Positions 1 through 64,000 of a DNA stretch of 64,000 bases are shown one piece after another. Under the pieces are notes generated by a model. The model searched no databases and was not told the origin of the DNA. It saw only the letters and a list, made by a program, of their open reading frames with translations. The DNA is taken from NCBI GenBank assembly GCA_016788425.1, contig JAEURQ010000003.1, positions 279,282 through 343,281 of the forward strand. Direction: 5' to 3'. The DNA comes from Chthonomonas sp. (GTDB lineage: Bacteria > Armatimonadota > Fimbriimonadia > Fimbriimonadales > Fimbriimonadaceae). The position numbers and the translations under genes are program-made. The first letter of the stretch is position 1; every line of letters begins with the position of its first letter.

Positions 1-447
1 GTCGTGATTGGTCCCGACCAAAACGCCGGTCCCAACTACGGACGCCCGATCCGCTACACGCGGGTGAGCGGTCAGTCGGTAGGCCCGAACGAGTACAAGA
101 TCAACTACGTGGATCAACCCGAACCGGATTGGACGGCGATTGTCGGGGCGGTTCCGCCCGCGGCTTACCAAAGTGCGAATCCGATCTCGGCGATTCTGCA
201 AGCTCGGTACCGCGATGGCTATCTTGAGTTCCAATCGGACCCGAGTAAGCCGATCCCGCCCGGGAACATTTCGGTCAATTACCGATTCCAAATGAACGAG
301 ACGAATGACATTGTCGCGGTGGATTACGAGACCCAACAACTGATGGGCGTGAACATTACGATGCTGACGTTCGCTTCGCAAACTTCGCCGAACCCGCAAC
401 AGGTCACGCTGCGCGGCTCCGGCACGGTCAGGAACTTCCTGCGATAA
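1..447 (+). CDS. C-terminal part of a probable minor pilin-like protein (5' end outside window)
   Basis: The frame is open to the left edge, so the start lies outside the window and only about 148 residues are visible. No domain can be named with certainty. The visible part is beta-rich, and its last residues (VTLRGSGTVRNFLR) resemble the ends of PilW-type minor pilins, which commonly finish with a strand leading to a Val-x-x-Arg-Asn motif. The next gene starts 17 nt downstream and encodes a PilX-like protein, so a minor-pilin operon is the natural context. A segment near nt 220-294 (IPPGNISVNYRF) recurs in altered form in the two giant proteins downstream. The pilin assignment is inference. 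Confidence 0.5.
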   Translation, partial: VVIGPDQNAGPNYGRPIRYTRVSGQSVGPNEYKINYVDQPEPDWTAIVGAVPPAAYQSANPISAILQARYRDGYLEFQSDPSKPIPPGNISVNYRFQMNETNDIVAVDYETQQLMGVNITMLTFASQTSPNPQQVTLRGSGTVRNFLR

Positions 448-464
448 GGCTTTTAGAGAAAGAT

Positions 465-3400
465 ATGCAACCTTCGGTCCTTCGATCACGGCAACGCGGC
501 CAAGTCCTCATCATCGCCATTTTGGTGTTGGGAATCTTGCTTGGCATCGGCTTTCTCTTCTCGGCGCTCGTCGCCCGCAACATCAGCGATACGGGGAAGT
601 CTATTCGCCGTACGCTGGCGGGAGATTTGGCCGAATCGGGCATTCGCTACGCGCACTATCAGCTGCAGTACTCCGTGCTGGGCGCCGACTGGCGACCGAG
701 CGGCAGTCCGCTGGTGGCGCCGGGCGGCTTCAGCCGCGATCCGGACGCGATCTATCTGCGGGGTCCTTCGGGCATCCCGTTTAAGAACGACACCGACACG
801 CTGCTCGATCGCGGCGGTCCCGATGGTCTTGGCCCCTACACCCGTCTGGAGTACGAAAAGGGCCGATCGCTGATTCGTGTCCGCTATGCTCCCGCCGACT
901 TTGGCGGATTCCGCTCGGGCGCAGGCAATCTTCGCCTGCCGGGTAAAGCGAAGTCGTTTATTATCGTTGAAGCCGTGGGTCGCGCCGGAAAGCTGACGGC
1001 AACCGACCCGAGTCTGCAGAACCAAAAGGCCGTCAAGGTCGCGGGTTATGCGAATAACGCTGAGTTCCGCACGAGCCTCGGCGAAATGAAGACCCTGGAC
1101 GTGATCAACATCAACACGCGCAAGCTCATCGCCTTCGCGCAAACGGGGATCATTGATTACGCCCGCTTCATCACGAACAAATTTAACGTCAGCCGCGCGG
1201 CGGAACTGGGGTCGTTGACCTCGCCGACCGCCAGCGACAGCCTTGGTGTGACCTACACCGAAAGCGCGACTTTGAGCGTGCAAGTGGCGGTTCGCTCCAT
1301 TTTTGGCGGCGTCAGCACCGACAGCACGGGTACCGCGCTCATGGCCGGATCGGGTTCGATCCGCGTGAACGGCGACCTGACGTTGCACGGCGACAACCTG
1401 ATGTACGCCGACCCGCGCCTGGGTGATGGGCTGCTGGTCAGCGGCGATATTCGCTCGGCCAACGGCGCCTCACAGCTGACGTTGCGCACTCCGAATGGCG
1501 ACATTGCCGCCGGGGCCCTCGACTCGCGTAACAACGCATTCAGCACGCAAGGCGGATTGATCCGCGATGGCGTCAACGATAGTGACGGCGACGGTTACCC
1601 GCGAAGCACGGGCCGCACCGAGCCTCCCTCGCTTACGGCGACGGATCCGAACAGCAATTTGAGCCGCTATGTGGTGCTCACCCGCGACAGCGGTGCCCTC
1701 GGCCCCGATGGTCGCAACCTCGGTCGCCTCGGCTACGGTCGTGGTGTGTACGTGGACTCGGCCGAGCGCGGCGCAAGCCAATCGGAAACCGAGCGCGAAA
1801 CGACCGCCGGTCGAGATTCGGTGGTGCAAGAATGGCTGAACCCCTACAGCGTCAACCAAACCAACGGCGCTTGGTTCGGGCCGTACTACCGCCCGGTCGC
1901 GACGACGATTCAACTGACGAGCGACGGATTTCGAATTACGCGGCACGAACGCTCGGCGCGCCGATTCTGGCGCACGATTAACAACGCGGCCACCGCGCTT
2001 TCCTCAATTCGATACCGCACGCGCCGCATCGGGAACGTGACGTACATCCTCAACGAGGTGACGAACGGCAACTTGGTGAATCAAGCGATCACCGACGCGG
2101 TGTTCGTGCAGAACGGTCAAGAGTTTAACGGCGTGGTTTACGCCGAGGGCGACGTGCAAGTGCGCGGCGTCATCCCGACCGACGTCCAACTTTCCGTCGT
2201 CTCGATGGGTTCGATTTACGTCAATGGCAGCATCACCAAGGGCATCCGCACGGAAGCCGGCGCGACGCTGGGCCGACCTTCGACCTCGACGCTCATGCTG
2301 ATGGCCAAGGACTTCTGCGTGGTGAACACGACGATGTTCTTCGCGCCGTCGCTCTCGGAAACCGTGACCGCGCGCTCCGCGCAGTCGCTGGCTTCGACGC
2401 CGACGCCAGAAGCCGCCGTGATCGCACCGGATTCGGTGGATTACAACTACGAAACGGAGCTGCTGCTGAATCCGGTGACGGATGCCGCAGTTGGCTCGGT
2501 GGCCGGAAACCCCAGCACGTGGTCGCCGCTTGCGCTGCAGTATCGCGATGCCGTGAACAACAGCCGCATCCCGAGCAATCTCGTGCTTTCAGCCGCCGCC
2601 GATAACGACGGTCCGACGTACATGTCGCTGAATCTCACGCCGCTCACGGCGGGCGCGGTTCCGCAGACGTTCCCGTATCTGTTCTTGGGCGGCGTGGACG
2701 CGGTGACGAGCGAATTCATCAACCCCGAGGCACGACGCCACTTCCTGCCGAACGATCCGGTGGGCGTGCAAACGATGCTCGGAATCCCGGTTTATGCCTT
2801 GGCCGACGCCACGACGCAAACGTATCCGCGATTCGAAATCTCGTCGCACGAGCTGATCGCGACCGGCTCCACCTTCGTGGGCGGGCGCATTCAATCGCCC
2901 GGCGGATACATTCACGGCACATTCGAACTGGCCACGCAAGAAAGCACGCTCTTCGGAGTTCGCCTGAACGCGCTTGGCGGCAACGCTTCGCAAAACTTGG
3001 TCGCCGCTCGCATGGCGATCAACCCGGCGGATATTCGCATCGAAGCCTCGATGTACGCCGAAGAAGGTTCCTTCTTCGTGATTCCCGGCCCGGCGTTTAA
3101 CCTGAACGCGGCGGATACGCGGCTGGCGTTTAACACCGACGTGGCCAACGTGGGACGCCCGGCGGCGGAGCTTCGACGCTACCAGCAGTTCGGCGCGCGC
3201 CCCTTCGCTCCGTTCTATGGCGAACCGCTCAACGTGAAGGTGAGCATCGTCGGCTCAGTGTCGGAAAACATGCCGCAGCCCATCGCCGTGCAAGCCGCCT
3301 GGCAACGCAAGTGGGGTTGGATGCCGCGACAACTCGCGGGCACGCCGTTCTTCTTGCCAGCGCAACATGTGCCGGCCGGCCAAAACGTCAACAGCGGTGT

Positions 3401-3575
3401 CGCGCTGGACGCGATTGTGCCCAACTTGACCATTAGCCACGACCCGACCCTCGCTTTGGGTTCGGCGGATGGCGCGAATCCGGTGCGGGTAGACGCCGCG
3501 GGCAATAGCCTGCCGCCGATGCCGCGACTGCCGGTGTCCCCGACCCTGTCTTACTTTGGAGAGATCAACCCGTGA
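465..3575 (+). CDS. Giant PilX-like pilus assembly protein (1036 aa)
   Basis: The N-terminus has a short basic stretch, then RQRGQVLIIAILVLGILLG and a long hydrophobic helix. This is the layout of PilX N-terminal domain proteins, including the 'RG..L' prepilin-like context. The remaining ~990 residues are not pilin-like. They are rich in short strand repeats such as GSIRVNGDLTLHG, FNGVVYAEGDVQVRG and GSIYVNGSITKG, as seen in the beta-solenoid-like region of large PilX-family proteins. Typical PilX is about 150-200 aa, so this is about five times longer. It overlaps the next gene by 4 nt (GTGA), implying translational coupling. The likely role is a pilus-tip or cell-surface component. The N-terminal class is well supported; the function is inferred. 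Confidence 0.65.
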   Translation: MQPSVLRSRQRGQVLIIAILVLGILLGIGFLFSALVARNISDTGKSIRRTLAGDLAESGIRYAHYQLQYSVLGADWRPSGSPLVAPGGFSRDPDAIYLRGPSGIPFKNDTDTLLDRGGPDGLGPYTRLEYEKGRSLIRVRYAPADFGGFRSGAGNLRLPGKAKSFIIVEAVGRAGKLTATDPSLQNQKAVKVAGYANNAEFRTSLGEMKTLDVININTRKLIAFAQTGIIDYARFITNKFNVSRAAELGSLTSPTASDSLGVTYTESATLSVQVAVRSIFGGVSTDSTGTALMAGSGSIRVNGDLTLHGDNLMYADPRLGDGLLVSGDIRSANGASQLTLRTPNGDIAAGALDSRNNAFSTQGGLIRDGVNDSDGDGYPRSTGRTEPPSLTATDPNSNLSRYVVLTRDSGALGPDGRNLGRLGYGRGVYVDSAERGASQSETERETTAGRDSVVQEWLNPYSVNQTNGAWFGPYYRPVATTIQLTSDGFRITRHERSARRFWRTINNAATALSSIRYRTRRIGNVTYILNEVTNGNLVNQAITDAVFVQNGQEFNGVVYAEGDVQVRGVIPTDVQLSVVSMGSIYVNGSITKGIRTEAGATLGRPSTSTLMLMAKDFCVVNTTMFFAPSLSETVTARSAQSLASTPTPEAAVIAPDSVDYNYETELLLNPVTDAAVGSVAGNPSTWSPLALQYRDAVNNSRIPSNLVLSAAADNDGPTYMSLNLTPLTAGAVPQTFPYLFLGGVDAVTSEFINPEARRHFLPNDPVGVQTMLGIPVYALADATTQTYPRFEISSHELIATGSTFVGGRIQSPGGYIHGTFELATQESTLFGVRLNALGGNASQNLVAARMAINPADIRIEASMYAEEGSFFVIPGPAFNLNAADTRLAFNTDVANVGRPAAELRRYQQFGARPFAPFYGEPLNVKVSIVGSVSENMPQPIAVQAAWQRKWGWMPRQLAGTPFFLPAQHVPAGQNVNSGVALDAIVPNLTISHDPTLALGSADGANPVRVDAAGNSLPPMPRLPVSPTLSYFGEINP

Positions 3576-6500
3576 AGTTCATGAATTTGCGCACTGCAAC
3601 CTTGTCGCTTGCCTTTAGCCTGGCGGCGGGGGCGATCGCCCAGAACTCGGCGCTGACCAAAATTCAGGTTCGAGCCGGCGTGATCTATCCCGGGAGTCAA
3701 CTGACCGCGGGCGGATCTGCCTATTCGCCGATTCCGCACGTGTTCTTCGGGCTCGATCAGCGCAAGAATCTGCGTCCCGCCAACTGGGACGTGATGAATC
3801 CGCGCTCGCAGACGAACATGTCGGCGCTCATGCAGACGCAGTGGGCTTCGATTCACAGCAAATTCGGAATCGGCGGCGGGCTTCCGGCCGTCGGCTCGCG
3901 CGTGGCTAAGAGCAACGCCGCCTATTGGGCGGTTGGACTCTCTCGCTCGACCGTGGACGAGCTGAGTGAGTACGACATTCTCGCCCTCGGCGTCAGCGGC
4001 ACACTGAGCCTGAGCCCGGCGGACCGCGAAAAGCTGCGCCGCTACGTGGACCAAGGCGGCATTCTCTGGATCGCCCAAGAGAACGTTGGCGACCCCATCA
4101 GCTTCGATGTTGTGAATCCGGCGCCCGTGCCGCTCACATTCCTCGGCGCATTTTCGGGAACGGTGCAAGGCGACTTCACCAGCCCGCTGCTGACCACGCC
4201 GTACCCGGTCAGCCAAAACGAATTGCAAGCCCTCGGGAACGGTTCGAGCGCATTCCGCCCGGTGACCGCCGGTGATCTCGGCGCGAACGCGGCGAGTGTC
4301 AACGAGTGGATTCCGATGGAATCCGACCGAATTCGCCCCATCGTCGGCGCTTCGCCGACCAACCAAATGATCGGCCTGAGCCAAATCGGTGAAGGCTATG
4401 TCGTGGTGACCGCCTGCAACATCGGCGCGTTCATGAACCGCGGCTTTTCGGGCGGCGCGTTTACCAACAATTTGGGCTACCAATCGGCCACGCCGTCGGC
4501 GGACAACTACGCCGCGCTCGCAACCAAGATCGTGGTCAACATGATCAACCTGCGCAGCAGCTTTGCCGGTCAAGGCGGCGGCGCGCGGCAATCGGGTTCC
4601 ACGAGCGTCACGGTTTCAGCCCCGCCCATTCAGCGATTTAAGGCCAACGGCAGCGCGACGCAAAACGTGGCGATTTACAAAAACCGCATGGTCGTCATTT
4701 CGGGCACCACGCTTTCGGTGTACGACGCCAACCCCGGCCAAGATTTGGATAACGACGGCAACGTTGATGACGGCATTGCCGACGCTCAACAAGGCGGCAC
4801 CGACGTCATTTGGCGCGCAACCATCGGCGCAGGAACCTCCGGCCCGGTCTGCGGCGAAGCCACGGGCGCGGCTGACCCCGACCGCATCTTCTTTGTCGAC
4901 GCGACGGGCGCGTTGGTGTGCTACCCGCTCAATCCGGCGAACGTGAACACGCCGGTGCCGCTCGGCACCGCGAATGCGCCGGGTCAAAGCGATCCCGGCG
5001 GAACGCGACTGACACCGACGATTCACGACAATCTCGTTTTTATTACTGAGCGAACGACCATTCCGCAGGCCAATGGCCGCGTCTGGTCGGTTGATCTGGA
5101 AACCCTCACCGCGCCGACGCGCGGTTCGGGCTCGGCTGGAAAGGGCTACTTCGGTATCGATCGGGCGTTCCGCCTGACTTCGCCTTCGGGCCCGGCTACC
5201 GTCGGCCTGATTCCGATTGCCGATAACTCGGGTGGCGTGGACCGGGTGGCCTACGTGCCGACGGCCCCTTCCCCCGCGCTGCGCAAACCGGCGGGAATCG
5301 CCAGCCTTTGGGTGGGCACGCGCGGCGAAAAGCCGCCGACCATCATCGGGCTTCCCGGCGGTGGCACTGGATTTATCAACATCAACACCCGCGCCAGCGA
5401 GCAGGGCGTCCCCATTTATGCGGGCGGCGGTGCGCTCGGCGTAAAGATCACGCTCATCGAAATCTCGACCGGCCGCGTGTTTAATCAAGCGCAAACGGCC
5501 GCCGCGATTCGGATGAACAAGATCAACCTGGGCACTCCGGGCGTTATCCGGGCGGAAATCCTGGGCGGAACCACCCCCAGCGGGGCGGCGATTGTCATTG
5601 ATGGCGCGAGTAACGTCGTGCCCCCGACGACCTCCCTGCGCGTGGACTACACGATTGACTGGGGCGCGAGCAATACTGGCTCCGGCGAAGATGTGGGTCA
5701 ACCCGAAAACTACGTTCGTGGCGACGTACAGCTCGCCGACAGCACGTCGCTGAGTCGCCAGATTATGGGCGGCATCGCGATGGGCTCGAATGGAAACCTG
5801 TTTGTCGCGCTCGGCAGCAAGGACCCGGCGGTTCGCACCGGCGGTAGTTTCTATTGCATCACCGAAGAAGGTCGCGGCAGCTTCATTGTCCGATATCGTT
5901 GGGAGCTGCACGACAGCATCGGCGGCGGCGGCTCGGACCGCACGCTCACGATTCCGCTGGTCGGCGGCAACGAAACCCTGCGCTACGACGCCTCGGTGGT
6001 GGACCACGACGGCGTGCTCGACTTCCCGGGCCTCGGCGCGATCCTCGATCGCCCGCTCTCGAAAATGCAGTTTGAAACCGCGCCCGTGGTGCGTGGCGAC
6101 ACCGTGTTTATCGCCGCGACTGGCTTCAAGAAGGGCTTGCCCGCTTTCCCCGGAATGCCGCCGTACATGTCGGTCATCCTGGCGTTCAACGCCAACCCCG
6201 GTCCGGCCTCCATTACGCTAGACCTCGGCTCGCCGAGCAACCTGCAACTGGTTCAGCCCGATCTCGCTCGCACCGATTTCACGGCGCCGTTCGCGCAAAT
6301 GAACTCGCTCGCGCCGGGTCAGTTCTCGCAAGAGAAAATTGATCCGAACATCATCACGAGCCCCACGCGCATCGAAATCCGCAATTTCTCGACCACGACG
6401 CGCGGCAGCTTGGCGAACACCATCGCCTGCAACTTGCCGCTGTACGTCCGAACCGGATCGAGCCGCGACCTCAAGGTCGAGCCCGAAGCCAACGTGCAAG

Positions 6501-8308
6501 ACGGCGTCTATCTGCCCGGCAACGCCGGTGGCAGCTGGAACCCGCTGCGCTGGTACACCGTGCTCAACGGCATGTATACGCAAGCGAGCCCGGTCATCAC
6601 CGGCTCGACGATGTACACCGGCGGCCCGAGCTTCCTGCCCTCGATCATCATCAACCAAACCTTCCCGCCGACCGGCGTGGACGGCCTGATGTACGCGATG
6701 GACACGAAGGTGTCGCCGAGCGACCTGCTGGTGCCCGACGCGACCCGCAACGGCCACCTCGCTAACACGCCGGTCCGCACGTGGTATCGCTACCTGACGA
6801 CGGTCAAGGTGAATGGCGGCAACGTCAGCCAACCGCCGTACTTTAAGTGGCCGCAATTCTTTGGCATCACCGACTTCACCGACTTCGGTCAGCGCCTGTT
6901 GCAGGCCGTCATCCCGGGTGAAACCACGGTGCCGAGTCTGGCTGCCGGCGATGACCTCATCGCGGTGAACACGACTTCGGGCGTGTACGGATTCCGCCGA
7001 GGCGACTTCTTGATCGCCGACCAAGGCCGCATTATCCGCGCCGACAGCACGGGCAACGCGCTGTGGAGCTCGGAATTCACGGCTCAAGCCGGGGAAGAGC
7101 TTCCCGACGCGGGCCAAGTCAAAACGCGCAAGCTCAACCGTCCCTGGCGGGTCATCCCGGCCGGTGGCGGAAGCAACTGGGTCGTGGATAGCGGCGCCGA
7201 TCGGATCGTGCGGATGAGTTCCGCCGGGTTCGAAGAGCGTGTGATCTCCGCGATTCGCGTGGACCCGCGATTCCAGCCGCCCGGACTGGGCGACAACCCG
7301 CCGAGCCGCCTGCGCATGCCGCGCGACATGGTCACGTGGACGTCGGTAGTCGCGGCGGCGAATAACCCCTTCACGAACCCGCAGCCAGCCGAGTATTGGC
7401 GTCACTATCTGATCGCCGACCAAGGCAATTTCCGGGTCATCGAACTGGTGGACCGCTACGCCTACGATTCGTCAACGGGTCGGGTGGGCGCGGTCGTCAA
7501 CTATGTCGATCCGATTGAAAACGCGACCCTCGCCGGGCTCGGCGTGGTGTATAGCCACAGCAGCCCCGAACTGAGCGGCAAGCAGTACGCCTACAACAGC
7601 ATCGCTCGCCTGCGCAGTCAAGATGGCACGCGCATTCTGTATGCGTTCGGATTCGGCAACATCGAACCGGGCCTGAACAGTTTTGGCGCGACCACGGGCA
7701 GCACCAGCGCGCTCGACCTCAAGAGCGGCAACGGTGGCGTGGTTCTCTACGATCCGCAAGCCGCGACCGAAAACCTGATCACGCAGTACTCGCTGCAGGG
7801 CATCACGGGCCAACTCTGGAACCCGGTGACCAACAGCTGGGCGGCGGGCACCAACACCCCGCAAACGCGCAAGTTCGCCGGACTCACGTCGGTGACGTTG
7901 GGTTACGATGCGAGCGGCGCGATCCGCCTGATGGTCACGGACTCGACGGGCGTTTATGAAATGACGACCGCCGGAAACGTCACGTGGGCCTTGCCGACGA
8001 ACGTGTACCGCGCGATGCGACGCACGATCACTGACGTGGTCACCAGCGACAATCCGAACGGCTTCCGGCCCTCGTTTGCGCGCAGGCTCTCCAACAACGA
8101 CGTGCTCGTGGTGAACGCCTACCAAGGCGAGTTTTTCAACGACACTTCGAACAAGACCTTTGATGGCGAAGTCGTACTCTTGCGAGGCGACGACTTCGGG
8201 TGGAACTTCGACAACCTCGGCTTCGGTCGATACACGATCAAGTTCGCCCTTCCACCCCTCAACGGCGTCCGCGGACTCACGGTCCCGGTCTTCGCCGATC
8301 AACGTTAA
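3572..8308 (+). CDS. Giant secreted beta-propeller protein, PilY1-like position (1578 aa)
   Basis: The start is GTG, with GGAGAG 8 nt upstream, overlapping the previous stop; an in-frame ATG lies 9 nt later. A signal peptide ends near residue 24 (AAGAIA-QN). Residues ~130-180 (DILALGVSGTLSLSP, then a Gly-Gly-Ile-Leu-Trp-Ile strand) resemble the DUF4159/amidotransferase-like fold found in surface proteins. The middle contains PQQ/WD-like propeller blades. Residues ~1130-1300 contain NHL-like blades (WVVDSGADRIVRMSSAG; HYLIADQGNFRVIEL). It has no transmembrane helix after the signal peptide. Its place directly after a PilX-like gene matches PilY1, whose C-terminal half is a propeller. No PilY1-specific motif was recognised, so the equivalence is inference. 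Confidence 0.6.
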   Translation: MKFMNLRTATLSLAFSLAAGAIAQNSALTKIQVRAGVIYPGSQLTAGGSAYSPIPHVFFGLDQRKNLRPANWDVMNPRSQTNMSALMQTQWASIHSKFGIGGGLPAVGSRVAKSNAAYWAVGLSRSTVDELSEYDILALGVSGTLSLSPADREKLRRYVDQGGILWIAQENVGDPISFDVVNPAPVPLTFLGAFSGTVQGDFTSPLLTTPYPVSQNELQALGNGSSAFRPVTAGDLGANAASVNEWIPMESDRIRPIVGASPTNQMIGLSQIGEGYVVVTACNIGAFMNRGFSGGAFTNNLGYQSATPSADNYAALATKIVVNMINLRSSFAGQGGGARQSGSTSVTVSAPPIQRFKANGSATQNVAIYKNRMVVISGTTLSVYDANPGQDLDNDGNVDDGIADAQQGGTDVIWRATIGAGTSGPVCGEATGAADPDRIFFVDATGALVCYPLNPANVNTPVPLGTANAPGQSDPGGTRLTPTIHDNLVFITERTTIPQANGRVWSVDLETLTAPTRGSGSAGKGYFGIDRAFRLTSPSGPATVGLIPIADNSGGVDRVAYVPTAPSPALRKPAGIASLWVGTRGEKPPTIIGLPGGGTGFININTRASEQGVPIYAGGGALGVKITLIEISTGRVFNQAQTAAAIRMNKINLGTPGVIRAEILGGTTPSGAAIVIDGASNVVPPTTSLRVDYTIDWGASNTGSGEDVGQPENYVRGDVQLADSTSLSRQIMGGIAMGSNGNLFVALGSKDPAVRTGGSFYCITEEGRGSFIVRYRWELHDSIGGGGSDRTLTIPLVGGNETLRYDASVVDHDGVLDFPGLGAILDRPLSKMQFETAPVVRGDTVFIAATGFKKGLPAFPGMPPYMSVILAFNANPGPASITLDLGSPSNLQLVQPDLARTDFTAPFAQMNSLAPGQFSQEKIDPNIITSPTRIEIRNFSTTTRGSLANTIACNLPLYVRTGSSRDLKVEPEANVQDGVYLPGNAGGSWNPLRWYTVLNGMYTQASPVITGSTMYTGGPSFLPSIIINQTFPPTGVDGLMYAMDTKVSPSDLLVPDATRNGHLANTPVRTWYRYLTTVKVNGGNVSQPPYFKWPQFFGITDFTDFGQRLLQAVIPGETTVPSLAAGDDLIAVNTTSGVYGFRRGDFLIADQGRIIRADSTGNALWSSEFTAQAGEELPDAGQVKTRKLNRPWRVIPAGGGSNWVVDSGADRIVRMSSAGFEERVISAIRVDPRFQPPGLGDNPPSRLRMPRDMVTWTSVVAAANNPFTNPQPAEYWRHYLIADQGNFRVIELVDRYAYDSSTGRVGAVVNYVDPIENATLAGLGVVYSHSSPELSGKQYAYNSIARLRSQDGTRILYAFGFGNIEPGLNSFGATTGSTSALDLKSGNGGVVLYDPQAATENLITQYSLQGITGQLWNPVTNSWAAGTNTPQTRKFAGLTSVTLGYDASGAIRLMVTDSTGVYEMTTAGNVTWALPTNVYRAMRRTITDVVTSDNPNGFRPSFARRLSNNDVLVVNAYQGEFFNDTSNKTFDGEVVLLRGDDFGWNFDNLGFGRYTIKFALPPLNGVRGLTVPVFADQR

Positions 8309-8323
8309 ACCAATTAGCTTCCG

Positions 8324-11300
8324 ATGAAAGTAGCGAAATCGATGTTCAAAAGCGGACTGGCCCTGCTCGGGCTGGTCTGCGTGGCCGCAAGTCAAGCCCA
8401 GGTGTTCGATCATCTGGGGGGTACGAACCAACGCCAAGGTCGCAATCCCGCGGCTACGGCGGCGGATAACCCCGGCTTGATGAAGCTTCGTTGGGGCGAC
8501 CCGACGCTGGCCGCAAAGCGCGTGCTCGATAACTGGGACACCGCGCCCCTGGGAACGAAGCCGTTTACCAACTTTATCGCCGCCAATTGGGGCGATCCGC
8601 TCGACGCCAAGGGCGCCTCGTATGTTGACCTTTCCAACGGCACGGAAGCACCGTATCGCTACGCGTTTGCGACCGCATCGGCCCTTACGAACGACTACTG
8701 GACGCCCGCCAACCCGGCGCTGCTCAAGGTGTTCACCTGGAACTTCCCGCAGTACCAAAACGGGGATGAACTGGAGTTGTTCGTCAACATTCCGGTCGGT
8801 CCGACCGACATCAACAACGCGGTCCTGACCGAAGACCTCCGGTTCCAGGCCCGCTATCAGGTTTATCAAATCGAGGGCGTCGACAATCCCGATGGCACCA
8901 CCGATCCGATCTACGTCAAGATCGACACGTTTAACGTGCTCGGCGGCACGGTCCGCCTTGGTCTCGATCGGGGCCCCAACGCGACGTGGACGGCCAATCT
9001 GAACGGCGGCGTCAAGATCACGCTGCTCAACACAATCCCGCGTAACTCAAGCGGCACGCTGGAAGACCCTGAAGAAAACAATCCGGCGGGCACCATCGGC
9101 AAGCTCGTTTATGCCGACTCCGCTGAAGCGCAACTCGTGTTGCCGGGCAATGCCGGCACCATCACCGCGCAGCCGGTGGTCTATCAGCGAACCTCGGGCA
9201 ACCCGACGGACTACACGGTGGCCGCGGGTCGCAACGAAGCCGTTTCCGGCCAAGTCGGCAGCGAAGTGTTCAGCTCGAACATGGCGATTGTCACCGGTTA
9301 CGCTCACAACGGACAAAAAATTACTGCTGCCGAGCCTGGTCTCGGTGGTTCGGTGCGCCGCAACATCCTTTGGTCCTGGCCGGTGCGCCGTCCGTTCGCC
9401 AACTCCTCGGCGGAACTCAACACCTTTAACACCGCGAAGTCCACGTGGATGGAGACCAATGGTCGCTATCAGCAGGTCCTGACGCAAGACAACCAAAGCA
9501 GTGGCGTCACGCCGACCGGCGGTTGGAATGTCGCGACCCTGCCCAACAACAAGGGCGACGACGCGCTGACCTTCCCGGCGGTGGTCGGGGCGGCGACGCA
9601 GCAGATTTCGTTCGCCAAGAACGGCCTCAACGGCCAGTACGTGATTCAAGTGTGGTCTCCGGGCGGCACCTTCGCCAACCGCGTGATCGTGCAGGTCAAG
9701 TCCCTGGGCTTCACCATCGCTTCGGGCGAAGTGGACCTCAATGGTGCGACCGGATGGCGCGCTGTGCGGGCCGCTGGCTTTAGCAACTTCGAAGCGTTCG
9801 GCAACTTGGAACTGGTCATCACCAATGAGACCAATGATGCCGGTAGCGCGGGCGCTGATGTGGTGGCGGACCAAGTCCGGTTCATTCGCACGGCCGACCT
9901 GAGCATGACCAGCACGCCGGTGGCGGTGCAAATGCCGATCAACGTCGGTGGCTCGCTTGTCAACCGAACGGTGCTGTTTGTCGCCCTTCAGAACGGACGC
10001 ATTTATGCGCTTGATGGCGATGGCGACCCCCTCACGGGCACGACGGAAGTTTTCTGGGCCTATCCCAGCGAGCGAGCGGTTGACCCCAACCACATTGCCA
10101 CCGAAGATGGCGTGGATGGCATCGCCGAAATGCCGGCGCAGTTCGATCTCACGTCCGCCGCATTCGAGACCGTGACCTACGGCCCTGGCGATCAACGCAC
10201 GGTGCTGGTGATCGGAAGCACGAACGGCAAGGTTTACTGCCTCGACGCACAAGGTCGTGGCGACCAAACGCCGACGCTTTACGGAACCACGCGCCGCTAT
10301 TGGAGCTGGCCGGATGATTATCCCGCCGCGCCGAGCACGGAAAATCATGGCGCCATCGTTGGCTCGGTGAGCTGGTCCAACATGGGCGGCGTGCAAAAGT
10401 GGATCGTCCCGACGAGTTCGGGCCGCGTTTTCGCCCTCAACGCCGTGGGGAACGACACCACCAAGACGACGTCCGTGGCTTGGCAATACCCGGCTCCCGC
10501 CGCCACCCCTCGTGGCCCGGTCGTGATGTCGGCGCTCAGCCATCTGAACCACATCGTGTTCGGATCGGGCGATGCCATGATTTCGCTGGACGCCGCTTCG
10601 GGCGCAGAAAACTGGGTGAAAACCAACGGTGCGACGGGTGCGTTCCTGCCGTTCGGCACCTCCACCCCGGCGCTGATGCGACAAATTTCTGACCCGCTCT
10701 TGCCGCACGACACGCTGTTCTTTGGCAATGGCGACGGCTACATTTATGCGGTTGATCTGGCCAACGGGAACACCGATTGGGCGGAAAACTCGATCGGTGC
10801 GGTCGCCTCGGCTCCGCTGACCGCGATGCACCGCCGCGGATTCCTGACGACCGGCGCGCTTTCCCCGACTCCGGAACCGATTGTGCTCGTGCCGACCAAC
10901 GCTAACAGCTATGTGGCCCTGCGCGCGGTGAATTCGATCACCGGCAACCGCGGTTCGGTTGCCTGGACGGGACGCCTCAAAGGCTCGCCCACGCCGGCCG
11001 CCACTGGCGCCCGGGCAATCGGTGCGAATCCGAACCTGATTGACGCGCGGATGGATGACGAGTTTGGCTACATGTTTGGCGCCGACTCGGACGGAAACCT
11101 GCTGGCCTACGGCTACGATCCGGACTTCGGTCTCGATGATCAGTGGCTGCCCGATGGCGCGCCCCCCGTGGACGACGGCATTGACGACAACGACCCCAAT
11201 TCGGTGGATGTCTCGAACATCGCCAAGGGAGCCAAGGTCGCGTTTATTCTGGAAAACGATCTTTACATGCTCACTCGCCTCAGCCGCGAGGGAACCCTGA

Positions 11301-14300
11301 AGCAAAGCGACGTGGACGCCGCCGTGACGAACGGGGCCGCGATTACGCGCCGCCACTTTGAATTCGGCGAACGCCTGAACTTCATCGCCTACGACATGCC
11401 GGATCCGGCCACGCTCGGCTCGGGCGCGTCGTACTCGGTCGAGATTCAGATCAGCACGCCGGGCGGCTCGTCGCAACGACGAAGCGAGTTCCCGCGCATC
11501 ATCACCGACGCGGCCAGTCCGCTGCGCTCCCGCTTCATCACGGGTCAAATCGCGATCGTGGGCACCGGCAACAATGCCGTGGCTCCCGGCCCGACCACCG
11601 TGAAGTGCTCGATCGTCGGCTACGCCAGTTCGAGCGGTGGACAGGCGCAATCGACCTCGGAGATTCCGAAGGCAAACATTTCGTTTGGCGGTCAGATCAC
11701 GACGAACAACCCGATGGGGATTCGCATGCTCTCGACGCAAGCCGGAAACGTGAACCTCGCCATTTCGGGAACTCCGCTCGAAGCTTTTGCCGATGGCAAC
11801 GGAAACCAAGACCTGGACAACAACACGGGCGCGGTCATCGCGAACCAAGTGCTGCGCCAAGGTTTTGCGCCGAGTCTCGCCGAGGCCACAGGTGTCGCGC
11901 CGGAAGTCGCGCACGGCAACCAAGCCCAGTCGCGCATCTTCCTTTACGACCGAAGCTGCATGTCAACCCTGCTGGGTCTCGACCGTGGCCTGCCGAACAT
12001 TCGCATGGCCAACCGCGACCTGTTGATTCAGGGCGCCAACGGCTCGATTCCGGCGAAGGCACTCGGTACGGATTATCCGCTGTTCGAGCAACCGATCTCG
12101 CGCCCGAACGGCGTGAACATCAGCCTCGACTACCCCGACATGAAGCGATCGCTGATCGAAGTGGTCAAGGAAGTCTCGGGCAACGCGGAAAATCCGCTGT
12201 TCTCGCCAGTCTCGCTGAATCCGCCCGCCTACACCGTTGCGGACTACCAACAGTACAAGTCGGACGGCGCGACCTACAACGCAGGTTTGCCGCGCACGAC
12301 GCAAGCGACGCCGTTTGACTACCGGTTGAACACGCCGCGATTCCAGCCGCCGAGCAACTACCTGGGCACGCAATATGCCTACGTGGATGCTCAACGCACG
12401 ACGCTCTCGTTCGTGCCGGGTGCCACGACGGGCTACGCTTACCGCGAGTTCACCGCCAACGCGGTGGTCGGCGGTGACGAACGCCTGAGCGTGGTGCAAG
12501 AAACGATTGACCTCGGCACCCTGATGGGTGGCGCCGGATTCGCTCCGGGCGTTCCGTTCGCGGCTCCGGGAATCAACTTCCAAGCGCCGGTCTTCAACCC
12601 GAGCGGCAATCCGTTCTTCCAACGCTTCGGCGTGATGAACGAGGGCAACGTGAACTTGCTGAATGTGCGCGTGGCCAAGGCGGTCGAAAATGACTTTGAG
12701 CTGTCGAAGATCTCGGGCCTCGGCCTGCAGCCTTCGGCGTGGCTCAACATCTCTCGCCACCTGCACTCGGATATTGATCCGGAGTACGCGCCGGCCGGCA
12801 CTAGCAATCGCGTCGCGATTCAAAAGGCTCGCCCGGGCGATCTGGAACCCACTCGCTTGCGTGTGAATCCGATTCGCCGCGCGAATCCGGCGATCGGCGC
12901 AACCCAGGTTCCGCTGCTTAACACAGCGGTGTTCCCGGCCAACGAAGATCCGAAGATTGCCGTCTCGATTCCGATCGGGGCTCCGATGGGCAACTACACC
13001 GTGAACGTGGTGGTTTTTGAAGATCGCGACGTGGTGAACGCATTCAACTCGCCCGTGCTCAATCTCGAGGCAAGTTCGACCTACGAACCCTACGCCGATC
13101 CGTTTGTGCTCAAGCTGAACGTCGGCGAAACCCGACTGACCAACGCTCGCCCGAACAAGGCGATCAACATGATCGATACCGATCTGGGTCTGACGGGCAA
13201 GGAATCGCATCGTTGGGGCAACCTCCAGCCGAACATGTATCGCGATGGCCTCGGTCACGTCTACATGGCGTTTGCGAGTGAGCGACGAGGCGGCACGAAT
13301 GTCGCCGACTGGAACGCTCGCCTGAAGACTCCGGCTGATACGACGACCCCGCAGTACCGCATTTATATTGCGTCGCTGGCCGGTGGTGTCCCGTTCGCTC
13401 CGGGCGTCGATCCGTCGCCGCTCAGCGACCTCGACCGGTTCAGCCCGGCGATCGCGAGTCGATGGTTCTTCCAAGAACTGAATCCGTTCCCGATCTTTGC
13501 CAGCCCCGAAACCTTGTTTGGCGTCGGCGCGGGCGAGACCGTGCAACCGGGTTCGGTGCAGTTCGGTTCGCCGACGTTCCCGACCAGCGGTGGATTTGCC
13601 TCGCGAATTTCGCCGGGCAACACGGGCCGCAACTCGACGATTGCGCCGTACATGGCCTTCATCGCCGAATTCAATAAGGTGGATGGCACGGGCCAAGTCA
13701 CTCGCGAAAGCCGCATCTTCCTGTCGCGTCTCAGCGGCGGGCCGGGATCGGTCACGATGAGCGCGCCGGTGATGCTCAGCACGACCGCGGCGGTCATTGA
13801 CCCGTCGGCAAAGATTGGTCGCCCGTCGCTGATTCAAGACGAAAACGGCGTCGCGACGTTGTTCTTCACGGTCACTCGTGGCGGACAAAGCCAACTGATG
13901 TTCGCGACCTACAACGGCACCAACTGGGTGGTTCGACCGGGCTTCGGCGGTAACGCCGTCGTGCAGTCGTTCAACTTCGGCAGCGCCTTTGAGCTGATCT
14001 CGAACGCGAGCTCGTACCTGCGACCGGCCGGTGGCCTTGATATCGTGATGACGGGACGTGTCCGCGGCCGCAGTGGCTCGGAAGTCTTCCTGGGTCGCAT
14101 GTCGCCCACCAACTCGGCACAACCGAGCTTCTCGGGCGGCGGCTGGATGAACAAGTGGAACACGCTCGTGTCGCCGCTGAACAAGGACGCGCGAACCGGC
14201 ATCTACTGGGGCCTGGGCGTGCAACTCGACACGCGCGATTGGAACCAAGATTCCGCGGGAACGCTGGCCGATCCGACGGTGGCCGACTTCATTGACGTCT

Positions 14301-15118
14301 TCCGACGCACGAATGCCGGCTACGTCTCGGTGATCAAGCCCGGCACGCGCAAGCTCAGCGAACGCACGAATAACGTGGTCGCCGAATGTATGCTGGGCGG
14401 CACGATAACGATCAATATGACTAGTGGGGCCGTGCAGTTCGATGGGGCGTTGATCCCGGCGAACATGCAACTCTCCATGCGCTACCGCGCGGAATTCGTC
14501 CGCATCAGCGGTGGTCAGGGCGCCAACTACAAGGGCGTGAGCATGGTCTTTGACGACCGCATGGTGGGCGACACGCTCAACTGGCGCGATGCCGGCGGGA
14601 ATCCGCTGGGCACGGTGGTGCCGCGTAACGATCGGTTCGTGTTTACGTACCTCAAGGAAGACCAAGAGTCGCGCCTCGGCCCGCAGGCCATCATGCGCAC
14701 GGCTCGCTTTGGGATTGTCCTGAGCCAACGTCTCGCAACGGATGCCAACGGCAACTATCAAATCACGGCGATCTCGGGCAACCTCGGTCCGTTCCAAGTG
14801 GATCCGGTGAACAACCGCATCTACTTCCAGTCGGAAGACGAAGCGCGATCGGTGCAGATTAGCTACGTTTCGACGGGCGGAAACACGACCGATCGGCAAA
14901 CGGTTGGCGTGCTCACCGAAACCGCGGAAACCACGCTGCCGATGACGCCCGGCGTCACGAGTCTGCAGGTGGCACTGGACGCGCCGAGTACGGCCTTCAA
15001 CAACAACGTGTCGGCTCGCCGCGCGAACCTGTTGTGGCTGATCTGGTCGAGCACGCAGCAAGGTGTCCCGGACATCTACATGGGCACCGTCGCGCCGTTC
15101 TTCTCGTCGCGACCTTAA
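8324..15118 (+). CDS. Giant secreted PQQ-type beta-propeller protein (2264 aa)
   Basis: A signal peptide of about 25 residues (ending SQAQ) is followed by a very long exported chain. Residues ~545-870 carry recognisable PQQ-like blades: FVALQNGRIYALDGDGDP, VIGSTNGKVYCLDAQG and FFGNGDGYIYAVDLANG. The C-terminal half has further beta-rich modules, including AVQFDGALIPANMQLSMRYR near nt 14440, related to segments in the two upstream genes. There is no sorting signal or membrane anchor at the C-terminus. The 15-nt gap to the previous gene indicates one operon, closed by a terminator 18 nt after the stop. Its size, export signal and neighbours suggest a surface or pilus-associated adhesin. No clear Shine-Dalgarno precedes the ATG. 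Confidence 0.6.
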   Translation: MKVAKSMFKSGLALLGLVCVAASQAQVFDHLGGTNQRQGRNPAATAADNPGLMKLRWGDPTLAAKRVLDNWDTAPLGTKPFTNFIAANWGDPLDAKGASYVDLSNGTEAPYRYAFATASALTNDYWTPANPALLKVFTWNFPQYQNGDELELFVNIPVGPTDINNAVLTEDLRFQARYQVYQIEGVDNPDGTTDPIYVKIDTFNVLGGTVRLGLDRGPNATWTANLNGGVKITLLNTIPRNSSGTLEDPEENNPAGTIGKLVYADSAEAQLVLPGNAGTITAQPVVYQRTSGNPTDYTVAAGRNEAVSGQVGSEVFSSNMAIVTGYAHNGQKITAAEPGLGGSVRRNILWSWPVRRPFANSSAELNTFNTAKSTWMETNGRYQQVLTQDNQSSGVTPTGGWNVATLPNNKGDDALTFPAVVGAATQQISFAKNGLNGQYVIQVWSPGGTFANRVIVQVKSLGFTIASGEVDLNGATGWRAVRAAGFSNFEAFGNLELVITNETNDAGSAGADVVADQVRFIRTADLSMTSTPVAVQMPINVGGSLVNRTVLFVALQNGRIYALDGDGDPLTGTTEVFWAYPSERAVDPNHIATEDGVDGIAEMPAQFDLTSAAFETVTYGPGDQRTVLVIGSTNGKVYCLDAQGRGDQTPTLYGTTRRYWSWPDDYPAAPSTENHGAIVGSVSWSNMGGVQKWIVPTSSGRVFALNAVGNDTTKTTSVAWQYPAPAATPRGPVVMSALSHLNHIVFGSGDAMISLDAASGAENWVKTNGATGAFLPFGTSTPALMRQISDPLLPHDTLFFGNGDGYIYAVDLANGNTDWAENSIGAVASAPLTAMHRRGFLTTGALSPTPEPIVLVPTNANSYVALRAVNSITGNRGSVAWTGRLKGSPTPAATGARAIGANPNLIDARMDDEFGYMFGADSDGNLLAYGYDPDFGLDDQWLPDGAPPVDDGIDDNDPNSVDVSNIAKGAKVAFILENDLYMLTRLSREGTLKQSDVDAAVTNGAAITRRHFEFGERLNFIAYDMPDPATLGSGASYSVEIQISTPGGSSQRRSEFPRIITDAASPLRSRFITGQIAIVGTGNNAVAPGPTTVKCSIVGYASSSGGQAQSTSEIPKANISFGGQITTNNPMGIRMLSTQAGNVNLAISGTPLEAFADGNGNQDLDNNTGAVIANQVLRQGFAPSLAEATGVAPEVAHGNQAQSRIFLYDRSCMSTLLGLDRGLPNIRMANRDLLIQGANGSIPAKALGTDYPLFEQPISRPNGVNISLDYPDMKRSLIEVVKEVSGNAENPLFSPVSLNPPAYTVADYQQYKSDGATYNAGLPRTTQATPFDYRLNTPRFQPPSNYLGTQYAYVDAQRTTLSFVPGATTGYAYREFTANAVVGGDERLSVVQETIDLGTLMGGAGFAPGVPFAAPGINFQAPVFNPSGNPFFQRFGVMNEGNVNLLNVRVAKAVENDFELSKISGLGLQPSAWLNISRHLHSDIDPEYAPAGTSNRVAIQKARPGDLEPTRLRVNPIRRANPAIGATQVPLLNTAVFPANEDPKIAVSIPIGAPMGNYTVNVVVFEDRDVVNAFNSPVLNLEASSTYEPYADPFVLKLNVGETRLTNARPNKAINMIDTDLGLTGKESHRWGNLQPNMYRDGLGHVYMAFASERRGGTNVADWNARLKTPADTTTPQYRIYIASLAGGVPFAPGVDPSPLSDLDRFSPAIASRWFFQELNPFPIFASPETLFGVGAGETVQPGSVQFGSPTFPTSGGFASRISPGNTGRNSTIAPYMAFIAEFNKVDGTGQVTRESRIFLSRLSGGPGSVTMSAPVMLSTTAAVIDPSAKIGRPSLIQDENGVATLFFTVTRGGQSQLMFATYNGTNWVVRPGFGGNAVVQSFNFGSAFELISNASSYLRPAGGLDIVMTGRVRGRSGSEVFLGRMSPTNSAQPSFSGGGWMNKWNTLVSPLNKDARTGIYWGLGVQLDTRDWNQDSAGTLADPTVADFIDVFRRTNAGYVSVIKPGTRKLSERTNNVVAECMLGGTITINMTSGAVQFDGALIPANMQLSMRYRAEFVRISGGQGANYKGVSMVFDDRMVGDTLNWRDAGGNPLGTVVPRNDRFVFTYLKEDQESRLGPQAIMRTARFGIVLSQRLATDANGNYQITAISGNLGPFQVDPVNNRIYFQSEDEARSVQISYVSTGGNTTDRQTVGVLTETAETTLPMTPGVTSLQVALDAPSTAFNNNVSARRANLLWLIWSSTQQGVPDIYMGTVAPFFSSRP

Positions 15119-15135
15119 GGAAACCCAAGACCGAA

Positions 15136-15166
15136 GGGCGAGCATGGAAAATGCTCGCCCTTTTTT
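15136..15166 (+). terminator. Rho-independent terminator after the giant-protein operon
   Basis: A perfect 10-bp stem (GGGCGAGCAT / ATGCTCGCCC) with a 5-nt loop is followed by six T residues. It closes the operon that ends at 15118 and isolates it from the pilM operon. Confidence 0.92.
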
Positions 15167-15259
15167 CGTTTCGGCTGTGCCTTATTTGGGTTTGCGACCA
15201 TCATAGAACTAAAGCGGAACTTTGCCTCGTCATGGTAAGGTACGCGGTGGGTTACGCCC

Positions 15260-15289
15260 TTGCACGGGTTGTGCTCTCCGGGATAACAT
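15260..15289 (+). promoter_or_regulatory. Candidate sigma-70 promoter of the pilM operon
   Basis: TTGCAC at 15260-15265 and TAACAT at 15284-15289 are separated by 18 nt and lie about 40 nt upstream of the pilM ATG. Both hexamers deviate from consensus. The only independent support is the position, between a terminator and the first gene of an operon. Confidence 0.35.
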
Positions 15290-15326
15290 AGGGGACACCC
15301 AAACCAGGGAAGAATTTGGACGAAGT

Positions 15327-16667
15327 ATGGCGAAAAAGCTAACGAGCGTTTTAGGGATCGATATCGGCAGTCAGCAGATTAAGATCGCCGAAATCAAGAT
15401 GCAAGGACGCGAACCAGCGGTGACTGCGCTGGGGATCGCCCGTACGCCCGAAGGGGCGGTTGACCATACCGGTGTCTACGACGTGGATAACGTCGCCCAG
15501 GTGGTCAAAGACCTGGCGCAGGCTTCGGGAGCCTCGGTCAACCAAGTGGTGGTGACCGTCGCCGGGCAAGCATCCGTTTTGGTTCGCACGGTGGAGGCTC
15601 CGCGCCTCGAAGGCACCGAGCTAAAGAACCACATGGAATGGGAAATTACGCGCAACGTGCCGTTCGCGGAAACCACCATCCAATCCGACTTCAAGCCGAT
15701 ACCGGGCGGCGATCCGGCTAGCCAAAACATGGACGTGATTATGGCGATCTCGCCCCAGTCCGCTATTGACACGCTGGTGGACATCGTCAAGAAGTCCGGC
15801 AAGAATCTCGCCGTCATCGACGTGGAGCCGCTAGGCCTCGCCCGAGCGTTCAAGGCCACCTACGGCGCGGATTACGATAACCAAACCGTCTGCGTGGTGG
15901 ACTTCGGCCATAAGACGACGGCCATTAATATTTACCGCGACGGCTACCTGATGCTTCCGCGCCAAGTGCCAATGGGCGGCGAAAACTTTACGCAGGCCAT
16001 TGCCGCCAACATGGGCGTCGGCATGGACGAAGCCGAGCACATGAAGACCACGCGCGCCCGAGTCCCGGAAAACGCTGGTCAACAAAACGCGTTTGGTCAA
16101 ACTGGTGGTTTCGAACCGTTCAATCCGTTCGCGGATGCGGCGGCGTTCAATCCTGGTCTAACGATCAACGTCCCCGCGGCCGATCCTGGTCCCGGTGCGG
16201 CCGGAACCGGTGGCAGCCTGTACGATTACGCGGCGCCAACTCCGGGGGCCGACGACACTCCTGCTGATTTCAACGCGTACGCCGCGGCGGACGCGACTCC
16301 TGAGCCGGAACCCGAGCCCGCGATGGCCCCGGTGCCGGCGGCTCCCCCGCAAAACGACGAGGAAACGCAGCTGTACCAAGCCTTTGCGCAAGTGCTCGAC
16401 GAGTTCGTCAGCGAGCTGCGCCGATCGGTGGATTACTACCGCTCGAAGGGTGGCGAAGTTTCGGCCGTCCTGCTCGTGGGTGGCGCGTCGAAGTTGCCTG
16501 GACTTACCGAGCATCTTCAAGCCTCGCTCGGCATTCCAACCTCGCTGCTCGATCCGTCGCGCGGCCTCCCGATTAATGCCAAGCGCCTGGAAGCGGGTCT
16601 GCTGGAAAATAATCGCCAAGATTTCGCCATTGCCATCGGCAACGGCCTGCACATTGCCTTTGATTGA
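15327..16667 (+). CDS. pilM: PilM-like actin-fold type IV pilus assembly protein
   Basis: PilM is the cytoplasmic actin-like protein that binds the PilN N-terminus in the inner-membrane platform. The N-terminus has the family signature VLGIDIGSQQIKIAEIK, and the C-terminus has the nucleotide-fold motif VLLVGGASKLPGL near residue 380. The start is placed at ATG 15327, where the family signature begins; the longer upstream frame has no PilM similarity. At 446 aa it is about 100 residues longer than usual. The excess is a Pro/Ala/Gly/Asp-rich, probably disordered insertion at residues ~245-343 inside the fold. It is the first gene of pilMNOPQ and is followed by pilN after 3 nt. Confidence 0.92.
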   Translation: MAKKLTSVLGIDIGSQQIKIAEIKMQGREPAVTALGIARTPEGAVDHTGVYDVDNVAQVVKDLAQASGASVNQVVVTVAGQASVLVRTVEAPRLEGTELKNHMEWEITRNVPFAETTIQSDFKPIPGGDPASQNMDVIMAISPQSAIDTLVDIVKKSGKNLAVIDVEPLGLARAFKATYGADYDNQTVCVVDFGHKTTAINIYRDGYLMLPRQVPMGGENFTQAIAANMGVGMDEAEHMKTTRARVPENAGQQNAFGQTGGFEPFNPFADAAAFNPGLTINVPAADPGPGAAGTGGSLYDYAAPTPGADDTPADFNAYAAADATPEPEPEPAMAPVPAAPPQNDEETQLYQAFAQVLDEFVSELRRSVDYYRSKGGEVSAVLLVGGASKLPGLTEHLQASLGIPTSLLDPSRGLPINAKRLEAGLLENNRQDFAIAIGNGLHIAFD

Positions 16668-16670
16668 TCT

Positions 16671-17663
16671 ATGAAGCTGAATCTCTTGCCTCAATACGTC
16701 ACAAAAGGGGCCGCTGCGCGGACCTGGATGGTGGCTTCCATCGCCGCGGCGGTGGTCTCTGTTTTGGGTTCGGTGTTCCTTATCACCAGTTCCAAGGGTC
16801 AGCGCGATGCGGCTGAGGCCGCGGCGAACGACTTGGTGCCGCAAGCCCAAGCTGTTGTCGCTCTCGCCAAGACCGCCGATACCATCGGCGCGAGCTCGGC
16901 CGAAACGGTGCGCAACATCGCGCTCGCCGATGCCATGCAGAAGCACCCGGCCAAGATCACCGGTTTCTACCGTGAGGTGATCCCGTACATTCCGAGTTTC
17001 TTCCGGGTGAACGCGATGTCGATGACGCCGATTGATGGCAATCGCGCCGCCTTGACTTTGACGGGCACCATCCAAACTTATCAACAGTACGCCGACTTGA
17101 TGTTGGCGCTGCTGAGAATCCCCGGCGCGCAAACCGTCGGTCGCACGGGCTACGTGCTCGATCGCCGTAACCTGCCGAATGTTACGGAAACCGACCAGTA
17201 TCCGGAGTTCAAGAAGGCCAGCGACGACCGCTTGCCGCTTGATCCCGTTGACCGCATCAACGCGTTGGTCGCGCGCGCTTCGGCGGAACCGACCGGCTTT
17301 ACTGGCGCGGGCAACTACGCCGGTCCGATTGAACAACCGCGACTTGCGCTTCCGAAGTGGCAAAATATTACCGTGAGCGTCGTGCTCCAAACGCCGGGAG
17401 CGCAAGTTCCGGTGCCGGGCGCAACGACTCCAGGCGCCGGGCCTGGCGCAATGAATCCGGGTGCCGCTCCGGCTACCCAACCCCGACCGAACGCAGGTGC
17501 GAATCCGGCGATTGTGGCGGGTCCGGAATACAATTTCTTAGTCCCCGTCCCCAAGGACAGCATGCCCGCGGGCGGTCCTCGCCCAGGTGGTCGTGCTGCG
17601 GGTGGGGCCAACCCCTCGCTTCCGCGACCGGGTGGTCCGGCGGGCCGGGATGGTGACATCTAA
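16671..17663 (+). CDS. pilN: PilN-like pilus assembly protein
   Basis: The cytoplasmic N-terminus is MKLNLLPQ, the conserved PilN segment that docks into PilM. One transmembrane helix follows at ~20-40, then an alpha/beta periplasmic domain. PilN pairs with PilO in the inner-membrane alignment complex. The protein is 330 aa, well above the usual ~180-220. The excess is a Pro/Gly/Ala-rich tail from about residue 240 to the end. Its stop overlaps the next start by one base (TAATG), which indicates translational coupling. Assignment rests on the N-terminal motif, topology and gene order. Confidence 0.85.
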   Translation: MKLNLLPQYVTKGAAARTWMVASIAAAVVSVLGSVFLITSSKGQRDAAEAAANDLVPQAQAVVALAKTADTIGASSAETVRNIALADAMQKHPAKITGFYREVIPYIPSFFRVNAMSMTPIDGNRAALTLTGTIQTYQQYADLMLALLRIPGAQTVGRTGYVLDRRNLPNVTETDQYPEFKKASDDRLPLDPVDRINALVARASAEPTGFTGAGNYAGPIEQPRLALPKWQNITVSVVLQTPGAQVPVPGATTPGAGPGAMNPGAAPATQPRPNAGANPAIVAGPEYNFLVPVPKDSMPAGGPRPGGRAAGGANPSLPRPGGPAGRDGDI

Positions 17664-18457
17664 TGAAAAAGCTTTCGCATTGGACTTGGATCTGGATCGG
17701 TCTTTCGATCTCGCTGGCCGCGCTTGCCTTTGGCTACTTCCAGCACTGGAAGCCAAACATGACCGAAAAGGAATCGTTTGACGCCCAAAAGGAAAAGCTC
17801 GAAGCCATCGTCGCCTCGCGCGGCAAGGCGCAAAAGCGAGTGGAAGATGTGTCCACCGAAGTCATGGCGAAGAACGACGAGTGGGGCGACATCGTCCTGC
17901 GCAAGACTCCGCAGCAAGGGCTTCAAAACGGCGGCATTGACCTCGCCGTGAACCCATGGCAGCTGGTGGTGGACGCGCCGAAGTTCCGCGACTCGATTCA
18001 GGCGGCGGTGAACCGACAAGTTCGCACCGGCGGAATCAAGGTCATCACCGGACCTGCGATCAAGCCGTTCTCGCAAGAAGCGACCAACATTTTGGCCTCG
18101 GACTTTAACTATCCGGCGCTTGGCTATCCGGTCATGTTCATCGACCTCGGCACTATCACGGTCCGCGGCACGATGCAACAGATCATGGCGAACTTTGAAA
18201 GCTGGGCGAACATGCCGAACTATATGGCAGTGAGTCACGGTCTTCGATTTAACGGAACCTCGCCGGTTCTCACGGGAACCTATCAGGTCAGTATGGTGGC
18301 GTTCATCCGTGCCGATCAGGTGGGTGCTCCGGTTCCCGAAGGCGCGGCTCCCGGTGCAAGCGGCGGCGGTGGAATCGGTGGTCCCGGAGCGGGTCCCGGC
18401 TTGCCGGCCCCCGGTGGCGGCGGTGGTAAGCTGAGCCGCAGTACTCAGAACAACTAA
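17663..18457 (+). CDS. pilO: PilO-like pilus assembly protein
   Basis: This bitopic protein has a short cytoplasmic start, a transmembrane helix at residues ~8-26, and a charged, probably coiled-coil segment (KEKLEAIVASRGKAQKRVE). A periplasmic domain of the PilO type follows. The C-terminal ~40 residues are a Gly/Pro/Ala-rich tail (APGASGGGGIGGPGAGPG), absent from classical PilO. The start overlaps the pilN stop by one base. PilO forms heterodimers with PilN and connects through PilP to the secretin. Sequence similarity alone is modest; position and topology carry the assignment. Confidence 0.8.
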   Translation: MKKLSHWTWIWIGLSISLAALAFGYFQHWKPNMTEKESFDAQKEKLEAIVASRGKAQKRVEDVSTEVMAKNDEWGDIVLRKTPQQGLQNGGIDLAVNPWQLVVDAPKFRDSIQAAVNRQVRTGGIKVITGPAIKPFSQEATNILASDFNYPALGYPVMFIDLGTITVRGTMQQIMANFESWANMPNYMAVSHGLRFNGTSPVLTGTYQVSMVAFIRADQVGAPVPEGAAPGASGGGGIGGPGAGPGLPAPGGGGGKLSRSTQNN

Positions 18458-18461
18458 TCTA

Positions 18462-19256
18462 GTGAACATGAGCAACAAAATTTGGACAATATTGGCGGCC
18501 TCTGCGCTGAGCTTCGGCTTGGTTGCTTGCGGTGGCGGCGAAGGCGATGCAGGTCCGGCAACGCCTCCGGGTGGCCCGACGGTTGGTGGAACAAACCCAG
18601 CCGTTGGCACTGGAGCAACGGGCGCGGCCACGGGCCCCCTCATGAGCCTGGAAGACATCGCCAAGAAGATGAACCGGCCCTACACCAAGCCGCTCGCGGG
18701 CATGCCGCTCAGCGAGAAGTTGGATCCGGGTAGCGCTGAGCTTCGCCTGTACGCGGAAAACAAAGGCTTCCAATCGAGACGCGATCCGTTCGCGCTGCTT
18801 CCGGTGGAAAAGGCGTTCGAAAACGCTCAGCGCCGCGAGAAGCTGTTCAGCGAAGGGCTCTCGTTCACCAACTATTTTGAATTGCCGGAAGAAAAGCCTT
18901 CCGAAGAAGACATTGTCGAGCCGCCCCCCAACAATTGGCGACTGGCCGGCATCTTCCAGGGCAACGGCATCTCGGCCATCATGACCAACGGCTCGTTCCC
19001 TGCGCTGCAGATCAAGCCAGGCACCCAAATTCCGGGTTCCGAATGGTACGTGGCCTCGATCGATTCGGAAAAGGCGATCCTTCGTCGACGCAACAATAAG
19101 CGTCCGCGCGAATGGGTGGTTCGCCTGCAGGGCTCGTTTGACTTTGGCGGAAACCAAGGTGGCGGCGGTGGAAATCAAGGCGGCGGTAGCCCCGACAGTC
19201 CTCCCCTCCCCGGTGGTCGCGATGGCGATGGCATTCCGGGAGGAGCCGACCGATAA
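18462..19256 (+). CDS. pilP: PilP-like lipoprotein
   Basis: The signal peptide has a clear lipobox (FGLVAC, Cys at residue 23 from the GTG, 21 from ATG 18468), so a lipid-anchored periplasmic protein is expected. The mature protein starts with a Gly/Pro/Thr-rich linker. RRDPFALLPVE then matches the RDPF motif typical of PilP, followed by a small beta domain (GIFQGNGISAIM ... LQIKPGTQIPG). The C-terminus is another Gly-rich tail. PilP links PilNO to the secretin PilQ. GTG 18462 and ATG 18468 are equally possible starts, and neither has a strong ribosome site. The position between pilO and the secretin genes supports the call. Confidence 0.8.
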   Translation: MNMSNKIWTILAASALSFGLVACGGGEGDAGPATPPGGPTVGGTNPAVGTGATGAATGPLMSLEDIAKKMNRPYTKPLAGMPLSEKLDPGSAELRLYAENKGFQSRRDPFALLPVEKAFENAQRREKLFSEGLSFTNYFELPEEKPSEEDIVEPPPNNWRLAGIFQGNGISAIMTNGSFPALQIKPGTQIPGSEWYVASIDSEKAILRRRNNKRPREWVVRLQGSFDFGGNQGGGGGNQGGGSPDSPPLPGGRDGDGIPGGADR

Positions 19257-19313
19257 TCAATTTTGGCGTAACTGCCGTTGACCAGAAACATTCGACTTAT
19301 TGAGGTTGAAACT

Positions 19314-19961
19314 ATGAATAACCGACTAAAATTGGCGCTTGCCGCTTTGATGCTGTTCGGAGCCATGATCTTCACTCCGGTGAAGGCCATCGCTCAGGGC
19401 ACCGACCCGCGAGACCAGGTAATCCCCTCGATTAGCCTGGACGAAGCCGACGTGCGCGACGCGCTGCGCGAGCTGTTCCGACAAGTTCAGGTGGACTATT
19501 CGGTTGCTCCCGAAGTGCAAGGCACCGTAACGATTAAACTGACGAACCAAACGTTCGAGACCGTGCTGCGCAACATCCTCAATCAAGTGGATTCGACGTA
19601 CCGCGTGGAAGCTGGCGTTTACGTCATCGTGAAGAAGTCGGACGGCGGCGGCCCGGTGGGTCCGGAAACGACTCCGGAAACCCCCCAAGCTCAAGAAAAT
19701 CAGATTGTTCGCATTCCCATTCGCTCGGCTGACCCCGAACTGATCATTCGCTTGATCAACGGCACGCTTAGCCCGGGTTCGGAAGTCGAGTTCAGTTCGC
19801 GGCCTTCTAACAGTGGCTTCGGCGGCGGCGGTGGTGGCTTTGGCGGCGGCGGTGGCGGCCTCGGTGGCGGTCTCGGCGGCGGTGGCGGTGGCCTCGGCGG
19901 CGGATTCGGCGGCGGCGGTGGCGGCTTCGGCGGCGGCGGCGGCAGTCTGGGCGGACGATAA
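19314..19961 (+). CDS. STN (secretin N0-like) domain protein with poly-glycine tail
   Basis: The ATG at 19314 has GAGG 8 nt upstream and begins a signal peptide that ends near residue 28 (KAIA-QG). Residues ~38-105 form a secretin/TonB short N-terminal (STN) domain: ISLDEADVRDALRELFRQ and, later, VYVIVKK. A short N1-like strand region follows (QIVRIPIRSADPELIIRLI). The last ~50 residues are almost only glycine with Phe, Leu and Ser. There is no secretin pore domain, so this is not a truncated copy of the next gene but a separate periplasmic partner with the same first domain. It probably interacts with the secretin or with peptidoglycan. The domain call is firm; the role is inference. Confidence 0.75.
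   Translation: MNNRLKLALAALMLFGAMIFTPVKAIAQGTDPRDQVIPSISLDEADVRDALRELFRQVQVDYSVAPEVQGTVTIKLTNQTFETVLRNILNQVDSTYRVEAGVYVIVKKSDGGGPVGPETTPETPQAQENQIVRIPIRSADPELIIRLINGTLSPGSEVEFSSRPSNSGFGGGGGGFGGGGGGLGGGLGGGGGGLGGGFGGGGGGFGGGGGSLGGR
19815..19956 (+). repeat. Glycine-codon low-complexity tract (STN protein tail)
   Basis: About 140 nt consist of repeated GGCGGCGGTGG-type units encoding Gly runs punctuated by Phe or Leu. It is coding low complexity, not an intergenic repeat. A similar tract lies in the next gene, so slippage or recombination between the two is possible. Confidence 0.85.
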
Positions 19962-19994
19962 TTCGCCAGCATTTTTGCAAGGATATTGAATAGT

Positions 19995-21662
19995 ATGTTG
20001 AGGATGAAGAAGAAGAGTTTCGCGAAGGTCGCCAGCCTGCTGGTCGCCGGATGCGTACTGGGTGTCAGTGCTTTCGCCCAAGATGGTCTGAGCAAGCGGA
20101 TTGACGTCACGTTGAGTGATGCCGACCTGTACTTTGCAACTCAGCTGTTGACGGCGCAAACGGGAATCCAGTTTGTGATTGAACCGGGTGACAAGGACTT
20201 CGCGAAGATCAATATTTCGCTGAAGGACAAGACCGCCGAGGAAGCGATTCGCTACATTTGCGACGCGGCCGGCGCCCATGCTGAACGCGACGAGTCGGGC
20301 GTGTTCATCATTCGCCGCGGCAAGAAGGTCACTGCTCCTGAGGTTCCGGTCTCCACTGCGGCACCTGTCGTCATTCGCAAAGTTGTTCTGCAACATGCTG
20401 ACGCGGCAAAGGTTCTCCAGCAGATCGCAGCTCAAGAAGCATTCGATCCGATCGAGGGTTTCCGTGAGCTTCAGGCCATGCAAGAGCTGTATCAAAGCAA
20501 GTCGAAGAGCAGCGAAATCTACATCGTCGGCAGCGGTCCGATTCCTGGCCAAGCATTCCCCGTGTCCAACCAACCCGGTTCGTTCGAAAAGGCTGCCCGC
20601 GGTACCTCGGACATGAATTCGGTAGATTCCGACGTTCGCCTTCCCGGCGACGAAGCGGCTAAGCAAGCTGGTTTCGGCGGTCGCGGTGGCGGCGGTGGTG
20701 GCGGCGGCCAAGGCAACGGCTTTGGTGGCGGCGGCGGCGGTCAACCGGGCGGTGGTGCTGGCGGTCAAGGCGGCCAAAACGGCGGCCAAGGTAGCGGTAG
20801 CACGATCACAGCTGGTCAAGGGTTTGCTCCTCAGGGCCTTGATCGAGTCACCTTCGATCCGACCGATAACTCGTTGGTCGTGCAAGGTACCGAAGAAGCC
20901 ATTCGCAAACTTCGCAACTTGGTGGACCTCTTCGACGTGGCTCCCAAGCAAGTTGAAATCAAGGTTGAATTCATCCAAACTTCGATTGGTGTGGCCAAGT
21001 CGCTTGGCTTCGACTGGTTGTATCAGCGCGGCGGCGTTTCGGCGGGTAACCGGCCGGGCACGTTTGCGCGAGCCGGCGACCCTATCTTCTTGAACTACGC
21101 AACGGGCAACGTCACGACGCGCATGCGCACGTTCATCACCGAATCCGATGGTAAGACGGTCAACGCGCCGTTGATCCGCACACTGAATAACCAGAGCGCT
21201 ACGGTGTTCCAGCAAACGACGACTTACATCTTCGTTTCGCAGGTGACCGGCTCGGCCGGTGGCAACATCGTCACCTTTACGCCGCAACCGATCAATATCA
21301 ACACGTTCTTGAGTGTTAAGCCGCGCATCAACGCTGACGGATTCATCACGATGATTCTTCAGCCGAACATTGGTGACCAAGGTCAGATTCGCCGCGGTCC
21401 AGACGGTACGGAAGTGGCTGATAGCATCAACCAAGGCATGCTCGTCACCGCTCGCGTCCGCAGCGGCCGAACCATCGCCCTTGGTGGAATCACGCGAAAG
21501 CAGTTCACCAACACGATGCAAAAGTTCCCCGTCCTCGGTGACTTGCCCATCATTGGTCAGTTCTTCCGATCGACGACCAAGAACCGCAACGATACCGAAA
21601 CCATCATCTTCGTCACCCCGACGATCATCGATGAAGACGGTCAACCCGGCCTTACCCCCTAA
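19995..21662 (+). CDS. pilQ: Type IV pilus secretin PilQ
   Basis: PilQ is the outer-membrane secretin channel through which the pilus leaves the cell. AAGGA lies 11 nt upstream of ATG 19995; TTG 19986 and ATG 20004 are alternatives. The signal peptide ends near AFA-Q. It contains VAGC, so lipidation cannot be excluded. Residues ~30-105 are an STN/N0 domain, and ~120-210 an N1/NolW-like region. A Gly/Gln-rich linker occupies ~230-275. The secretin domain then follows and contains the signature VLGDLPIIGQFFR near the C-terminus. At 555 aa it is shorter than proteobacterial PilQ and lacks AMIN domains. It closes the pil operon. Confidence 0.93.
   Translation: MLRMKKKSFAKVASLLVAGCVLGVSAFAQDGLSKRIDVTLSDADLYFATQLLTAQTGIQFVIEPGDKDFAKINISLKDKTAEEAIRYICDAAGAHAERDESGVFIIRRGKKVTAPEVPVSTAAPVVIRKVVLQHADAAKVLQQIAAQEAFDPIEGFRELQAMQELYQSKSKSSEIYIVGSGPIPGQAFPVSNQPGSFEKAARGTSDMNSVDSDVRLPGDEAAKQAGFGGRGGGGGGGGQGNGFGGGGGGQPGGGAGGQGGQNGGQGSGSTITAGQGFAPQGLDRVTFDPTDNSLVVQGTEEAIRKLRNLVDLFDVAPKQVEIKVEFIQTSIGVAKSLGFDWLYQRGGVSAGNRPGTFARAGDPIFLNYATGNVTTRMRTFITESDGKTVNAPLIRTLNNQSATVFQQTTTYIFVSQVTGSAGGNIVTFTPQPININTFLSVKPRINADGFITMILQPNIGDQGQIRRGPDGTEVADSINQGMLVTARVRSGRTIALGGITRKQFTNTMQKFPVLGDLPIIGQFFRSTTKNRNDTETIIFVTPTIIDEDGQPGLTP
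20674..20814 (+). repeat. Glycine/glutamine-rich low-complexity tract in pilQ
   Basis: GGC/GGT-rich coding sequence gives runs of glycine with Gln, Asn and Arg between the N-domains and the pore domain of the secretin. It resembles the tail of the preceding gene. Confidence 0.8.
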
Positions 21663-21685
21663 TCAGCGGGAAACGGTCATAATCA

Positions 21686-21717
21686 ACTGGGCGGAGCGAA
21701 GGCACCGCCCAGTTTTT
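21686..21717 (+). terminator. Terminator of the pil operon, adjoining the aroK start
   Basis: A 9-bp stem (ACTGGGCGG / CCGCCCAGT) is followed by a run of five T. It ends two bases before the aroK ATG. Transcripts reading through would have the aroK start sequestered next to the hairpin. Confidence 0.8.
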
Positions 21718-21719
21718 GT

Positions 21720-22235
21720 ATGACTCAATGGTGGATCCTCGTGGGCATGATGGGGTCCGGAAAATCGATGGTGGGCAGGAAGCTCTCCGAGATATCCGGG
21801 CGGCCCTTGCAGGACACCGACCAGCTTCTCCAAAACCGCTTTGGCCGCACCATCGGCAAGATTTTTGACATCTACGGAGAGGCCGCCTTCCGCGACCACG
21901 AAACGAGCGTGTTGAAAACCCTGGACCCGGAGGCCGGGATTTTGGCCACCGGCGGCGGCGTGATTGTCCGCCCCCAAAACCGCGTCGAGCTCGCGCGCCT
22001 CGGCAAAACCATCTATCTGCAAGTGCCGCCCGACAAGCTCATCGAGCGCCTCAGCCTTAGCCGACGCCGTCGCCCCCTGCTGGAAACGGAAAACTGGGAA
22101 GACCGCTTCCGCGACCTTTACGAATCGCGGCGCGAGATCTACGAAGGCGCGGACCTCACCTTTCCTGTTTCCGCTGAGGACCTGGAAGACACCGCCGCCG
22201 CCCTGCATGTGCGGCTGATGGAGCTCGGATGGTAG
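21720..22235 (+). CDS. aroK: Shikimate kinase
   Basis: This enzyme phosphorylates shikimate with ATP in the chorismate pathway. Walker A is GMMGSGKS at residues ~9-16. Other family features are the shikimate-binding Asp in LQDTDQLL, the GGG motif (ATGGGVIV) and a lid with SRRRRPLLE. The 171 aa are the normal length. The ATG immediately follows the upstream terminator, so there is no room for a ribosome site; leaderless or read-through expression must be considered. It overlaps aroB by 7 nt. The order pilQ-aroK-aroB is also known from proteobacteria. Confidence 0.96.
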   Translation: MTQWWILVGMMGSGKSMVGRKLSEISGRPLQDTDQLLQNRFGRTIGKIFDIYGEAAFRDHETSVLKTLDPEAGILATGGGVIVRPQNRVELARLGKTIYLQVPPDKLIERLSLSRRRRPLLETENWEDRFRDLYESRREIYEGADLTFPVSAEDLEDTAAALHVRLMELGW

Positions 22236-23227
22236 TCCAACATTCGCGCGGCTCGTATCCGGTCCATTTTGGCGAGGGCATGCCGGAACTCCCCGCCGGC
22301 GCGCCCCTCATCACCGATTCCAATCTCGCCGCGCTCTATCCGGAGCTCATCGCGAACCATCCCCACATGATAGTGCCCGCCGGCGAGGCGAGCAAAAGCC
22401 TGCTCTCGGTGGGTCCCATCGTCAGTTGGCTAGCCAGCCAAAACGTCCGCCGCGACCAGCCCATCGTCGCTCTCGGCGGAGGGGTCATTGGCGATCTCGC
22501 CGGGTTTGTCGCCAGCATCTACATGCGCGGCATCCCGTTCATCCAGGTCCCCACAAGCTTGCTCGCGATGGTGGATTCGTCGGTCGGCGGCAAGGTGGGC
22601 GTGGACCTGCCCGAGGGCAAGAATCTCGTGGGCGCGTTTTGGCCACCCGCGGCGGTGCACATTCACCCCGTCTTTTTACATTCGTTGCCCGATTTTGAAC
22701 TCACCAACGGCCTTGCCGAGGTCGCCAAGATGGGCGCGATCCTCGACCCGGCGCTGCTCGAAAGCCTTCAACCCGACGGCGCAACCCTGGCGCAGATTCA
22801 GCGCAGCGTTGACCTCAAACGGCAGTGCGTGGAGGCGGATGAGTTTGAGCGGAGCGGCATCCGGGCGACCCTCAACTTCGGCCACACCATCGGCCACGCT
22901 CTGGAGCAAGTGACCGATTACGAGATTCCTCACGGCCGCGCGGTGGCCATCGGCATGATCGCCGAGACCCAGCTGGGCGAGCAACTGGGCCACACTCCAG
23001 CCGGCACCGCCGACTGGCTGCGCGCTCACTTGGAGCGCCTAGGCTTGCCGACAAGCATCCCGGCCGCCGCCCGCCAACCGCAAGCATTGATCCAAGCGAT
23101 GCGGCGAGATAAGAAAGTCTCCGGCGAGAACTTAGCTTTTGCGCTCCTGACAGCACGCGGGGCGTGTAAACTCTTCGCGGACATCCCAGTGCGGGCGGTG
23201 GAGGAGCTATTCAACAACATAAGCTAA
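22229..23227 (+). CDS. aroB: 3-dehydroquinate synthase
   Basis: AroB converts DAHP to 3-dehydroquinate using NAD+ and a divalent metal. Visible motifs are the NAD-binding ALGGGVIGDLAGF, the phosphate-binding PTSLLAMVDSSVGGK and the metal-binding NFGHTIGHALE. It is 332 aa, near family length, perhaps slightly short at the N-terminus. It starts inside aroK (7-nt overlap), so the two are co-translated. Near its end lies GGAGGAG, which may serve as the ribosome site for the small ORF that follows. Confidence 0.96.
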   Translation: MVVQHSRGSYPVHFGEGMPELPAGAPLITDSNLAALYPELIANHPHMIVPAGEASKSLLSVGPIVSWLASQNVRRDQPIVALGGGVIGDLAGFVASIYMRGIPFIQVPTSLLAMVDSSVGGKVGVDLPEGKNLVGAFWPPAAVHIHPVFLHSLPDFELTNGLAEVAKMGAILDPALLESLQPDGATLAQIQRSVDLKRQCVEADEFERSGIRATLNFGHTIGHALEQVTDYEIPHGRAVAIGMIAETQLGEQLGHTPAGTADWLRAHLERLGLPTSIPAAARQPQALIQAMRRDKKVSGENLAFALLTARGACKLFADIPVRAVEELFNNIS

Positions 23228-23235
23228 AAACGGCG

Positions 23236-23415
23236 TTGGTTTTGGTCATCGGCCTCTTCGTCACCAGCGGTTATGTCATGAGCCAGTTGGCCGTGTGGCG
23301 CGGCGAAGCCACCGACTATGCGCGCCGCATCGATCAGCCTCCCGTGGCGTTGTTAGCCACCGTTCTGCTTGGCCTCGTGCTCGTGGTCGGATTGCTACCG
23401 GAGGACCGCTCATGA
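23236..23415 (+). CDS. Small hypothetical membrane protein (about 59 aa)
   Basis: An open frame between aroB and the kinase-like gene encodes two hydrophobic segments (LVLVIGLFVTSGY and VALLATVLLGLVLVVGLL) joined by a short charged loop. Its TGA overlaps the next ATG (ATGA), the usual sign of a coupled upstream gene. The start is uncertain: TTG 23236, TTG 23242 or ATG 23278 (45 aa, one helix). A GGAGGAG lies about 26 nt before the first TTG. No family was recognised. The position just before a membrane kinase-like protein suggests a partner in the same membrane complex. Confidence 0.5.
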   Translation: MVLVIGLFVTSGYVMSQLAVWRGEATDYARRIDQPPVALLATVLLGLVLVVGLLPEDRS

Positions 23416-25283
23416 TCGGCACCGTGCTCAGCATGCGCTACGAGCTGATGAAGGAGACCGAGCGATCGCCGCTGTTCCGTGTTTTCAAGGCCCGCGATCG
23501 GGTTGTGGGTCGCGACGTGGTCGTCCGCGTGCTCGACGAGCCGTTCGCCAGCGAGGAGCCGTTCCTCACCGCGCTTTCCGAAGTCGTGCAGCGCAGCATC
23601 TCGCTGCCTCACCCCAATATCGAGCGCATGTTGGAATTGCAACGGGAAGACGGCGTTTCGTATCTGGTGTCCGAATTCAGCCCGGGCGTCCCTCTCGCCG
23701 AGCGAATCGGCTTGCTCGCGCCGTTCAGCCCGGGCGTGGCCCTCGGCATGATCAGCGACATCTGTTTGGGACTAATGATGTTGCACGAGAGCGGCGTGAC
23801 GCACGGCGACCTGAGTAGCCGCAACATCATGGTGGGGCCGGACAATCGCGTGCGCATTACGCTGGCCGGCATGTGGACGAGCTTTAGTCATAGTCGCACG
23901 GCGGGCGCGGTCGTCTTGCCCATGATGGCGCCCTACCTTGCGCCCGATATCACGCGCGGCGAAATGCCGAGCCCAAGCACCGACATGTACGCCGTCGGCG
24001 TGCTGCTGTTTGAACTTCTGACGGGCAAAATGCCCTATCCCGGCGACAACGCGATGGCGATTGCCGTGAAGCAGTCGGCCGAGCCGATTCCTTCGGCGGT
24101 GGCCACCAATTCCAGCGTGCCGATGGTGCTCGACAAGATGCTGCAAAAGGTGTTAGCGAAGAGCAAGGGCGAGCGCTATCCCGATATCCGGTCGCTGCTC
24201 GCCGACATTCGCATTGTTCAAGATGGGCTGCGGTTTGGCCGTCAACTCGCCTGGCCGCTTGTGCCCGATCCGCAAGACACGGCGGCGCAAGCCGAGCCCG
24301 ACGAGCGCGTAGTGGTGCCCGCCAGCATCGCCAGCCGCATTGCCGACATTCCTAAGACGGTCGCGATTTCAACAAGTCCGAAAGTAGACGCGGGTGCCGC
24401 GAGTCGGCCGCAACCCAAGCCCGAGGACGCCGGCCTGATCGCGCCGCGCATGGGCGCCGTGCGCGACAAGATGAAGCCCGAGGAAACGCCAATCGAGATC
24501 AGCGACTCCATTCCGAAGGGGCTGCGCATGCTGCTCATCCTCATCACGCTGATGTTGCTGGTGCTCGCGGGTAGTTACGTTTTTTGGAACCTGACCAAAC
24601 CCAAGGAAATCCGGATGCCCAAGGTGACGTTCATCAGCGCCTCCGAAGCCGACAAGAAGCTAAAGATGATGGGTCTGAAAATGCGCGTCATCAAGCGGCA
24701 GATTGATCAAAAGTATTCGGAAAATACGGTGCTCGAAACCAACCCCAGCGCCAACCAAGCCATTAAGCAGGGCAGCACGGTAAACGTGATTATCTCTGCA
24801 GGCACGGGCTTTGTCGAAGTGCCCGACTTGGTCGGTCGCAGCGTAGAAGAGGCGAAGCAGACCCTCACAACACTCGGTTTGCAGCTTCGCGAACCGGTCA
24901 AACGCGCTTACGATGACAAGGTCCGTGAGGGCAACATCATCGAGCAACGTCCGCGCGCGAAGGTGCAGATCGAGCGCAATGCCGGGAAGGTCGCGGTGAC
25001 GGTGAGTCGCGGCAAGTTCCGCGATGCCGCCGAAGGGGAAGGCGGCGGCAAAACGCAAAAATACACGATTCGCCTGACCATGCCCGAGGGTCAGCCGGAA
25101 ACCGAAGTGCAGATCACGGTCGTGGATGCTGACGGCGAGCGGTCGGTGTTTAGCGAGCGCCTCAGTGGCCAAAGCGCCACGCGTAGTATCGAAGTGGAAG
25201 CCGCGGGCGACGAACCCGAGTACCGCGTTTACTACGACGGCCAACTGGTGGACCAAAAGCCGCTCAAGGAGTCGCGCCGGTGA
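23412..25283 (+). CDS. PASTA-domain membrane protein with a degenerate Ser/Thr kinase domain
   Basis: ATG 23412 has GGAGG 7 nt upstream. Residues ~8-275 align with PknB-type kinases, but key residues are changed. The glycine loop is absent (KETERSPLFRVFKARD), the VAVK lysine is arginine (VVVRVL), and DFG reads LAG (VRITLAGMW). The catalytic-loop Asp (HGDLSSRN) and the YLAPD motif remain. A helix at ~370-392 spans the membrane. Two PASTA repeats follow, the second beginning VEVPDLVGRSVEEAKQTL, and then an extra beta domain. PASTA domains bind cell-wall or muropeptide ligands in other kinases. This is best called a pseudokinase; residual activity cannot be excluded. Confidence 0.85.
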   Translation: MIGTVLSMRYELMKETERSPLFRVFKARDRVVGRDVVVRVLDEPFASEEPFLTALSEVVQRSISLPHPNIERMLELQREDGVSYLVSEFSPGVPLAERIGLLAPFSPGVALGMISDICLGLMMLHESGVTHGDLSSRNIMVGPDNRVRITLAGMWTSFSHSRTAGAVVLPMMAPYLAPDITRGEMPSPSTDMYAVGVLLFELLTGKMPYPGDNAMAIAVKQSAEPIPSAVATNSSVPMVLDKMLQKVLAKSKGERYPDIRSLLADIRIVQDGLRFGRQLAWPLVPDPQDTAAQAEPDERVVVPASIASRIADIPKTVAISTSPKVDAGAASRPQPKPEDAGLIAPRMGAVRDKMKPEETPIEISDSIPKGLRMLLILITLMLLVLAGSYVFWNLTKPKEIRMPKVTFISASEADKKLKMMGLKMRVIKRQIDQKYSENTVLETNPSANQAIKQGSTVNVIISAGTGFVEVPDLVGRSVEEAKQTLTTLGLQLREPVKRAYDDKVREGNIIEQRPRAKVQIERNAGKVAVTVSRGKFRDAAEGEGGGKTQKYTIRLTMPEGQPETEVQITVVDADGERSVFSERLSGQSATRSIEVEAAGDEPEYRVYYDGQLVDQKPLKESRR

Positions 25284-25915
25284 AGATCGCGCCGAGCATC
25301 CTCAGCTTTCCGCTGGCCGAAGTGGCCGGCCCGGTTCGCGACATGGTCGCCGCCGGGGTGGACTTGATCCACTTTGATGTGATGGACGGGCAGTTTGTGC
25401 CGCCGATCACATTCGGCGATGCGCTCGTGCAGAGCCTTCGTCCGGTCGGCGAAATCCTGTTCGAAGCCCACTTGATGACCCTCACGCCCGAAGCGCATTT
25501 CGAGGCGTTTGCCCGCGCCGGATGCCAGCGCATTATTTTCCATGCGGAGGCCACGATGCACAGCCATCGCTTGGTGCAGAGCCTCAAGGGCATGGGCATT
25601 GAGGCCGGAGTGGCGATCAATCCCGGTACGCCGGTGCAGGTTTTGGAGCCCGTGCTCGACATGCTCGACATCGCGCTTGTGATGACGGTCAACCCCGGCT
25701 GGGGCGGCCAGGCGTTTCTTGGCGACTGCCTGCAAAAGGTGGCGTGGATCAAGGCTCGACGACCCGACCTGCTGGTGGAGAGTGATGGCGGCGTCAACGA
25801 CAAGACTTGGCCCATTGCTCAGGCGGCGGGCGTGGATATCGCGGTGGTGGGAAGCTATCTGACCGGGCCTGAAGGCATTTCCGCGCTAGTGCGGAGGCTC
25901 CGCGCATGTGGCTAA
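25280..25915 (+). CDS. rpe: Ribulose-phosphate 3-epimerase
   Basis: Rpe interconverts ribulose-5-phosphate and xylulose-5-phosphate in the pentose phosphate pathway. The family motifs are HFDVMDGQFVPPITFG, the metal-binding HAE (IIFHAEAT), VMTVNPGWGGQ and the phosphate-binding VESDGGVN. The 211 aa length is normal. The GTG start overlaps the previous stop (GTGA). The gene ends inside the following small membrane gene by 10 nt, consistent with a tightly packed operon. Confidence 0.96.
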   Translation: MKIAPSILSFPLAEVAGPVRDMVAAGVDLIHFDVMDGQFVPPITFGDALVQSLRPVGEILFEAHLMTLTPEAHFEAFARAGCQRIIFHAEATMHSHRLVQSLKGMGIEAGVAINPGTPVQVLEPVLDMLDIALVMTVNPGWGGQAFLGDCLQKVAWIKARRPDLLVESDGGVNDKTWPIAQAAGVDIAVVGSYLTGPEGISALVRRLRACG

Positions 25916-26199
25916 AGGTCGCCTGCACCACGTTTTTGGTGGCCGGAGTCGCGATGCTGCTGTCGTGGGTGAAATTCGTAGGACCGCGTCCGCCGAGCGA
26001 CGCCCCGAAGAAGGTTCTCGCTCAGTATGGCGTGCATCTGCTGACCTACTTTGGCATCACTTGCCTGCTGTTTTTGCTGGCCGCCATTTTTGCGGTGCTC
26101 ATCATTCGGCACACACGACGCCAATATGTGGAAGAAATGCGCGGAAACTACGACGAATTGATTGAGGGCACGCTCCACGATCATGCCCGAAAGGAGTAG
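25906..26199 (+). CDS. Small two-helix membrane protein, function unknown
   Basis: 97 aa with hydrophobic helices at ~3-21 and ~46-68, separated by a short loop with PRPPSDAPKK, and a charged cytoplasmic tail (RRQYVEEMRGNYDELIEG). GGAGG lies 9 nt before the ATG, within the rpe 3' end. No family was recognised. It sits between rpe and ribD with overlaps on both sides, so it is co-expressed with housekeeping enzymes; that does not reveal its role. Confidence 0.7.
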   Translation: MWLKVACTTFLVAGVAMLLSWVKFVGPRPPSDAPKKVLAQYGVHLLTYFGITCLLFLLAAIFAVLIIRHTRRQYVEEMRGNYDELIEGTLHDHARKE

Positions 26200-27208
26200 T
26201 CGCGACGCCGCGATGGATCGGGCGCTGGAACTCGCTCAGCAGGGCTATCCCGCGCCGAACCCGCACGTGGGTTGCGTCATCGTTCGAGACGGCGAGATCG
26301 TCGGCGAGGGCTATCACGACCACGCCGGTGGCCCGCACGCCGAGGTTGTCGCGTTGCGGCAAGCCGGAGACCGGGCTCGCGGCGCGGAGGTTTTCGTCAC
26401 GCTGGAGCCCTGCAATCATCAGGGGCGCACCGGCCCGTGCACCCAGGCCTTGATCAGCGCGGGCGTGGCCAAGGTCTGGATTGGTGCCCTGGATGAGAGT
26501 CGCCCAAGGGCGGAGGCGGGCGTTCATGTGTTGCGTGATGCCGGGGTTGCCACTGAGGTTTGGCCCGAAGACATGGCCGAACGCGCGCAATGGGTCGCGC
26601 GCCAGTTTTCCCGGCAACGAGTGACGGTGGTCGGCAAGGTCGCGATTACAGCGGACGGATTTTTGGCGCGGCTCGACGGCACCAGCAAGTGGATCACGGG
26701 CGAATCGGCCCGGGCCATGGGCCACAGCATGCGCGCCGAGTTGGGTGCGGTGTTGGTGGGTCGCCGCACGTTAGAACTCGACAACCCGCAGCTCACCGCG
26801 CGCGTGCTGGGCGTGGTGAATCAACCGTCTCGGCTGGTGCTCGACCCCCATTCGCGCGTGGGGGCAGATCATGAGTTCTTCGCGAGCGGCGGGCGGCGAT
26901 TGTGCCTGCGTGCGGAGCATGGTTTTGATATTGCGCTCGCTGATACGCAGAACGCCAGCATCATACAGGCGGTCGCCGGCCTTGGCGCGACGGGCTTGAT
27001 GATTGAGGGGGGCGCGACGTTGCTCAGCGCGATGCTGCCCGCCATGGACCAGTTTGAGGTGTTCCGCTCGCCCGATGAATGGGGCGAAGGGCAGCCGTTT
27101 TTGACGCCTCAAGTTCAACAAGCTTTTGCCGAAGAGTTTAGGGTCACGCGCAGTATGCGGCTCGACCGGGACTTTTGGTTCACGTACAAAAGAGTGGGAA
27201 CGCGGTAA
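26183..27208 (+). CDS. ribD: Bifunctional pyrimidine deaminase/reductase RibD
   Basis: RibD carries out the deamination and reduction steps of riboflavin synthesis. The N-terminal deaminase domain has the zinc ligands HAE near residue 52 and PCNHQGRTGPC near 75-86. The C-terminal reductase domain includes VGKVAITADGFLA, the nucleotide-binding GAVLVGRRTLELDNP and the late motif GLMIEGGATLL. ATG 26183 is preferred; ATG 26213 is possible, but its AGGAG lies too far upstream. The length of 341 aa is typical. ribE lies 19 kb away on the other strand, so the riboflavin genes are dispersed. No FMN riboswitch is visible upstream. Confidence 0.94.
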   Translation: MPERSSRDAAMDRALELAQQGYPAPNPHVGCVIVRDGEIVGEGYHDHAGGPHAEVVALRQAGDRARGAEVFVTLEPCNHQGRTGPCTQALISAGVAKVWIGALDESRPRAEAGVHVLRDAGVATEVWPEDMAERAQWVARQFSRQRVTVVGKVAITADGFLARLDGTSKWITGESARAMGHSMRAELGAVLVGRRTLELDNPQLTARVLGVVNQPSRLVLDPHSRVGADHEFFASGGRRLCLRAEHGFDIALADTQNASIIQAVAGLGATGLMIEGGATLLSAMLPAMDQFEVFRSPDEWGEGQPFLTPQVQQAFAEEFRVTRSMRLDRDFWFTYKRVGTR

Positions 27209-27273
27209 AGAAAACCAGCGTTAGCATATACAAAAGAGCATCAGACTCTTTCTCCCAACACCCACCCTCAAGC

Positions 27274-27302
27274 CCCCGCCGAAACGAGCGGGGATTTTTT
27301 TT
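27274..27302 (+). terminator. Rho-independent terminator after ribD
   Basis: CCCCGC / GCGGGG stem with an 8-nt loop, followed by A and eight T. It lies 65 nt after the ribD stop and ends the aroK-ribD transcript. Confidence 0.85.
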
Positions 27303-27371
27303 GAACTATTTGCGGGGTTTGGTGGTTCTTATCTATGAGAGTTTCATACTCTCTCTCCCAAAAACCCAATA

Positions 27372-27415
27372 AGAAGCCCCGCCGGAAGCCCTCAAGCGCG
27401 GGGCCTTCTGCTTTT
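27372..27415. terminator. Probable bidirectional terminator between ribD and pdxT
   Basis: GCCCCGC / GCGGGGC stem extended by AGAA/TTCT across a one-base bulge. TTTT follows on the + strand. On the - strand the hairpin is followed by TTATTGGGTTTTT. The + strand T-run includes the pdxT stop codon. Confidence 0.65.
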
Positions 27416-27977
27416 AGAACCCCAAAAAGTAGCGGTGGACTGAGACATCGTCCGTCAGCTCGGGATGAAAAGAGGTTCCCAGCCGATTCCCTTGCCGCAC
27501 GGCGACCACCTGGTCATCAATCGCGGCCAGAACTTGCACGTCGTCGGCTCGCTCCACCACGACCGGCGCGCGAATGAACACCGCCGTCACCGGCTCGGTC
27601 AGGCCGACCATTGGAATCTGCTGCTCAAAGCTGTGAACCTGCCGCCCAAAAGCGTTGCGGCGGACCTTGATATCCAACAGGTTGAGGCGAAACTGGTCGC
27701 GATCCTCGACTTCCCGGGCCATCAAAATCATGCCCATGCAGGTGCCCCAAATCGGCATCCCTTCGGCCACGGCGGCCACGATCGCCTCGCCGAGCCCGAA
27801 CCGCTGCATCAGCATGCCCACCGTCGAGCTTTCGCCACCGGGAATGATCAGCCGGTCAACGCCCGCCAGATCGGTGGGGGTGCGCACTTCCTTGCTGGAG
27901 CCGCCCGCCGCCTGCACGGCCTCGGCGTGTTTTGCGAAGTTGCCTTGAATGCTGACAATGCCAACCACGACCCTCAT
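27414..27977 (-). CDS. pdxT: Pyridoxal 5'-phosphate synthase glutaminase subunit PdxT
   Basis: PdxT hydrolyses glutamine and passes ammonia to PdxS to make pyridoxal phosphate. The N-terminus is VVVGIVSIQGNFAKH, followed by IIPGGESSTVGML. The nucleophile Cys is in GTCMGMILMA, and the His-Glu pair in TSFHPELTDD. The start at 27977 has GGGAG five bases upstream and gives 187 aa, the usual length; an upstream extension of the frame is not similar to the family. No pdxS is in the window, so the two subunits are encoded apart. It is divergent from cheC. Confidence 0.95.
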   Translation of the reverse strand: MRVVVGIVSIQGNFAKHAEAVQAAGGSSKEVRTPTDLAGVDRLIIPGGESSTVGMLMQRFGLGEAIVAAVAEGMPIWGTCMGMILMAREVEDRDQFRLNLLDIKVRRNAFGRQVHSFEQQIPMVGLTEPVTAVFIRAPVVVERADDVQVLAAIDDQVVAVRQGNRLGTSFHPELTDDVSVHRYFLGF

Positions 27978-28046
27978 TGTACTCCCGGTATTTGTTCTAG
28001 CAAGTAATCCTATGGTCGGTGGAACAACTTCGCTGAGGGTCAGTGA

Positions 28047-28670
28047 ATGGGTTTTGAGATTTCGATGAATACGGTGCAGCTCTCGGCGGTGCACGAGATT
28101 TGCAACATTGGCCTGGGTCACGCGCTCACTGCGCTCTCGACCATGACAGGGCGCAGCTTCAACATGGAGATCCCGAAGGTGGATGCGGTGCCCGCGGCGA
28201 CGATTTCGCAGATGCTGGGCGGTCCGGACGAAATCGTGGTCTCAGTGCTGATGCCGTTCGAGGGCGATGTGGATGGTCAGATGGCGTTCCTCTTCCCGTG
28301 GGAAAGCGCGCAACAACTTTGGGCCATGCTGCTCGGCGCGGCTCCGGCCGACTACGCCGCGGTGGACGACATGCACATGTCCGCCACTCGCGAGGTCGGC
28401 AACATCATCAATTCCAGTTTTCTCAACGCGCTGGCCGACATGACCGGGCTGCGCATGCACGCCACGCCGCCGTCGTTTGCGCTCGACATGGCGATCTCGG
28501 TGGCCGGCAGCATTGTGGTGGAAGCCGAGGCCCGCGAGGCCGTGGCACTTGCAGTTGAAACGGCGATTTTCGATTCCGAGCATACGACCAAGGGCTACTT
28601 TGTCCTGATTCCGACCGTCGCGACGCTGCGCACCATGTTCGAGCGGTTGGGGATCGCTGAGGCGGCCTAG
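28047..28670 (+). CDS. cheC: CheC-family CheY-P phosphatase
   Basis: CheC dephosphorylates CheY-P and binds CheD. Two copies of the active-site motif E-x-x-N are visible: HEICNIGLGHALTAL near residue 18 and REVGNIINSSFLNAL near residue 115. The 207 aa length matches CheC. GAGGG lies 7 nt upstream of the ATG. It is the first gene of a seven-gene chemotaxis operon, with cheD starting one base after its stop. A C-terminal hydrophobic patch (YFVLIPTVATLRTM) fits the CheC fold. Confidence 0.92.
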   Translation: MGFEISMNTVQLSAVHEICNIGLGHALTALSTMTGRSFNMEIPKVDAVPAATISQMLGGPDEIVVSVLMPFEGDVDGQMAFLFPWESAQQLWAMLLGAAPADYAAVDDMHMSATREVGNIINSSFLNALADMTGLRMHATPPSFALDMAISVAGSIVVEAEAREAVALAVETAIFDSEHTTKGYFVLIPTVATLRTMFERLGIAEAA

Positions 28671-28671
28671 C

Positions 28672-29178
28672 ATGACCAAGTCCGAGCTGCTGGTCGGCAT
28701 GGCCGACATCCATTTTTGCAAGGGTCCGGCCAAGTACACCTGCCTCGGACTCGGGTCGTGCATCGGACTGGCCCTGGTGGACAACCGGACCCAGATCAGC
28801 GGGATGATTCATATCATGCTGCCAGCTACATTCCCCGATCGTCCGGTGGACAAGATAGGCAAGTTTGCTGATGTTGGCATTCCCGAGCTCATTCGCGTGA
28901 TGTCGCTGCACGGCGCCGAGCCGCGGCGCATGGTCGCCGCGTACTGCGGCGGCGCGGCGGTTTTCAAAACCGACGGCGTCGGTTCGCACTTGGATATCGG
29001 CGCGCGCAACGCCGATGCCGTCAAGAAGTTTTTGAATGAGAATCGCATCCCGGTATGCGGCGTCGATGTCGGCGGCTCGTCGGGCCGCACCATGATCTAT
29101 CACTCAGATTCGGGCGAAATCACCGTCCGAACCGTTCTCGGGGGAGAAAGAACACTTTGCAATCTCAAGGCAGGTTAA
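28672..29178 (+). CDS. cheD: Chemoreceptor glutamine deamidase CheD
   Basis: CheD deamidates glutamines on chemoreceptors and forms a complex with CheC. The catalytic Cys is in TCLGLGSCIGLALVD, and the His in GMIHIMLP, matching the Cys-His-Thr triad of the family. The 168 aa length is typical. cheC and cheD adjacent is the common arrangement in bacteria with this adaptation system. The presence of CheD implies receptors elsewhere in the genome, since none is encoded here. Confidence 0.94.
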   Translation: MTKSELLVGMADIHFCKGPAKYTCLGLGSCIGLALVDNRTQISGMIHIMLPATFPDRPVDKIGKFADVGIPELIRVMSLHGAEPRRMVAAYCGGAAVFKTDGVGSHLDIGARNADAVKKFLNENRIPVCGVDVGGSSGRTMIYHSDSGEITVRTVLGGERTLCNLKAG

Positions 29179-29184
29179 ATCGAA

Positions 29185-30033
29185 ATGACTCTCCAAGAAC
29201 TGCTCTGTCAGGCAGCTGATCTCCCCTCGTTCCCGCAACTCGCGTTGCGAGTGGCGCGCGAAACCGAGCACTCGGACGCTTGCGCGGCTTCGATCGCCGA
29301 CCTCATGGCCGAGGATCAAGGTCTCTCAACCCGTGTTTTGCGCCTGGCGAATAGCTCATTTTTCGGTGTGCCGCGCCGCATTGATAGCTTGCGCGAGGCG
29401 ATCATAATTCTGGGGCTGGTGAACGTCCGCCGCTTGGCGCTAGCCGCCAGCACGTACAGCTGGTTCCTCTCCACGGGTCGCGGGTCGCGGCTGCCGATGG
29501 CGCTGTGGTCGCAGAGCGTGGGGGTCGCGACGGTGGCCGCGTCGTTAGAAACGCAGTCGCCCAAGGTCAGCGAAACCGACCTGTTTACGGCGGGAATCTT
29601 GGCGGATATCGGTCTCTCGGCGATGGGTGCGGTCGCGCCGGAACCCGTGGATCGCGTGTTCCAACTCTGCCGCGACGAGCTGATGGCCTTGGCCAGGGCC
29701 GAGCAAGAGGTTTTCGGATTCTCGCACGAGCAAGTTGGCGCGGAACTCGCCACGGAGTGGGGTTTCCCCGACGGCGTGATCACGTGCATTCGCTACCACC
29801 ACTGGCCGCATCGCGCGCCGGATGGCGAAGTCGCGCCGTACTTCCTGAACCTTGCCGCCGGCCTCATGTCCGAGACGAATCAGGGCCTGGTCGCGCTGGG
29901 TCATCAGGACGTGATCTTGCCCGAGGTTCTCGTCGCGTTGGGTCTGGAAACTGAGCACCTAGAAGCGGCCCGAGCGGGCCTGCAACGGGCGTTGAGCATG
30001 CCGCAAGGCATTCTGGGAGGACTGGCCGCCTAG
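29185..30033 (+). CDS. HDOD-domain signalling protein
   Basis: Residues ~1-200 match an HDOD domain: LPSFPQLALRVARETEHSD, LMAEDQGLSTRVLRLANS, and IILGLVNVRRLALA. HDOD proteins are HD-fold relatives without the full metal site and act as regulatory scaffolds in motility, cell-cycle and cyclic-nucleotide signalling. At 282 aa it has no second catalytic domain. It sits between cheD and cheB in the same operon, so a role in regulating taxis or surface motility is likely. That role is inferred from context. Confidence 0.85.
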   Translation: MTLQELLCQAADLPSFPQLALRVARETEHSDACAASIADLMAEDQGLSTRVLRLANSSFFGVPRRIDSLREAIIILGLVNVRRLALAASTYSWFLSTGRGSRLPMALWSQSVGVATVAASLETQSPKVSETDLFTAGILADIGLSAMGAVAPEPVDRVFQLCRDELMALARAEQEVFGFSHEQVGAELATEWGFPDGVITCIRYHHWPHRAPDGEVAPYFLNLAAGLMSETNQGLVALGHQDVILPEVLVALGLETEHLEAARAGLQRALSMPQGILGGLAA

Positions 30034-30069
30034 GTGCAGACACCTGCCCGGACTGCCGATAACAACACT

Positions 30070-31116
30070 ATGCGTAAACAGCGAATTCTCATCGTGGATG
30101 ACTCCCCGTTGATCCGACGAATTCTTTCCGATTGGATTCAGGCCGAGTTTGACCTTGAACTCGTCGGCGCGGCGGAGAACGGTCACGAGGCGATTCGTCT
30201 GGCCGAGGAACTCAAGCCCGACCTGATTACGCTTGACGTGGAAATGCCCGAGTGCGACGGCATTACGGCGCTCCGCGCGATTATGGCGGCCAGGCCGACG
30301 GCGGTTTTGATGATTAGTTCGGTGACCACCAAGGGCGCGAAGTCGACTTTGGCGGCCATGGAAGCCGGCGCCTATGACTTTGTGACCAAGCCCGGCGGAG
30401 CAAGCAGTGTGAAGTTTGGCTGCACCAAGGAAGAAGTTCTGAACAAGATTCGGGCGGGGCGATACGTCCGCGTCGGCTCTCCGACAACCTTAAAGGTAAC
30501 CGAAAAGCCCGCGGCGGTCAGCATTCCCTCGCGTAGCGACAAGGTCGTGGTCATCGCGTCCTCCACCGGTGGTCCGCAAGCGTTGGTGCGCCTTTGGCCG
30601 AACATTCCCGCCAACTTCCCAGCGCCGATCCTGATCGTGCAGCACATGCCGGCGGGATTCACGGATTCGTTTGCAAAGCGACTCACGAAGCTCGGCACGG
30701 TGCCTTGCGTCGAAGCCAAAGCGGGAATGACGCCGGAGCCGGGCGTCGCGATTCTTGCGCCTGGCGGCTATCACATGACGCTTGACGCGGACGGAAAAAT
30801 CGCGCTCGACGCGCGTCCCACGATTCATGGTGTGCGGCCAGCGGCGGACTTTTTGTTTGAAACCGCGGCGGCTCGCTTCGGTTCGCGGCTCATTGGCTTG
30901 GTGCTGACCGGCATGGGCAAGGATGGCGCGGCAGGCGCGTTGCAGATCAAAAATTCCGGCGGGGTTGTGCTCGGCGAATCAGCGGATTCGTGTCTGGTTT
31001 ACGGCATGCCGCGGGCGGCGATGGAACTCGGCGCGGTCTCGGCTGAGGCCAGCATCGACGACCTCATGTCGCACGTCGCGGGTTGCCTGACCAAACGAGG
31101 GCAGAATGCAGCCTAA
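30070..31116 (+). CDS. cheB: Chemotaxis protein-glutamate methylesterase CheB
   Basis: CheB demethylates chemoreceptors when phosphorylated. The N-terminal receiver has the acidic pair ILIVDDSPL, the phospho-Asp in ITLDVEMPECDG and the conserved Lys in DFVTKPGG. The C-terminal esterase has the catalytic Ser in IASSTGGPQAL, His in VQHMPAGFTDSFA and Asp in TGMGKDGAAG. ATG 30070 is placed at the receiver start. A GTG at 30034, with GGGAGG 13 nt upstream, would add 12 residues and is a fair alternative. It overlaps cheR by 11 nt. Confidence 0.95.
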   Translation: MRKQRILIVDDSPLIRRILSDWIQAEFDLELVGAAENGHEAIRLAEELKPDLITLDVEMPECDGITALRAIMAARPTAVLMISSVTTKGAKSTLAAMEAGAYDFVTKPGGASSVKFGCTKEEVLNKIRAGRYVRVGSPTTLKVTEKPAAVSIPSRSDKVVVIASSTGGPQALVRLWPNIPANFPAPILIVQHMPAGFTDSFAKRLTKLGTVPCVEAKAGMTPEPGVAILAPGGYHMTLDADGKIALDARPTIHGVRPAADFLFETAAARFGSRLIGLVLTGMGKDGAAGALQIKNSGGVVLGESADSCLVYGMPRAAMELGAVSAEASIDDLMSHVAGCLTKRGQNAA

Positions 31117-31918
31117 GGCCGCCGAGTGGGAACTGTTTTATAGCCGGGTCCTTAAGCGGACCGGGCTCGATCTAAACGACTACAAGTCGGAGCAGTTGCA
31201 GCGCCGATTGGTCAACCTCTTTCGCACGTGCAAGGTAGCGAATCTCGACGAACTGTGGACGTACGCTCAGGCGCAGCCCAATGGAACGTCGTGGCTCTTT
31301 GACCAGATCGCCATCAATGTCACGGAGCTATTTCGGAATCCCGAAAAGTGGGCCGAACTTGAGCAGAAAGTGATCCCGCAACTGCTGGCCAAGTCGCCGA
31401 CGCTCAAGTGTTGGAGCGCGGGTTGTAGCATCGGAGCCGAGGCGCATACCCTCGCGTGTTTGTTCGCCGAAAAGTTTCCCGGACGGCACTCGATTTTGGG
31501 CACCGACATCGACATGAGCGCCCTGGCCGAGGCGAAGCGGGGGGTGTTTTCCGCCGCAGATGCCAAGGCAACTCCAAGCGCGTACCTCAAGAAGTACTTT
31601 ACGCCGCAGGACAAGTCGTACCAAGCAAACCCGGCGCTCACCAAGTACCTCCAGTTTAAGCATGGCAATCTGTTGGCCGATCGCTTTGACACAGGGTACG
31701 ACCTTATTCTCTGTCGCAATGTGGTGATTTATTTCACCGACGAGGCGAAGGACCAACTGTATCAGAAGTTCTGGAGCGCGCTCAAACCGGGCGGGATTCT
31801 TTGGATCGGCGGTACAGAACGAATCCACAATCACCGATACTTGGGATTCGAGAGTCCGCATCCGTTCTTTTATCAGAAAACAAACAACGTGGAACAAACA
31901 TGGCGAAACGCATCCTAA
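31106..31918 (+). CDS. cheR: Chemoreceptor glutamate methyltransferase CheR
   Basis: CheR methylates receptor glutamates with S-adenosylmethionine. The helical N-terminal domain includes YKSEQLQRRLVNLF. The Rossmann domain has the cofactor motif CWSAGCSIGAEAHTLA, near the canonical SAGCSTGEE but with AEA instead of EEP. DLILCRNVVIYF is the family signature. The 270 aa length is normal. The ATG lies inside the end of cheB, and the 3' end overlaps cheY by 19 nt. CheB and CheR together give methylation-based adaptation alongside CheC and CheD. Confidence 0.94.
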   Translation: MQPKAAEWELFYSRVLKRTGLDLNDYKSEQLQRRLVNLFRTCKVANLDELWTYAQAQPNGTSWLFDQIAINVTELFRNPEKWAELEQKVIPQLLAKSPTLKCWSAGCSIGAEAHTLACLFAEKFPGRHSILGTDIDMSALAEAKRGVFSAADAKATPSAYLKKYFTPQDKSYQANPALTKYLQFKHGNLLADRFDTGYDLILCRNVVIYFTDEAKDQLYQKFWSALKPGGILWIGGTERIHNHRYLGFESPHPFFYQKTNNVEQTWRNAS

Positions 31919-32262
31919 TCACCGACGACGCTCTCTTTATGAGAGTCACGCTGAAGAACATCCTTACCGGCGCAGGCTACGAAGTAGTGGGCGAGGCCGC
32001 CAATGGCGTCGAGTCGGTGGAACTGTTTAAGAAACTCAAGCCCGACCTCGTGACGATGGACATTACGATGCCCGAACTCGATGGCATCGGCGCTCTCAAG
32101 GCGATTAAGGGAATCGATCCCGATGCGCGAGTGGTGATGTGCACCGCGATGGGCCAAAAGAACATGGTCGTCGAAGCCATTCAGGCCGGCGCGAAGGACT
32201 TTATCATCAAGCCGTTCCAGCCCGATCGCGTCCTCGAATCCATCTCCAAGCACGCCGCCTAG
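31900..32262 (+). CDS. cheY: Single-domain response regulator CheY
   Basis: 120 aa, a stand-alone receiver domain. The acidic pair is in ILITDDALFMR, the phospho-accepting Asp in LVTMDITMPELDG, the Thr switch in VMCTAMGQ, and the conserved Lys in DFIIKPFQ. The start is at ATG 31900 inside the cheR 3' end; the longer frame upstream is cheR sequence in another frame. Without flagellar genes in view, the output could be a flagellar or pilus motor. CheC and CheX in the same operon are its likely phosphatases. Confidence 0.93.
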   Translation: MAKRILITDDALFMRVTLKNILTGAGYEVVGEAANGVESVELFKKLKPDLVTMDITMPELDGIGALKAIKGIDPDARVVMCTAMGQKNMVVEAIQAGAKDFIIKPFQPDRVLESISKHAA

Positions 32263-32275
32263 GAAGCAAAATCCG

Positions 32276-32758
32276 GTGAAAGTCGAATACATTAATCCGT
32301 TTGTCCAGGGGTCGCTGAACGTGATTCAGACCCTTACCGGAATCACGCCCGAACGTGGTCACCTGACCGCGCGTCCGCAGATGTTTACCACGCAACAAGT
32401 GAACATCGTGATCGGCGTTACGGGCCAAGTGGAGGGTCAAGTGATTTATGGCATGTCGGTGCAAACGGCCGACCGCATTGCCGGCATCATGCTCGGGCAA
32501 TCGGTGGTGACTTTCGACCAGCTCGCGGCGAGCGCCATCGCCGAACTCGGCAACATGATTAGTGGCAATTCGCTGGGCATTCTCAGCCAGGCCGGATTTG
32601 TTTGCGATATCACTCCGCCGACGATTATTCGCGGCAGCAGCGTGCGGATTAGCACGCTCGACATCCCCGCACTCGTGATTCCCCTGAAGCTGGAAGATGT
32701 CGGCGTGTTCGAGATTAACGTGAGTTTGCAAGAGCGTCGCCGCGCCATGGCGGCGTAG
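32276..32758 (+). CDS. cheX: CheX-family phosphatase
   Basis: 160 aa with the beginning MKVEYINPFVQGSLNVIQTL and a single active-site motif, AELGNMISGNSLGIL, as in CheX, which has one motif where CheC has two. CheX removes phosphate from CheY. The GTG start is preceded by AGGAAG. It is the last gene of the chemotaxis operon; its stop is 2 bp from the stop of the convergent toxin gene. Two different CheC-family phosphatases in one operon suggest tight control of CheY-P. Confidence 0.88.
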   Translation: MKVEYINPFVQGSLNVIQTLTGITPERGHLTARPQMFTTQQVNIVIGVTGQVEGQVIYGMSVQTADRIAGIMLGQSVVTFDQLAASAIAELGNMISGNSLGILSQAGFVCDITPPTIIRGSSVRISTLDIPALVIPLKLEDVGVFEINVSLQERRRAMAA

Positions 32759-32760
32759 CG

Positions 32761-33273
32761 CTACGCCTCAAAAATCGCCTGCAAGTCCTTGTAATGAAGG
32801 AACAGGCGCATCGGATTTGTCGGTGAAGGCGTCATCCCAAGCTTTTCGTAGTAGGCGCGAGCCTCCTCATCTTTCGCATCGACGACAAAGAATCTCACCG
32901 GCGCGGCCGCCTGCGACATCACCGCCCAAGTCCGTCGGAGCGCGTCCGAAAATAACGACTTTCCTAACCCCTGCCGCTGAAAGGTTTCATCAATCGCGAG
33001 GCGAGCCAGAAGCAGGGCCGGAATTGTGTCCGGCATTCCGCGCGCAATCTTCTTAGGTGCTTGTTCACGCACGGAACTCACGTGCGCGAGCGTGTAGTAC
33101 GCCGCCACATGCAGTGAGCCCACGGGCGTGACGACATAGGTGCGCGACAGCATCGCGTTTTGCCGCGCCAATGCGTGCTCTTTCAAAAAGTCGTTGAGCG
33201 GTGGCTTCCCGCAATCAAAGTTTGCTACCTCGTGCTCGGCCGTGAGGGGAGTGGGCGCGGCGAAGTCAGGCAT
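32761..33273 (-). CDS. GNAT-family toxin (TacT-like) of a toxin-antitoxin pair
   Basis: 170-aa acetyltransferase of the type that acetylates aminoacyl-tRNA in TacT/AtaT-like systems. The start contains NFDCGKPPLNDFLKEHA, a hallmark of this subgroup. The acetyl-CoA binding motif is ARLAIDETFQRQGLGKSLF, and a late segment reads RFFVVDAKDEEARAYYEKLG. It overlaps the DUF1778 antitoxin gene by 8 nt, the canonical order. The substrate is inferred from the family. It is convergent with cheX. Confidence 0.9.
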   Translation of the reverse strand: MPDFAAPTPLTAEHEVANFDCGKPPLNDFLKEHALARQNAMLSRTYVVTPVGSLHVAAYYTLAHVSSVREQAPKKIARGMPDTIPALLLARLAIDETFQRQGLGKSLFSDALRRTWAVMSQAAAPVRFFVVDAKDEEARAYYEKLGMTPSPTNPMRLFLHYKDLQAIFEA

Positions 33274-33553
33274 CCCAAACTGGTTTTTCGTTGAGCAATT
33301 CGCGCAGGGCGGGGAGGTCCCGCGCCGGTTGATCCATGAGCTTTGCCATCAGCTCAAACTCGTCGGCGGAGAGGACGAGCCGTTGCTCCTCTTGCAGCAC
33401 TCGGTCGGCCTCATTGAGCGAGGCTTCCAGCACGAATTGGCTCATCGAGGTGTGGCGAACTTCCGCCGCGCGGCGAAGCACCTGCTTCTGTTTCGCGTTG
33501 GCGCGAATCGAAAGTCGGTCCTCAGATGGTGATGGTTGATTGCCAGGTTGCAT
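33266..33553 (-). CDS. DUF1778 (TacA-like) antitoxin
   Basis: 95 aa with a ribbon-helix-helix N-terminal region (DRLSIRANAKQKQVLRRAAE followed by MSQFVLEASLNEADRVL) and a C-terminal toxin-binding tail ending in NEKPVWDA. This is the DUF1778 antitoxin layout. GGGAG lies five bases before the ATG. It should bind the GNAT toxin and repress its own operon through the DNA-binding N-terminus. It is the first gene of the two-gene unit. Confidence 0.9.
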   Translation of the reverse strand: MQPGNQPSPSEDRLSIRANAKQKQVLRRAAEVRHTSMSQFVLEASLNEADRVLQEEQRLVLSADEFELMAKLMDQPARDLPALRELLNEKPVWDA

Positions 33554-33569
33554 ATCTTCTCCCTAAACT

Positions 33570-33582
33570 ATAACTTGATTAT
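33570..33582 (-). promoter_or_regulatory. Possible autoregulatory operator of the toxin-antitoxin operon
   Basis: An A/T-rich inverted repeat, ATAA-TCAAG-TTAT, lies 17 nt upstream of the antitoxin start in an otherwise G+C-rich genome. Ribbon-helix-helix antitoxins commonly bind such sites. No complete promoter could be assigned. Confidence 0.3.
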
Positions 33583-33662
33583 GCCCGATTGTGTTCCCAT
33601 TGTCCACCCAAATATTGCCATTTGTTCCGAAACCTCGTGCCAGCCTCAGCCGTACCTAAGTC

Positions 33663-34529
33663 ATGCGAATGGACCTTGTCGGCTTGCAAGCCACTGATTT
33701 TTACGCCGAGACGGATCAGCGGGCGCTCGATGCGCTCAAGCGAATCCCCCTGTTACCCACGCTCACCAAGAAGTTTTTCGAGCACGGGATTGACCGCTGG
33801 ATGTACGTGCAAAACATGGCGATGTGCGTGCGTTGCGGGCCGCGACAATACGCCACCGTGTACGGAATCATGCGCGATTGCGCGCGGCGGCTCGACATGC
33901 AAGAGCCCGAGCTTTATCTCACGGGGAATCCATTTCCCAACGCGTTTGCCGGCGGCGTGGAGCGACCCTACATCACTCTGCGGTCGAGCATTCTCGACAC
34001 CCTTAACGACGAGCAACTGGTGCACATCATTGGTCACGAGTTGGGCCACATCAAGGCCGGCCACATTCTCTACATGTCCATGGCGCGCGTGCTCGCCCCG
34101 CTTATGCAGCTTTTGGGCCGCGCGACCCTAGGACTTGGCGACGTCGGCACGCTGGCCCTCGTCATGGCGCTGGCCGAGTGGTCGCGCCAGGCCGAACTCA
34201 CTGCCGATCGCGCCGGACTACTGGCGTGCCAAGACTTGCCGACATCCATGAGCGCCAACTTGGCGTTGGCGGCCGGACCCAGTCGGTTTGCGCACGAGGC
34301 CCACCTCGAAACGTTTGTGGATCAGGCGCGGGCTTACCAAGAAATGTCGCAGACGGACATGGTTGGGAAGGCGATTTGGTTTATGCGATACGGCTACGCG
34401 GCGAGTCACCCGATGCCGGTCTATCGCACACAAGCCCTCGAGCGTTGGGTGCTCGCGGGCTCGTACGATCAGATTTTGCGGACTTACGGTTCGGCGACGA
34501 CTTCGACTTCGTCGGCCACCGGAGCCTGA
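33663..34529 (+). CDS. M48-family zinc metalloprotease
   Basis: 288 aa. The zinc motif HExxH is in HIIGHELGHIKAGH (residues ~121-134). The third ligand Glu is in SRQAELTADRAGLLA, matching the M48 (HtpX/Ste24) pattern ExxxD. Family members degrade damaged membrane or periplasmic proteins. Only one weak hydrophobic stretch (around 145-170) is seen, so membrane anchoring is uncertain. The 3' end overlaps the convergent FHA gene by 46 bp. Confidence 0.9.
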   Translation: MRMDLVGLQATDFYAETDQRALDALKRIPLLPTLTKKFFEHGIDRWMYVQNMAMCVRCGPRQYATVYGIMRDCARRLDMQEPELYLTGNPFPNAFAGGVERPYITLRSSILDTLNDEQLVHIIGHELGHIKAGHILYMSMARVLAPLMQLLGRATLGLGDVGTLALVMALAEWSRQAELTADRAGLLACQDLPTSMSANLALAAGPSRFAHEAHLETFVDQARAYQEMSQTDMVGKAIWFMRYGYAASHPMPVYRTQALERWVLAGSYDQILRTYGSATTSTSSATGA

Positions 34530-34921
34530 TCCTCGACGGGTGCGTCGGGCGCGGCGCCCACGCGGAACGCAAACCGGGCGTTGCCGAGCGCAATCTCATC
34601 GCCGTCTTTGATCTCGGCGGTCTCGACCTTCTCAAAGTCGTCGCGACGGACATAGGTGCCGTTCGACGACTCCAGGTCGGTGATGCTCCAATTGCCGTTT
34701 TCAAAGTCAATCTTGGCGTGGCGTCGGGAGACGTACGCGCCCTCGGGCGTGCCGCCAAGGTCCACGTCAATGGGGCCGACACTCGGATCGAAGCGGCCAA
34801 TGGTGGCGGGCGGGGCAAAGAGGAACGACTCGGTCGTTTCGATGCCGCCTCGAATCACGATTAGGCGTGCAAGCGGGATGGCGTCTTCGGCCATCGGGGT
34901 CACCACATCTTCTGGTTCCAT
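34484..34921 (-). CDS. FHA-domain protein
   Basis: 145 aa carrying one forkhead-associated domain, which binds phosphothreonine. The conserved elements are TIGRFDPS, SRRHAKIDF and SSNGTYVRR. The N-terminal ~25 residues are acidic and could be a phospho-target. ATG 34921 is chosen because TAGCAT lies exactly 7 nt before it; ATG 34930 would overlap that element. Phosphopeptide partners would come from Ser/Thr kinases elsewhere, as the kinase-like gene at 23412 looks inactive. Confidence 0.88.
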   Translation of the reverse strand: MEPEDVVTPMAEDAIPLARLIVIRGGIETTESFLFAPPATIGRFDPSVGPIDVDLGGTPEGAYVSRRHAKIDFENGNWSITDLESSNGTYVRRDDFEKVETAEIKDGDEIALGNARFAFRVGAAPDAPVEDQAPVADEVEVVAEP

Positions 34922-34928
34922 GAGATTC

Positions 34929-34934
34929 ATGCTA
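34929..34934 (-). promoter_or_regulatory. -10 element (TAGCAT) of a leaderless FHA transcript
   Basis: TAGCAT with a 7-nt gap to ATG 34921 and no Shine-Dalgarno. It fits the TANNNT pattern found at eleven other starts in the window. Confidence 0.5.
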
Positions 34935-34969
34935 GGGACGGTTGAAGCCCCGCGAGTTGTTCGCGAACT

Positions 34970-35593
34970 TCAATCCCATTGTGGAGTATCGGTCGAACGG
35001 TGTACGAAAAGGAGACCAACGCCGCTTTCCACAACCACCGATACGCTCGCGGAAAGCGCGCGGTTGCTGATGCTTTTGAACCCGCCGGGCGCAAACTTCT
35101 GGCCCTCAACGGGCCACTCGGTGCCCAGCATGCTGGCCACGCATTCGGTGAGCGGCAAAAACGAGATTGTCGCCCCCGCCTCGCAAGGGAAGACCGTTCG
35201 CGATCCCGGGCGCAGGATGTAACCAAAACCGAGGCGAAGCACCAGCCGAATCGCGAGGTCGCTGGCGGCGCAAGCCGAGAGCGTGGCCAGCACGTGGTCC
35301 AGCCGATCGCCTTCGGCCCCCAGGATGGTCACTTCGGTGTGGCCCAGGAATTTGGCCGCGGCCAGAGCCTTTTCGCAGTCAGTCGTTTCTTGGTCGCCGT
35401 CGGTGGTCAGGTGCGGTCGCCACGCTTCGCTGATCGAGTCGCCGTCGCCCACAACCAGGTCCGCCGCGCGCTCCGCGGCAAGGCGATTTGCGCCGCCATC
35501 GGCGGCGATTATGTGGTCCGCCGACCTGACCCATTGGTCAGCCTCGGTTTGTCCATGGTCATCTCCACCCAACAAAATTAAATTTCGCGACAT
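34970..35593 (-). CDS. thiN: Thiamine pyrophosphokinase
   Basis: This enzyme makes thiamine diphosphate from thiamine and ATP. The catalytic-domain motifs are ADHIIAADGGANRL, DLVVGDGDSI and the acidic QETTDCEKAL. A later TILGAEGDRLDHVLATL fits the family. The start at 35593 gives 207 aa, the usual size. A longer frame upstream runs into the dnaA regulatory region and has no family similarity. No TPP riboswitch is seen. The gene is divergent from dnaA and may be followed by the FHA gene 48 nt downstream. Confidence 0.92.
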   Translation of the reverse strand: MSRNLILLGGDDHGQTEADQWVRSADHIIAADGGANRLAAERAADLVVGDGDSISEAWRPHLTTDGDQETTDCEKALAAAKFLGHTEVTILGAEGDRLDHVLATLSACAASDLAIRLVLRLGFGYILRPGSRTVFPCEAGATISFLPLTECVASMLGTEWPVEGQKFAPGGFKSISNRALSASVSVVVESGVGLLFVHRSTDTPQWD

Positions 35594-35649
35594 TTGCAGA
35601 ATTCCACCGAGTTTTCCACCGTTCCCCAGGTTCAAACCGAGCCTTTGAT

Positions 35650-35658
35650 TGTGGATAA
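35650..35658 (-). promoter_or_regulatory. DnaA box (perfect TTATCCACA on the - strand)
   Basis: TGTGGATAA on the + strand is an exact DnaA box, 153 nt upstream of dnaA. Weaker relatives (TTTTCCACC at 35612-35620 and AATTCCACC at 35600-35608) are nearby, next to an A/T-rich run. This suits autoregulation of dnaA or part of an origin. Confidence 0.75.
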
Positions 35659-35670
35659 GACTTTTTTTAT

Positions 35671-35688
35671 ACCCCCTTGACAGGGGGT
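35671..35688. promoter_or_regulatory. 18-bp perfect palindrome upstream of dnaA
   Basis: ACCCCCT-TGAC-AGGGGGT, a perfect inverted repeat with TTGACA at its centre. It is not followed by T residues in either direction, so it is not a terminator. An operator overlapping a -35 element is possible, but no -10 is found at the right distance. Confidence 0.45.
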
Positions 35689-35810
35689 TGCCATTGGTCC
35701 CAAAACTACATCCTATCTTCGCCCCGGGGTCTCGGGATCGCGCATAATTGCGGGTGTTCTCGGGACCTTGGGGGATGGGGCGGAGATGATGCATTTCTGT
35801 TGGGTTTTTT

Positions 35811-37190
35811 ATGGCAAATCAATTGGTGTTTGATAAGTTCAACGAGCTAGAGCTCGCCAAGACCGCATGGACCAATGCCCTCGTGCGCTTTGAGGGTGAG
35901 GTCAACCCGGCCCAAATGAACCGGTTCCTCCGCCGCATGACCGTGGTTGAGTTCGAGAACAGCAACGTCGTCTTCAGCGCCCCCGGCCAGTTTATTTGGG
36001 AATGGCTCCGCGAGCGTTTTAGCAAGCGCGTGCAAGAAGTGCTCAGCGAAGAGATGGGCCGCGCCGTGACGATTCAGGTGCGAGTTCGCCCGCAAGAAAA
36101 AGCGCCGACCTCCGCCGAACAAGCATTCGCGGTGGTGACCCCCAAGAACGATGCCGCTGCCGACGGGTTCCGACCCAACGAAAAGTATCGCTTTGACACG
36201 TTTATCGTGGGCAATTCCAACCGTTATGCGGTCGCCGGGGCCAAGGCCGTTTGCCTGGAGCCCGCCACCAAGTACAACCCGCTCTTCATCTATGGCGCGC
36301 CGGGCCTCGGCAAAACCCACTTGATGCACGCCATTGCCCATGAACTCCGCCGCACCAATCCGGCCGCGACGATCACCTACATCACCGCGCAGGCGTTCAC
36401 CGAACAGTTTGTCAACGCGCTGCAAACCAATCGCATTGACCAATTCCGCCGCGCGCAGCGCAAGTCGGAAATCTGGCTCGTGGACGATATCCAGTTTATT
36501 TCCAGCAAGGATCGCACCGGCGAAGAGGTGTTCCACACGTTCAACGTGCTGCAAGAAATCGGCAAGCAGATCGTGATCTGCGCCGACCGCCCGCCGCGCG
36601 AACTGTACGGCATGGAAGAGCGACTCAAGTCGCGCTTTGAATCGGGCCTCGTCGTTGATATTCAAACGCCGGACACTGAAACCAAGAGCGCGATTTTGCT
36701 GAGCAAGGCCCAGCAGGAGCAAGTCGCCGTCACGACCGAAGTCGCGCTGCACCTGGCCAGCTCGGTCCCGGGCAGCATCCGCGCCCTCGAAGGTGCGCTA
36801 CACCGCGTGCTCGCTCTCGCTAGTTTGGAAAAGCGCGAGATCACCTTGGACTTTGTGCAAGAAGTGATCGAAAAGTACTACCAAGATAAGGCGGCCAGCA
36901 AGCCGAGTTTCCGCAGTATCGTGGACGCGGTGAGCAAGTACTACAACATCGAGCAAAGCGAAATTCTCGGCATCAGCCGCAAGGCGCCCATCGCGCATGC
37001 TCGTCACGTCGCGGTGTTCCTGACTCGCGAGATTAGCGGCGATTCGTGGAAGCACATCGGCGCGCAGTTCGGCGATCGGGACCACACGTCGATGATGCAC
37101 GGCTACCAAAAGATCAGCGAATTGAAGAACAAGGACCGCGATTTGCAACAAGCGGTGGACACGTTGCTGCGCGATCTCTACCCGCAATAA
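35811..37190 (+). CDS. dnaA: Chromosomal replication initiator DnaA
   Basis: DnaA binds DnaA boxes and opens the origin. The four-domain layout is visible. Domain I is at ~1-90 with a short linker. The AAA+ domain has Walker A GAPGLGKTHLMHAIAHEL near residue 160 and Walker B IWLVDDIQFI near 225. The C-terminal DNA-binding domain has the signature FGDRDHTSMMHGYQKI. The 459 aa length is normal. No ribosome site is obvious before the ATG. The following gene is a TPR protein, not dnaN, which departs from the common dnaA-dnaN order. Confidence 0.97.
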   Translation: MANQLVFDKFNELELAKTAWTNALVRFEGEVNPAQMNRFLRRMTVVEFENSNVVFSAPGQFIWEWLRERFSKRVQEVLSEEMGRAVTIQVRVRPQEKAPTSAEQAFAVVTPKNDAAADGFRPNEKYRFDTFIVGNSNRYAVAGAKAVCLEPATKYNPLFIYGAPGLGKTHLMHAIAHELRRTNPAATITYITAQAFTEQFVNALQTNRIDQFRRAQRKSEIWLVDDIQFISSKDRTGEEVFHTFNVLQEIGKQIVICADRPPRELYGMEERLKSRFESGLVVDIQTPDTETKSAILLSKAQQEQVAVTTEVALHLASSVPGSIRALEGALHRVLALASLEKREITLDFVQEVIEKYYQDKAASKPSFRSIVDAVSKYYNIEQSEILGISRKAPIAHARHVAVFLTREISGDSWKHIGAQFGDRDHTSMMHGYQKISELKNKDRDLQQAVDTLLRDLYPQ

Positions 37191-37213
37191 AGAAGGTTTC
37201 GGGGCTGGCGCGG

Positions 37214-37219
37214 TACACT
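37214..37219 (+). promoter_or_regulatory. -10 element (TACACT) of a leaderless TPR-gene transcript
   Basis: TACACT ends 6 nt before GTG 37226. A GAGGG sits only one base from the GTG, too close to act as a ribosome site. Confidence 0.55.
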
Positions 37220-37225
37220 GAGGGC

Positions 37226-39073
37226 GTGATTTCAATTGCTGTCCTCCCGTTCAACGCCGGCCCTAATTCGCGTCCTACACTCGCGCGTCAGCTCGCCGCG
37301 TACATCGCGGAGATCGTTCGTGTGCAGACCGGAGCCGAAGTCAATTCGGTCAACTATCTCGTGCGACTTGACGAGAGTCCCAACCCGCGCCTGGCGAATG
37401 TCAACGCCAGCGAAACCCTGAACGAGTACGAAATGATCGGACAGCTGTTCGATCAAGCCGAAGTGGGTGGCGCCGTTGACGGCCTGCTTATCGAAAACGG
37501 CGACAACGATTACACGCTCACGATTCGGCATTTTGCCAAGGGCAACCAGGAGGCCGTAAGCGAAAGCGAGTACGCCCTCACGCCGTTCACCATCCTGCCG
37601 AGCCTGCGCGAAGCCATCACGAAGTTGGCCAAGTTCGCCGAGGCGGACCTGGAAGACAAGCCGGACAGCGAGTTCTTTGGAACCGAGAACGGCCTCGCCT
37701 TCATGAAGTTCCTTGAAGGATTCGACGCGCCGACCTACATTGACAAGACTCAAGGTCGCGTGGCGGAAGCCTTTACGCCCGAACCGTCCTTCGCCACGCT
37801 CCTGGAATCGGCCGAACTGGACAAGGATTGGGAAGCCCCGTTCATCGCCATTTTGCAACTGGCTCGCATGTGCGTCCAAAGTCAAATCGGCTCGGCGGAA
37901 ATGGTCGAGTCGGCTCTGCAGAAGCTCCTGGAAATCGCGCCGGACGACGAGCGCGCCATGGTCGTGCTCGCCGAACTCTATCAAGCCATTGGCAATTTCC
38001 AAGGTGCCAACGACGTGCTGGAAAAGGCGGTTAAGAACAACGAAACCGAACCCGCGCTGTACACCCGGCTGGGTCTGGCGCAGGCGGGCATGGGCATGCC
38101 GGTGAACGCCGAACGCAACTTCCGCAAGGCTCTGGAGCTTGAAGGCAACGATAAGCCGAGCGCCGACTTCCTGGCCAACGTGCTGCAGGAAACCGGTCGC
38201 GGTCACGAAGTTGCCGGCCTCTACCAAACGCTGATTGACCTGGACGGCCAAAACGCCGCCGCCTGGGTGAAGATGGCGCAGGCGCACTTTGGGAACCAAA
38301 ACGAAGCCGCCGGTTTGGAGACCTTTGAAAAGGCCCTTTCGACGGTGACGGAGAACCTGCCGATCAAGCGCTTCTATGCGCCGGTCCTCGCGCAAAAGGG
38401 CGAGTTCGACCGCGCGATGGACTTTTACGAAGATGCGCTGGACGAGGCTCCGGCCGACGCTCAACTGAACATTGAGTACGCGCAGACGCTCATGGGAGCC
38501 GGTCGCCAATTTGAAGTGCCGAAGATTCTGCGCGACGTGCTGAATCTGCCGGTGGACCAAAACACCCGCGCGAACCTGCTTGCGTGGCTGCTGGAGCTTG
38601 AACAACCCAAGCGCGTGGAGGCCGTGGGCAACGCCCAGCAAAAGCTTGAAGCCGAAGATTACGTCGGCGCGCTGCGCGACCTGCGTCCGATGAAGAACTG
38701 GCTGGCCGATTACTGGAAGATGTGGGCCCTCCTGGCCGCCGCACTCAACCGCACCGGCGAGCACGAAGAAGCCGAAGAAACCGCCAAGCGCCTCATCGAG
38801 CTCTTCCCAGGCTGCGAAATGGCGTACACCGAACTCGCCACTGCGCTGGGTAACCAAGGCAAGGACGAGGAGTGCTACCACGCCATGCGGTTTGGCCTCA
38901 GCAACTGCCCGGGCTCGATTCCGATTGGCCTGAACCTTGGTTTGGCCGCTCGCCGAGTCGGCCAAGACGAGGAAGCCAATGCCATCGCTCGCGGCATCCG
39001 CGAAGCACTCGGCACCAGCCAACCCGAAATCGAGCCGATTCTGGCCGAAATCGAAGGCAACAGCATCGTCTAA
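37226..39073 (+). CDS. Tetratricopeptide-repeat protein (615 aa)
   Basis: The GTG at 37226 is taken as start; sequence further upstream in this frame belongs to dnaA in another frame. The first ~150 residues (VISIAVLPFNAGPNSRPTLA) resemble a beta/alpha domain that precedes TPRs in some bacterial proteins. From ~residue 220 the chain is helical TPR: AMVVLAELYQAIGNFQGAND, YTRLGLAQAGMGMPVNAE and WVKMAQAHFGNQNEAAG. No signal peptide is present, so it should be cytoplasmic. Partners are unknown. It is followed by plsC after 9 nt. Confidence 0.8.
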   Translation: MISIAVLPFNAGPNSRPTLARQLAAYIAEIVRVQTGAEVNSVNYLVRLDESPNPRLANVNASETLNEYEMIGQLFDQAEVGGAVDGLLIENGDNDYTLTIRHFAKGNQEAVSESEYALTPFTILPSLREAITKLAKFAEADLEDKPDSEFFGTENGLAFMKFLEGFDAPTYIDKTQGRVAEAFTPEPSFATLLESAELDKDWEAPFIAILQLARMCVQSQIGSAEMVESALQKLLEIAPDDERAMVVLAELYQAIGNFQGANDVLEKAVKNNETEPALYTRLGLAQAGMGMPVNAERNFRKALELEGNDKPSADFLANVLQETGRGHEVAGLYQTLIDLDGQNAAAWVKMAQAHFGNQNEAAGLETFEKALSTVTENLPIKRFYAPVLAQKGEFDRAMDFYEDALDEAPADAQLNIEYAQTLMGAGRQFEVPKILRDVLNLPVDQNTRANLLAWLLELEQPKRVEAVGNAQQKLEAEDYVGALRDLRPMKNWLADYWKMWALLAAALNRTGEHEEAEETAKRLIELFPGCEMAYTELATALGNQGKDEECYHAMRFGLSNCPGSIPIGLNLGLAARRVGQDEEANAIARGIREALGTSQPEIEPILAEIEGNSIV

Positions 39074-39082
39074 CGAGTCAAC

Positions 39083-39826
39083 ATGAAACCAGATCGGGGG
39101 CGGCTTTGGTACCGGTTTATCCGGGGCGTAGCCGCCCTTTTCTTCCGCGTGATCGGCGGCCCCCGCGTGCTTCACGGCGATCGCGTGCCGATGAACGGGC
39201 CGGTGCTGATGGCCCCGATTCATATGAGCTTTTTGGATCCGCCATTGATGGCCGTGGCCACACGGCGCGGCCTCAGTTTTATGGCCAAAGAAGAGCTGTT
39301 CCGCGGTCCGCTGGGCAAGCTCATCTCGAGTCTGGAGTCCTTCCCGGTCCGACGCGGCGAAGGCGATTCCGAAGCGATTAAGGAAGCTGTCCGCCGGCTT
39401 TCGGTGGGGCGAGCCGTGCTCGTGTTTCCGGAGGGTACGCGGGGTCGCGGCGATGTGATGGGACCGATCAGCTCGGGCATCGCGATGTTCGCCCGCCGCT
39501 CCGAAGCAGTTGTGGTTCCGTGCGGCATTCTCGGCACGGAGAGGGCGTGGGGCAAAGGGCAAAAGCTGCGCCGTGCAAAGCTCACGGTGTGCTTTGGTCA
39601 ACCGTTTACCTATTCCGAGATCGCGACTGGCGCAAACGAAAAAGAGAACCGCGAACTCTTTGCGCAGGAGCTTGCGGCTCGCATCGCCGCGGCGTGCCAG
39701 GAAGCGGGATTGAAGGTCGCGGTGAACCCCGCGAACCTACCGCAGACTAAAACCGAAGTTCAAACTGAAGCGACGTGCTCCCCCGACGGAACACCCATTG
39801 CGTCTTCAGCCGATCGCGGAGTTTGA
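39083..39826 (+). CDS. plsC: 1-acyl-sn-glycerol-3-phosphate acyltransferase
   Basis: PlsC acylates lysophosphatidate to phosphatidate in membrane lipid synthesis. The H(x)4D catalytic motif is HMSFLD. FPEGTRGRGD is the substrate-binding motif, and FPVRRGEGD lies between them. A hydrophobic start (RGVAALFFRVIGG) probably anchors it to the membrane. The 247 aa length is normal. The last ~25 residues (TEVQTEATCSPDGTP) are not conserved. They lie over the end of the convergent barrel-protein gene, an 80-bp overlap. Confidence 0.9.
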   Translation: MKPDRGRLWYRFIRGVAALFFRVIGGPRVLHGDRVPMNGPVLMAPIHMSFLDPPLMAVATRRGLSFMAKEELFRGPLGKLISSLESFPVRRGEGDSEAIKEAVRRLSVGRAVLVFPEGTRGRGDVMGPISSGIAMFARRSEAVVVPCGILGTERAWGKGQKLRRAKLTVCFGQPFTYSEIATGANEKENRELFAQELAARIAAACQEAGLKVAVNPANLPQTKTEVQTEATCSPDGTPIASSADRGV

Positions 39827-40340
39827 CCTCGATTCCGGCGGCAATCTCGCTGGTGTCGTACTCCGTGATCATCGCAAACTCGTTGGTCGCCGGGAGCTTC
39901 AGGCCCATAAACAATCCAGCTAAGCGGCCGCTGCCGCCACCCAAGGTGAGCTGCACCGGTGAAGTAGCATTGCGCTCGCCGTACTGATTGAATTCGAACG
40001 TGAACACGCCGTAGGCTGAGCGCCCGTGGAATTGGTTGCCGACTTGCTCGATGCCCACCATGATGCCGGGAATCCGGTCGGCAAGACTGGGTAGGAGTTG
40101 CAAAGCGGCGCTCCCATCTAAGCGGCCATCGAACCACTCTCCGCGCAGTTCCATGGTGCTCGCGTAACCGGTGGCCAGGCTGAATCGCGACTTGCCGCGC
40201 AACGATTGCGCGGTGCTGCTGCGAAACGAGAATTGACGGTCGGGCACGCGCAGGCCGGTCGGAATTGTTATCAGCTCATCAGCGAAGACAAGACCTACCG
40301 CCGCGCAAACTCCCAGCACAAAAACCGACCGCAAAACCAT
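39747..40340 (-). CDS. Probable outer-membrane beta-barrel protein
   Basis: A signal peptide ending near GLVFA-DE is followed by ~175 residues of alternating strands, with repeated Gly-Phe/Tyr patterns (SRFSLATGYAS, NEFAMITEYDT, GIEVKLRDRLKTQWVF). The C-terminal residue is Phe (LQFELRF), typical of barrels inserted by the Bam complex. The EYDT segment resembles YjbH-like barrels. The start at ATG 40340 is chosen because CATAAT lies 7 nt before it and the signal peptide begins there; ATG 40346 and 40349 are alternatives. Function is unknown. Confidence 0.6.
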   Translation of the reverse strand: MVLRSVFVLGVCAAVGLVFADELITIPTGLRVPDRQFSFRSSTAQSLRGKSRFSLATGYASTMELRGEWFDGRLDGSAALQLLPSLADRIPGIMVGIEQVGNQFHGRSAYGVFTFEFNQYGERNATSPVQLTLGGGSGRLAGLFMGLKLPATNEFAMITEYDTSEIAAGIEVKLRDRLKTQWVFRRGSTSLQFELRF

Positions 40341-40466
40341 TTCCATCATTATGGCGCGAGGTTCAACATCACCAAAAATTGCGGAAAATACGCACATTGT
40401 TGCCAATGGGTGAACATGTTGGGTCGGTTGCCGTCAGAGTCGGTGGAAGTTTCATTGGAGAAACCT

Positions 40467-40994
40467 ATGAAGAAGATTATTACTGTCAGTCTCGTCGCCA
40501 TCAGCGCGCTCGTTTTCGCCCAGCAAGGGGGTCCGGCTCCGGTCGCGGCAACCCATGGTCGCGGCGTTGCGCAATCGGAAGATGGTCGCCGAGGCGAGTT
40601 TAAGTTTGAGGCGGTGAAGATGATGCGTGAGAACCAAGCTCGCGTTCGTGGGAATGCCGAGTTTACGCAAGTGCGCACCGAAACGGTGCCCGGCGTGAAG
40701 GTCTCGGTTCGAGAAGTTGCGCTCCTGGGCGCACAAGGCAATGTCGCTGAATTCGGCGGCCCGGCCATCATCATCCTGCCCCCGGCCACGGTCGGCGGTC
40801 AACCTCGACGAGTTGAAGGTCGCGCGAATTTCCGCGTGGTCGATCGCGCTCAGCCGAATGGTGGTGCCGACCAAGCCAAAGACCTTTACCGAATTCATTT
40901 CGAAAATCAGAACCAAAGCCTGACTTTCGATTTCCAAGGCGCAGTGCAACGCGGCGACTTGGTGGTTCGTGTCAACAACGGCGGCGGCAACTAA
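40467..40994 (+). CDS. Secreted protein of unknown function
   Basis: GGAG lies 6 nt before ATG 40467, a clear ribosome site. A signal peptide (MKKIITVSLVAISALVFAQQ) is followed by about 155 residues with no recognised domain. A charged segment (GRRGEFKFEAVKMMRENQ) precedes a beta-rich C-terminal half with RVEGRANFRVVDR and NQSLTFDFQGAV. The pattern suggests a small periplasmic or surface beta domain. It is a single gene ending at a long hairpin terminator. Confidence 0.75.
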   Translation: MKKIITVSLVAISALVFAQQGGPAPVAATHGRGVAQSEDGRRGEFKFEAVKMMRENQARVRGNAEFTQVRTETVPGVKVSVREVALLGAQGNVAEFGGPAIIILPPATVGGQPRRVEGRANFRVVDRAQPNGGADQAKDLYRIHFENQNQSLTFDFQGAVQRGDLVVRVNNGGGN

Positions 40995-41015
40995 GCTCAA
41001 CCGAAACTCAACTCA

Positions 41016-41050
41016 AAGCGGGCGGCTCTTTTCGCAAGAGCCGCCCGCTT
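41016..41050. terminator. Long hairpin between convergent genes
   Basis: A 15-bp perfect stem (AAGCGGGCGGCTCTT and its complement) with a 5-nt loop lies between the stops of two convergent genes. The flanking T-run is short, but the stem is strong and symmetrical, so it may act in both directions. Confidence 0.75.
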
Positions 41051-41051
41051 C

Positions 41052-42008
41052 CTATTCGCGGGTGAGGAATCGGTAGGCGCGATCATTGAATCCGCGTAGC
41101 CCCTCGTGGCCGAAGTCGGGGTATATCGCCACTTCGTGCGGGCAAGTGAGCTTGTTGTATGCGGCGAATTGCGTGCTCGGCGGACAGACCGTATCCATGA
41201 GACCGCACCCCGCGAGAACTTCCGCCCGGATTCGACTGGCTAAGAACTGAACGTCAATGTAGCCGAGCGTGCGCCAGAAGCCCTCGACATCCTCGTGCGT
41301 CGGCAGGTACCGCCGCAGGTAGGTGCGGATGTCCTCGTAGGCGCGGGTGGCGAGGTCCATTTCGTACACGCGCTTGTAGTCGCAGAGGTACGGGAAGACG
41401 CTTACGCAGCGCGCGATGCGCGGTTCGAGCGCTGCGCAAACCAAAGCCAGGGCACCGCCTTGCGATCCGCCGATGCAGTGCACACGGGTCGGGTCCACCA
41501 TGGGGTCGGCGAGGGCGATGCGCGCGAGTTGCGCGCAGTCCAGAAAAATTTGCCGAAAGAGCAGGTTGTCGGCCCCGCCGGGCAAGCCTCGCGTGATGTG
41601 GCCGTCGTCGGTGGGCCCGGTCACGCCGCCGATATCTTGGCTGAGGCCGCCCTGGCCGCGGACATCAAGGGCGAACACGGTGAACCCCGCCGCGACCCAC
41701 CGCATCATCTCCGCGAAATCGGGTGCCATCCACTGATAGCCGTGAAACTCGAGCACCGCCGGGCCGGGTTGGGTTTGGCCCTTGGGACGCAAGACCCGGG
41801 CGTGAATCCGCGCGCCGCCCACCCCCGTGAACCAGAGGTCGAGCCATTCGGCGTTCGGCGGCGACTCGCGAGGAGTCCATTCCAACTGGTCGGGTTGGGC
41901 GGCGAGTTCGGCCAGCGCGCGCTCCCAGTATTGGTCAAAGTCGTCGGGGCGAGGGTTGCGCCCGGCATAGGCGCGCAAGTCGTCCAGCGGCATGTCAATC
42001 AGCGGCAT
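41052..42008 (-). CDS. Acetyl esterase of the AXE1/cephalosporin-C deacetylase family
   Basis: 318 aa, alpha/beta hydrolase. The nucleophile Ser is in CIGGSQGGALAL, the acidic residue in CGLMDTVCPPSTQF and the His in YPDFGHEGL. ALDVRGQGGLSQD is the characteristic loop of the family, which removes acetyl groups from xylan oligosaccharides or cephalosporin C. There is no signal peptide, so it acts on imported sugars. The start codon lies 6 nt after TAGAAT. It is divergent from a small membrane protein gene. Confidence 0.9.
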   Translation of the reverse strand: MPLIDMPLDDLRAYAGRNPRPDDFDQYWERALAELAAQPDQLEWTPRESPPNAEWLDLWFTGVGGARIHARVLRPKGQTQPGPAVLEFHGYQWMAPDFAEMMRWVAAGFTVFALDVRGQGGLSQDIGGVTGPTDDGHITRGLPGGADNLLFRQIFLDCAQLARIALADPMVDPTRVHCIGGSQGGALALVCAALEPRIARCVSVFPYLCDYKRVYEMDLATRAYEDIRTYLRRYLPTHEDVEGFWRTLGYIDVQFLASRIRAEVLAGCGLMDTVCPPSTQFAAYNKLTCPHEVAIYPDFGHEGLRGFNDRAYRFLTRE

Positions 42009-42014
42009 GGCTTC

Positions 42015-42020
42015 ATTCTA
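42015..42020 (-). promoter_or_regulatory. -10 element (TAGAAT) of a leaderless esterase transcript
   Basis: TAGAAT lies 6 nt before ATG 42008, and no Shine-Dalgarno is present. The whole divergent intergenic region is 39 bp. Confidence 0.6.
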
Positions 42021-42034
42021 GCCGCTCGCTCGGG

Positions 42035-42040
42035 TACCTT
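42035..42040 (+). promoter_or_regulatory. -10 element (TACCTT) of a leaderless membrane-protein transcript
   Basis: TACCTT lies 7 nt before ATG 42048, with TTCATT 17 nt further upstream as a weak -35. Confidence 0.6.
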
Positions 42041-42047
42041 CAAGGCC

Positions 42048-42413
42048 ATGATCTGGGGCCAGATGACCGCCTGCTTTGTGCTGTGGATTGCCTATGGGCT
42101 TTGGCTCCGGGGTCGGGTGACGCGGCTGGCTCAGTACTGGCAAACGATGCCCGCGACCAAACGGACGATGGTGGCCGGGCTGATGCTCATCGGGGGCTTG
42201 GTGCTTCTTTTTGTGGGCCTCACGTTGGTAGCCGCGTTGCGCCAGCTTACGCCGAACGGGCTTACGCCGGTCGGATTGGTGCTGGTGTTTGCGAGCGGGC
42301 TGGGGTTTACCGACCTGCAAGTGCGGGCGGCTATGGGTTTGGCGGTGGCGACACTCTCGGGGAACCGGGAAACCACCCCTCCCCCTCAACCGTCCAAAGA
42401 TGGTGAAGATTGA
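42048..42413 (+). CDS. Small membrane protein, function unknown
   Basis: 121 aa with three hydrophobic stretches: TACFVLWIAYGLWL, VAGLMLIGGLVLLFVGLTLV and VGLVLVFASGLGF. A proline-rich, polar C-terminal tail follows (TPPPQPSKDGED). No family was recognised. Its stop overlaps the region of the next start, so it is in an operon with the 42415 gene. The start is fixed by the promoter spacing and by the first hydrophobic segment. Confidence 0.65.
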   Translation: MIWGQMTACFVLWIAYGLWLRGRVTRLAQYWQTMPATKRTMVAGLMLIGGLVLLFVGLTLVAALRQLTPNGLTPVGLVLVFASGLGFTDLQVRAAMGLAVATLSGNRETTPPPQPSKDGED

Positions 42414-42414
42414 G

Positions 42415-42999
42415 ATGCTGAAGAAATCTTGGATTTTGTTGCTTGCCACCGCGGCGATTCTGCCTGCGACCGCCGTTGCCCAAAGCGATCAGGGCAAAAA
42501 GTCAGACGAGATTTTGGTGAAGATGCGCCAGGTGGACATGCTTTCCCAGATTCTGCCCGCCGTTTTTACGAGCGAACAACTGAAGAAAATTTTGCCCGTG
42601 ATCGAGCGCTGTCGCAAGACGGTCCGCGAAACCGAGGCGAAGGAGGCGACGGTGCTCGCGGCGTTGGAAGCGTCGCTCGATCGCAGCATCAGCGACGCTC
42701 TCAACAAGAAGCAAATGCCGAAGCCGGATGTGAAGAACAAGATCGCCAACACGATCAAGTTGCTCACCGTGATCCGCGACCAGGTGGCGCAAGACAACGC
42801 ACAAAAGGTTTACGACGTGATGGCTAAGGAACTCAATACCGGGCAGCTCCGAGCGATTTCGAACGCGCTGAACCCCAAGCGAATTGACCCGAAGATCAAC
42901 ACGACCGGCTGGACGCAGGAACGCAAAATCAAGTACTGGGTGCGTGTGGTGTTGCTGGACCCCACCACGTATCCGCTCCTCGTAAAGCTCAGCCGTTAG
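42415..42999 (+). CDS. Exported helical protein, function unknown
   Basis: A signal peptide (LKKSWILLLATAAILPATAVA-QS) precedes about 170 residues predicted from composition to be mostly helical and highly charged (RCRKTVRETEAKEATVLAAL; DVKNKIANTIKLLTVIRDQ). No domain was recognised. ATG 42400 would add five residues. The gene starts directly after the stop of the membrane protein. Its 3' end overlaps the convergent 42996 gene by 4 bp. Confidence 0.7.
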   Translation: MLKKSWILLLATAAILPATAVAQSDQGKKSDEILVKMRQVDMLSQILPAVFTSEQLKKILPVIERCRKTVRETEAKEATVLAALEASLDRSISDALNKKQMPKPDVKNKIANTIKLLTVIRDQVAQDNAQKVYDVMAKELNTGQLRAISNALNPKRIDPKINTTGWTQERKIKYWVRVVLLDPTTYPLLVKLSR

Positions 43000-43328
43000 G
43001 CCTTCTGAAGATCATCTTCGCGAACGAGAAGAACGTAGTTCGGGATGAAGTTCTTCTCTTCGGCGGAGAGTCGCGATCGGCCCTCTTCGCTAGTGCTTTC
43101 GATGAACTTGGCGCGCAGTCGGCGCGTGGCCTCGGCGTGGACGTGGCTGGAGACCTTGCTCAGGCTGTCGAGGTCGATTTTGACCGCGACCTCGGTTTCG
43201 GAGTAGACGCTCTGAACGATGCCGACAAGCCCGCCCATGTGCTCGAAATACGAGTTGCTCAGACGGTCATCCATCGTCGGTTCGCGCTTGACAATCTTAA
43301 CCTTGTCGCCCTCGGTCCACTTCGCCAT
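42996..43328 (-). CDS. Small SH3/KOW-like protein, function unknown
   Basis: 110 aa. It begins MAKWTEGDKVKIVKRE and continues with GGLVGIVQSVYSETEVAVKI, a pattern like a KOW or SH3-type barrel (a 'GD.V.I' strand, a glycine turn, then a hydrophobic strand). Such barrels often bind RNA or ribosomal proteins. The C-terminal half is helical and charged. The start codon lies 6 nt after TAAACT. The fold is inferred from pattern only. Confidence 0.65.
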   Translation of the reverse strand: MAKWTEGDKVKIVKREPTMDDRLSNSYFEHMGGLVGIVQSVYSETEVAVKIDLDSLSKVSSHVHAEATRRLRAKFIESTSEEGRSRLSAEEKNFIPNYVLLVREDDLQKA

Positions 43329-43334
43329 AGAGTT

Positions 43335-43340
43335 AGTTTA
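43335..43340 (-). promoter_or_regulatory. -10 element (TAAACT) of a leaderless transcript
   Basis: TAAACT ends 6 nt before ATG 43328; there is no Shine-Dalgarno in the gap. Confidence 0.6.
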
Positions 43341-43379
43341 CCAGTTTAGGTGAATTCAATCGAACCTGATGAGAGAAAC

Positions 43380-43410
43380 AAAAATCCCCAGCGCAATTAA
43401 GTCGCCAGGG
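43380..43410 (-). terminator. Probable terminator of the asnS-acetyltransferase transcript
   Basis: On the - strand CCCTGGCG pairs with CGCTGGGG (two G-U pairs), has a 9-nt loop and is followed by ATTTTTG. The wobble pairs exist only on the - strand, which fixes the orientation. It is about 90 nt past the acetyltransferase stop. The rest of 43341-43498 shows no gene. Confidence 0.5.
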
Positions 43411-43498
43411 TGGGCCCATTGTACTAATCGTTGGGCGCGGTTCTAAATAGTGTGCAGTATTGTCGTGGTGTTTTATGCCAGCAAAAATACCTGACCCG

Positions 43499-44056
43499 CT
43501 ATTTCGGGTAGCCGTTCGCTTCTAACTCCAACCAGCGTTCCCGCGTCAGGCACGTCAGAACCTCATCCGCGTACCGATCGCGACGCCAAAACTTCTGCGG
43601 CAAGCGACCGCACTCCAGATAGCCGATCTTCACCTGCATGCGCGCGCTGGCCGCGTTGCCGTCGATATAACCTGAGTGCACCACCCGCAGACCGAGCACC
43701 TCAAAGCAATATTTGCTGCGCAGACGATTGGCTTCTACGGCAAAACCCTGCCCCCAAAGGTCCTTGCGACCGATGAAGCAGCCCGTTATCGCCGTGCCCG
43801 GCGGCTGATTGATGTTGTGAATCCCGGTTGCCCCGATGTGCGTGCCATCCAAAAGCTCAATCGCAAACGCGATATCCGTCTTGCTTTCGGCCATCCGGTC
43901 GAAGAACTTCTGCCCGTGCTCAATCAGGTGCGGCGGCGAAATCAGCAGCCCTTCGCTCACCTCGTAGTCGTTGAGCCACTGGTGATAGGTCGCGGCATGC
44001 TTCTCGCGTTCAGCGGGGACCAAGCGCACTCGTTGCCCAACAAGGCCAAACGCCAT
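43499..44056 (-). CDS. GNAT-family N-acetyltransferase (RimJ/RimL type)
   Basis: 185 aa. The order matches RimJ/RimL-like enzymes: VRLVPAEREKHAATYHQWLND at the start (x = substrate side), then FAIELLDGTHIGATGIHNI, GCFIGRKDLWGQGFAVEA (acetyl-CoA binding), and VHSGYIDGNAASARMQVKIG. Targets in this group include ribosomal proteins and small molecules, and the substrate cannot be read from the sequence. It overlaps the asnS stop (ATGA), so it is translated with asnS. Confidence 0.85.
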   Translation of the reverse strand: MAFGLVGQRVRLVPAEREKHAATYHQWLNDYEVSEGLLISPPHLIEHGQKFFDRMAESKTDIAFAIELLDGTHIGATGIHNINQPPGTAITGCFIGRKDLWGQGFAVEANRLRSKYCFEVLGLRVVHSGYIDGNAASARMQVKIGYLECGRLPQKFWRRDRYADEVLTCLTRERWLELEANGYPK

Positions 44057-45447
44057 CAGAAATCGGCGCTCCCCGGCACGCGGTAGTAAGGAATCACGTC
44101 GCGGATATTCTTCATCCCCGTCACGTACATGAGCAGGCGCTCAAAGCCGAGGCCGAATCCGGCATGCGGAACCGAGCCGAAGCGGCGCAAATCGAGATAC
44201 CACCAGTAGGCTTCGAGCGGCAGGCCCGATTCGACGATGCGCGCCTCCAAGCGGTCGAGCCGCTCTTCGCGCTGCGATCCGCCGATGATTTCGCCGATGC
44301 GCGGGGCGAGCACATCCATCGCTCGCACGGTCTTTTCGTCCTCGTTCATGCGCATGTAAAACGCCTTGATCTCCTTCGGATAGTCGGTCAGAATCACGGG
44401 GCGTCCAACCTTCACCTCGGTCAGCCAGCGCTCGTGCTCGCTTTGCAGGTCGCTCCCCCACTCGACGCCGTACTCAAACTTTTCGCCCGATGCCTGCAGG
44501 TGCTTCACGCCTTCGGTATAAGTCATGCGCTCAAATCCGCTACTCACCACGTGCTCCAGGGTCTTGATCAGCTCGGGTTCGATGCGTTGGTTGAAGAAGT
44601 CGATGTCGGCCGAGCACTTGTCCAGCAGATGCTGAATCACGTACTTGAGAAACTCCTCGGCCAGGTTCATATCGCCTTCCAGCGAGCAGAACGCCATCTC
44701 TGGTTCGATCATCCAAAACTCGGCCAGGTGCCGGCTGGTGCTGCTGTTTTCGGCGCGGAACGTCGGGCCAAACGTGTACACGTTGGTCAAGCCGAGGGCG
44801 AGCGTTTCCGCCTCCAGCTGCCCGCTCACGGTCAGGTAGGCCGGCTTGCCGAAAAAGTCGTCCTTGGCGTCGGTTGAGGCCAAGTTGAACTTGTCTTCGT
44901 GCGCGGTCAGCGAGGTCGAAACGGCGAACATCGCGCCCGCGCCCTCGCAGTCGCTGGCGGTGATGATCGGCGTGTTGACGTAGTGGAATCCGCGCTCATT
45001 GAAGAACTTGTGAATCGCGAAGGCGGCCTCGGCGCGCACACGATTGACCGCGCCAAACGTGTTGCCGCGGGTCCGAAGGTGGGCAATCTCGCGCAAGAAC
45101 TCCATCGTCGCGCCCTTCTTTTGGAGCGGATACTTCTCGGGATCGGCAGGGCCGTAGACTTCCGCGCTGGCGGCTTTGAACTCCACCGACTGGCCCGCGG
45201 CAGGAGAGGCCACGATTTCGCCATCAAACCGCACGCTCGCGCCGGTGGTCAGCAACTTCATCGTGTCCTCGGGCAGCGAGCCGGCCTCAATGACGATTTG
45301 CAGGTCCTTAAAGCACGAGCCATCGCTGAGCTGCACAAAGCTCACGCCCTTGCTATCGCGCCGCGTTTTGACCCAACCGTACGCCGAGGCTTGCGTGCCC
45401 GGTGCGAGACTGAACAGGTCTTTGACATACTGACGGCGAAAATCCAT
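44056..45447 (-). CDS. asnS: Asparaginyl-tRNA synthetase
   Basis: Class IIb synthetase that charges tRNA-Asn. The N-terminal OB-fold holds [20 protein letters not shown]. Motif 2 is [20 protein letters not shown] and motif 3 is [15 protein letters not shown]. The ending [12 protein letters not shown] distinguishes AsnRS from AspRS. At 463 aa it is the normal length. The start is 7 nt after TATCCT, indicating a leaderless mRNA and leaving no room for a T-box leader. It is followed by an acetyltransferase gene in the same transcript. Confidence 0.96.
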
Positions 45448-45454
45448 ACCCCTA

Positions 45455-45460
45455 AGGATA
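45455..45460 (-). promoter_or_regulatory. -10 element (TATCCT) of a leaderless asnS transcript
   Basis: TATCCT lies 7 nt before ATG 45447. The divergent gene at 45492 has CAAAAT 6 nt before its start. Confidence 0.6.
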
Positions 45461-45491
45461 CCGCCGGGTCGATTTGCGGCAAAATGAACTC

Positions 45492-46409
45492 ATGCCGAGG
45501 ACCATCCTCATCGGGACGGCGAACCACAGTTGGCGGAGTTACATCCGCGAGCATCGCGGCGATCGCGATTTGGCCGTTCTCGACCCGATGGACGCGCACC
45601 ACGGCACCCCCGGGCGGCTGGCGCTCTACCATGGCGACAAGTGCGTGGACTGGGTGTTTCTCGGTGCGATCGATGCGCAGAAGAACCCGCTCGCGCTCAT
45701 CGCCGGCTCCATCCGGTTGCTCGCTCAATCGAGCGACGACACGCTGATTCTGTTTCCCAACTTTCAGGGCGTCCCTGCGGCCCGACAACTGCTCCTGCAG
45801 TTAGCCCAACTCATTCAACCGGGCGAAATCTTTGTCCCATCGGGAAGCAAAATCGCGGTTCATCCGTGGCCAGTCGGAGCCGAGCACGTGGAGGTTGAGG
45901 CCGAGTTTCCCGAAATGGTGCAGCTTGCGCAGCGCCGCGCCCGATGGATCGCGATGCTCGAGCAGTGCGAAGATCACGTGATTCCGCTCGACGAGATTGA
46001 CTACATGTTCTCGCGGTTCGGCAGCGGTCGCCGCGTGCCGAGCGACCACTTCGATCGCGCGGGAATCTCCGGTGTGCTTTGGGCCGAGCGAGCCGCCCAA
46101 ACGTTGCTAATCGTAGCGCGGCGCGACTTTGATGACGACGAGCTAGCCGGGCTGCTCAACGTGGGCCACGCGACAAAACTGATGTTCCTGGACCCGCTCT
46201 CGTTCAGCGGATTGCTCTGCAGTTTCGCGCGCCAGGATGGCGAGGAGATGGGCATGGGCATGATCGAAGAAGCCAGCTTTACCGAGGGCGTGATTAAGGT
46301 TCGGTGCCAGGCTGTCGCCCCCGCGCCGGTGCGCATCCTCAAAATCGGGCATTTGCGGATTGATTCGCTGGGCCGCGAACTCCATGAAATCCGTCCGTGG
46401 ACGGTCTAA
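45492..46409 (+). CDS. Protein with a Clp1-like C-terminal domain, function unknown
   Basis: 305 aa. The last ~70 residues (GLLCSFARQDGEEMGMGMIE, then VRILKIGHLRIDSLGRELHE) resemble the C-terminal domain of Clp1/Grc3-type polynucleotide kinases in pattern: a 'G.G.IEE..F' turn and 'iG.lR.d..GrE'. The N-terminal part contains no Walker A motif; ILIGTANHSWRSYIREH is not a P-loop. It could therefore be an RNA-binding relative without kinase activity. The middle includes DEIDYMFSRFGSGRRVP. The start is ATG 45492. The similarity is from memory of the family and is tentative. Confidence 0.5.
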   Translation: MPRTILIGTANHSWRSYIREHRGDRDLAVLDPMDAHHGTPGRLALYHGDKCVDWVFLGAIDAQKNPLALIAGSIRLLAQSSDDTLILFPNFQGVPAARQLLLQLAQLIQPGEIFVPSGSKIAVHPWPVGAEHVEVEAEFPEMVQLAQRRARWIAMLEQCEDHVIPLDEIDYMFSRFGSGRRVPSDHFDRAGISGVLWAERAAQTLLIVARRDFDDDELAGLLNVGHATKLMFLDPLSFSGLLCSFARQDGEEMGMGMIEEASFTEGVIKVRCQAVAPAPVRILKIGHLRIDSLGRELHEIRPWTV

Positions 46410-46978
46410 GCGTTTAGGCGTTCGACGTACTTCGCAACGAGATCGTATTCCAGATTCACCCGATCGCCCACTTTGGCGTTGGCCAGATTGGTGTAGGCTC
46501 GGGTGTGCGGAATCACCCACACGCTGAACTCTTGGCCGACCGGCGACACAACCGTCAGGCTAATGCCATCGATGGCGATGGAGCCTTTGTCAATCAGATA
46601 GCGCTCGCCGCCGCTCGGCACCGCAAATCGGTACTCAAAATGGCCGCCACGCGATTCCACGGCGATGATCTCGCCGACGCCATCCACGTGGCCCTGCACC
46701 CAGTGCCCGCCCATGCGGTCGCCTACGCGCAGCGCGCGCTCTAGGTTGACCGACGCGCGGACTACGAGTTTTTCGGCGGCGGTGCGGGCGATGGTTTCCG
46801 GGCTCAGCTCAAAAATGAGGTCGCCGGGCACAATCGTCGTGAGGCAACAGCCGTTCACGGCCACGCTTTCGCCGGTCGCGAGCGGCTCATAGTCGCTCGG
46901 CCAACTTGCGTCCACGGCCAGCCGACCGCCGTCAAACGAGCGAACCGTGCCGAGCGCCTGAACTAGTCCCGTGAACAT
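46406..46978 (-). CDS. ribE: Riboflavin synthase alpha chain
   Basis: This enzyme converts two molecules of 6,7-dimethyl-8-ribityllumazine to riboflavin. It begins with MFTGLVQALGTV, and the two lumazine-binding repeats are visible (GESVAVNGCCLT in the first; KGSIAIDGISLTVVSP in the second). MGGHWVQGHVDGVGEI joins them. The 190 aa length is near normal. The start lies inside the 3' part of the ccmD candidate, and the gene probably shares a transcript with ccmC. The 3' end overlaps the convergent 45492 gene by 4 bp. Confidence 0.94.
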   Translation of the reverse strand: MFTGLVQALGTVRSFDGGRLAVDASWPSDYEPLATGESVAVNGCCLTTIVPGDLIFELSPETIARTAAEKLVVRASVNLERALRVGDRMGGHWVQGHVDGVGEIIAVESRGGHFEYRFAVPSGGERYLIDKGSIAIDGISLTVVSPVGQEFSVWVIPHTRAYTNLANAKVGDRVNLEYDLVAKYVERLNA

Positions 46979-47055
46979 CGGCGGACTTCACGGGCGAGCA
47001 TCAGGGCGAGGCCGGACCACAGGACCAGGGGCAGAATGATCAGCATCCAATTCAT
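46963..47055 (-). CDS. Possible CcmD, 30-aa membrane peptide
   Basis: An ATG-initiated ORF overlaps the 3' end of ccmC and the 5' end of ribE. It encodes one hydrophobic helix (MNWMLIILPLVLWSGLALML) followed by a basic tail with REVRR. CcmD proteins are tiny single-helix partners of CcmC, and ccmD usually follows ccmC. This one is shorter than known CcmD proteins. No ribosome site is clear. The call rests on position and topology. Confidence 0.45.
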   Translation of the reverse strand: MNWMLIILPLVLWSGLALMLAREVRRCSRD

Positions 47056-47710
47056 GAGATTGTCGAGAGAGAAAAGCTTCGGTTCGAAGGCGCGTGACGA
47101 GCGACCAAAACGCGCAGAGAGAGACGATAATCAGGAGCACGCCCACGCTGTAGGTTGAGTCGAGACGGCCCTTTTGGATCGTGTCGCTGGGGTGCAACGA
47201 GGTGTTGGCGACCTGGGGCAACCGCGGGTACACGGTGATGAGGAACAGGATCGGCAAGTACGAAAACGCGGTGTACGCGGCGCTGATCTTGGCGCGTTGA
47301 TCGGGATCAGAGATTGCGCCGCGCAACGAGAGTCCCGCCCCGAGAATCAGCAAGACGAACAGAAATGACGTCTGTCGCGGGTCGCCGTGGTACCACTCGC
47401 CCCACTGGCTCTTGCTAAAGAGGATCCCGCTGAACATCGTGTACGCGCTCAGAAATCCGCTGAAGTCAAGGGCCGCGCCCATCTTTACTTCGTGAATCGC
47501 GTTGCGACCGCGCAGGTAACGGACCGCCCACACGGCGGCAAAGGTCGCGGTCACGACCGTCAGGATTGCGGCCGGCAAGTGAAAGAAGAGAATTTTGGCG
47601 AGTTCGCCCTGGGCGAAATCATTCGCTGCCGGAGCGCGAAGGGTGAACAAGCTGCCGACGAGGCCAAAAACCACGAATGTCCAAAAGGAGAGCCGGCGAG
47701 TGATGGCCAC
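46988..47710 (-). CDS. ccmC: Heme export / cytochrome c assembly protein CcmC
   Basis: CcmC inserts heme into CcmE in system I cytochrome c maturation. It has six hydrophobic helices. The external histidine of the first loop is in ILFFHLPAAIL. The tryptophan-rich signature appears as SQWGEWYHGDPRQTSFLF, close to the WGxWWxWDxR of the family. The second conserved His lies in VANTSLHPSD. The start is GTG 47710, 6 nt after TAAAAT. The other ccm genes are not in the window. Confidence 0.88.
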   Translation of the reverse strand: MAITRRLSFWTFVVFGLVGSLFTLRAPAANDFAQGELAKILFFHLPAAILTVVTATFAAVWAVRYLRGRNAIHEVKMGAALDFSGFLSAYTMFSGILFSKSQWGEWYHGDPRQTSFLFVLLILGAGLSLRGAISDPDQRAKISAAYTAFSYLPILFLITVYPRLPQVANTSLHPSDTIQKGRLDSTYSVGVLLIIVSLCAFWSLVTRLRTEAFLSRQSHELDADHSAPGPVVRPRPDARP

Positions 47711-47716
47711 GTTCAA

Positions 47717-47722
47717 ATTTTA
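47717..47722 (-). promoter_or_regulatory. -10 element (TAAAAT) of a leaderless ccmC transcript
   Basis: TAAAAT lies 6 nt before GTG 47710 and just after the guaA stop on the same strand. It suggests that ccmC is transcribed separately from guaA. Confidence 0.55.
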
Positions 47723-47729
47723 CCCGCGA

Positions 47730-49265
47730 CTACTCCCATTCGATGGTGGCCGGAGGCTTGCTGGTAAGGTCGTAGAGCACGCGGTTGACACCCTGCACCT
47801 CGTTCACAATGCGCAGCGTGATGCGTTCGAGCACGTCGAACGGAATCGGCACCGCGGTGGCGGTCATCGCGTCTTCGCTGCGCACAGCGCGCAGAACAAT
47901 CGGGTGCTGATAGGTGCGCTCGTCTCCCATCACACCGACGCTGCGCACGTCGAGGAGCGCGGCGTAGCTCTGCCAAATCTCAAGCGACTTGTGCAGGCCC
48001 GCCTCGCGGAGTTCTTGGCGGAAAATCCAGTCCGCGTTCTGCACGCATTCCACCCGCTCGGGAGTGACTTCGCCGAGAATCCGCACCGCGAGTCCCGGCC
48101 CGGGGAACGGCTCGCGATCCACCATTTCTTCGGGCAACCCGAGCTTGCGGCCGACTTCGCGCACTTCGTCTTTGAACAGCCATCTGAGCGGCTCAATCAC
48201 GCGAAGCCGCATCCAATCGGGCAGGCCGCCCACGTTGTGGTGCGTCTTGATCTTGGCCGCCGTGCTCGACCCGGACTCGATGACGTCGGGGTACAGCGTG
48301 CCTTGGGCCAGAAAATCGCAGCCGCGCAGCTCGTCGGAGTGCTCCTCGAAGCAGCGGACAAACTCCTCGCCGATGATCTTGCGCTTTTGTTCGGGGTCGG
48401 TCACGCCCGCGAGCTTCCCAAAAAACTGGTCGCGCGCATCAATCGCAATAAGGCGGCTTTCAAAGTGCGAGCCAAACTGCTCAATCACGGTCTCGGCTTC
48501 GTGCTTACGGAGCAGGCCGTGGTTGACAAACACGCAGGTAACTTGCGAGCCGATCGCCTTGCTCATCAGCGCGGCGACCACCGAGCTATCCACCCCTCCA
48601 GACACCGCGCAGAGCACGCGTCGCTCGCCCACTTCCTCGCGAATGCTGGCGATGGCGGCCTCGATAAAGCTGTCGCTGGTCCAATCCGGGCTCAGTTTGG
48701 CGCGCCGCAGAACGAAGTCTTCCAGCAGAGCCTTGCCGCTGGGAGTGTGGGTCACTTCGGGATGAAACTGTACGCCAAACACGGTGCCGGATTCGTTTTC
48801 AAAGGCGGCGATGGGGCAGGAATCGGTGCTGGTGGTCACCCGAAATCCGGGCGGCGGCGCCTCCACTTGGTCGCCGTGGCTCATCCACACTTGCGGGTCA
48901 CTCATGGTCGCGGCGAGCGAACCGGCGACTCGGTCGCCGAGCATGCGCTTGCCATATTCGCGGTCGTCGGCTTTGCTCACCTTGCCGCCAAGGGCGTGGG
49001 CCAAAAACTGGTGTCCGTAGCAAATGCCGAGCACGGGCAGGCCCTGCAGCACGCTGGGGTCGATGCTGGGCGCGCCGTCTTCCAGTACGGAACGGGGGCC
49101 GCCGCTGAGGATCACTGCATTGGGACGATCGGCCACGATTTTGCTGGCCGCACTCATCCACGGCACCATCTCGCTAAAGAGGCCAATCTCGCGCACGCGC
49201 CGAACAATCAGTTGCGAGTATTGCCCGCCGAAATCAACGACCAAGACCTTTTGGTGCGCGCTCAT
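47730..49265 (-). CDS. guaA: GMP synthase (glutamine-hydrolysing)
   Basis: GuaA aminates XMP to GMP. The N-terminal glutaminase has the nucleophile in [16 protein letters not shown] and His-Glu in [13 protein letters not shown]. The ATP-pyrophosphatase domain has the PP-loop [13 protein letters not shown]. The dimerisation domain ends [11 protein letters not shown]. The start at ATG 49265 ([19 protein letters not shown]) gives 511 aa, the usual length; the 14-residue upstream extension is not conserved. No purine riboswitch was noted upstream. Confidence 0.97.
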
Positions 49266-49360
49266 GAATGAGGCAATTTTGACAGCCCCGGGAAAAGTTC
49301 GCTCCAACGGCGCGGACGGTATACTTCACCCTTACGAATTTGCGCAGGAGCGCCAACATT

Positions 49361-51886
49361 TTGCAGTCTCAAAAACAAGGAAATCTCTTTCTGCTACTCG
49401 TCATCGTTCTGGCGGCCGTGTCCGGCTTCCTGTTCGTTGACAACAAGATCAGCAAGTTTCAGTACGGTCTGGACATTCAGGGCGGCGTACAGCTGACCTA
49501 CCGGATGAAGACCGAAGAGCTGAAGAAGCAGCCGACTCCCGATGAACTCGCGGAGATGCAGCGCAACCTCTCGGACATCCTCGGCAACCGCGCCGGTCAG
49601 GCGCTCGGCGTAGTCGAAGCCACGGTCGGAACCAAGGGCACGGATAGCGTTTTTGTGGAGCTTCCGGGCTACACGAATGCCGACGAAGCGCGAAAGACGA
49701 TGTCCACCACGGCGAGCATCAAGATGTATCACGCTCGCAGTGTCACGACCGAGCGCGACAATCTGCGACGGTACACCGAGGTTGATCGCACCGATGATGG
49801 AGGATCCTCACCGGCCGTCAACTTCGTGCAGAAGTCAACCGGCAAGGTGCTGACGCCAAAGGACCCCGAATACAAGACGATGATCGGCACTTGGGACCTG
49901 ATCCTCGAAGGTTCGGATCTGCAAAAAGCGAGCGTCATGTTGCAAGGCAACGGCGCTCAACCTCAATTTAGGTTTAGTTCGGCCGGTGCGGCCAAGCTGG
50001 AAACCTGGTGCCGCAAGTTCCTCACGGGTGGCGAAAAGCTTGCGTTCGTTTTGGACGGTGTGGTGTTGAGCTGTAACCCGAAGGCCGAAGGCGAGATTCT
50101 GAACACGGAAGCCGTACTGCAAGGCAGCTATAGCCCTACTTACGCAGGCCAATTGATCAGCTTGCTCAACAGCGGTGCGCTTCCCGTCTCGCTGGAAGAA
50201 ACCAGCAATCAAACGCTCGACCCGACGTTGGGCAAGGACGCGATGCAAAAGATGCTCTTCGCGGGCTTCATCAGCTTCGGCGTAATCGTGCTGTTTATGC
50301 TGTACTACTACGGCTTCCCGGGCGCGGTCGCGTTCGTGGCGCTGTTGCTCTACATCCTGTTTACGCTCACGGTGATGAAGCTCACCAGCACCACCTTCAG
50401 CCTCGCCGCGATCGCTGGTTTTATCCTGTCGATCGGGATGGCGGTGGACGCCAACATCCTGGTGTTCGAACGCATGAAGGAAGAAATGCGCGAAGGTCGT
50501 TCGCTGATGACCGCCGTGCAACTCGGCTTTAAGCGCGCCCTCACCGCGATCATCGACTCGAACGTGTGTACGATCATCACGTCCTCGTTCCTGGCGCTGT
50601 TCGGCACCGGCCTTGTTAAGGGCTTCGCCACATCGCTGATCATCGGGGTGTGTATCTCGCTGTTCACCGCGATTACGGTCACCCGCTCGCTGTTGGTGTT
50701 CTTCGTTGGGAGCGGCATTATCAAGTCCGAGAAGTTGCTTCTACCGCAGCGCAACTGGTTCGGCGAAAAGTTCGAAACCGAAGCCGCAACGAACCCGATT
50801 CCGATTGTTCGCAAGAGCAAGAAGTACTTCATCATCAGCATCATCTCCATCATCCCGGGACTGGTCATGCTGTTCATGGGCGGCCTCAAGCCGAACGTAG
50901 AATTCACGGGAGGCGTGGACGCGATCTACAAGGCCGGTGATTCGAACCGCGCGACCGTGCTGGCCAACCTCGAAAAGGGTGGTTACGCCGGCGCCAACGC
51001 CAAGTATCTGACCGCAGCTGGCCAAAAGCTGGTCTCGATCACGATTCCCGGCGTCAAGTCCGACGACCTCGGCGCGTACGACAAGATCGGCACCACCGCG
51101 AGTCTGGAAGCAACCGAGACCAAGTCGTTCACGGCGGTCGGTCCAACCCTGAAGAAGGAAGCGCTGGAAGCCGCCTACAAGTCCATCGGATTCAGTTCGC
51201 TGGCGATTGTTCTGTACCTATCGTTCCGCTTTGGCATTGCGCTGGGCGGCATCAAGAACGGCCTCAAGTTTGGCCTGTCCGCCATCGCCGCGCTGCTGCA
51301 CGACATTCTGTTCGTCATCGGCATTGCCGCGATTGTCGGGAAGTTCATGGGCTGGGAAGTGTCGTCGCTGTTCGTCACGGCGATGCTGACCGTCATCGGC
51401 TTCTCGGTTCACGACACGATCGTCATCTTCGACCGGATTCGTGAGAACCTGCGCAAGCCGCAGCCGGGCGAAGACTTCATGCACCTGTGCGACCGCTCGA
51501 TCTCGCAGTCGCTGGCGCGATCGCTCAACACGGCGGGAACGGTCATTGTCACCCTCATCATCATGATCGCGTTCGGCACGCCGACCATCGATCTGAAGTT
51601 CTTCTGTGTGACGATGCTCGCCGGGATCATCTCGGGTACGTACTCGTCGATCTTCAACGCCACGCCGATCCTGTACCTGTGGGATAAGGCGAACGAAAAG
51701 TCGAAGGGGCCGGCAGCAACGCTCATTCACCAGTCGACGGCGGAACTGGCCCGAGCTCGCGCGGCGGCCATGGCCACCACAGTGGGCGGCGGCGCGGTTC
51801 AGCCCGGCCAAGGTCAAGCGGGGCGCGGCTACGGCACGATCAAGCGCAAGAACGAAGTCGAAAAGAGCGAGCAAGAACTCGACTAA
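49361..51886 (+). CDS. secDF: SecDF fusion, protein-export membrane protein
   Basis: One chain joins SecD and SecF, which use the proton gradient to complete Sec-dependent export. The SecD half begins with a helix at ~10-27 and FQYGLDIQGGVQLTYRM (the SecD 'GLDLqGG' motif). It continues with the P1 head and a helix block with GMAVDANILVFERMKEEMRE. The SecF half starts near nt 50810 and has KPNVEFTGGVD and the matching FSVHDTIVIFDRIRENLR. The length of 841 aa is typical for fused SecDF. TTG 49361 is chosen because AGGAG lies 10 nt upstream; TTG 49340 would precede that site. Confidence 0.95.
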   Translation: MQSQKQGNLFLLLVIVLAAVSGFLFVDNKISKFQYGLDIQGGVQLTYRMKTEELKKQPTPDELAEMQRNLSDILGNRAGQALGVVEATVGTKGTDSVFVELPGYTNADEARKTMSTTASIKMYHARSVTTERDNLRRYTEVDRTDDGGSSPAVNFVQKSTGKVLTPKDPEYKTMIGTWDLILEGSDLQKASVMLQGNGAQPQFRFSSAGAAKLETWCRKFLTGGEKLAFVLDGVVLSCNPKAEGEILNTEAVLQGSYSPTYAGQLISLLNSGALPVSLEETSNQTLDPTLGKDAMQKMLFAGFISFGVIVLFMLYYYGFPGAVAFVALLLYILFTLTVMKLTSTTFSLAAIAGFILSIGMAVDANILVFERMKEEMREGRSLMTAVQLGFKRALTAIIDSNVCTIITSSFLALFGTGLVKGFATSLIIGVCISLFTAITVTRSLLVFFVGSGIIKSEKLLLPQRNWFGEKFETEAATNPIPIVRKSKKYFIISIISIIPGLVMLFMGGLKPNVEFTGGVDAIYKAGDSNRATVLANLEKGGYAGANAKYLTAAGQKLVSITIPGVKSDDLGAYDKIGTTASLEATETKSFTAVGPTLKKEALEAAYKSIGFSSLAIVLYLSFRFGIALGGIKNGLKFGLSAIAALLHDILFVIGIAAIVGKFMGWEVSSLFVTAMLTVIGFSVHDTIVIFDRIRENLRKPQPGEDFMHLCDRSISQSLARSLNTAGTVIVTLIIMIAFGTPTIDLKFFCVTMLAGIISGTYSSIFNATPILYLWDKANEKSKGPAATLIHQSTAELARARAAAMATTVGGGAVQPGQGQAGRGYGTIKRKNEVEKSEQELD

Positions 51887-51894
51887 TCGACCTC

Positions 51895-51941
51895 AAACCC
51901 CTTTGACTCGGAGCTTAAACGCCCGGGTCGAAGGGGTTTTT
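51895..51941. terminator. Bidirectional terminator between secDF and the DUF1080 gene
   Basis: AAACCCCTTTGAC pairs with GTCGAAGGGGTTT (one wobble), then TTTTT on the + strand and TTT on the - strand. The stop codon of the convergent gene (51915) lies in the loop. Confidence 0.85.
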
Positions 51942-52607
51942 CTTCGCCAGCGGGGTCACCCGCAGGTACTCAAACTCCACTTCCGAGCCTTCGGCTTGAA
52001 TCGCGATGCGTCCGCGGTTGGCGGTGCACTTGTTGCCGTCATTCACGAGGTCGCCGTTCACCCACACCCGCACGCGGCGGTCGCGACATTCAATCCGCAT
52101 CACATTCCACTCGCCGAGCGGCTTTTCGCTGTCGTCGGTCAAGTTGACAATGCGGCGATTTTTGTCGCCATCCACGCCCCAAGATTCCTTCGGGCCGCGA
52201 CGCGCGACCATGTCGGGCACGGTCACATCCTCGCCGATGCACCAAAAGTCGCCCGCGTTCTTGTGCATCATCTGCACTTCAAGGCTCTGCGGAAACATGC
52301 CGTACAGCCGACGCGGCTTGCTGGCGTGGACGAGCACGCCGCAGTTGCCCGGCTTGTCCGAAAATCGGTACTTCACTTCGAGCGTGTAATCCGCGAAGTT
52401 GGCTTTGGTGATAAGGTGGCCGCCGGGCGTGCCAAGGCTCACGAGTTTGCCATCGCGCACGATGAACGGCATCCGCGCCTTGCCATTGTTATCCAGGGCG
52501 GGCACGTCGGCAAACCAACCGTCGAGGTTCTTGCCGTTGAACAAGTTCACGGTTTGGGCGAAGCTGGAAGTGGCAGCCAAAGCGAGGAGCGGCAACACAA
52601 AGCGCAT
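51915..52607 (-). CDS. DUF1080 (3-keto-disaccharide hydrolase-like) exported protein
   Basis: 230 aa with a signal peptide (MRFVLPLLALAATSSFAQ). The DUF1080 start is VNLFNGKNLDGW, followed by a concanavalin-like jelly roll containing YTLEVKYRFSDKPGNCGVLVH and VWVNGDLVND. Family members hydrolyse 3-keto-glycosides or act as periplasmic glycan-binding proteins. The start at ATG 52607 is 6 nt after TATACT. The divergent neighbour is a paralogue. Confidence 0.88.
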   Translation of the reverse strand: MRFVLPLLALAATSSFAQTVNLFNGKNLDGWFADVPALDNNGKARMPFIVRDGKLVSLGTPGGHLITKANFADYTLEVKYRFSDKPGNCGVLVHASKPRRLYGMFPQSLEVQMMHKNAGDFWCIGEDVTVPDMVARRGPKESWGVDGDKNRRIVNLTDDSEKPLGEWNVMRIECRDRRVRVWVNGDLVNDGNKCTANRGRIAIQAEGSEVEFEYLRVTPLAKKNPFDPGV

Positions 52608-52613
52608 GTGCCA

Positions 52614-52619
52614 AGTATA
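52614..52619 (-). promoter_or_regulatory. -10 element (TATACT) of a leaderless DUF1080 transcript, shared with the opposite strand
   Basis: TATACT lies 6 nt before ATG 52607. It shares the TATA core with the TATAGT of the divergent gene. Confidence 0.65.
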
Positions 52620-52621
52620 GT
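52616..52621 (+). promoter_or_regulatory. -10 element (TATAGT) of the divergent leaderless DUF1080 transcript
   Basis: TATAGT lies 6 nt before ATG 52628 and overlaps the TATACT on the other strand by four bases. Confidence 0.65.
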
Positions 52622-52627
52622 TCTGAT

Positions 52628-53389
52628 ATGCGCGCATTTGGCTTGGCAGTGATGATTTTGGTGGCGAGCGTGGGCTCGGCGAAAGAATGGCAGAGCTTGT
52701 TTAACGGGAAAAATCTCGACGGGTGGACGCCGAAAATCAAAGGCTATCCGGCGGGCGACAACTTCGGCAAGACGTTCCGCGTGAACAAGGGCGTGATTCA
52801 GGTGGGTTACGAAGGCTACGGCGGAAAATTTGCCGACCGCTTCGGGCATCTGTTCTACAAGACCCCGTTTAGCCGCTACATCTTGCGGATGGAGTACCGA
52901 TTCTTTGGCGACCAACTCCCCGATGGGCCGGGCTGGGCGTGGCGAAACTCGGGCGTGATGATCCACTCGCAGTCAGCGGATTCGATGGCGTTGAACCAAG
53001 ACTTCCCGGTGAGCGCCGAAGTGCAGTTTCTCGGCGGGGCCGCGGAAGGCGATCGGCACACCGGCAACCTCTGCACGCCCGGAACCAACGTCGTGCGCGA
53101 CGGCAAAATTTGGACGCCGCACTGCTGGGATTCGACCTCGCCGACTCTGCGCGGCGACGTGTGGGTGAAGGCCGAAGTGGAGGTTCATGGCAACGGCGCG
53201 GTGATTCACCGCATCAACGGCAAGGAGGTGATTCGCTACGAGCAGGTGCAGTACGACCCGAACGACGCCGACGCCAAACGCCTGGTTCCGGGCAAGAACT
53301 TGCAGATTTCGAGCGGCTACATCGCGCTCCAAAGCGAGAGTCACCCCATCGAGTTTCGGCGAATCGAGATTAAGCAGCTGCAGCCTTGA
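52628..53389 (+). CDS. DUF1080 (3-keto-disaccharide hydrolase-like) exported protein
   Basis: 253 aa with a signal peptide of about 19 residues (VASVGSA-KE). The DUF1080 domain opens with WQSLFNGKNLDGWTP. RMEYRFFGDQLPDGPGWAWR, NSGVMIHSQS and a late ISSGYIALQSESHPIEFRRI match the family's ligand-binding strands. It is more like the typical DUF1080 of Planctomycetes-type proteomes than the shorter divergent paralogue. The TTGA at its end also starts the next gene, so the two are coupled. Confidence 0.9.
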   Translation: MRAFGLAVMILVASVGSAKEWQSLFNGKNLDGWTPKIKGYPAGDNFGKTFRVNKGVIQVGYEGYGGKFADRFGHLFYKTPFSRYILRMEYRFFGDQLPDGPGWAWRNSGVMIHSQSADSMALNQDFPVSAEVQFLGGAAEGDRHTGNLCTPGTNVVRDGKIWTPHCWDSTSPTLRGDVWVKAEVEVHGNGAVIHRINGKEVIRYEQVQYDPNDADAKRLVPGKNLQISSGYIALQSESHPIEFRRIEIKQLQP

Positions 53390-53979
53390 GCCACCTAGAG
53401 GAGTTTCGCCGCGCTCTGAACGAGGACGTGGTGGAGGCTAGTCGTTTGCTGCTGGGACTGACCATGGCCGTCGGCGAGCACCGCGCCAAGATCGTCGAGG
53501 CCGAAGCTTACGGCCCGACCGACCCCGGTTGCCACGCCTTCCGCGGAGAAACGCCGCGCTTGCGGGCGATGTTCGGCGCACCCGGGTTTGCCTATGTGTA
53601 CTTCACCTATGGCAATCATTGGATGCTCAACGTGAGCGCCTTGCCCGAGGGCACGCCGGCGGCGATTCTTATTCGTGCGGCCCGCCCGTTAACCGATCCG
53701 GCCCCGCTTTACGCAAACCGCGCCAAAGCCAAGCGCGATCGAGATTTGCTCAGCGGCCCGGGCAAGCTCTGCGCCGCCTACGGCATTGATGCCCGGCACT
53801 ACGGGCTGAACTTCTTTGACGCCGAATCTGAGATCCAGCTGCTCGCCGGAGAGCCCCCGGGCGACATCGTGGTCGGGACGCGAATTGGGCTTGCGCCGGG
53901 CAAGGGCGACGACTACCTGTGGCGATTTTGGGATCGCGCTGAGCAGGAGTACGTGTCGAGGCCGCTCACTTTTTCATGA
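53386..53979 (+). CDS. 3-methyladenine (alkyladenine) DNA glycosylase, AAG/MPG family
   Basis: 197 aa. The catalytic Glu lies in KIVEAEAYGPTDPGCHAF, followed by the DNA-intercalating YVYFTYGNHWMLNV and LIRAARPL. The enzyme excises alkylated purines in base-excision repair. The start is TTG 53386, overlapping the previous stop; GTG or TTG codons further in would remove conserved sequence. The 3' end overlaps the convergent acyltransferase gene by 14 bp. Confidence 0.92.
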   Translation: MSHLEEFRRALNEDVVEASRLLLGLTMAVGEHRAKIVEAEAYGPTDPGCHAFRGETPRLRAMFGAPGFAYVYFTYGNHWMLNVSALPEGTPAAILIRAARPLTDPAPLYANRAKAKRDRDLLSGPGKLCAAYGIDARHYGLNFFDAESEIQLLAGEPPGDIVVGTRIGLAPGKGDDYLWRFWDRAEQEYVSRPLTFS

Positions 53980-55045
53980 ACGGTCGCTCAAACAGCCAGT
54001 AGAACCCGAAGCACGTCGCGAGGATGATCGGCAGGCAAATCGCGAACAAGCCCTGGTACTCCGCAGCAAGGGGCTGCGAGCCTACCCGCGTGAGGTGCGC
54101 GTAAACCTGAAGTACAGGATGGTGCATGAGATAGAGCGAGTAGCTGAATACGCCCAACCCCACGAGCGGTCGCCAGGCGAGTCCCCACACCTCGCGCCGG
54201 GCCGCGCATCCGGCCCAAAGCAGGGCCGCGACGCCCGCGCCAAACACCAGGTTCGGGCCGATTTGCGACTTGGTGAGGCTACACCACCACGCCCCAGCCA
54301 CCAACCCGATGAGAGCGGCCAAGCCGAACATCAGGGGCGAGCCCGGTCGAGGGCCGAACGCGCCCCGAGCCGCCATCATGCCGACGATAAACAGCGTGGC
54401 GTACCACGGGTACAGCTTGATGAGCTCGGGCCACACGAAGATGCTCACCGAAGCGAGGATCGCCACCAGCACCACGGCCCAGGCTTGTCGCCGCGCGAGC
54501 AACCACGCGAAAACCGGCACCGTAAAGTACAGCTGGAACTCGATGCCGATGCTCCACAGTACGCCGTTGATTTTATACATCCACTCCGGCGCGAGGTTGT
54601 GCACCAAAAACACGTGGCTCCAGATCGCGCCGCCGGTGACCGGAACATATTGGTTCCACGGCAACCCGGTGTGACGCGACGTGACCAGCCAGCAAACCAG
54701 CAAAGAGAGCGCGAGGCACGCGTAGTAGGGCGGCAAGATGCGCCGCATGCGCGCCAGGAAAAAACGCTTCGGCTCGGGGCAGGTTCCGCCAGCGGGATCT
54801 CGCCGGTACAGGCTCATCTGCATGCAGAATCCCGAGATGACAATGAACGCAGCGACCGCCATGTGGCCGTAGGCAAAGGGGGCCATGAATGCCTGCCACC
54901 AGGTCCCGTCGGCGCGCTTGCCGAGCGGGTCGGCCATGGTGCCAAAGTGGCCGATCACCACGTAGAGGGCGGCGAGTCCGCGCATTCCTTCGATGAATGC
55001 AAACCGGGTTCGCGTAGTGGGTGATCGTTCCATGAATTGGCCCAT
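53966..55045 (-). CDS. Acyltransferase family 3 membrane protein (OafA-like)
   Basis: About 359 aa with ten hydrophobic helices. The family start is FAFIEGMRGLAALYVVIGH, with the conserved Arg and His. SGFCMQMSLYRR, RRILPPYYACLALSLL and VLWSIGIEFQLYF are typical. These enzymes add acetyl or other acyl groups to surface polysaccharides. The start at ATG 55045 is a choice between several ATGs; TATCTT lies 4 nt upstream, closer than at other leaderless genes, and ATG 55033 is possible. Confidence 0.88.
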   Translation of the reverse strand: MGQFMERSPTTRTRFAFIEGMRGLAALYVVIGHFGTMADPLGKRADGTWWQAFMAPFAYGHMAVAAFIVISGFCMQMSLYRRDPAGGTCPEPKRFFLARMRRILPPYYACLALSLLVCWLVTSRHTGLPWNQYVPVTGGAIWSHVFLVHNLAPEWMYKINGVLWSIGIEFQLYFTVPVFAWLLARRQAWAVVLVAILASVSIFVWPELIKLYPWYATLFIVGMMAARGAFGPRPGSPLMFGLAALIGLVAGAWWCSLTKSQIGPNLVFGAGVAALLWAGCAARREVWGLAWRPLVGLGVFSYSLYLMHHPVLQVYAHLTRVGSQPLAAEYQGLFAICLPIILATCFGFYWLFERPFMKK

Positions 55046-55084
55046 CGCCAAGATACCAGCCTCGGTGTGCCACAATCCGGACAT

Positions 55085-56128
55085 ATGGCTCGCTTCGAGA
55101 TATCTAAGGACTACCTGGTCCGAATCCTCACCGACTTGCTGAACACCCCCAGCCCCACCGGATTTACGGAGTGGGCGGTCAGCTTAGTTGAGCTTGAGTT
55201 GAACTCGATGGGCATTGAGAATTTCCAAACGCGCAAAGGCGCGCTGGTGGCCTTTATGCAAGGCTTTGAGAGCACCGCGCCACGCGCCCTCACCGCGCAC
55301 GTTGATACGCTCGGCGCGATGGTGAAGGAGATCAAGAGCAACGGTCGGCTGAAGCTGACCGCGCTCAACGGCGTCGAGTGGAACTCGGTGGAAAGCGAAG
55401 GCGTGCTCATTCACACGCGCGGCGGCAGCAGCTTCTCGGGTTCGATCGTGCTGGAAAACGGCGCCCTCCACGTGAATAAAGAGGTGCCCAAGGCTCCGCG
55501 CAACGCCGAAACCCTGGAAGTGCGCATTGACGAGCGCACCGCGACGGCTGAGGAAACTCGCTTGCTGGGCATCGAGGTGGGCGATTTTGTGACCTTCGAG
55601 CCGCGAGTGGAAGTCACTCCCTCCGGCTACATTCGATCGCGATTTTTGGACGACAAGGCCTGCGTGGCGTGTATCCTCGCGGCGCTGAAGTCGCTCACTG
55701 ACGCCGGCATTACGCCGCTGCAACGTACGCACATTTTGTTTAGCAACTATGAGGAAGTCGGTCACGGCGGCATCGCCGGGCTGCCCGAGGACTTGGCCGA
55801 GTACGTGGTGCTCGACATGGCCTGCGTGGGCAACGGCCAAACCGGCGACGAGTATCACTGCTCGCTTTGCACCAAGGATTCCAGCGGGCCGTACAGCCGC
55901 GAGCTGGGTGACAAACTTTCCGACCTCGCCGAGCGCGCAGGCATCGATCTCAAGCGCGATATCTATCCTTACTACGGCAGCGATGGCAGCGCCTATTGGC
56001 GCGCCGGTGGCCAGGCTCAGGTGGCCCTGATTGGGCCTGGCGTGGACAGCAGCCACTGCTACGAGCGCACGCACATGGAGGCGCTGGTCTCCACCGCCGA
56101 GCTTGTCGCCGAGTATTTGATTAGCTAG
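55085..56128 (+). CDS. M42-family metallo-aminopeptidase
   Basis: 347 aa. Metal ligands appear in order: His and Asp in LTAHVDTLGAM, the bridging Asp in FLDDKACVACIL, Glu-Glu in NYEEVGHGG, Asp in VVLDMACVG, and His in DSSHCYERTH. This is the M42 pattern (glutamyl-aminopeptidase/TET family), cytoplasmic peptidases that finish oligopeptide breakdown. The start at ATG 55085 is preferred over longer frames. CACAAT lies 8 nt before it, a weaker version of the leaderless pattern. Confidence 0.92.
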   Translation: MARFEISKDYLVRILTDLLNTPSPTGFTEWAVSLVELELNSMGIENFQTRKGALVAFMQGFESTAPRALTAHVDTLGAMVKEIKSNGRLKLTALNGVEWNSVESEGVLIHTRGGSSFSGSIVLENGALHVNKEVPKAPRNAETLEVRIDERTATAEETRLLGIEVGDFVTFEPRVEVTPSGYIRSRFLDDKACVACILAALKSLTDAGITPLQRTHILFSNYEEVGHGGIAGLPEDLAEYVVLDMACVGNGQTGDEYHCSLCTKDSSGPYSRELGDKLSDLAERAGIDLKRDIYPYYGSDGSAYWRAGGQAQVALIGPGVDSSHCYERTHMEALVSTAELVAEYLIS

Positions 56129-56165
56129 GTCTAAAGAGTCGTTGGTTTTGGGCCAATATTTCTTC

Positions 56166-56182
56166 TCGGAACACTGTTCCGA
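56166..56182. promoter_or_regulatory. 17-bp perfect palindrome before the MerR gene (candidate operator)
   Basis: TCGGAACA-C-TGTTCCGA, 8-bp arms around one base, ends 18 nt before ATG 56201. Its position suits autoregulation by the MerR-type protein. It resembles SOS-type GAAC/GTTC sites, but the 3-nt spacing does not match the usual 4. Confidence 0.6.
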
Positions 56183-56200
56183 AAGGGGATTTGAGCAAAG

Positions 56201-56467
56201 ATGTCAACGACCAAGACCGGAGCGGGAGAAAAGGCGATCAGCATTAGCGCCGTGAGTAAGATCACGGCCATTGAAGTTTATACGCTTCGTTATTGGGAAA
56301 CCGAGTTTCCGTCCTATCTCAATCCTCCCCGAACCCGCGGCGGCCAACGCCGTTATCGCCCCAACGATATCCAGAAAGTTTTCGTTCTCAAGCGGTTGCT
56401 TCGAGAACAGATGTTTAGCATCGCTGGTGCTAGAAAATACTTAGCTGATCAGTCAAAAGCCGCATAA
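56201..56467 (+). CDS. MerR-family transcriptional regulator (short form)
   Basis: 88 aa, almost only the winged-helix DNA-binding domain: ISISAVSKITAIEVYTLRYW, then GGQRRYRPNDIQKVFVLKRL and FSIAGARKYLADQ. There is no effector domain and no long dimerisation helix, so the ligand, if any, is unknown. GGGGA lies 11 nt before the ATG. The upstream palindrome is a candidate binding site. It forms its own unit, with a terminator 17 nt after the stop. Confidence 0.9.
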   Translation: MSTTKTGAGEKAISISAVSKITAIEVYTLRYWETEFPSYLNPPRTRGGQRRYRPNDIQKVFVLKRLLREQMFSIAGARKYLADQSKAA

Positions 56468-56484
56468 CCAGCTAAGACCATAGG

Positions 56485-56515
56485 TGCGCCCTCCGACTGA
56501 AGGGCGCATTTTTTT
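56485..56515 (+). terminator. Terminator of the merR gene
   Basis: TGCGCCCT / AGGGCGCA stem, 8-nt loop, followed by seven T. The T-run reaches the stop codon of the convergent 56514 gene. Confidence 0.88.
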
Positions 56516-57032
56516 ATGCCCGAAGCCCGACTTGGTCGCGCACGATGCGCAGACAAAAGGCGTAGTCGGCAAACCCGTTGCCGAGTGAGCGGTACGTCGC
56601 CGCCTCTTGATTGTACGGCTCGTGATCGAAGCTGCTGACGACAAAGTAGCTCTCTTGCCCTAAGCGGCAATAGGCTTCCAAGTTCTGCGGTGCTTCGTCG
56701 GGCGCGTGATGCAGAAACTGCGGAAACACGCCGACACCAAACAGGAGAAAATCGCCAAGATGGCGGTGCACTTCGCGCTCGCGAGCAAAGCTATCCGCGC
56801 GCTGCGCAATGTCGCCTTCGGCCAACAGCTCGGCGACTTCGCGCACCGGTCGCCCGGCGCGGTCGCGGATAAAGAAGATCTTGTCGCTATCGCTAAACTG
56901 CACGAGCAAATTTGTCAGGTAGTCAATGATCGGCTCTTGCTGCTGGCTGGCAACATGGCGCGTAACGGCGTCATCAATGAGGCCGCCAAGCCAAAGCTTG
57001 AGTTCACTACTGGGAGAAATCTTGTCGCCCAT
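56514..57032 (-). CDS. Conserved-looking cytoplasmic protein, function unknown
   Basis: 172 aa without signal peptide or membrane segment. AGGA lies 7 nt before the ATG, a clear ribosome site. Recognisable strings such as IDYLTNLLVQFSDSDKIFFI and GQESYFVVSSFDHEPYNQEA do not point to a family known to me. It is followed, on the same strand, by nothing. The upstream GH26-like gene is 21 nt away and on the same strand, so they may share a transcript. Confidence 0.75.
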   Translation of the reverse strand: MGDKISPSSELKLWLGGLIDDAVTRHVASQQQEPIIDYLTNLLVQFSDSDKIFFIRDRAGRPVREVAELLAEGDIAQRADSFAREREVHRHLGDFLLFGVGVFPQFLHHAPDEAPQNLEAYCRLGQESYFVVSSFDHEPYNQEAATYRSLGNGFADYAFCLRIVRDQVGLRA

Positions 57033-57053
57033 ATCTGTCCTTATTCCTTATTT

Positions 57054-58478
57054 CTAACGAATCACGAAAAAGTTGAATTCTTCGCGGCGAAGAAGCTGCC
57101 GGCGAACATCCAAAATTTCTATTTCTAGACGCCGGTTTCCTACGGTGAGTTCCTCCGGCTGGATTGTCACGCCCCAATTCTCTCGCCCTTGGGCCATATG
57201 GATCACTTCGCCATCAAGTCGGAAGCGCGCCCATACCGCGCCATCCACCCGGCCCGGATCCACCGTCAGGCGGGTCGGCGCGCTGAGCGTCATGCCCGAG
57301 GTCGCGGCTTGCTTTGGCCCGCTAATGGCCATCGAGTCATCATAGTCGGTGGTGCTGCTAAGGAAGTAGCCGCTCGCCGTGGCATCTTGGTAGGCGGCCC
57401 GAACGAGCGGTTCCACCGTGACTCGGTAGTCGTTATTCACGCGGTGCTTAAGCTCCAAGTTGTTGGTGTTAAAGTAGTTAATCGCCTTGACCCGCGGGAA
57501 GCGGCTCGGCAAGTCGTGATACAGGTTGAGAATGTTGTTCACCGCAAAGTTGATTGCGGCATTTTCTTCCATTGCGGAATAGTGGGTGGTCGCGTATTCG
57601 CCAATCATGATCGGCTTGGTTGCCGAATAGCGATCGTAAATCCACTGCAACATTTCTTGCGGGGTTTTGTCAATCGCGGGTGTCCGATCATTCTGATTGT
57701 AGTAAGTGACGCTATACATGTTCACCCCTACCCAGTCCACGGCGTCATCGCCGGGATAGTATTCAGGAATGGTGCGAACCGGCTGAAAATATGGACACCA
57801 CACCATCGCCACGTTTGGCGCGTATTTGTGCATCAATCGAGCGACCAAGCGGAACTTTTCCCGGTACTTTCGCGGGTTGCCATGATAGCGAACCCAGGGT
57901 CCATTCATCTCGCTGGCAAACCGGATAAAGATCTTCGCATCAATGGAGCCCATGTCTTTGGCCAAGCTCGTGAGATACTCGTCTTCTTGCACTTCATCGA
58001 GTCCGCCGTTGGGCTCTAACGCGATATGAATGTAGCGATCTTCGTCGGCCAGTTTCGTGATCCAATCAAACGGAAATTCGCGACCATAACCCATGTAGAA
58101 AAAGTACATGCCGTGCTTTTTTCCCACGACTTTCTCGAATTCGCTGGGAAGTTTGTGAACGCGGCGGCCATCGGCGCACATGTACTTCAGTTGCAAACTC
58201 GGGTCGAGATCAATGTACGCGCCGAGGATGCAGCCGGTCGCAGGTTCGTGGGTCGCCAGGCTTTTCGTGGGCTTGGCGCCGGTGGTCATGCTGAACTGCA
58301 TCGGCGGCACTTGGCTCTGCGCCTCGATGATCAGCGAGCGATACCACGCAAACGGGATGATGACGAGCGCGCAATAGCCGAGCGTGCACAAAAGCACCGC
58401 CCACGCGCGGCGGCTCATGCCGACTCGTGGGCGATGCATTAGCACCTTCAAAACTCGCTCGGAAAAGCTCAACTGCAC
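57054..58478 (-). CDS. Membrane-anchored GH26-like (beta-mannanase type) glycoside hydrolase
   Basis: 474 aa. One hydrophobic helix at ~25-52 anchors the protein. The (beta/alpha)8 domain keeps both catalytic Glu: acid/base E190 in IFIRFASEMNGPWVRYHG and nucleophile E294 in KPIMIGEYATTHYS. WCPYFQPV matches the family. About 120 residues of extra beta structure at the C-terminus (GVTIQPEELTVGNRRLEIEI) could bind carbohydrate. Substrate cannot be read. GTG 58478 follows GATAAT by 8 nt, suggesting a very short or absent leader. Confidence 0.82.
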   Translation of the reverse strand: MQLSFSERVLKVLMHRPRVGMSRRAWAVLLCTLGYCALVIIPFAWYRSLIIEAQSQVPPMQFSMTTGAKPTKSLATHEPATGCILGAYIDLDPSLQLKYMCADGRRVHKLPSEFEKVVGKKHGMYFFYMGYGREFPFDWITKLADEDRYIHIALEPNGGLDEVQEDEYLTSLAKDMGSIDAKIFIRFASEMNGPWVRYHGNPRKYREKFRLVARLMHKYAPNVAMVWCPYFQPVRTIPEYYPGDDAVDWVGVNMYSVTYYNQNDRTPAIDKTPQEMLQWIYDRYSATKPIMIGEYATTHYSAMEENAAINFAVNNILNLYHDLPSRFPRVKAINYFNTNNLELKHRVNNDYRVTVEPLVRAAYQDATASGYFLSSTTDYDDSMAISGPKQAATSGMTLSAPTRLTVDPGRVDGAVWARFRLDGEVIHMAQGRENWGVTIQPEELTVGNRRLEIEILDVRRQLLRREEFNFFVIR

Positions 58479-58503
58479 CCCTGTGAATTATCGGAACGCG
58501 GGC

Positions 58504-59040
58504 TTAGAATTTGAACTCAGGCGGCTCGCTTTTTGCCAGTTTTGGCAATCCTTTTAGGCCGAGCTTCTTCATGATTGGCTGTTCGGCCATCACGACCGTG
58601 CTTCCTTCGGCAAGAATCTCGGTGGTTGGCGCGACGACGGCAAACTCGCGCGAGCGCTTTGCGCCGAATTTGCGGATGAATTCGCCAAACTGGTCGCTGA
58701 GAATCGGCACCGTGGCATCGAATTCCCATGCCTTTTCCTTGTCGCGGCACCATGCCCACAGCTGCGCTTCTTCGGCTTGCACCAGCGCCGCCACTCGCAG
58801 GCCCGGGTTTTCTTGGCGGAGCCATCGCAACTGGCCGATGGTTTCAGGCGCTTCGCTATCGTCGGGCGAGAGAAACACGACCACGACATGGCCGCCTTTG
58901 GTCAGGTCAAACAGTGAGTAGTGGTTGCCGTCATAGCTCTTGCCGCGGAACCGGGGCGCGGGGTTTTTGAGCTCGCTTTGCGGGGCACAGCCAGCCAATA
59001 GCGCGGCTACAACCAGGAGACTAAGGGGAGAGTTTTTCAT
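58504..59040 (-). CDS. Redoxin-like lipoprotein lacking the catalytic cysteine
   Basis: 178 aa. The lipobox LLAGC near residue 17 predicts a lipid anchor. The rest follows the AhpC/TSA-redoxin fold (PAPRFRGKSYDGNHYSLFDL, HVVVVFLSPDDSEAPETIGQ). At the position of the peroxidatic or CxxC cysteine the sequence reads SPDDSEAPE, without cysteine. It therefore cannot be a normal peroxiredoxin or thioredoxin. GGGAG lies about 10 nt before the ATG. It overlaps the DUF423 gene by 20 nt. Confidence 0.75.
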   Translation of the reverse strand: MKNSPLSLLVVAALLAGCAPQSELKNPAPRFRGKSYDGNHYSLFDLTKGGHVVVVFLSPDDSEAPETIGQLRWLRQENPGLRVAALVQAEEAQLWAWCRDKEKAWEFDATVPILSDQFGEFIRKFGAKRSREFAVVAPTTEILAEGSTVVMAEQPIMKKLGLKGLPKLAKSEPPEFKF

Positions 59041-59392
59041 GTCGTTGAAGCTCCCACGCAAGAATTCCCCATCCCAAAATTAAACATACGCCGCCGATGG
59101 GCGTAACCGCCCCGACCCATCGCAACTGCGTCAGCACTAGGGCGTAGAGCGACCCGCCGAACACGGCGATGCCGACCACAAACAGCCAGCCGACGCGTCG
59201 AAACCGGTCGCTGAGCGAACTCAATCCAAGCGCAACAAGCGCTACCGCGTGGATCAGGTGATAACGCACGCCGGTTTCGAAAACTTGGAGGTCGCTCGGC
59301 GAGAGCCGATCGCGCAACGCGTGGGCGCCGAATGCCCCCAAGGCAACCGCGAGCATGGCTAGCCAGGCACCGATGATGGCGAACTTGCGCAC
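59021..59392 (-). CDS. DUF423-family membrane protein
   Basis: 123 aa, four hydrophobic helices. The N-terminal AMLAVALGAFGAHALRDRL and RYHLIHAVALVALGL match DUF423 (YgdD/YwdK-like) proteins, whose biochemical role is unknown. The GTG start at 59392 is 6 nt after TACGAT, with no ribosome site. It is the first gene of a two-gene unit with the redoxin-like lipoprotein. Confidence 0.9.
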   Translation of the reverse strand: MRKFAIIGAWLAMLAVALGAFGAHALRDRLSPSDLQVFETGVRYHLIHAVALVALGLSSLSDRFRRVGWLFVVGIAVFGGSLYALVLTQLRWVGAVTPIGGVCLILGWGILAWELQRHEKLSP

Positions 59393-59398
59393 GGCATC

Positions 59399-59404
59399 AT
59401 CGTA
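59399..59404 (-). promoter_or_regulatory. -10 element (TACGAT) of a leaderless DUF423 transcript
   Basis: TACGAT lies 6 nt before GTG 59392. It falls in the 25-nt gap after the DUF1501 stop, so the two genes may be transcribed separately. Confidence 0.55.
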
Positions 59405-59417
59405 CCCGCGAGGCGGA

Positions 59418-60641
59418 TTACAGGGCCGAAATGCGGCTGAACTCGCTTCCCAAGATGACCTGGCTTTCCGCGCCCATCCAATCTTCTAGGGCGGTCGCGT
59501 AGACCTGCCGGAAGTCAATGCTGAACTTCAGGTCGCCATCCTCCAGATCGGTCAGGTTCGGAATCGGGCCGTACATGCCGCCCTTCACCTTCTTGCCGAT
59601 CAGGAACATCGGAGCCGCTGCACCGTGGTCGGTGCCGCCGCTCGCATTTTCATAGGAGCGTCGTCCGAACTCGGAGAACACCAGGACCATCACGCGATCG
59701 GCGATGCCGAGCGCCTCGATTTCGTCTTGGAATGCGCCGATAGCTTGGCTAAATCCACCAAGTAGCTTCTCATGGGATTCGGCTTGCCGGGCGTGGGTAT
59801 CGAATCCGCCGGTGCTAAAGTACACGACGCGGGTTTGCGCCGAGGTCGCGAGGAGCTTGGCAATTTGCTTAAAGCCGTTGCCGAACGGGCCCTCGCCGTA
59901 GTTGCCCTTCGGGTCGAAGCCCTTCAGCTTGTCGCGGAGAATGCCCATGGCATCGAACGCGGAGTTGTTTGCCTGCTGAATGATCTTCGCATTGGCGTCG
60001 GTCGCGCCAGTCTGAATCTGTCGCAGAAGCTTTTCCATGTCGGGGTCGCCGACCATGTTTTGAATGTCCGCGAGCGAGGCGAAACAGGGAATGGAGGCCT
60101 TGTCGGCGACCAGCGCGCGCGGCTTTTCGGTGCTCAAACCGAGCCCGATGACCGGGTTCAGCGGGCCGCTGCTCAGCATCGCATCAAAGTAGCGTCCCAA
60201 CCAACCGTTGGTGTACTTCAGTTCGGGGCTGGCGGCATGCCAAATGTCCATGCTCTTAAAGTGCGAGCGATTCGATTTGGGATAGCCGACGTTTTGGATG
60301 ATCGCGACGCGACCCGATTGGTACAGCTTGTGGAACGCCGCCATCGAGGGGTGCAGGCCCACCTTTTCGTTGATCTTCAGCACCTTGTCGTCGGCAATGC
60401 CGAGCGTCGGGCGAAGCTTCATGTAGTTGGAATCGCTATAAGGGATGACGGTATTCAGGCCATCGTTACCGCCGCTTAGCTGGCAGACCACAAGGATCGT
60501 ATCCTTGGCGCCTTTGCCGCCCTTCGCTTGCCGAACCATATCGGTGGCGGTGACAGCGGAGAGCCATTGCGGAGCCATCAGACCCACGGCAATCATGCTG
60601 CCAGATTTCATGGCGTCACGTCGACTAATCAGCGTACTCAT
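59418..60641 (-). CDS. DUF1501 protein (sulfatase-like fold, exported)
   Basis: 407 aa. The N-terminus ISRRDAMKSGSMIAVGLMAP has a twin-arginine signal. The DUF1501 start is TILVVCQLSGGNDGLNTVIP, with later NRSHFKSMDIWHAA, VVYFSTGGFDTHARQAESHE and FSEFGRRSYENASGGTDHG, where the metal-binding His and Asp of the phosphatase-like fold are kept. In Planctomycetes-like genomes such proteins sit beside DUF1800 genes; none is seen here. No strong ribosome site precedes the ATG. Confidence 0.92.
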   Translation of the reverse strand: MSTLISRRDAMKSGSMIAVGLMAPQWLSAVTATDMVRQAKGGKGAKDTILVVCQLSGGNDGLNTVIPYSDSNYMKLRPTLGIADDKVLKINEKVGLHPSMAAFHKLYQSGRVAIIQNVGYPKSNRSHFKSMDIWHAASPELKYTNGWLGRYFDAMLSSGPLNPVIGLGLSTEKPRALVADKASIPCFASLADIQNMVGDPDMEKLLRQIQTGATDANAKIIQQANNSAFDAMGILRDKLKGFDPKGNYGEGPFGNGFKQIAKLLATSAQTRVVYFSTGGFDTHARQAESHEKLLGGFSQAIGAFQDEIEALGIADRVMVLVFSEFGRRSYENASGGTDHGAAAPMFLIGKKVKGGMYGPIPNLTDLEDGDLKFSIDFRQVYATALEDWMGAESQVILGSEFSRISAL

Positions 60642-60723
60642 AGCGTTATCAACCTAAGTGCCTAAAGATACGGACCGGCCAAGTGATTGTTCACTCCCGG
60701 GGTAGGCTTTCCCGTACTTTAGC

Positions 60724-61119
60724 ATGGATTCTCGGCGACTCGGACAAATCTCCGCACTCTCCTTAACCGTTCTCACGTTGGCGGTGTTTGGGGCGAGTCG
60801 GAACACGGGCGCCGAATCGCAAGTGCGCGGATTTATCGAAGCCGCTTTCCGCGGGGAGGGGCAAGACGCCGAGCGCTACCTCACAAATCTCTACGATCCT
60901 GGTTCTGCGCAAACACTGTACGGTCAAATTCAGCAACTGTTTGGCACCCGCGCCACCATTCGCAAGATTGATTACATTGGGTCGCGGGCGGAGGTTTTGG
61001 TGAGTTTCGACATGCCGATGGGCGGCACCTATCATCAAATTTTTGTCCTCAAGCGCACGAATCGGGGTTGGCGAATTGACCCGCACGACACGGTCCATTT
61101 CATCGATGGACAACTCTGA
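60724..61119 (+). CDS. Small exported NTF2-like protein
   Basis: 131 aa. A hydrophobic N-terminus (ALSLTVLTLAVFGASR) is followed by ~100 residues with NTF2/DUF4878-like order: an amphipathic helix (SQVRGFIEAAFRGEGQDAER), then strands (RAEVLVSFDMPMGGTYHQIF; LKRTNRGWRIDPHD). No catalytic residue is evident. It is followed after 14 nt by a gene of similar design, so they may be diverged duplicates. Confidence 0.65.
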   Translation: MDSRRLGQISALSLTVLTLAVFGASRNTGAESQVRGFIEAAFRGEGQDAERYLTNLYDPGSAQTLYGQIQQLFGTRATIRKIDYIGSRAEVLVSFDMPMGGTYHQIFVLKRTNRGWRIDPHDTVHFIDGQL

Positions 61120-61133
61120 GGTTTAATCTCAGC

Positions 61134-61571
61134 ATGAAACGAGCAGGGCGCATCCACTGGCTCACCATCACCAGCACGATCGCCACGCTTGCCGTGGTCG
61201 GCATCTTGTTCATGGGCAAGGAAACCCCCGAGCAGGCTTGTCAGCGATTTTTGGTGGCCCTGGCCAAGCAAGACGTTCCGGCCCTCACCGACCTCACCTA
61301 CATGGAAGACGCCAAGCCGGAAGAGATTTCCGCCGCCTGGAAGAAGACGGTCACGGTCTCCGCACCCTACTTTAGGTTCGCTTGGAAGTTCAAGCGCTCG
61401 TCGCAACCCGAGCCAAACCGCGCGAGTGTTGACCTTTCGTGGGTGAAAAACGCCGATTCGCCGAGCGCGTACGAAGAGAACTATGGCATTCCGATGGAGA
61501 AGGTGGACGGTCGCTGGAAGGTGGATGTCCGGGCGATTACGGCGGACTTTTACCCCGGGCTCCCGCGCTAG
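61134..61571 (+). CDS. Small membrane-anchored NTF2-like protein
   Basis: 145 aa with one N-terminal helix (ITSTIATLAVVGILFM). The exported part starts with EQACQRFLVALAKQDVPALT, as in DUF4878/NTF2-like lipoprotein domains, and ends with MEKVDGRWKVDVRAI. TTTAAT lies 6 nt before the ATG, so the gene may have its own leaderless promoter. Its stop overlaps the next GTG by one base (TAGTG). Confidence 0.65.
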   Translation: MKRAGRIHWLTITSTIATLAVVGILFMGKETPEQACQRFLVALAKQDVPALTDLTYMEDAKPEEISAAWKKTVTVSAPYFRFAWKFKRSSQPEPNRASVDLSWVKNADSPSAYEENYGIPMEKVDGRWKVDVRAITADFYPGLPR

Positions 61572-62680
61572 TGCCCGACCTCAACTTGCCGGTGGCCGCG
61601 TTCGCCACGGCCATTCCGCGTGTGCAAATCGGCACGTCGCTTGAACGGGCTTGCACGCTGTTGCAACATCACGATTGCGCGTTCCTGGTTGTGCTCAACG
61701 GCCCCTTGTTTGTCGGCGTGCTACCTGCCCACGCGTTGCTGACGTTGGCTGACGGCACTCCGGGCGAGGCCGCGGTGGACGACTTTGTACAGGCGATTGC
61801 GTCGCTCAGCCCGCTGTCGTCGGGCGCGGAAGCCTTGCGGTTGGTGGCGGACTCGCCGCTCGGCGCGGCGGTGATTCTCAACGAAGAAGGCATGTTTGGC
61901 GGGGTGGTGACCATCGCCTCGCTGCTCCACGATCGCAGCCATCCGACGGTCGAACTCGGGCCGGTTGGCGGCATGGCCACGCCGCTCGGCGTGTATCTGA
62001 CCGACGGCACGCATCAGGCGGGGCCACGACCGTGGGGGCTGATGCTGACCGGCGCCGGGCTGTTTTTGTTGCTGAGCCTCTGCAACGCCGCGACGATTCC
62101 GCTTCTCAACCGCCTCAACGATACGCGCCTGACGCCGGGTCTGACGGAAGGATTGGTCGGCCTTGTGGTGGTGCTGCTTTTTCTCATCGGCATGCGATTG
62201 CTGCCGATCGCGGGGACGCATGCCGCCGAGCACATGGTCGTTCATGCGCTCGAACGGCAAGAGCCGCTCACCCTGGAAACCGTGCGCCGCATGCCGCGCG
62301 TCCACCCTCGGTGCGGCACCAACTTCGCGTCGGCGGCGATGCTGTTTGGCGCGGTCTACGGCATTCCTTGGGGGCCGCCCGAAGAGGTTCGCTTGACCCT
62401 CGGCCTGCTGGTGACTCTGTTCTTTTGGCGCACATTCGGCTCGTTTGTGCAGCTCAATTTCACGACGCGGCCACCGACCGATCGCCAGATTCTGGGCGCG
62501 ATTCGCAGCGGCCAGGAACTCGTTCAGGCGCACCTTCGCGATCCGGCATCATTCGTCAGCCCGTGGCGGCGCATTTGGAACAGCGGTCTGCTCCACGTGA
62601 TGGCGGGCAGCACTTCGATGCTCGGGGTGGTTTATGGCATCGGGCAGGTCTTTCCCGACGTTCTTATCCTCTTGAGGTAA
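61571..62680 (+). CDS. CBS-domain / DUF1385 (YqhQ-like) fusion membrane protein
   Basis: 369 aa. Residues ~10-125 form a CBS-pair-like region (PRVQIGTSLERACTLLQHHD, later LRLVADSPLGAAVILNEEGM). CBS pairs bind adenine nucleotides. The rest is a DUF1385 protein: two helices, then AEHMVVHALERQEPLTLETV and RVHPRCGTNFASA, the metal-binding-type signature of YqhQ. Further helices follow. YqhQ proteins usually lack an N-terminal CBS part. The GTG start overlaps the previous stop. The function of DUF1385 is not known. Confidence 0.8.
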   Translation: MPDLNLPVAAFATAIPRVQIGTSLERACTLLQHHDCAFLVVLNGPLFVGVLPAHALLTLADGTPGEAAVDDFVQAIASLSPLSSGAEALRLVADSPLGAAVILNEEGMFGGVVTIASLLHDRSHPTVELGPVGGMATPLGVYLTDGTHQAGPRPWGLMLTGAGLFLLLSLCNAATIPLLNRLNDTRLTPGLTEGLVGLVVVLLFLIGMRLLPIAGTHAAEHMVVHALERQEPLTLETVRRMPRVHPRCGTNFASAAMLFGAVYGIPWGPPEEVRLTLGLLVTLFFWRTFGSFVQLNFTTRPPTDRQILGAIRSGQELVQAHLRDPASFVSPWRRIWNSGLLHVMAGSTSMLGVVYGIGQVFPDVLILLR

Positions 62681-62683
62681 ACT
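62678..62683 (+). promoter_or_regulatory. -10 element (TAAACT) of a leaderless secG transcript
   Basis: TAAACT includes the TAA stop of the preceding gene and lies 7 nt before GTG 62691. Confidence 0.6.
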
Positions 62684-62690
62684 CGCAGAC

Positions 62691-62936
62691 GTGAATCCCA
62701 CCGGACTTTATAACGCGGTTCTCGGCCTTGCGCTTGTGCTCTCGGTCGCGTTCATCGCGCTTATCTATTTCACGGGGAAGGGCGACGCAATGTCGGGTAG
62801 CGGTTCCATTCGCACCACCTTCAAAGGCAAGGCGAGTGTCGAAGACCAAATTTCGCGCCTCACCTACATCATGGCTTTCGTGTTTGTCAGCCTGATGGTG
62901 GTGCTCGATGTGCTGGCCACGAAGGCTTTTAAGTAA
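62691..62936 (+). CDS. secG: Preprotein translocase subunit SecG
   Basis: 81 aa with two transmembrane helices (NAVLGLALVLSVAFIALIYF and IMAFVFVSLMVVLDVL). Between them is the typical small Gly/Ser and Thr-containing loop (GDAMSGSGSIRTTFKGKASV). SecG assists SecYE during protein translocation. The length and topology are normal. secDF is at 49361, so two Sec components occur in the window, in separate units. Confidence 0.85.
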   Translation: MNPTGLYNAVLGLALVLSVAFIALIYFTGKGDAMSGSGSIRTTFKGKASVEDQISRLTYIMAFVFVSLMVVLDVLATKAFK

Positions 62937-63666
62937 GGCTATCCTGCACTTCCTCCACACCAACGATTTTCACGGCACTCTCAATTCTGAGCGTGCCGCT
63001 TTCATTGATGGGTTGCGCCGACCGGAGACGCTGTACCTCGATTCCGGCGACTGCATTAAGGCGGGCAACCTCGCGATCCCGCTGAAGCCTGAGGCCTGCT
63101 GGCCGCTTCTCGCGGAGGCTGGTTGCGACTTCGGCACCCTGGGAAACCGCGAAACCCATTTACGCGGCGGGCCGATGCACGACAAACTTCTCGGCGTGGA
63201 GCACGAGCTGGTCGTCGCCAACATTCGTCGCCGGGATAACGCGCCGATCGACTTGCCTCTCTCCCCGGGGGTTGCGTTCGAGTTCGAAGGCGTGAACGTC
63301 GGAATCTTTGGCGTGATGGTGCCCATGGTCACCAGCCGCATGGCCGTCGCGCCGCTGAGCGAGTACATCTGGGAGGACCCGATACGGACGGCCCGCGAGA
63401 TGGTCGCCAAATTCCGGTCGCAAGTGGACTTGCTCATCGCGATCACCCACATCGGCATCAGTCAAGATCGCCGTTTGGCCGAGGAATGCCCCGAACTCGA
63501 CGCGATCTTTGGCGGGCATTCGCATACCGTGCTGGAGCAGCCCGAAATGGTGGGCTCGGTCGCGATCATGCAAGGCGGTTCGCATGGCCGGTTTGTTGGC
63601 AGTTACGAGTGGGCTAATGGCACTTGGAGCGGCGGGCTCATTCCGCTTCCCGCGGCTAAAAGGTAG
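62908..63666 (+). CDS. Metallophosphoesterase, 5'-nucleotidase-like
   Basis: Calcineurin-like phosphoesterase motifs appear in order: FLHTNDFHG, LYLDSGDCIKAG, FGTLGNRETH, IAITHIG and FGGHSHTVLEQ. This is the 5'-nucleotidase/UshA catalytic domain without its C-terminal substrate domain and without a signal peptide. The start is a problem: ATG 62908 lies inside secG, and the first conserved residues (ILHFLHTND) begin with no ATG, GTG or TTG. A GGTGG upstream of ATG 62908 gives some support. The substrate is unknown. Confidence 0.85.
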   Translation: MCWPRRLLSKAILHFLHTNDFHGTLNSERAAFIDGLRRPETLYLDSGDCIKAGNLAIPLKPEACWPLLAEAGCDFGTLGNRETHLRGGPMHDKLLGVEHELVVANIRRRDNAPIDLPLSPGVAFEFEGVNVGIFGVMVPMVTSRMAVAPLSEYIWEDPIRTAREMVAKFRSQVDLLIAITHIGISQDRRLAEECPELDAIFGGHSHTVLEQPEMVGSVAIMQGGSHGRFVGSYEWANGTWSGGLIPLPAAKR

Positions 63667-63669
63667 GCT
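63664..63669 (+). promoter_or_regulatory. -10 element (TAGGCT) of a leaderless OsmC transcript
   Basis: TAGGCT begins with the TAG stop of the preceding gene and lies 6 nt before ATG 63676. Confidence 0.55.
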
Positions 63670-63675
63670 CAAGGC

Positions 63676-64000
63676 ATGACCACACTGACCTGGCGCGGCG
63701 GCCTGCACTTTGAGGCGTTGCCCCCGAGCGGAAGCCCGCTTCACATGGATGCATATCCCGATTCCGGCGGCGAAGGCCACGGCCCGACGCCGCTCGAAGC
63801 GTTCCTCAGCGCGCTCGCCGCGTGCTCGGCGATGGACGTGATCTCGATCATGCAAAAAAAGCAGCAGCGGGTGACGAGCTACCGCGTGGAGATTGATGGC
63901 GTGCGCGGCCCGGAAGGAGTGTTCCCTCGGCCCTACGCCAGCATCACGGTGCGGCACATCGTCAGCGGCGAAAACATTGACATGGCCGCGTTGCAACGTT
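63676..64000 (+). CDS. OsmC-family protein (3' end outside window)
   Basis: 108 residues are visible and the frame runs off the right edge. The OsmC/Ohr pattern is clear: GPTPLEAFLSALAACSAMDV contains the first catalytic Cys and the helix after it, preceded by the acidic DAYPDSGGEGHGP. Family members reduce organic hydroperoxides or respond to osmotic stress. The second Cys would lie beyond the window. VEIDGVRGPEGVFPRPYASI matches the middle strands. Confidence 0.88.
   Translation, partial: MTTLTWRGGLHFEALPPSGSPLHMDAYPDSGGEGHGPTPLEAFLSALAACSAMDVISIMQKKQQRVTSYRVEIDGVRGPEGVFPRPYASITVRHIVSGENIDMAALQR

Follow-up and report, generated by a model that had tools for sequence, protein, structure and literature searches.

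In the priming model of type IV pilus assembly, the pilus begins with a layer of four minor pilins and a propeller protein, the latter carried by PilX, which occupies the top; major pilin added below then extrudes the complex, which stays at the tip as an adhesin (PMC7541494). PilX of Myxococcus, Pseudomonas and Neisseria lacks the glutamate at mature position 5 (Glu5), as does GspK of type II systems (PMC7541494). The propeller protein PilY1 carries a calcium motif, motif 1, which is defined as Dx[DN]xDGxxD (PMC13190605) and is situated in an inter-strand loop of the propeller (PMC8833165). Disruption of the motif abolishes pili in P. aeruginosa, as summarised in PMC13190605, and affects PilY1.1 of M. 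xanthus (PMC8833165). Enlarged pilins are known elsewhere. ComZ of Thermus thermophilus is a GspK-like tip pilin of 554 residues with an inserted beta-solenoid that binds DNA (PMC6561018), and in the modular pilins, such as PilB and PilC of Streptococcus sanguinis and those of an InterPro survey whose most extreme case has 860 residues, a pilin stem bears large functional modules that are presented at the tip (PMC8179133).

Here we describe a gene cluster of the Armatimonadota whose products probably form a type IVa pilus priming and tip complex. We found no paper describing this complex: a literature search for Armatimonadota and PilY1 brought up a single paper, a metagenome study of glacier microbiomes, and the pilus genes listed in the Fimbriimonas genome paper do not include PilY1.

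Results

Layout of the locus

The host, a member of the Fimbriimonadaceae (Armatimonadota), has a genome of 2.67 Mb. The window, the whole stretch of 64,000 nucleotides that was analysed, is C3:279282-343281 of this genome; those relatives that bear names in the genome collection belong to the Armatimonadota, chiefly to the Fimbriimonadaceae. On one strand follow a prepilin peptidase (PilD), a FimU-type (275 aa), a PilV-type (620 aa), a PilW-type (749 aa) and a PilX-type protein (1036 aa), and two proteins that we call Y1 (1578 aa) and B2 (2264 aa). This is the gene order of canonical fimU-pilV-pilW-pilX-pilY1 tip clusters, but most of the proteins are strongly enlarged. The open reading frames that a first-pass annotation had placed at 1-447, 465-3575, 3572-8308 and 8324-15118, all on the forward strand, were found as described (Table 1), and they are not chance frames, given homologues in 59 of 61 relatives, most of them full-length.

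Table 1 Features at the locus, in positions of the window
Feature	Positions	Strand	Basis and remarks
PilW-type prepilin, C-terminal 148 residues of 749 aa	1..447	+	Gene start outside the window, L022:13198; N_methyl PF07963; Glu5 present
PilX-type minor pilin, 1036 aa	465..3575	+	Mature N-terminus after G12, Ile at +5
PilX-type N-terminal helix codons, 56 residues (14-69)	504..671	+	DSSP on the AF2 model
Y1, exported, PilY1-like, 1578 aa: DUF4159-like N-terminus and tandem propellers	3572..8308	+	Homologues, profiles, AF2
Y1 DUF4159-like domain, about residues 24-330, Pfam match 127-173	3641..4561	+	PF13709; window copy below curated cut-off
Y1 tandem propellers, residues 345-1544; PQQ-like, then NHL-like (about 1122-1537)	4604..8203	+	AF2, Foldseek
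Y1 EF-hand-like calcium loop (predicted), residues 391-404, DLDNDGNVDDGIAD	4742..4783	+	Matches PilY1 motif 1
B2, exported, 2264 aa: PQQ propeller and golvesin-C-like domain	8324..15118	+	Domain profiles
B2 Golvesin_C-like domain, residues 389-521	9488..9886	+	PF25275; window copy below cut-off
B2 PQQ_2 propeller match, residues 690-820	10391..10783	+	PF13360, 31.8 bits against a cut-off of 27.6
Terminator-like hairpin past B2, 13 pairs, T-rich tail	15133..15163	+	1 found, 0.5 expected
pilM	15222..16667	+	TIGR01175 4.8e-55, over cut-off; PF11104
STN (secretin N-terminal) protein, N-terminal part of PilQ	19278..19961	+	PF07660 over cut-off
PilQ-type secretin	19986..21662	+	PF00263 6.5e-35; TIGR02515 7e-35, below its curated cut-off

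Spacing is tight: 17 nt separate the PilW-type and PilX-type genes, Y1 starts with a GTG that overlaps the PilX-type stop by 4 nt (an alternative ATG lies at 3581), and 15 nt separate Y1 and B2. This fits the single operon upstream of pilMNOPQ that had been proposed, up to the end of B2; there, the hairpin resembling an intrinsic terminator means that pilMNOPQ may be transcribed apart from the preceding genes. Past the hairpin come pilM, three short genes that we take for PilN, PilO and PilP by their position between pilM and the STN protein, the STN protein itself, the secretin, and aroK and aroB (shikimate kinase and dehydroquinate synthase). The aroK-aroB pair also follows the secretin in proteobacterial pilMNOPQ loci. 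Five PilT-family ATPases of the host genome score over cut-off; with the PilM-to-secretin cluster and the A24 peptidase described below, they make up a predicted type IVa pilus machine.

Minor pilins and the prepilin peptidase

The first-pass annotation had read a probable minor pilin end at the edge of the window and had suggested checking the preceding sequence for prepilin genes and a peptidase. Both are present there, the reverse of an upstream region devoid of prepilins. The 148 residues are the C-terminus of the PilW-type prepilin (L022:13198-15447; the protein begins MRLKRAFTLIELITVMAI), which matches Pfam N_methyl (PF07963) at 4.9e-5, above cut-off. It is the third of three class III prepilins directly upstream of the PilX-type gene, and 5' of the FimU-type gene, on the same strand, lies a prepilin peptidase of 340 aa with Peptidase_A24 and A24_N matches (A24_N_bact 3e-30). 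The N-terminal signals are ...RRAFTLIELLVVIAIIAIL (FimU-type), ...AASLVEILVVIVVFLVGILG (PilV-type) and ...AFTLIELITVMAITTILL (PilW-type). Glutamate at mature position +5 is present in every scorable protein of the three families (FimU 73/73, PilV 82/82, PilW 82/82). The PilV-type family matches type_IV_pilV (TIGR02523) in 24 of 24 members (best 7.9e-9; the host's copy, at 22.3 bits, is below the cut-off of 52.2) and prefers this model over GspI. PilW-type proteins match generic prepilin models; the labels FimU and PilW are putative and follow gene order and prepilin signal. Lengths in the phylum range over 537-935 aa (PilV), 499-831 aa (PilW) and 746-1138 aa (PilX), and all three types carry large modules.

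The PilX-type protein has the signal ...RGQVLIIAILVLGILLG. None of 94 PilX-type proteins has Glu5, the +5 residue being I, V, L, M, A or F. An AF2 model built from 54 phylum sequences (pLDDT 87.4, pTM 0.88) has a single helix of 56 residues (14-69); beyond it, some 950 residues are mainly beta by DSSP, with many short strands compatible with a beta-solenoid. A profile for PilX_N (PF14341) found nothing at the PilX-type locus and matched elsewhere in the genome only at E>0.4, and a GspK model gave weak matches in 2 of 29 members (best 0.0087, below cut-off). Profile searches against the PDB returned no pilin, GspK or ComZ, and a fold search with the model returned nothing at E<=0.001; neither assigned the beta part. 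Single-sequence PDB searches gave nothing useful. Signal, missing Glu5 and position suggest that the protein belongs to the PilX/GspK class, as PilX-like and not as a member of PF14341. The PilX N-terminus that had been ascribed to the 1036-aa protein is upheld by its helix, its +5 residue and its place, and not by the Pfam family.

Weak matches to FapA and MinC_C, which are beta-solenoids, appeared in single PilX-type homologues. The fold matches of the PilX-type model to jelly-roll/CBM and to beta-helix (tailspike) structures were also weak, and we did not use them as evidence of function.

Y1, its calcium loop and B2

Y1 and B2 both begin with Sec-type signal sequences by inspection, in agreement with the signal peptides that the first reading had assigned. 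Y1 homologues occur in 59 of 61 relatives, most of them full-length. A DUF4159-like domain (PF13709) was found in 15 of 17 homologues (best 9.3e-7), and residues 345-1544 were modelled with AF2 (pLDDT 86.7, pTM 0.83). Foldseek matched the propeller model to Elp2 (tandem WD40), PQQ dehydrogenases and NHL domains, and the second propeller resembles the NHL domains of TRIM71 and TRIM2. Independently, the sequence profile matches NHL-like designed propellers (Pizza6), so that the NHL-like blades of the earlier reading were recovered by profile and by structure prediction. As each alignment extends over two domains, global TM-scores are low, and we claim only the tandem-propeller reading. The top 50 fold matches did not include the PilY1 structure 3HX6. 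The PilY1 domain PF05567 had no match in Y1 at E<=1, none in 17 Y1 homologues or in the host genome, and none in 151 phylum genomes in a search run without a positive control.

The calcium motif of PilY1 is present. Y1 residues D391-D399 read DLDNDGNVD, an exact Dx[DN]xDGxxD, and the exact motif occurs in 72 of 86 Y1 homologues, always at 22-30% of the length, with 0.2 expected from shuffles. In the families of the neighbouring proteins, with 70-100 sequences each, it is rare, occurring in 1 to 14 of them. An alignment of 56 homologues shows hardly any variation in the loop, whose acidic residues rank with the best-conserved positions of the whole propeller. In the AF2 model the loop falls between two first-propeller strands, which agrees with the description of PilY1. 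We therefore predict, from the motif, that Y1 is regulated by calcium.

Two apparent irregularities in Y1 were set aside. Y1 is split in loci L096, L133 and L139, which could suggest phase variation; only G5 tracts lie near the frameshifts, and sequencing or assembly error is likelier. PilX-Y1 fusions of 2496 and 2433 aa in L033 and L034 are artefacts of open reading frame calling, as tblastn found both genes intact in different frames.

The PQQ blades of the first reading were confirmed in B2: PF13360 matches over cut-off in the 2264-aa protein, a PQQ propeller is present in 19 of 19 homologues, and profiles match BamB and PQQ proteins in the PDB. Thirteen of the 19 also have a golvesin C-terminal-like domain (PF25275, best 1e-35), and the C-terminal half matches no known domain. 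B2 is less conserved than Y1; a few phylum loci lack it or have it at another place.

Conservation across the phylum

Loci were compared at two depths, 20 from the host's own order and 20 representing divergent families of the phylum. The succession FimU-PilV-PilW-PilX-Y1 is kept in 20 of 20 and 20 of 20, respectively, wherever the fetched stretch allows it to be seen; one locus (G096/L174) has a FimU-type gene between PilV and PilW as well. Within the order, B2 comes next at all 20 loci, as it does at most of the divergent ones, and PilD comes first in many where the stretch reaches it. A PilX profile found 80 loci, which are named as Armatimonadota or its classes and orders apart from a few untitled 'bacterium' MAGs and one apparently mis-binned 'archaeon' contig; a locus search with Y1 alone found none. 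By profile limits, 70 of 76 scorable PilX-Y1 pairs are contiguous; a start with the 4-nt overlap is possible in 45 of the 76, and gaps are small. These synteny counts come from assemblies of varying quality. Among 151 phylum genomes, PilM was detected in 147, the PilX-type protein in 143 and Y1 in 119 (98 of 116 high-quality ones). The sizes that had been thought far outside the known range are normal for the phylum: 'giant' describes a trait of the phylum and not of this genome. As for the PilX-PilY1 pair named in the first-pass annotation, adjacency across the phylum supports the analogy and the exact calcium motif strengthens it, while the missing PF05567 limits it.

One relative with a genome of 1.5 Mb (G029) keeps the four minor pilins and PilT and has no detectable Y1 or B2. 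The pilin core can therefore exist without Y1, which is not obligatory for the pilin set. The pilins of this relative are shortened (PilV 318 aa, PilW 538 aa, PilX 685 aa); the large modules shrank together with the loss of Y1, a natural reduction that, as one case, supports the view of them as modules.

Discussion

The first interpretation of this locus, as an enlarged pilus-tip locus with exported propeller proteins, is supported overall. The evidence agrees with the priming model, in a form that keeps the stem (four prepilins with their Glu5 pattern, PilM, secretin and PilT copies) and greatly enlarges the putative head. By analogy with Pseudomonas and Myxococcus, PilD would cleave the FimU-, PilV-, PilW- and PilX-type prepilins, whose N-terminal helices would assemble in the inner membrane, with the PilX-type pilin, which lacks Glu5, capping the stack. 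Sec-exported Y1 would dock on the PilX-type pilin in the periplasm, and major pilin polymerising below would drive the complex out through PilQ. The extra modules of the PilV-, PilW- and PilX-type pilins and the Y1 propellers would then form an oversized adhesive head, of about 0.4-0.7 MDa as estimated from protein lengths. Calcium in the Y1 loop could stabilise the head or gate extension and retraction, as in PilY1, and PilT retraction would draw the head back, moving or anchoring the cell. Facing the ligand, most likely a surface or a polysaccharide, would be Y1 with its variable DUF4159-like domain and perhaps also B2, with its PQQ propeller and golvesin-like domain. We infer tip localisation, adhesion, the role of B2 and the ligands by analogy; the modelled fold types suggest an adhesive or glycan-binding role, and B2 as a tip component is the least certain element.

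The strongest competitor, which we consider unlikely, is a type II-like pseudopilus in which the prepilins form a GspH-I-J-K-type tip and Y1 and B2 are secreted substrates, released and not displayed. PilX and GspK are equivalent, both without Glu5, and the type II analogy likens PilY1 itself to a substrate (PMC7541494); the sub-cut-off GspK matches and the relative that has pilins without Y1 and B2 would also fit. However, the cluster adjoins pilM and a PilQ-type secretin in a genome with PilT-family retraction ATPases, the PilV-type protein favours type_IV_pilV over GspI, and the Y1 motif matches motif 1 of PilY1. Rather less probable again is the tip of a DNA-uptake pilus as in Thermus, with ComZ as the PilX equivalent and Y1 and B2 assisting uptake. 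That precedent (PMC6561018), the solenoid-compatible short strands, and FapA/MinC_C and tailspike structures among the weak matches point this way, but neither profile nor fold search found ComZ, and the propeller with its calcium loop follows the PilY1 pattern. We give least credence to the idea that Y1 and B2 are ordinary propeller proteins of the cell surface with no tie to the minor pilins beyond a common operon. The missing or displaced B2 of a few phylum loci would allow it, but Y1 adjoins the PilX-type gene in 20 divergent phylum loci, with overlapping start codons and the PilY1 calcium motif.

A single conserved propeller domain, PF05567, has been taken to define PilY1. Y1 is not filed as PilY1 because it fails this one domain test that defines the family; we conclude, by analogy, that Y1 probably acts like PilY1, yet it is no demonstrated member of the family. 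If the cluster does encode a tip complex, what is conserved would be the slot, the calcium switch and the PilX contact, and not the domain, which would provide a searchable signature for tip adhesins in phyla seemingly without PilY1. It would also raise the physical question of how a secretin could let through so large a head, of several hundred kDa. More speculatively, and with the balance leaning somewhat against it, Armatimonadota may have swapped PilY1 for an unrelated tandem-propeller adhesin with a DUF4159-like head, of independent origin and converged on the calcium loop and the slot on top of PilX, which with the enlarged minor pilins and B2 would form the largest type IV pilus tip known.

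Set against known systems, the cluster shares with the minor pilin/PilY1 complexes of Myxococcus and Pseudomonas the gene set and order, a PilX without Glu5, a Sec-exported propeller protein beside PilX and an EF-hand-like Dx[DN]xDGxxD loop (PMC7541494, PMC8833165, PMC13190605). Y1 and PilY1 are alike in having a type I signal peptide (that of Y1 by inspection) and a variable N-terminal domain, but Y1 has no PF05567, a DUF4159-like N-terminus in place of vWA/DUF4114, and two tandem propellers. The PilV-, PilW- and PilX-type proteins here measure 499-1138 aa, and B2 usually accompanies Y1 as a further exported propeller protein. The PilV-, PilW- and PilX-type families also contain members with weak matches to the Verru_Chthon cassette (TIGR02596, TIGR02598-TIGR02600) and to the cyanobacterial pseudopilin HpsC. 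These matches are N-terminal only, with the window copies below curated cut-offs, and we rejected membership of the Verru_Chthon cassette, as full-length PilX-type proteins of a divergent subset gave no match to it. ComZ offers a parallel to the proposed PilX-type tip pilin, being a GspK-like pilin enlarged by a big beta-rich insertion for which only the tip is argued to have room (PMC6561018), but the PilX-type protein is about twice its size and has no detectable sequence match or significant fold match to it. Compared with the survey of modular pilins, this locus has three consecutive enlarged minor pilins, conserved across the phylum, with modules that Pfam does not recognise. We conclude that the cluster probably represents a previously undescribed, phylum-wide variant of the minor-pilin priming and tip complex of type IVa pili.

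Reduced and interrupted forms of the cluster

The pilus cluster of a reduced 1.5-Mb genome (G029), from the same family as the window genome, is a natural minimal form. G029 retains FimU (279 aa), PilV (318), PilW (538), PilX (685) and also PilT, and neither Y1, the PilY1-like tandem-propeller protein, nor B2, the 2264-aa exported protein, was detectable in it. In three genomes Y1 lies in two or three pieces, caused by frameshifts or a stop. Because only G5 tracts occur close to these frameshifts, the sequences suggest errors in sequencing as a more probable cause than phase variation.

Besides Y1, three minor pilins of the window genome have calcium-like loops (DxNxDG/DxDxDG): P0005 (FimU-type, residue 138), P0007 (PilW-type, residue 232) and P0002 (PilX-type, residue 372). 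Phylum-wide they are less frequent (35/79 FimU-type, 35/86 PilW-type and 19/100 PilX-type proteins). A contig named 'Methanoregulaceae archaeon isolate SJ84' (L103, JADZEW010000021.1) bears an Armatimonadota pilus cluster with coordinates and profile limits identical to those of a Fimbriimonadaceae locus (L102); the contig was apparently mis-binned.

Surrounding and overlapping frames

Opposite B2 run two very long open frames that show no signs of coding, and their openness is probably due to base composition. A Pfam search with the ORF immediately upstream of the prepilin peptidase returned no match. The HDOD and CheB-type pair, encoded not far from the pilus genes, may belong to a chemosensory system. 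Shikimate kinase and 3-dehydroquinate synthase genes immediately follow the secretin; aroK-aroB also adjoin pilMNOPQ in proteobacterial loci, the same neighbourhood as here.

Coordinates of the features discussed
Feature	Position	Strand
Split Y1	L096:13173-17913	
Split Y1	L133:13237-18021	
Split Y1	L139:12609-17250	
G029 cluster	L183 (G029:C19:84001-104000)	
566-aa ORF, window genome	L022:7683-9383	
Open frame, 958 aa	window 9047-11923	minus
Open frame, 1060 aa	window 11963-15145	minus
Shikimate kinase, 3-dehydroquinate synthase	window 21720-23227	
HDOD-domain protein, then CheB-type receiver/methylesterase	window 29185-31116

Follow-up and report, generated by a model that had tools for sequence, protein, structure and literature searches.

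We report that a gene of the PASTA-kinase type, lying in a 64,000-nucleotide stretch of DNA (the window, here always the whole stretch analysed), encodes a pseudokinase from which the ATP-binding lysine, the alpha-C glutamate and the metal-binding aspartate are gone, while the kinase fold, the membrane helix, the PASTA repeats and the locus have been kept and the dead domain remains under selection. The interpretation that we favour, at a probability of roughly 0.6, is that an ancestral PASTA kinase has become a non-catalytic, peptidoglycan-sensing docking platform whose output is made by binding. A binding role at the cell wall is preferred because the dead domain is conserved, the PASTA part is present, the gene is coupled to that of a membrane protein and the protein persists in two relatives of the genus g29. 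The first-pass annotation of the sequence had proposed that a degenerate PASTA kinase could be a sensor or scaffold; class-wide loss of catalytic residues, purifying selection, the lack of an active PASTA paralogue and the persistence in those two relatives all support the proposal, and it is from these that we infer sensing or scaffolding.

The open reading frame starts at an ATG at 23412 and stops at a TGA at 25281-25283, exactly as had been annotated. Pfam finds Pkinase (E 1.7e-25, 90.3 bits) and PASTA (E 1.4e-25, in two stretches) in the 623-aa product, and the Pkinase score, together with a match to StkP at E 9.1e-44, identifies a Hanks-type kinase domain. The NCBIfam model of PASTA kinases, NF033483, covers aa 2-535 with E 1e-85 and 288.9 bits, which does not reach its curated cut-off of 450.

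Individual residues were assigned by alignment with StkP. The glycine loop is absent, E17 and S19 occupying the glycine positions; R39 replaces the VAIK lysine, V58 the alpha-C glutamate and L151-A152-G153 the DFG motif. HRD has become HGD (H131-G132-D133) with its aspartate intact, S135 stands for the lysine of HRDxK, the asparagine is retained as N138, and APE reads A177-P178-D179, with aspartate for glutamate. Two of the three residues of which at least one is absent in a bacterial Ser/Thr pseudokinase (the lysine, the HRD aspartate and the DFG aspartate) are therefore missing, and R39 and L151 stand where an active PASTA kinase has its VAIK lysine and DFG aspartate. The earlier description of a site without glycine loop, lysine or DFG aspartate that keeps HGD and a YLAPD motif thus holds throughout, and the alignment with StkP, of the kind that it had recommended for PknB structures, confirms the degenerate site. 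It had also named displaced but present Lys and Asp residues as what would overturn it; among the 36 aligned rows of the window's own family, no N-lobe column holds lysine in at least half of the rows, nor does any column from 140 to 172 hold aspartate in at least half. Canonical phosphotransfer by the protein is unlikely, and very probably it is absent.

Table 1. Features of the pseudokinase locus in the window (f1, the family of the window genome; f5, a second family of the order).
Feature	Position	Strand	Basis
aroB-like gene upstream, conserved neighbour in relatives	22229..23227	+	ORF, matches in relatives
SMP1, small two-helix membrane protein, start uncertain, overlaps kinase start	23236..23415	+	hydropathy
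PASTA pseudokinase gene, 623 aa	23412..25283	+	ORF, Pfam, StkP alignment, NCBIfam
Pseudokinase domain, aa 1-276	23412..24239	+	Pfam Pkinase 24-256; structure model
R39 replacing VAIK lysine	23526..23528	+	StkP alignment
H131-G132-D133, HRD to HGD, catalytic Asp kept	23802..23810	+	StkP alignment
L151-A152-G153 replacing DFG	23862..23870	+	StkP alignment
W155, invariant in 36/36 f1 and 7/7 f5 rows	23874..23876	+	alignment
Transmembrane helix, aa 371-391	24522..24584	+	hydropathy
PASTA repeat 1	24612..24797	+	Pfam PASTA
PASTA repeat 2	24813..25007	+	Pfam PASTA
C-terminal beta-sandwich-like domain	25008..25280	+	single-sequence model
rpe, ribulose-phosphate 3-epimerase, overlaps kinase stop	25280..25915	+	Pfam
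SMP2, second small membrane protein after rpe	25906..26199	+	ORF, matches in relatives

The closest solved relatives by sequence are StkP, Staphylococcus aureus Stk1/PknB and Mycobacterium tuberculosis PknB, and a model of aa 1-281 built from three sequences (pLDDT 72.7, pTM 0.76) has S. aureus Stk1/PknB as its best match in the PDB (TM 0.77; Stk1/PknB structures about 0.75-0.8). The membrane helix and the two PASTA repeats noticed at first pass are both borne out, the former as one hydrophobic helix and the latter as two Pfam stretches, giving a single-pass protein whose repeats are presumably extracellular. In its kinase domain, single helix, PASTA repeats and best sequence and fold matches the protein resembles StkP, PrkC and PknB; it is unlike them in lacking the lysine, the alpha-C glutamate and the DFG aspartate. 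The model of the PASTA part, made from one sequence, is poor (mean pLDDT 49.9), and from it the C-terminal domain alone was used, lightly: pLDDT is about 70-80 over most of this domain, which reaches Z-scores of up to 9.8 against Ig-like domains and found no match in a sequence search of the PDB. PrkC carries an Ig-like domain; no link between the two was established.

PASTA matches occur in 97 of the 101 genomes of the class, which among the genomes searched consists of one order; of these 97, 94 have exactly two, G009 and G023 have three each and G093 has four. Four genomes have no such match (G035, G049, G087 and G095), and two of them, G049 and G087, reach a completeness of at least 95%; these absences count against the universality of a PASTA docking platform. 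The window protein has matches in 60 of 61 genomes, its own included, the match in G049 being a TPR paralogue and that in G052 fragments only; these two genomes and G035, which has no match, were dropped, leaving an order alignment of 57 orthologues and the window (58 rows). A related-locus search with the window protein as single query returned distant kinases only. G093 holds two full-length copies of the pseudokinase (on C17 and C43), a duplication or an assembly effect, and the orthologue of G031 (L056) has an open frame of 1219 aa with a long insertion between the kinase domain and the PASTA part.

Within the order the catalytic residues have been lost in family-specific combinations. At the lysine position, the window's family (f1, 36 rows) has arginine in 32 rows, lysine in three and glycine in one, and it keeps the HRD aspartate D133 in 34, N138 in 26 and the DFG aspartate in none. 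Family f2 keeps the lysine and the HRD aspartate in 13/13 rows and the DFG aspartate in none; f5 has arginine for the lysine and keeps both aspartates in 7/7; the single row of f3 has lost the HRD aspartate, and that of f4 has all three residues, but with HAD for the motif and no alpha-C glutamate. At least one of the three is missing in 57 of the 58 rows and the alpha-C glutamate in all 58. Dozens of species show these changes again, so the losses are more than chance.

For comparison with other classes, 60 of 131 genomes of the same phylum were fetched, picked by match strength and family spread and not at random. Of 60 kinases outside the order, 45 lie beside aroB or rpe and 15 elsewhere; a model made from the PASTA repeats of the order itself detects two repeats in each of the 60. 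All three catalytic residues are present in 29 of the 45 locus kinases (not in the other 16) and in 15/15 of the non-locus kinases; the HRD arginine is glycine in 45/45 of the former and is kept in nine of the latter. A quick tree of 120 rows (261 kinase-domain columns with the catalytic columns excluded; SH-aLRT support only, many open forks) places the order's 58 rows on one side of a branch (90), nested in a group of 107 rows (99, starred) that contains all the locus kinases, with support of 96 for f1, 97 for f5, 98 for f2 and 99 for f1 and f5 together. The least numbers of changes on this tree, eight for the lysine, five for the HRD aspartate and seven for the DFG aspartate, are lower bounds in which losses and regains are not distinguished. 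We read the pattern as that of one inherited locus kinase which seems to have acquired HGD early and then to have lost its catalytic residues several times in differing orders; as positional orthologues keep all three residues in 29/45 cases, catalysis would have decayed repeatedly in one inherited locus.

The residues that remain raise the question of an unconventional active kinase or a nucleotide switch, in which R39 and D133 would support ATP binding or slow transfer without a DFG aspartate. Retention in f1 of D133 (34/36) and N138 (26/36) is odd for an idle site, and that D133 and R39 (32/36) are so strongly retained speaks against a bare scaffold and would also fit nucleotide binding; f5, moreover, keeps R39, D133 and DFG in 7/7 rows and f2 its K-D pair in 13/13, and a similar proposal, made from an AlphaFold3 prediction, exists for DYD kinases with a beta-3 arginine in the parts covered of a 2025 review (PMC12599244). 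We nevertheless hold this to be improbable, for there is no conserved substitute acid near DFG, no substitute lysine and no alpha-C glutamate, and D133 itself is lost in both g29 species and is glutamate in G021.

Purifying selection still acts on the kinase domain. In five close pairs from the order its dN/dS (NG86) is 0.035, 0.144, 0.059, 0.088 and 0.085, values that are rough at a dS of 0.55-1.36; in the pair G004/G033, dS is oddly different between the domains (1.36 and 0.22). The figures for rpe and aroB do not serve as a yardstick, having come from stop-to-stop frames of which some are far too long (511 codons for rpe in G008/G036). Relative to the window protein the kinase domain is also more similar than the ectodomain, in 35/35 f1 rows (medians 42.4% and 29.5%) and in 6/6 f5 and 13/13 f2 comparable rows. 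Two places after the DFG glycine lies W155, which is found in 0/13 f2 rows and, outside the order, in 2/45 locus and 2/15 non-locus kinases; a constraint has thus newly arisen in those branches of the tree that lost the lysine. A chance frame or a pseudogene was considered and rejected, as the frames are open in 58 order members (that of G048 being cut by a contig end) and dN/dS is low. A decaying relic without function could account for the repeated loss of catalytic residues; with the same open frames and dN/dS, a conserved locus and survival in reduced genomes against it, we give it hardly any credence.

The gene order around the pseudokinase is aroK - aroB - SMP1 - kinase - rpe - SMP2 - ribD, in which rpe and the kinase were identified by Pfam search and the names aroK, aroB and ribD are those that we presume for the neighbours (aroB from family resemblance). 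The coupling to a tiny membrane protein and to rpe that had been noted earlier is evident as overlaps of a few bases at both ends of the gene, the TGA of SMP1 (23413-23415) overlapping the kinase ATG and the GTG of rpe (25280) the kinase TGA. In most relatives, genes matching those of the window adjoin the kinase; the arrangement aroB-kinase-rpe-ribD is also found in other classes of the phylum. We counted as SMP1-like any ORF within 60 bases that has at least one hydrophobic segment, so that single cases may be chance. Such an ORF lies at most 10 bases from the kinase start in 34 of the 35 f1 loci besides the window, 33 of them with an identical +3 overlap; G029 is the f1 locus without one. 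Elsewhere in the order it is near the kinase start in 7/7 f5, 1/1 f3, 1/1 f4 and 2/13 f2 loci and, outside the order, in 31/45 locus kinases and 2/15 non-locus kinases, both of the latter more than 10 bases away. SMP1 has no match in Pfam or NCBIfam. SMP2, between rpe and ribD, is present in f1 and f5 loci and has sub-threshold Pfam matches only.

In Bacillus subtilis, prpC, prkC, cpgA and rpe form one operon, according to the parts covered of PMC8631317, and the presence of rpe in the same gene group there as here means that the link between rpe and the kinase is probably old; unlike that locus, the window has aroB- and ribD-like neighbours in place of prpC and cpgA.

Both PASTA matches of the window genome sit in the 23412-25283 frame, and a PASTA search for a second, active PASTA kinase in that genome found none; thus no active PASTA kinase stands behind the pseudokinase. 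The search for an active paralogue that had been suggested earlier does return kinases of active type, but none with PASTA repeats. The genome has two further Pkinase proteins: a TPR kinase (L001:556-2268, - strand) with its VALK lysine, alpha-C glutamate, HRD and DFG intact, and a zinc-ribbon-type kinase (L002) with glycine loop, HRD, DFG and Cys-rich stretches. The TPR kinase has a glycine-poor loop, with ARSNDI in the glycine-loop position, and its G049 orthologue has a nearly identical one, so that loss of the loop alone need not mean inactivity.

The pseudokinase might accordingly serve as a regulatory partner or decoy of the TPR kinase, passing on a signal from the wall either by dimerising with that kinase or by serving as its substrate for FHA proteins. 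The intact TPR kinase, whose sequence as a query scores above 300 bits in 56/61 genomes, the window's included (G029, G034, G035, G052 and G057 are those without), is in keeping with this, as are the one PP2C_2 and six FHA matches of the window genome and the precedent of the mycobacterial MviN pseudokinase, which is a substrate of PknB and is bound by FhaA (PMC12599244, parts covered). Against it stand the two g29 genomes (G029 and G073; 1.5 Mb, 97% complete), in each of which the PASTA pseudokinase is the one Pkinase match and no FHA match was found; a SpoIIE-type search of both was likewise empty, with a model that detects the PP2C of the window genome weakly. In 1.12 Mb of G029 loci, phmmer with that PP2C, one FHA protein and L002 gave nothing at E<=1, and with the TPR kinase it gave the pseudokinase only. 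We therefore think a TPR-kinase partner unlikely. In the g29 proteins arginine replaces the lysine, HRD reads HGH or HGC and DFG reads HPG or HAY, and G029 retains a PBP1A-family protein and MurE-like and MurD-like genes. A dead PASTA protein therefore stays in genomes that appear to have lost all other Ser/Thr kinase signalling and of which one, G029, still has peptidoglycan synthesis.

A docking platform of the kind that we favour could work as follows. The two PASTA repeats, perhaps with the C-terminal domain, would bind peptidoglycan or a precursor at the growing wall, and this binding would place or cluster the protein; the cytoplasmic pseudokinase domain would then offer a docking face to cell-wall or division proteins, of which the co-translated two-helix SMP1 is the likely first partner, and the output would pass through binding, with no phosphorylation. 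To our knowledge, neither MviN/MurJ (ActPs3) nor EssB/YukC has a PASTA ectodomain. Both are membrane pseudokinases that act by binding, and in ActPs3 all three motifs are degraded, unlike the window protein with its HGD aspartate (PMC12599244). The same review, in the parts covered, describes DYD pseudokinases as membrane-bound, with arginine for the beta-3 lysine and no alpha-C glutamate, features matched by R39, V58 and the membrane helix, though the window protein has LAG and no DYD motif replacing DFG. In DLHK pseudokinases the ATP- and metal-binding motifs are degraded and the HRD aspartate is retained, much as D133 is here, but they have no membrane helix such as that at aa 371-391 and frequently occur joined to helicase domains (PMC12599244). 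A precedent for docking by inactive PASTA-kinase domains comes from the cytoplasmic domain of inactive StkP-K42R, which binds GpsB with a KD of 500 nM (PMC3983041, part covered).

Seven bacterial pseudokinase families are treated in the review, and in its covered parts no PASTA-bearing family is described among them (PMC12599244). Our literature search found no paper on Armatimonad pseudokinases or Armatimonad PASTA-domain kinases and, in the parts covered of the literature searched, no description of a PASTA pseudokinase family. PASTA kinases have been studied as enzymes and drug targets. We raise, as a tentative extension that we rate below the docking platform itself, that signalling through a dead PASTA receptor is class-wide, with wall sensing uncoupled from phosphorylation and output by assembly alone, and that it can persist as the only kinase-fold protein. 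If so, this non-catalytic function would be the older one, and active PASTA kinases elsewhere would still have it beneath their enzymatic function. In a lineage that has kept the receptor, lost catalysis several times and still conserves the dead domain, receptor and enzyme have come apart naturally; the role of the PASTA receptor without phosphorylation becomes testable, and a co-translated membrane partner is pointed to.

Some further genes bear mention. The sole PP2C_2 match of the window genome (L168:3473-4462, - strand) is located some 9 kb away from L002, the zinc-ribbon-type kinase. Within the window, a 148-aa FHA-domain protein (34487-34930, - strand; Pfam FHA E 2.3e-15) is encoded about 9 kb from the pseudokinase, and at 28047-32755 there is a run of genes that, by eye, we take to resemble chemotaxis genes.
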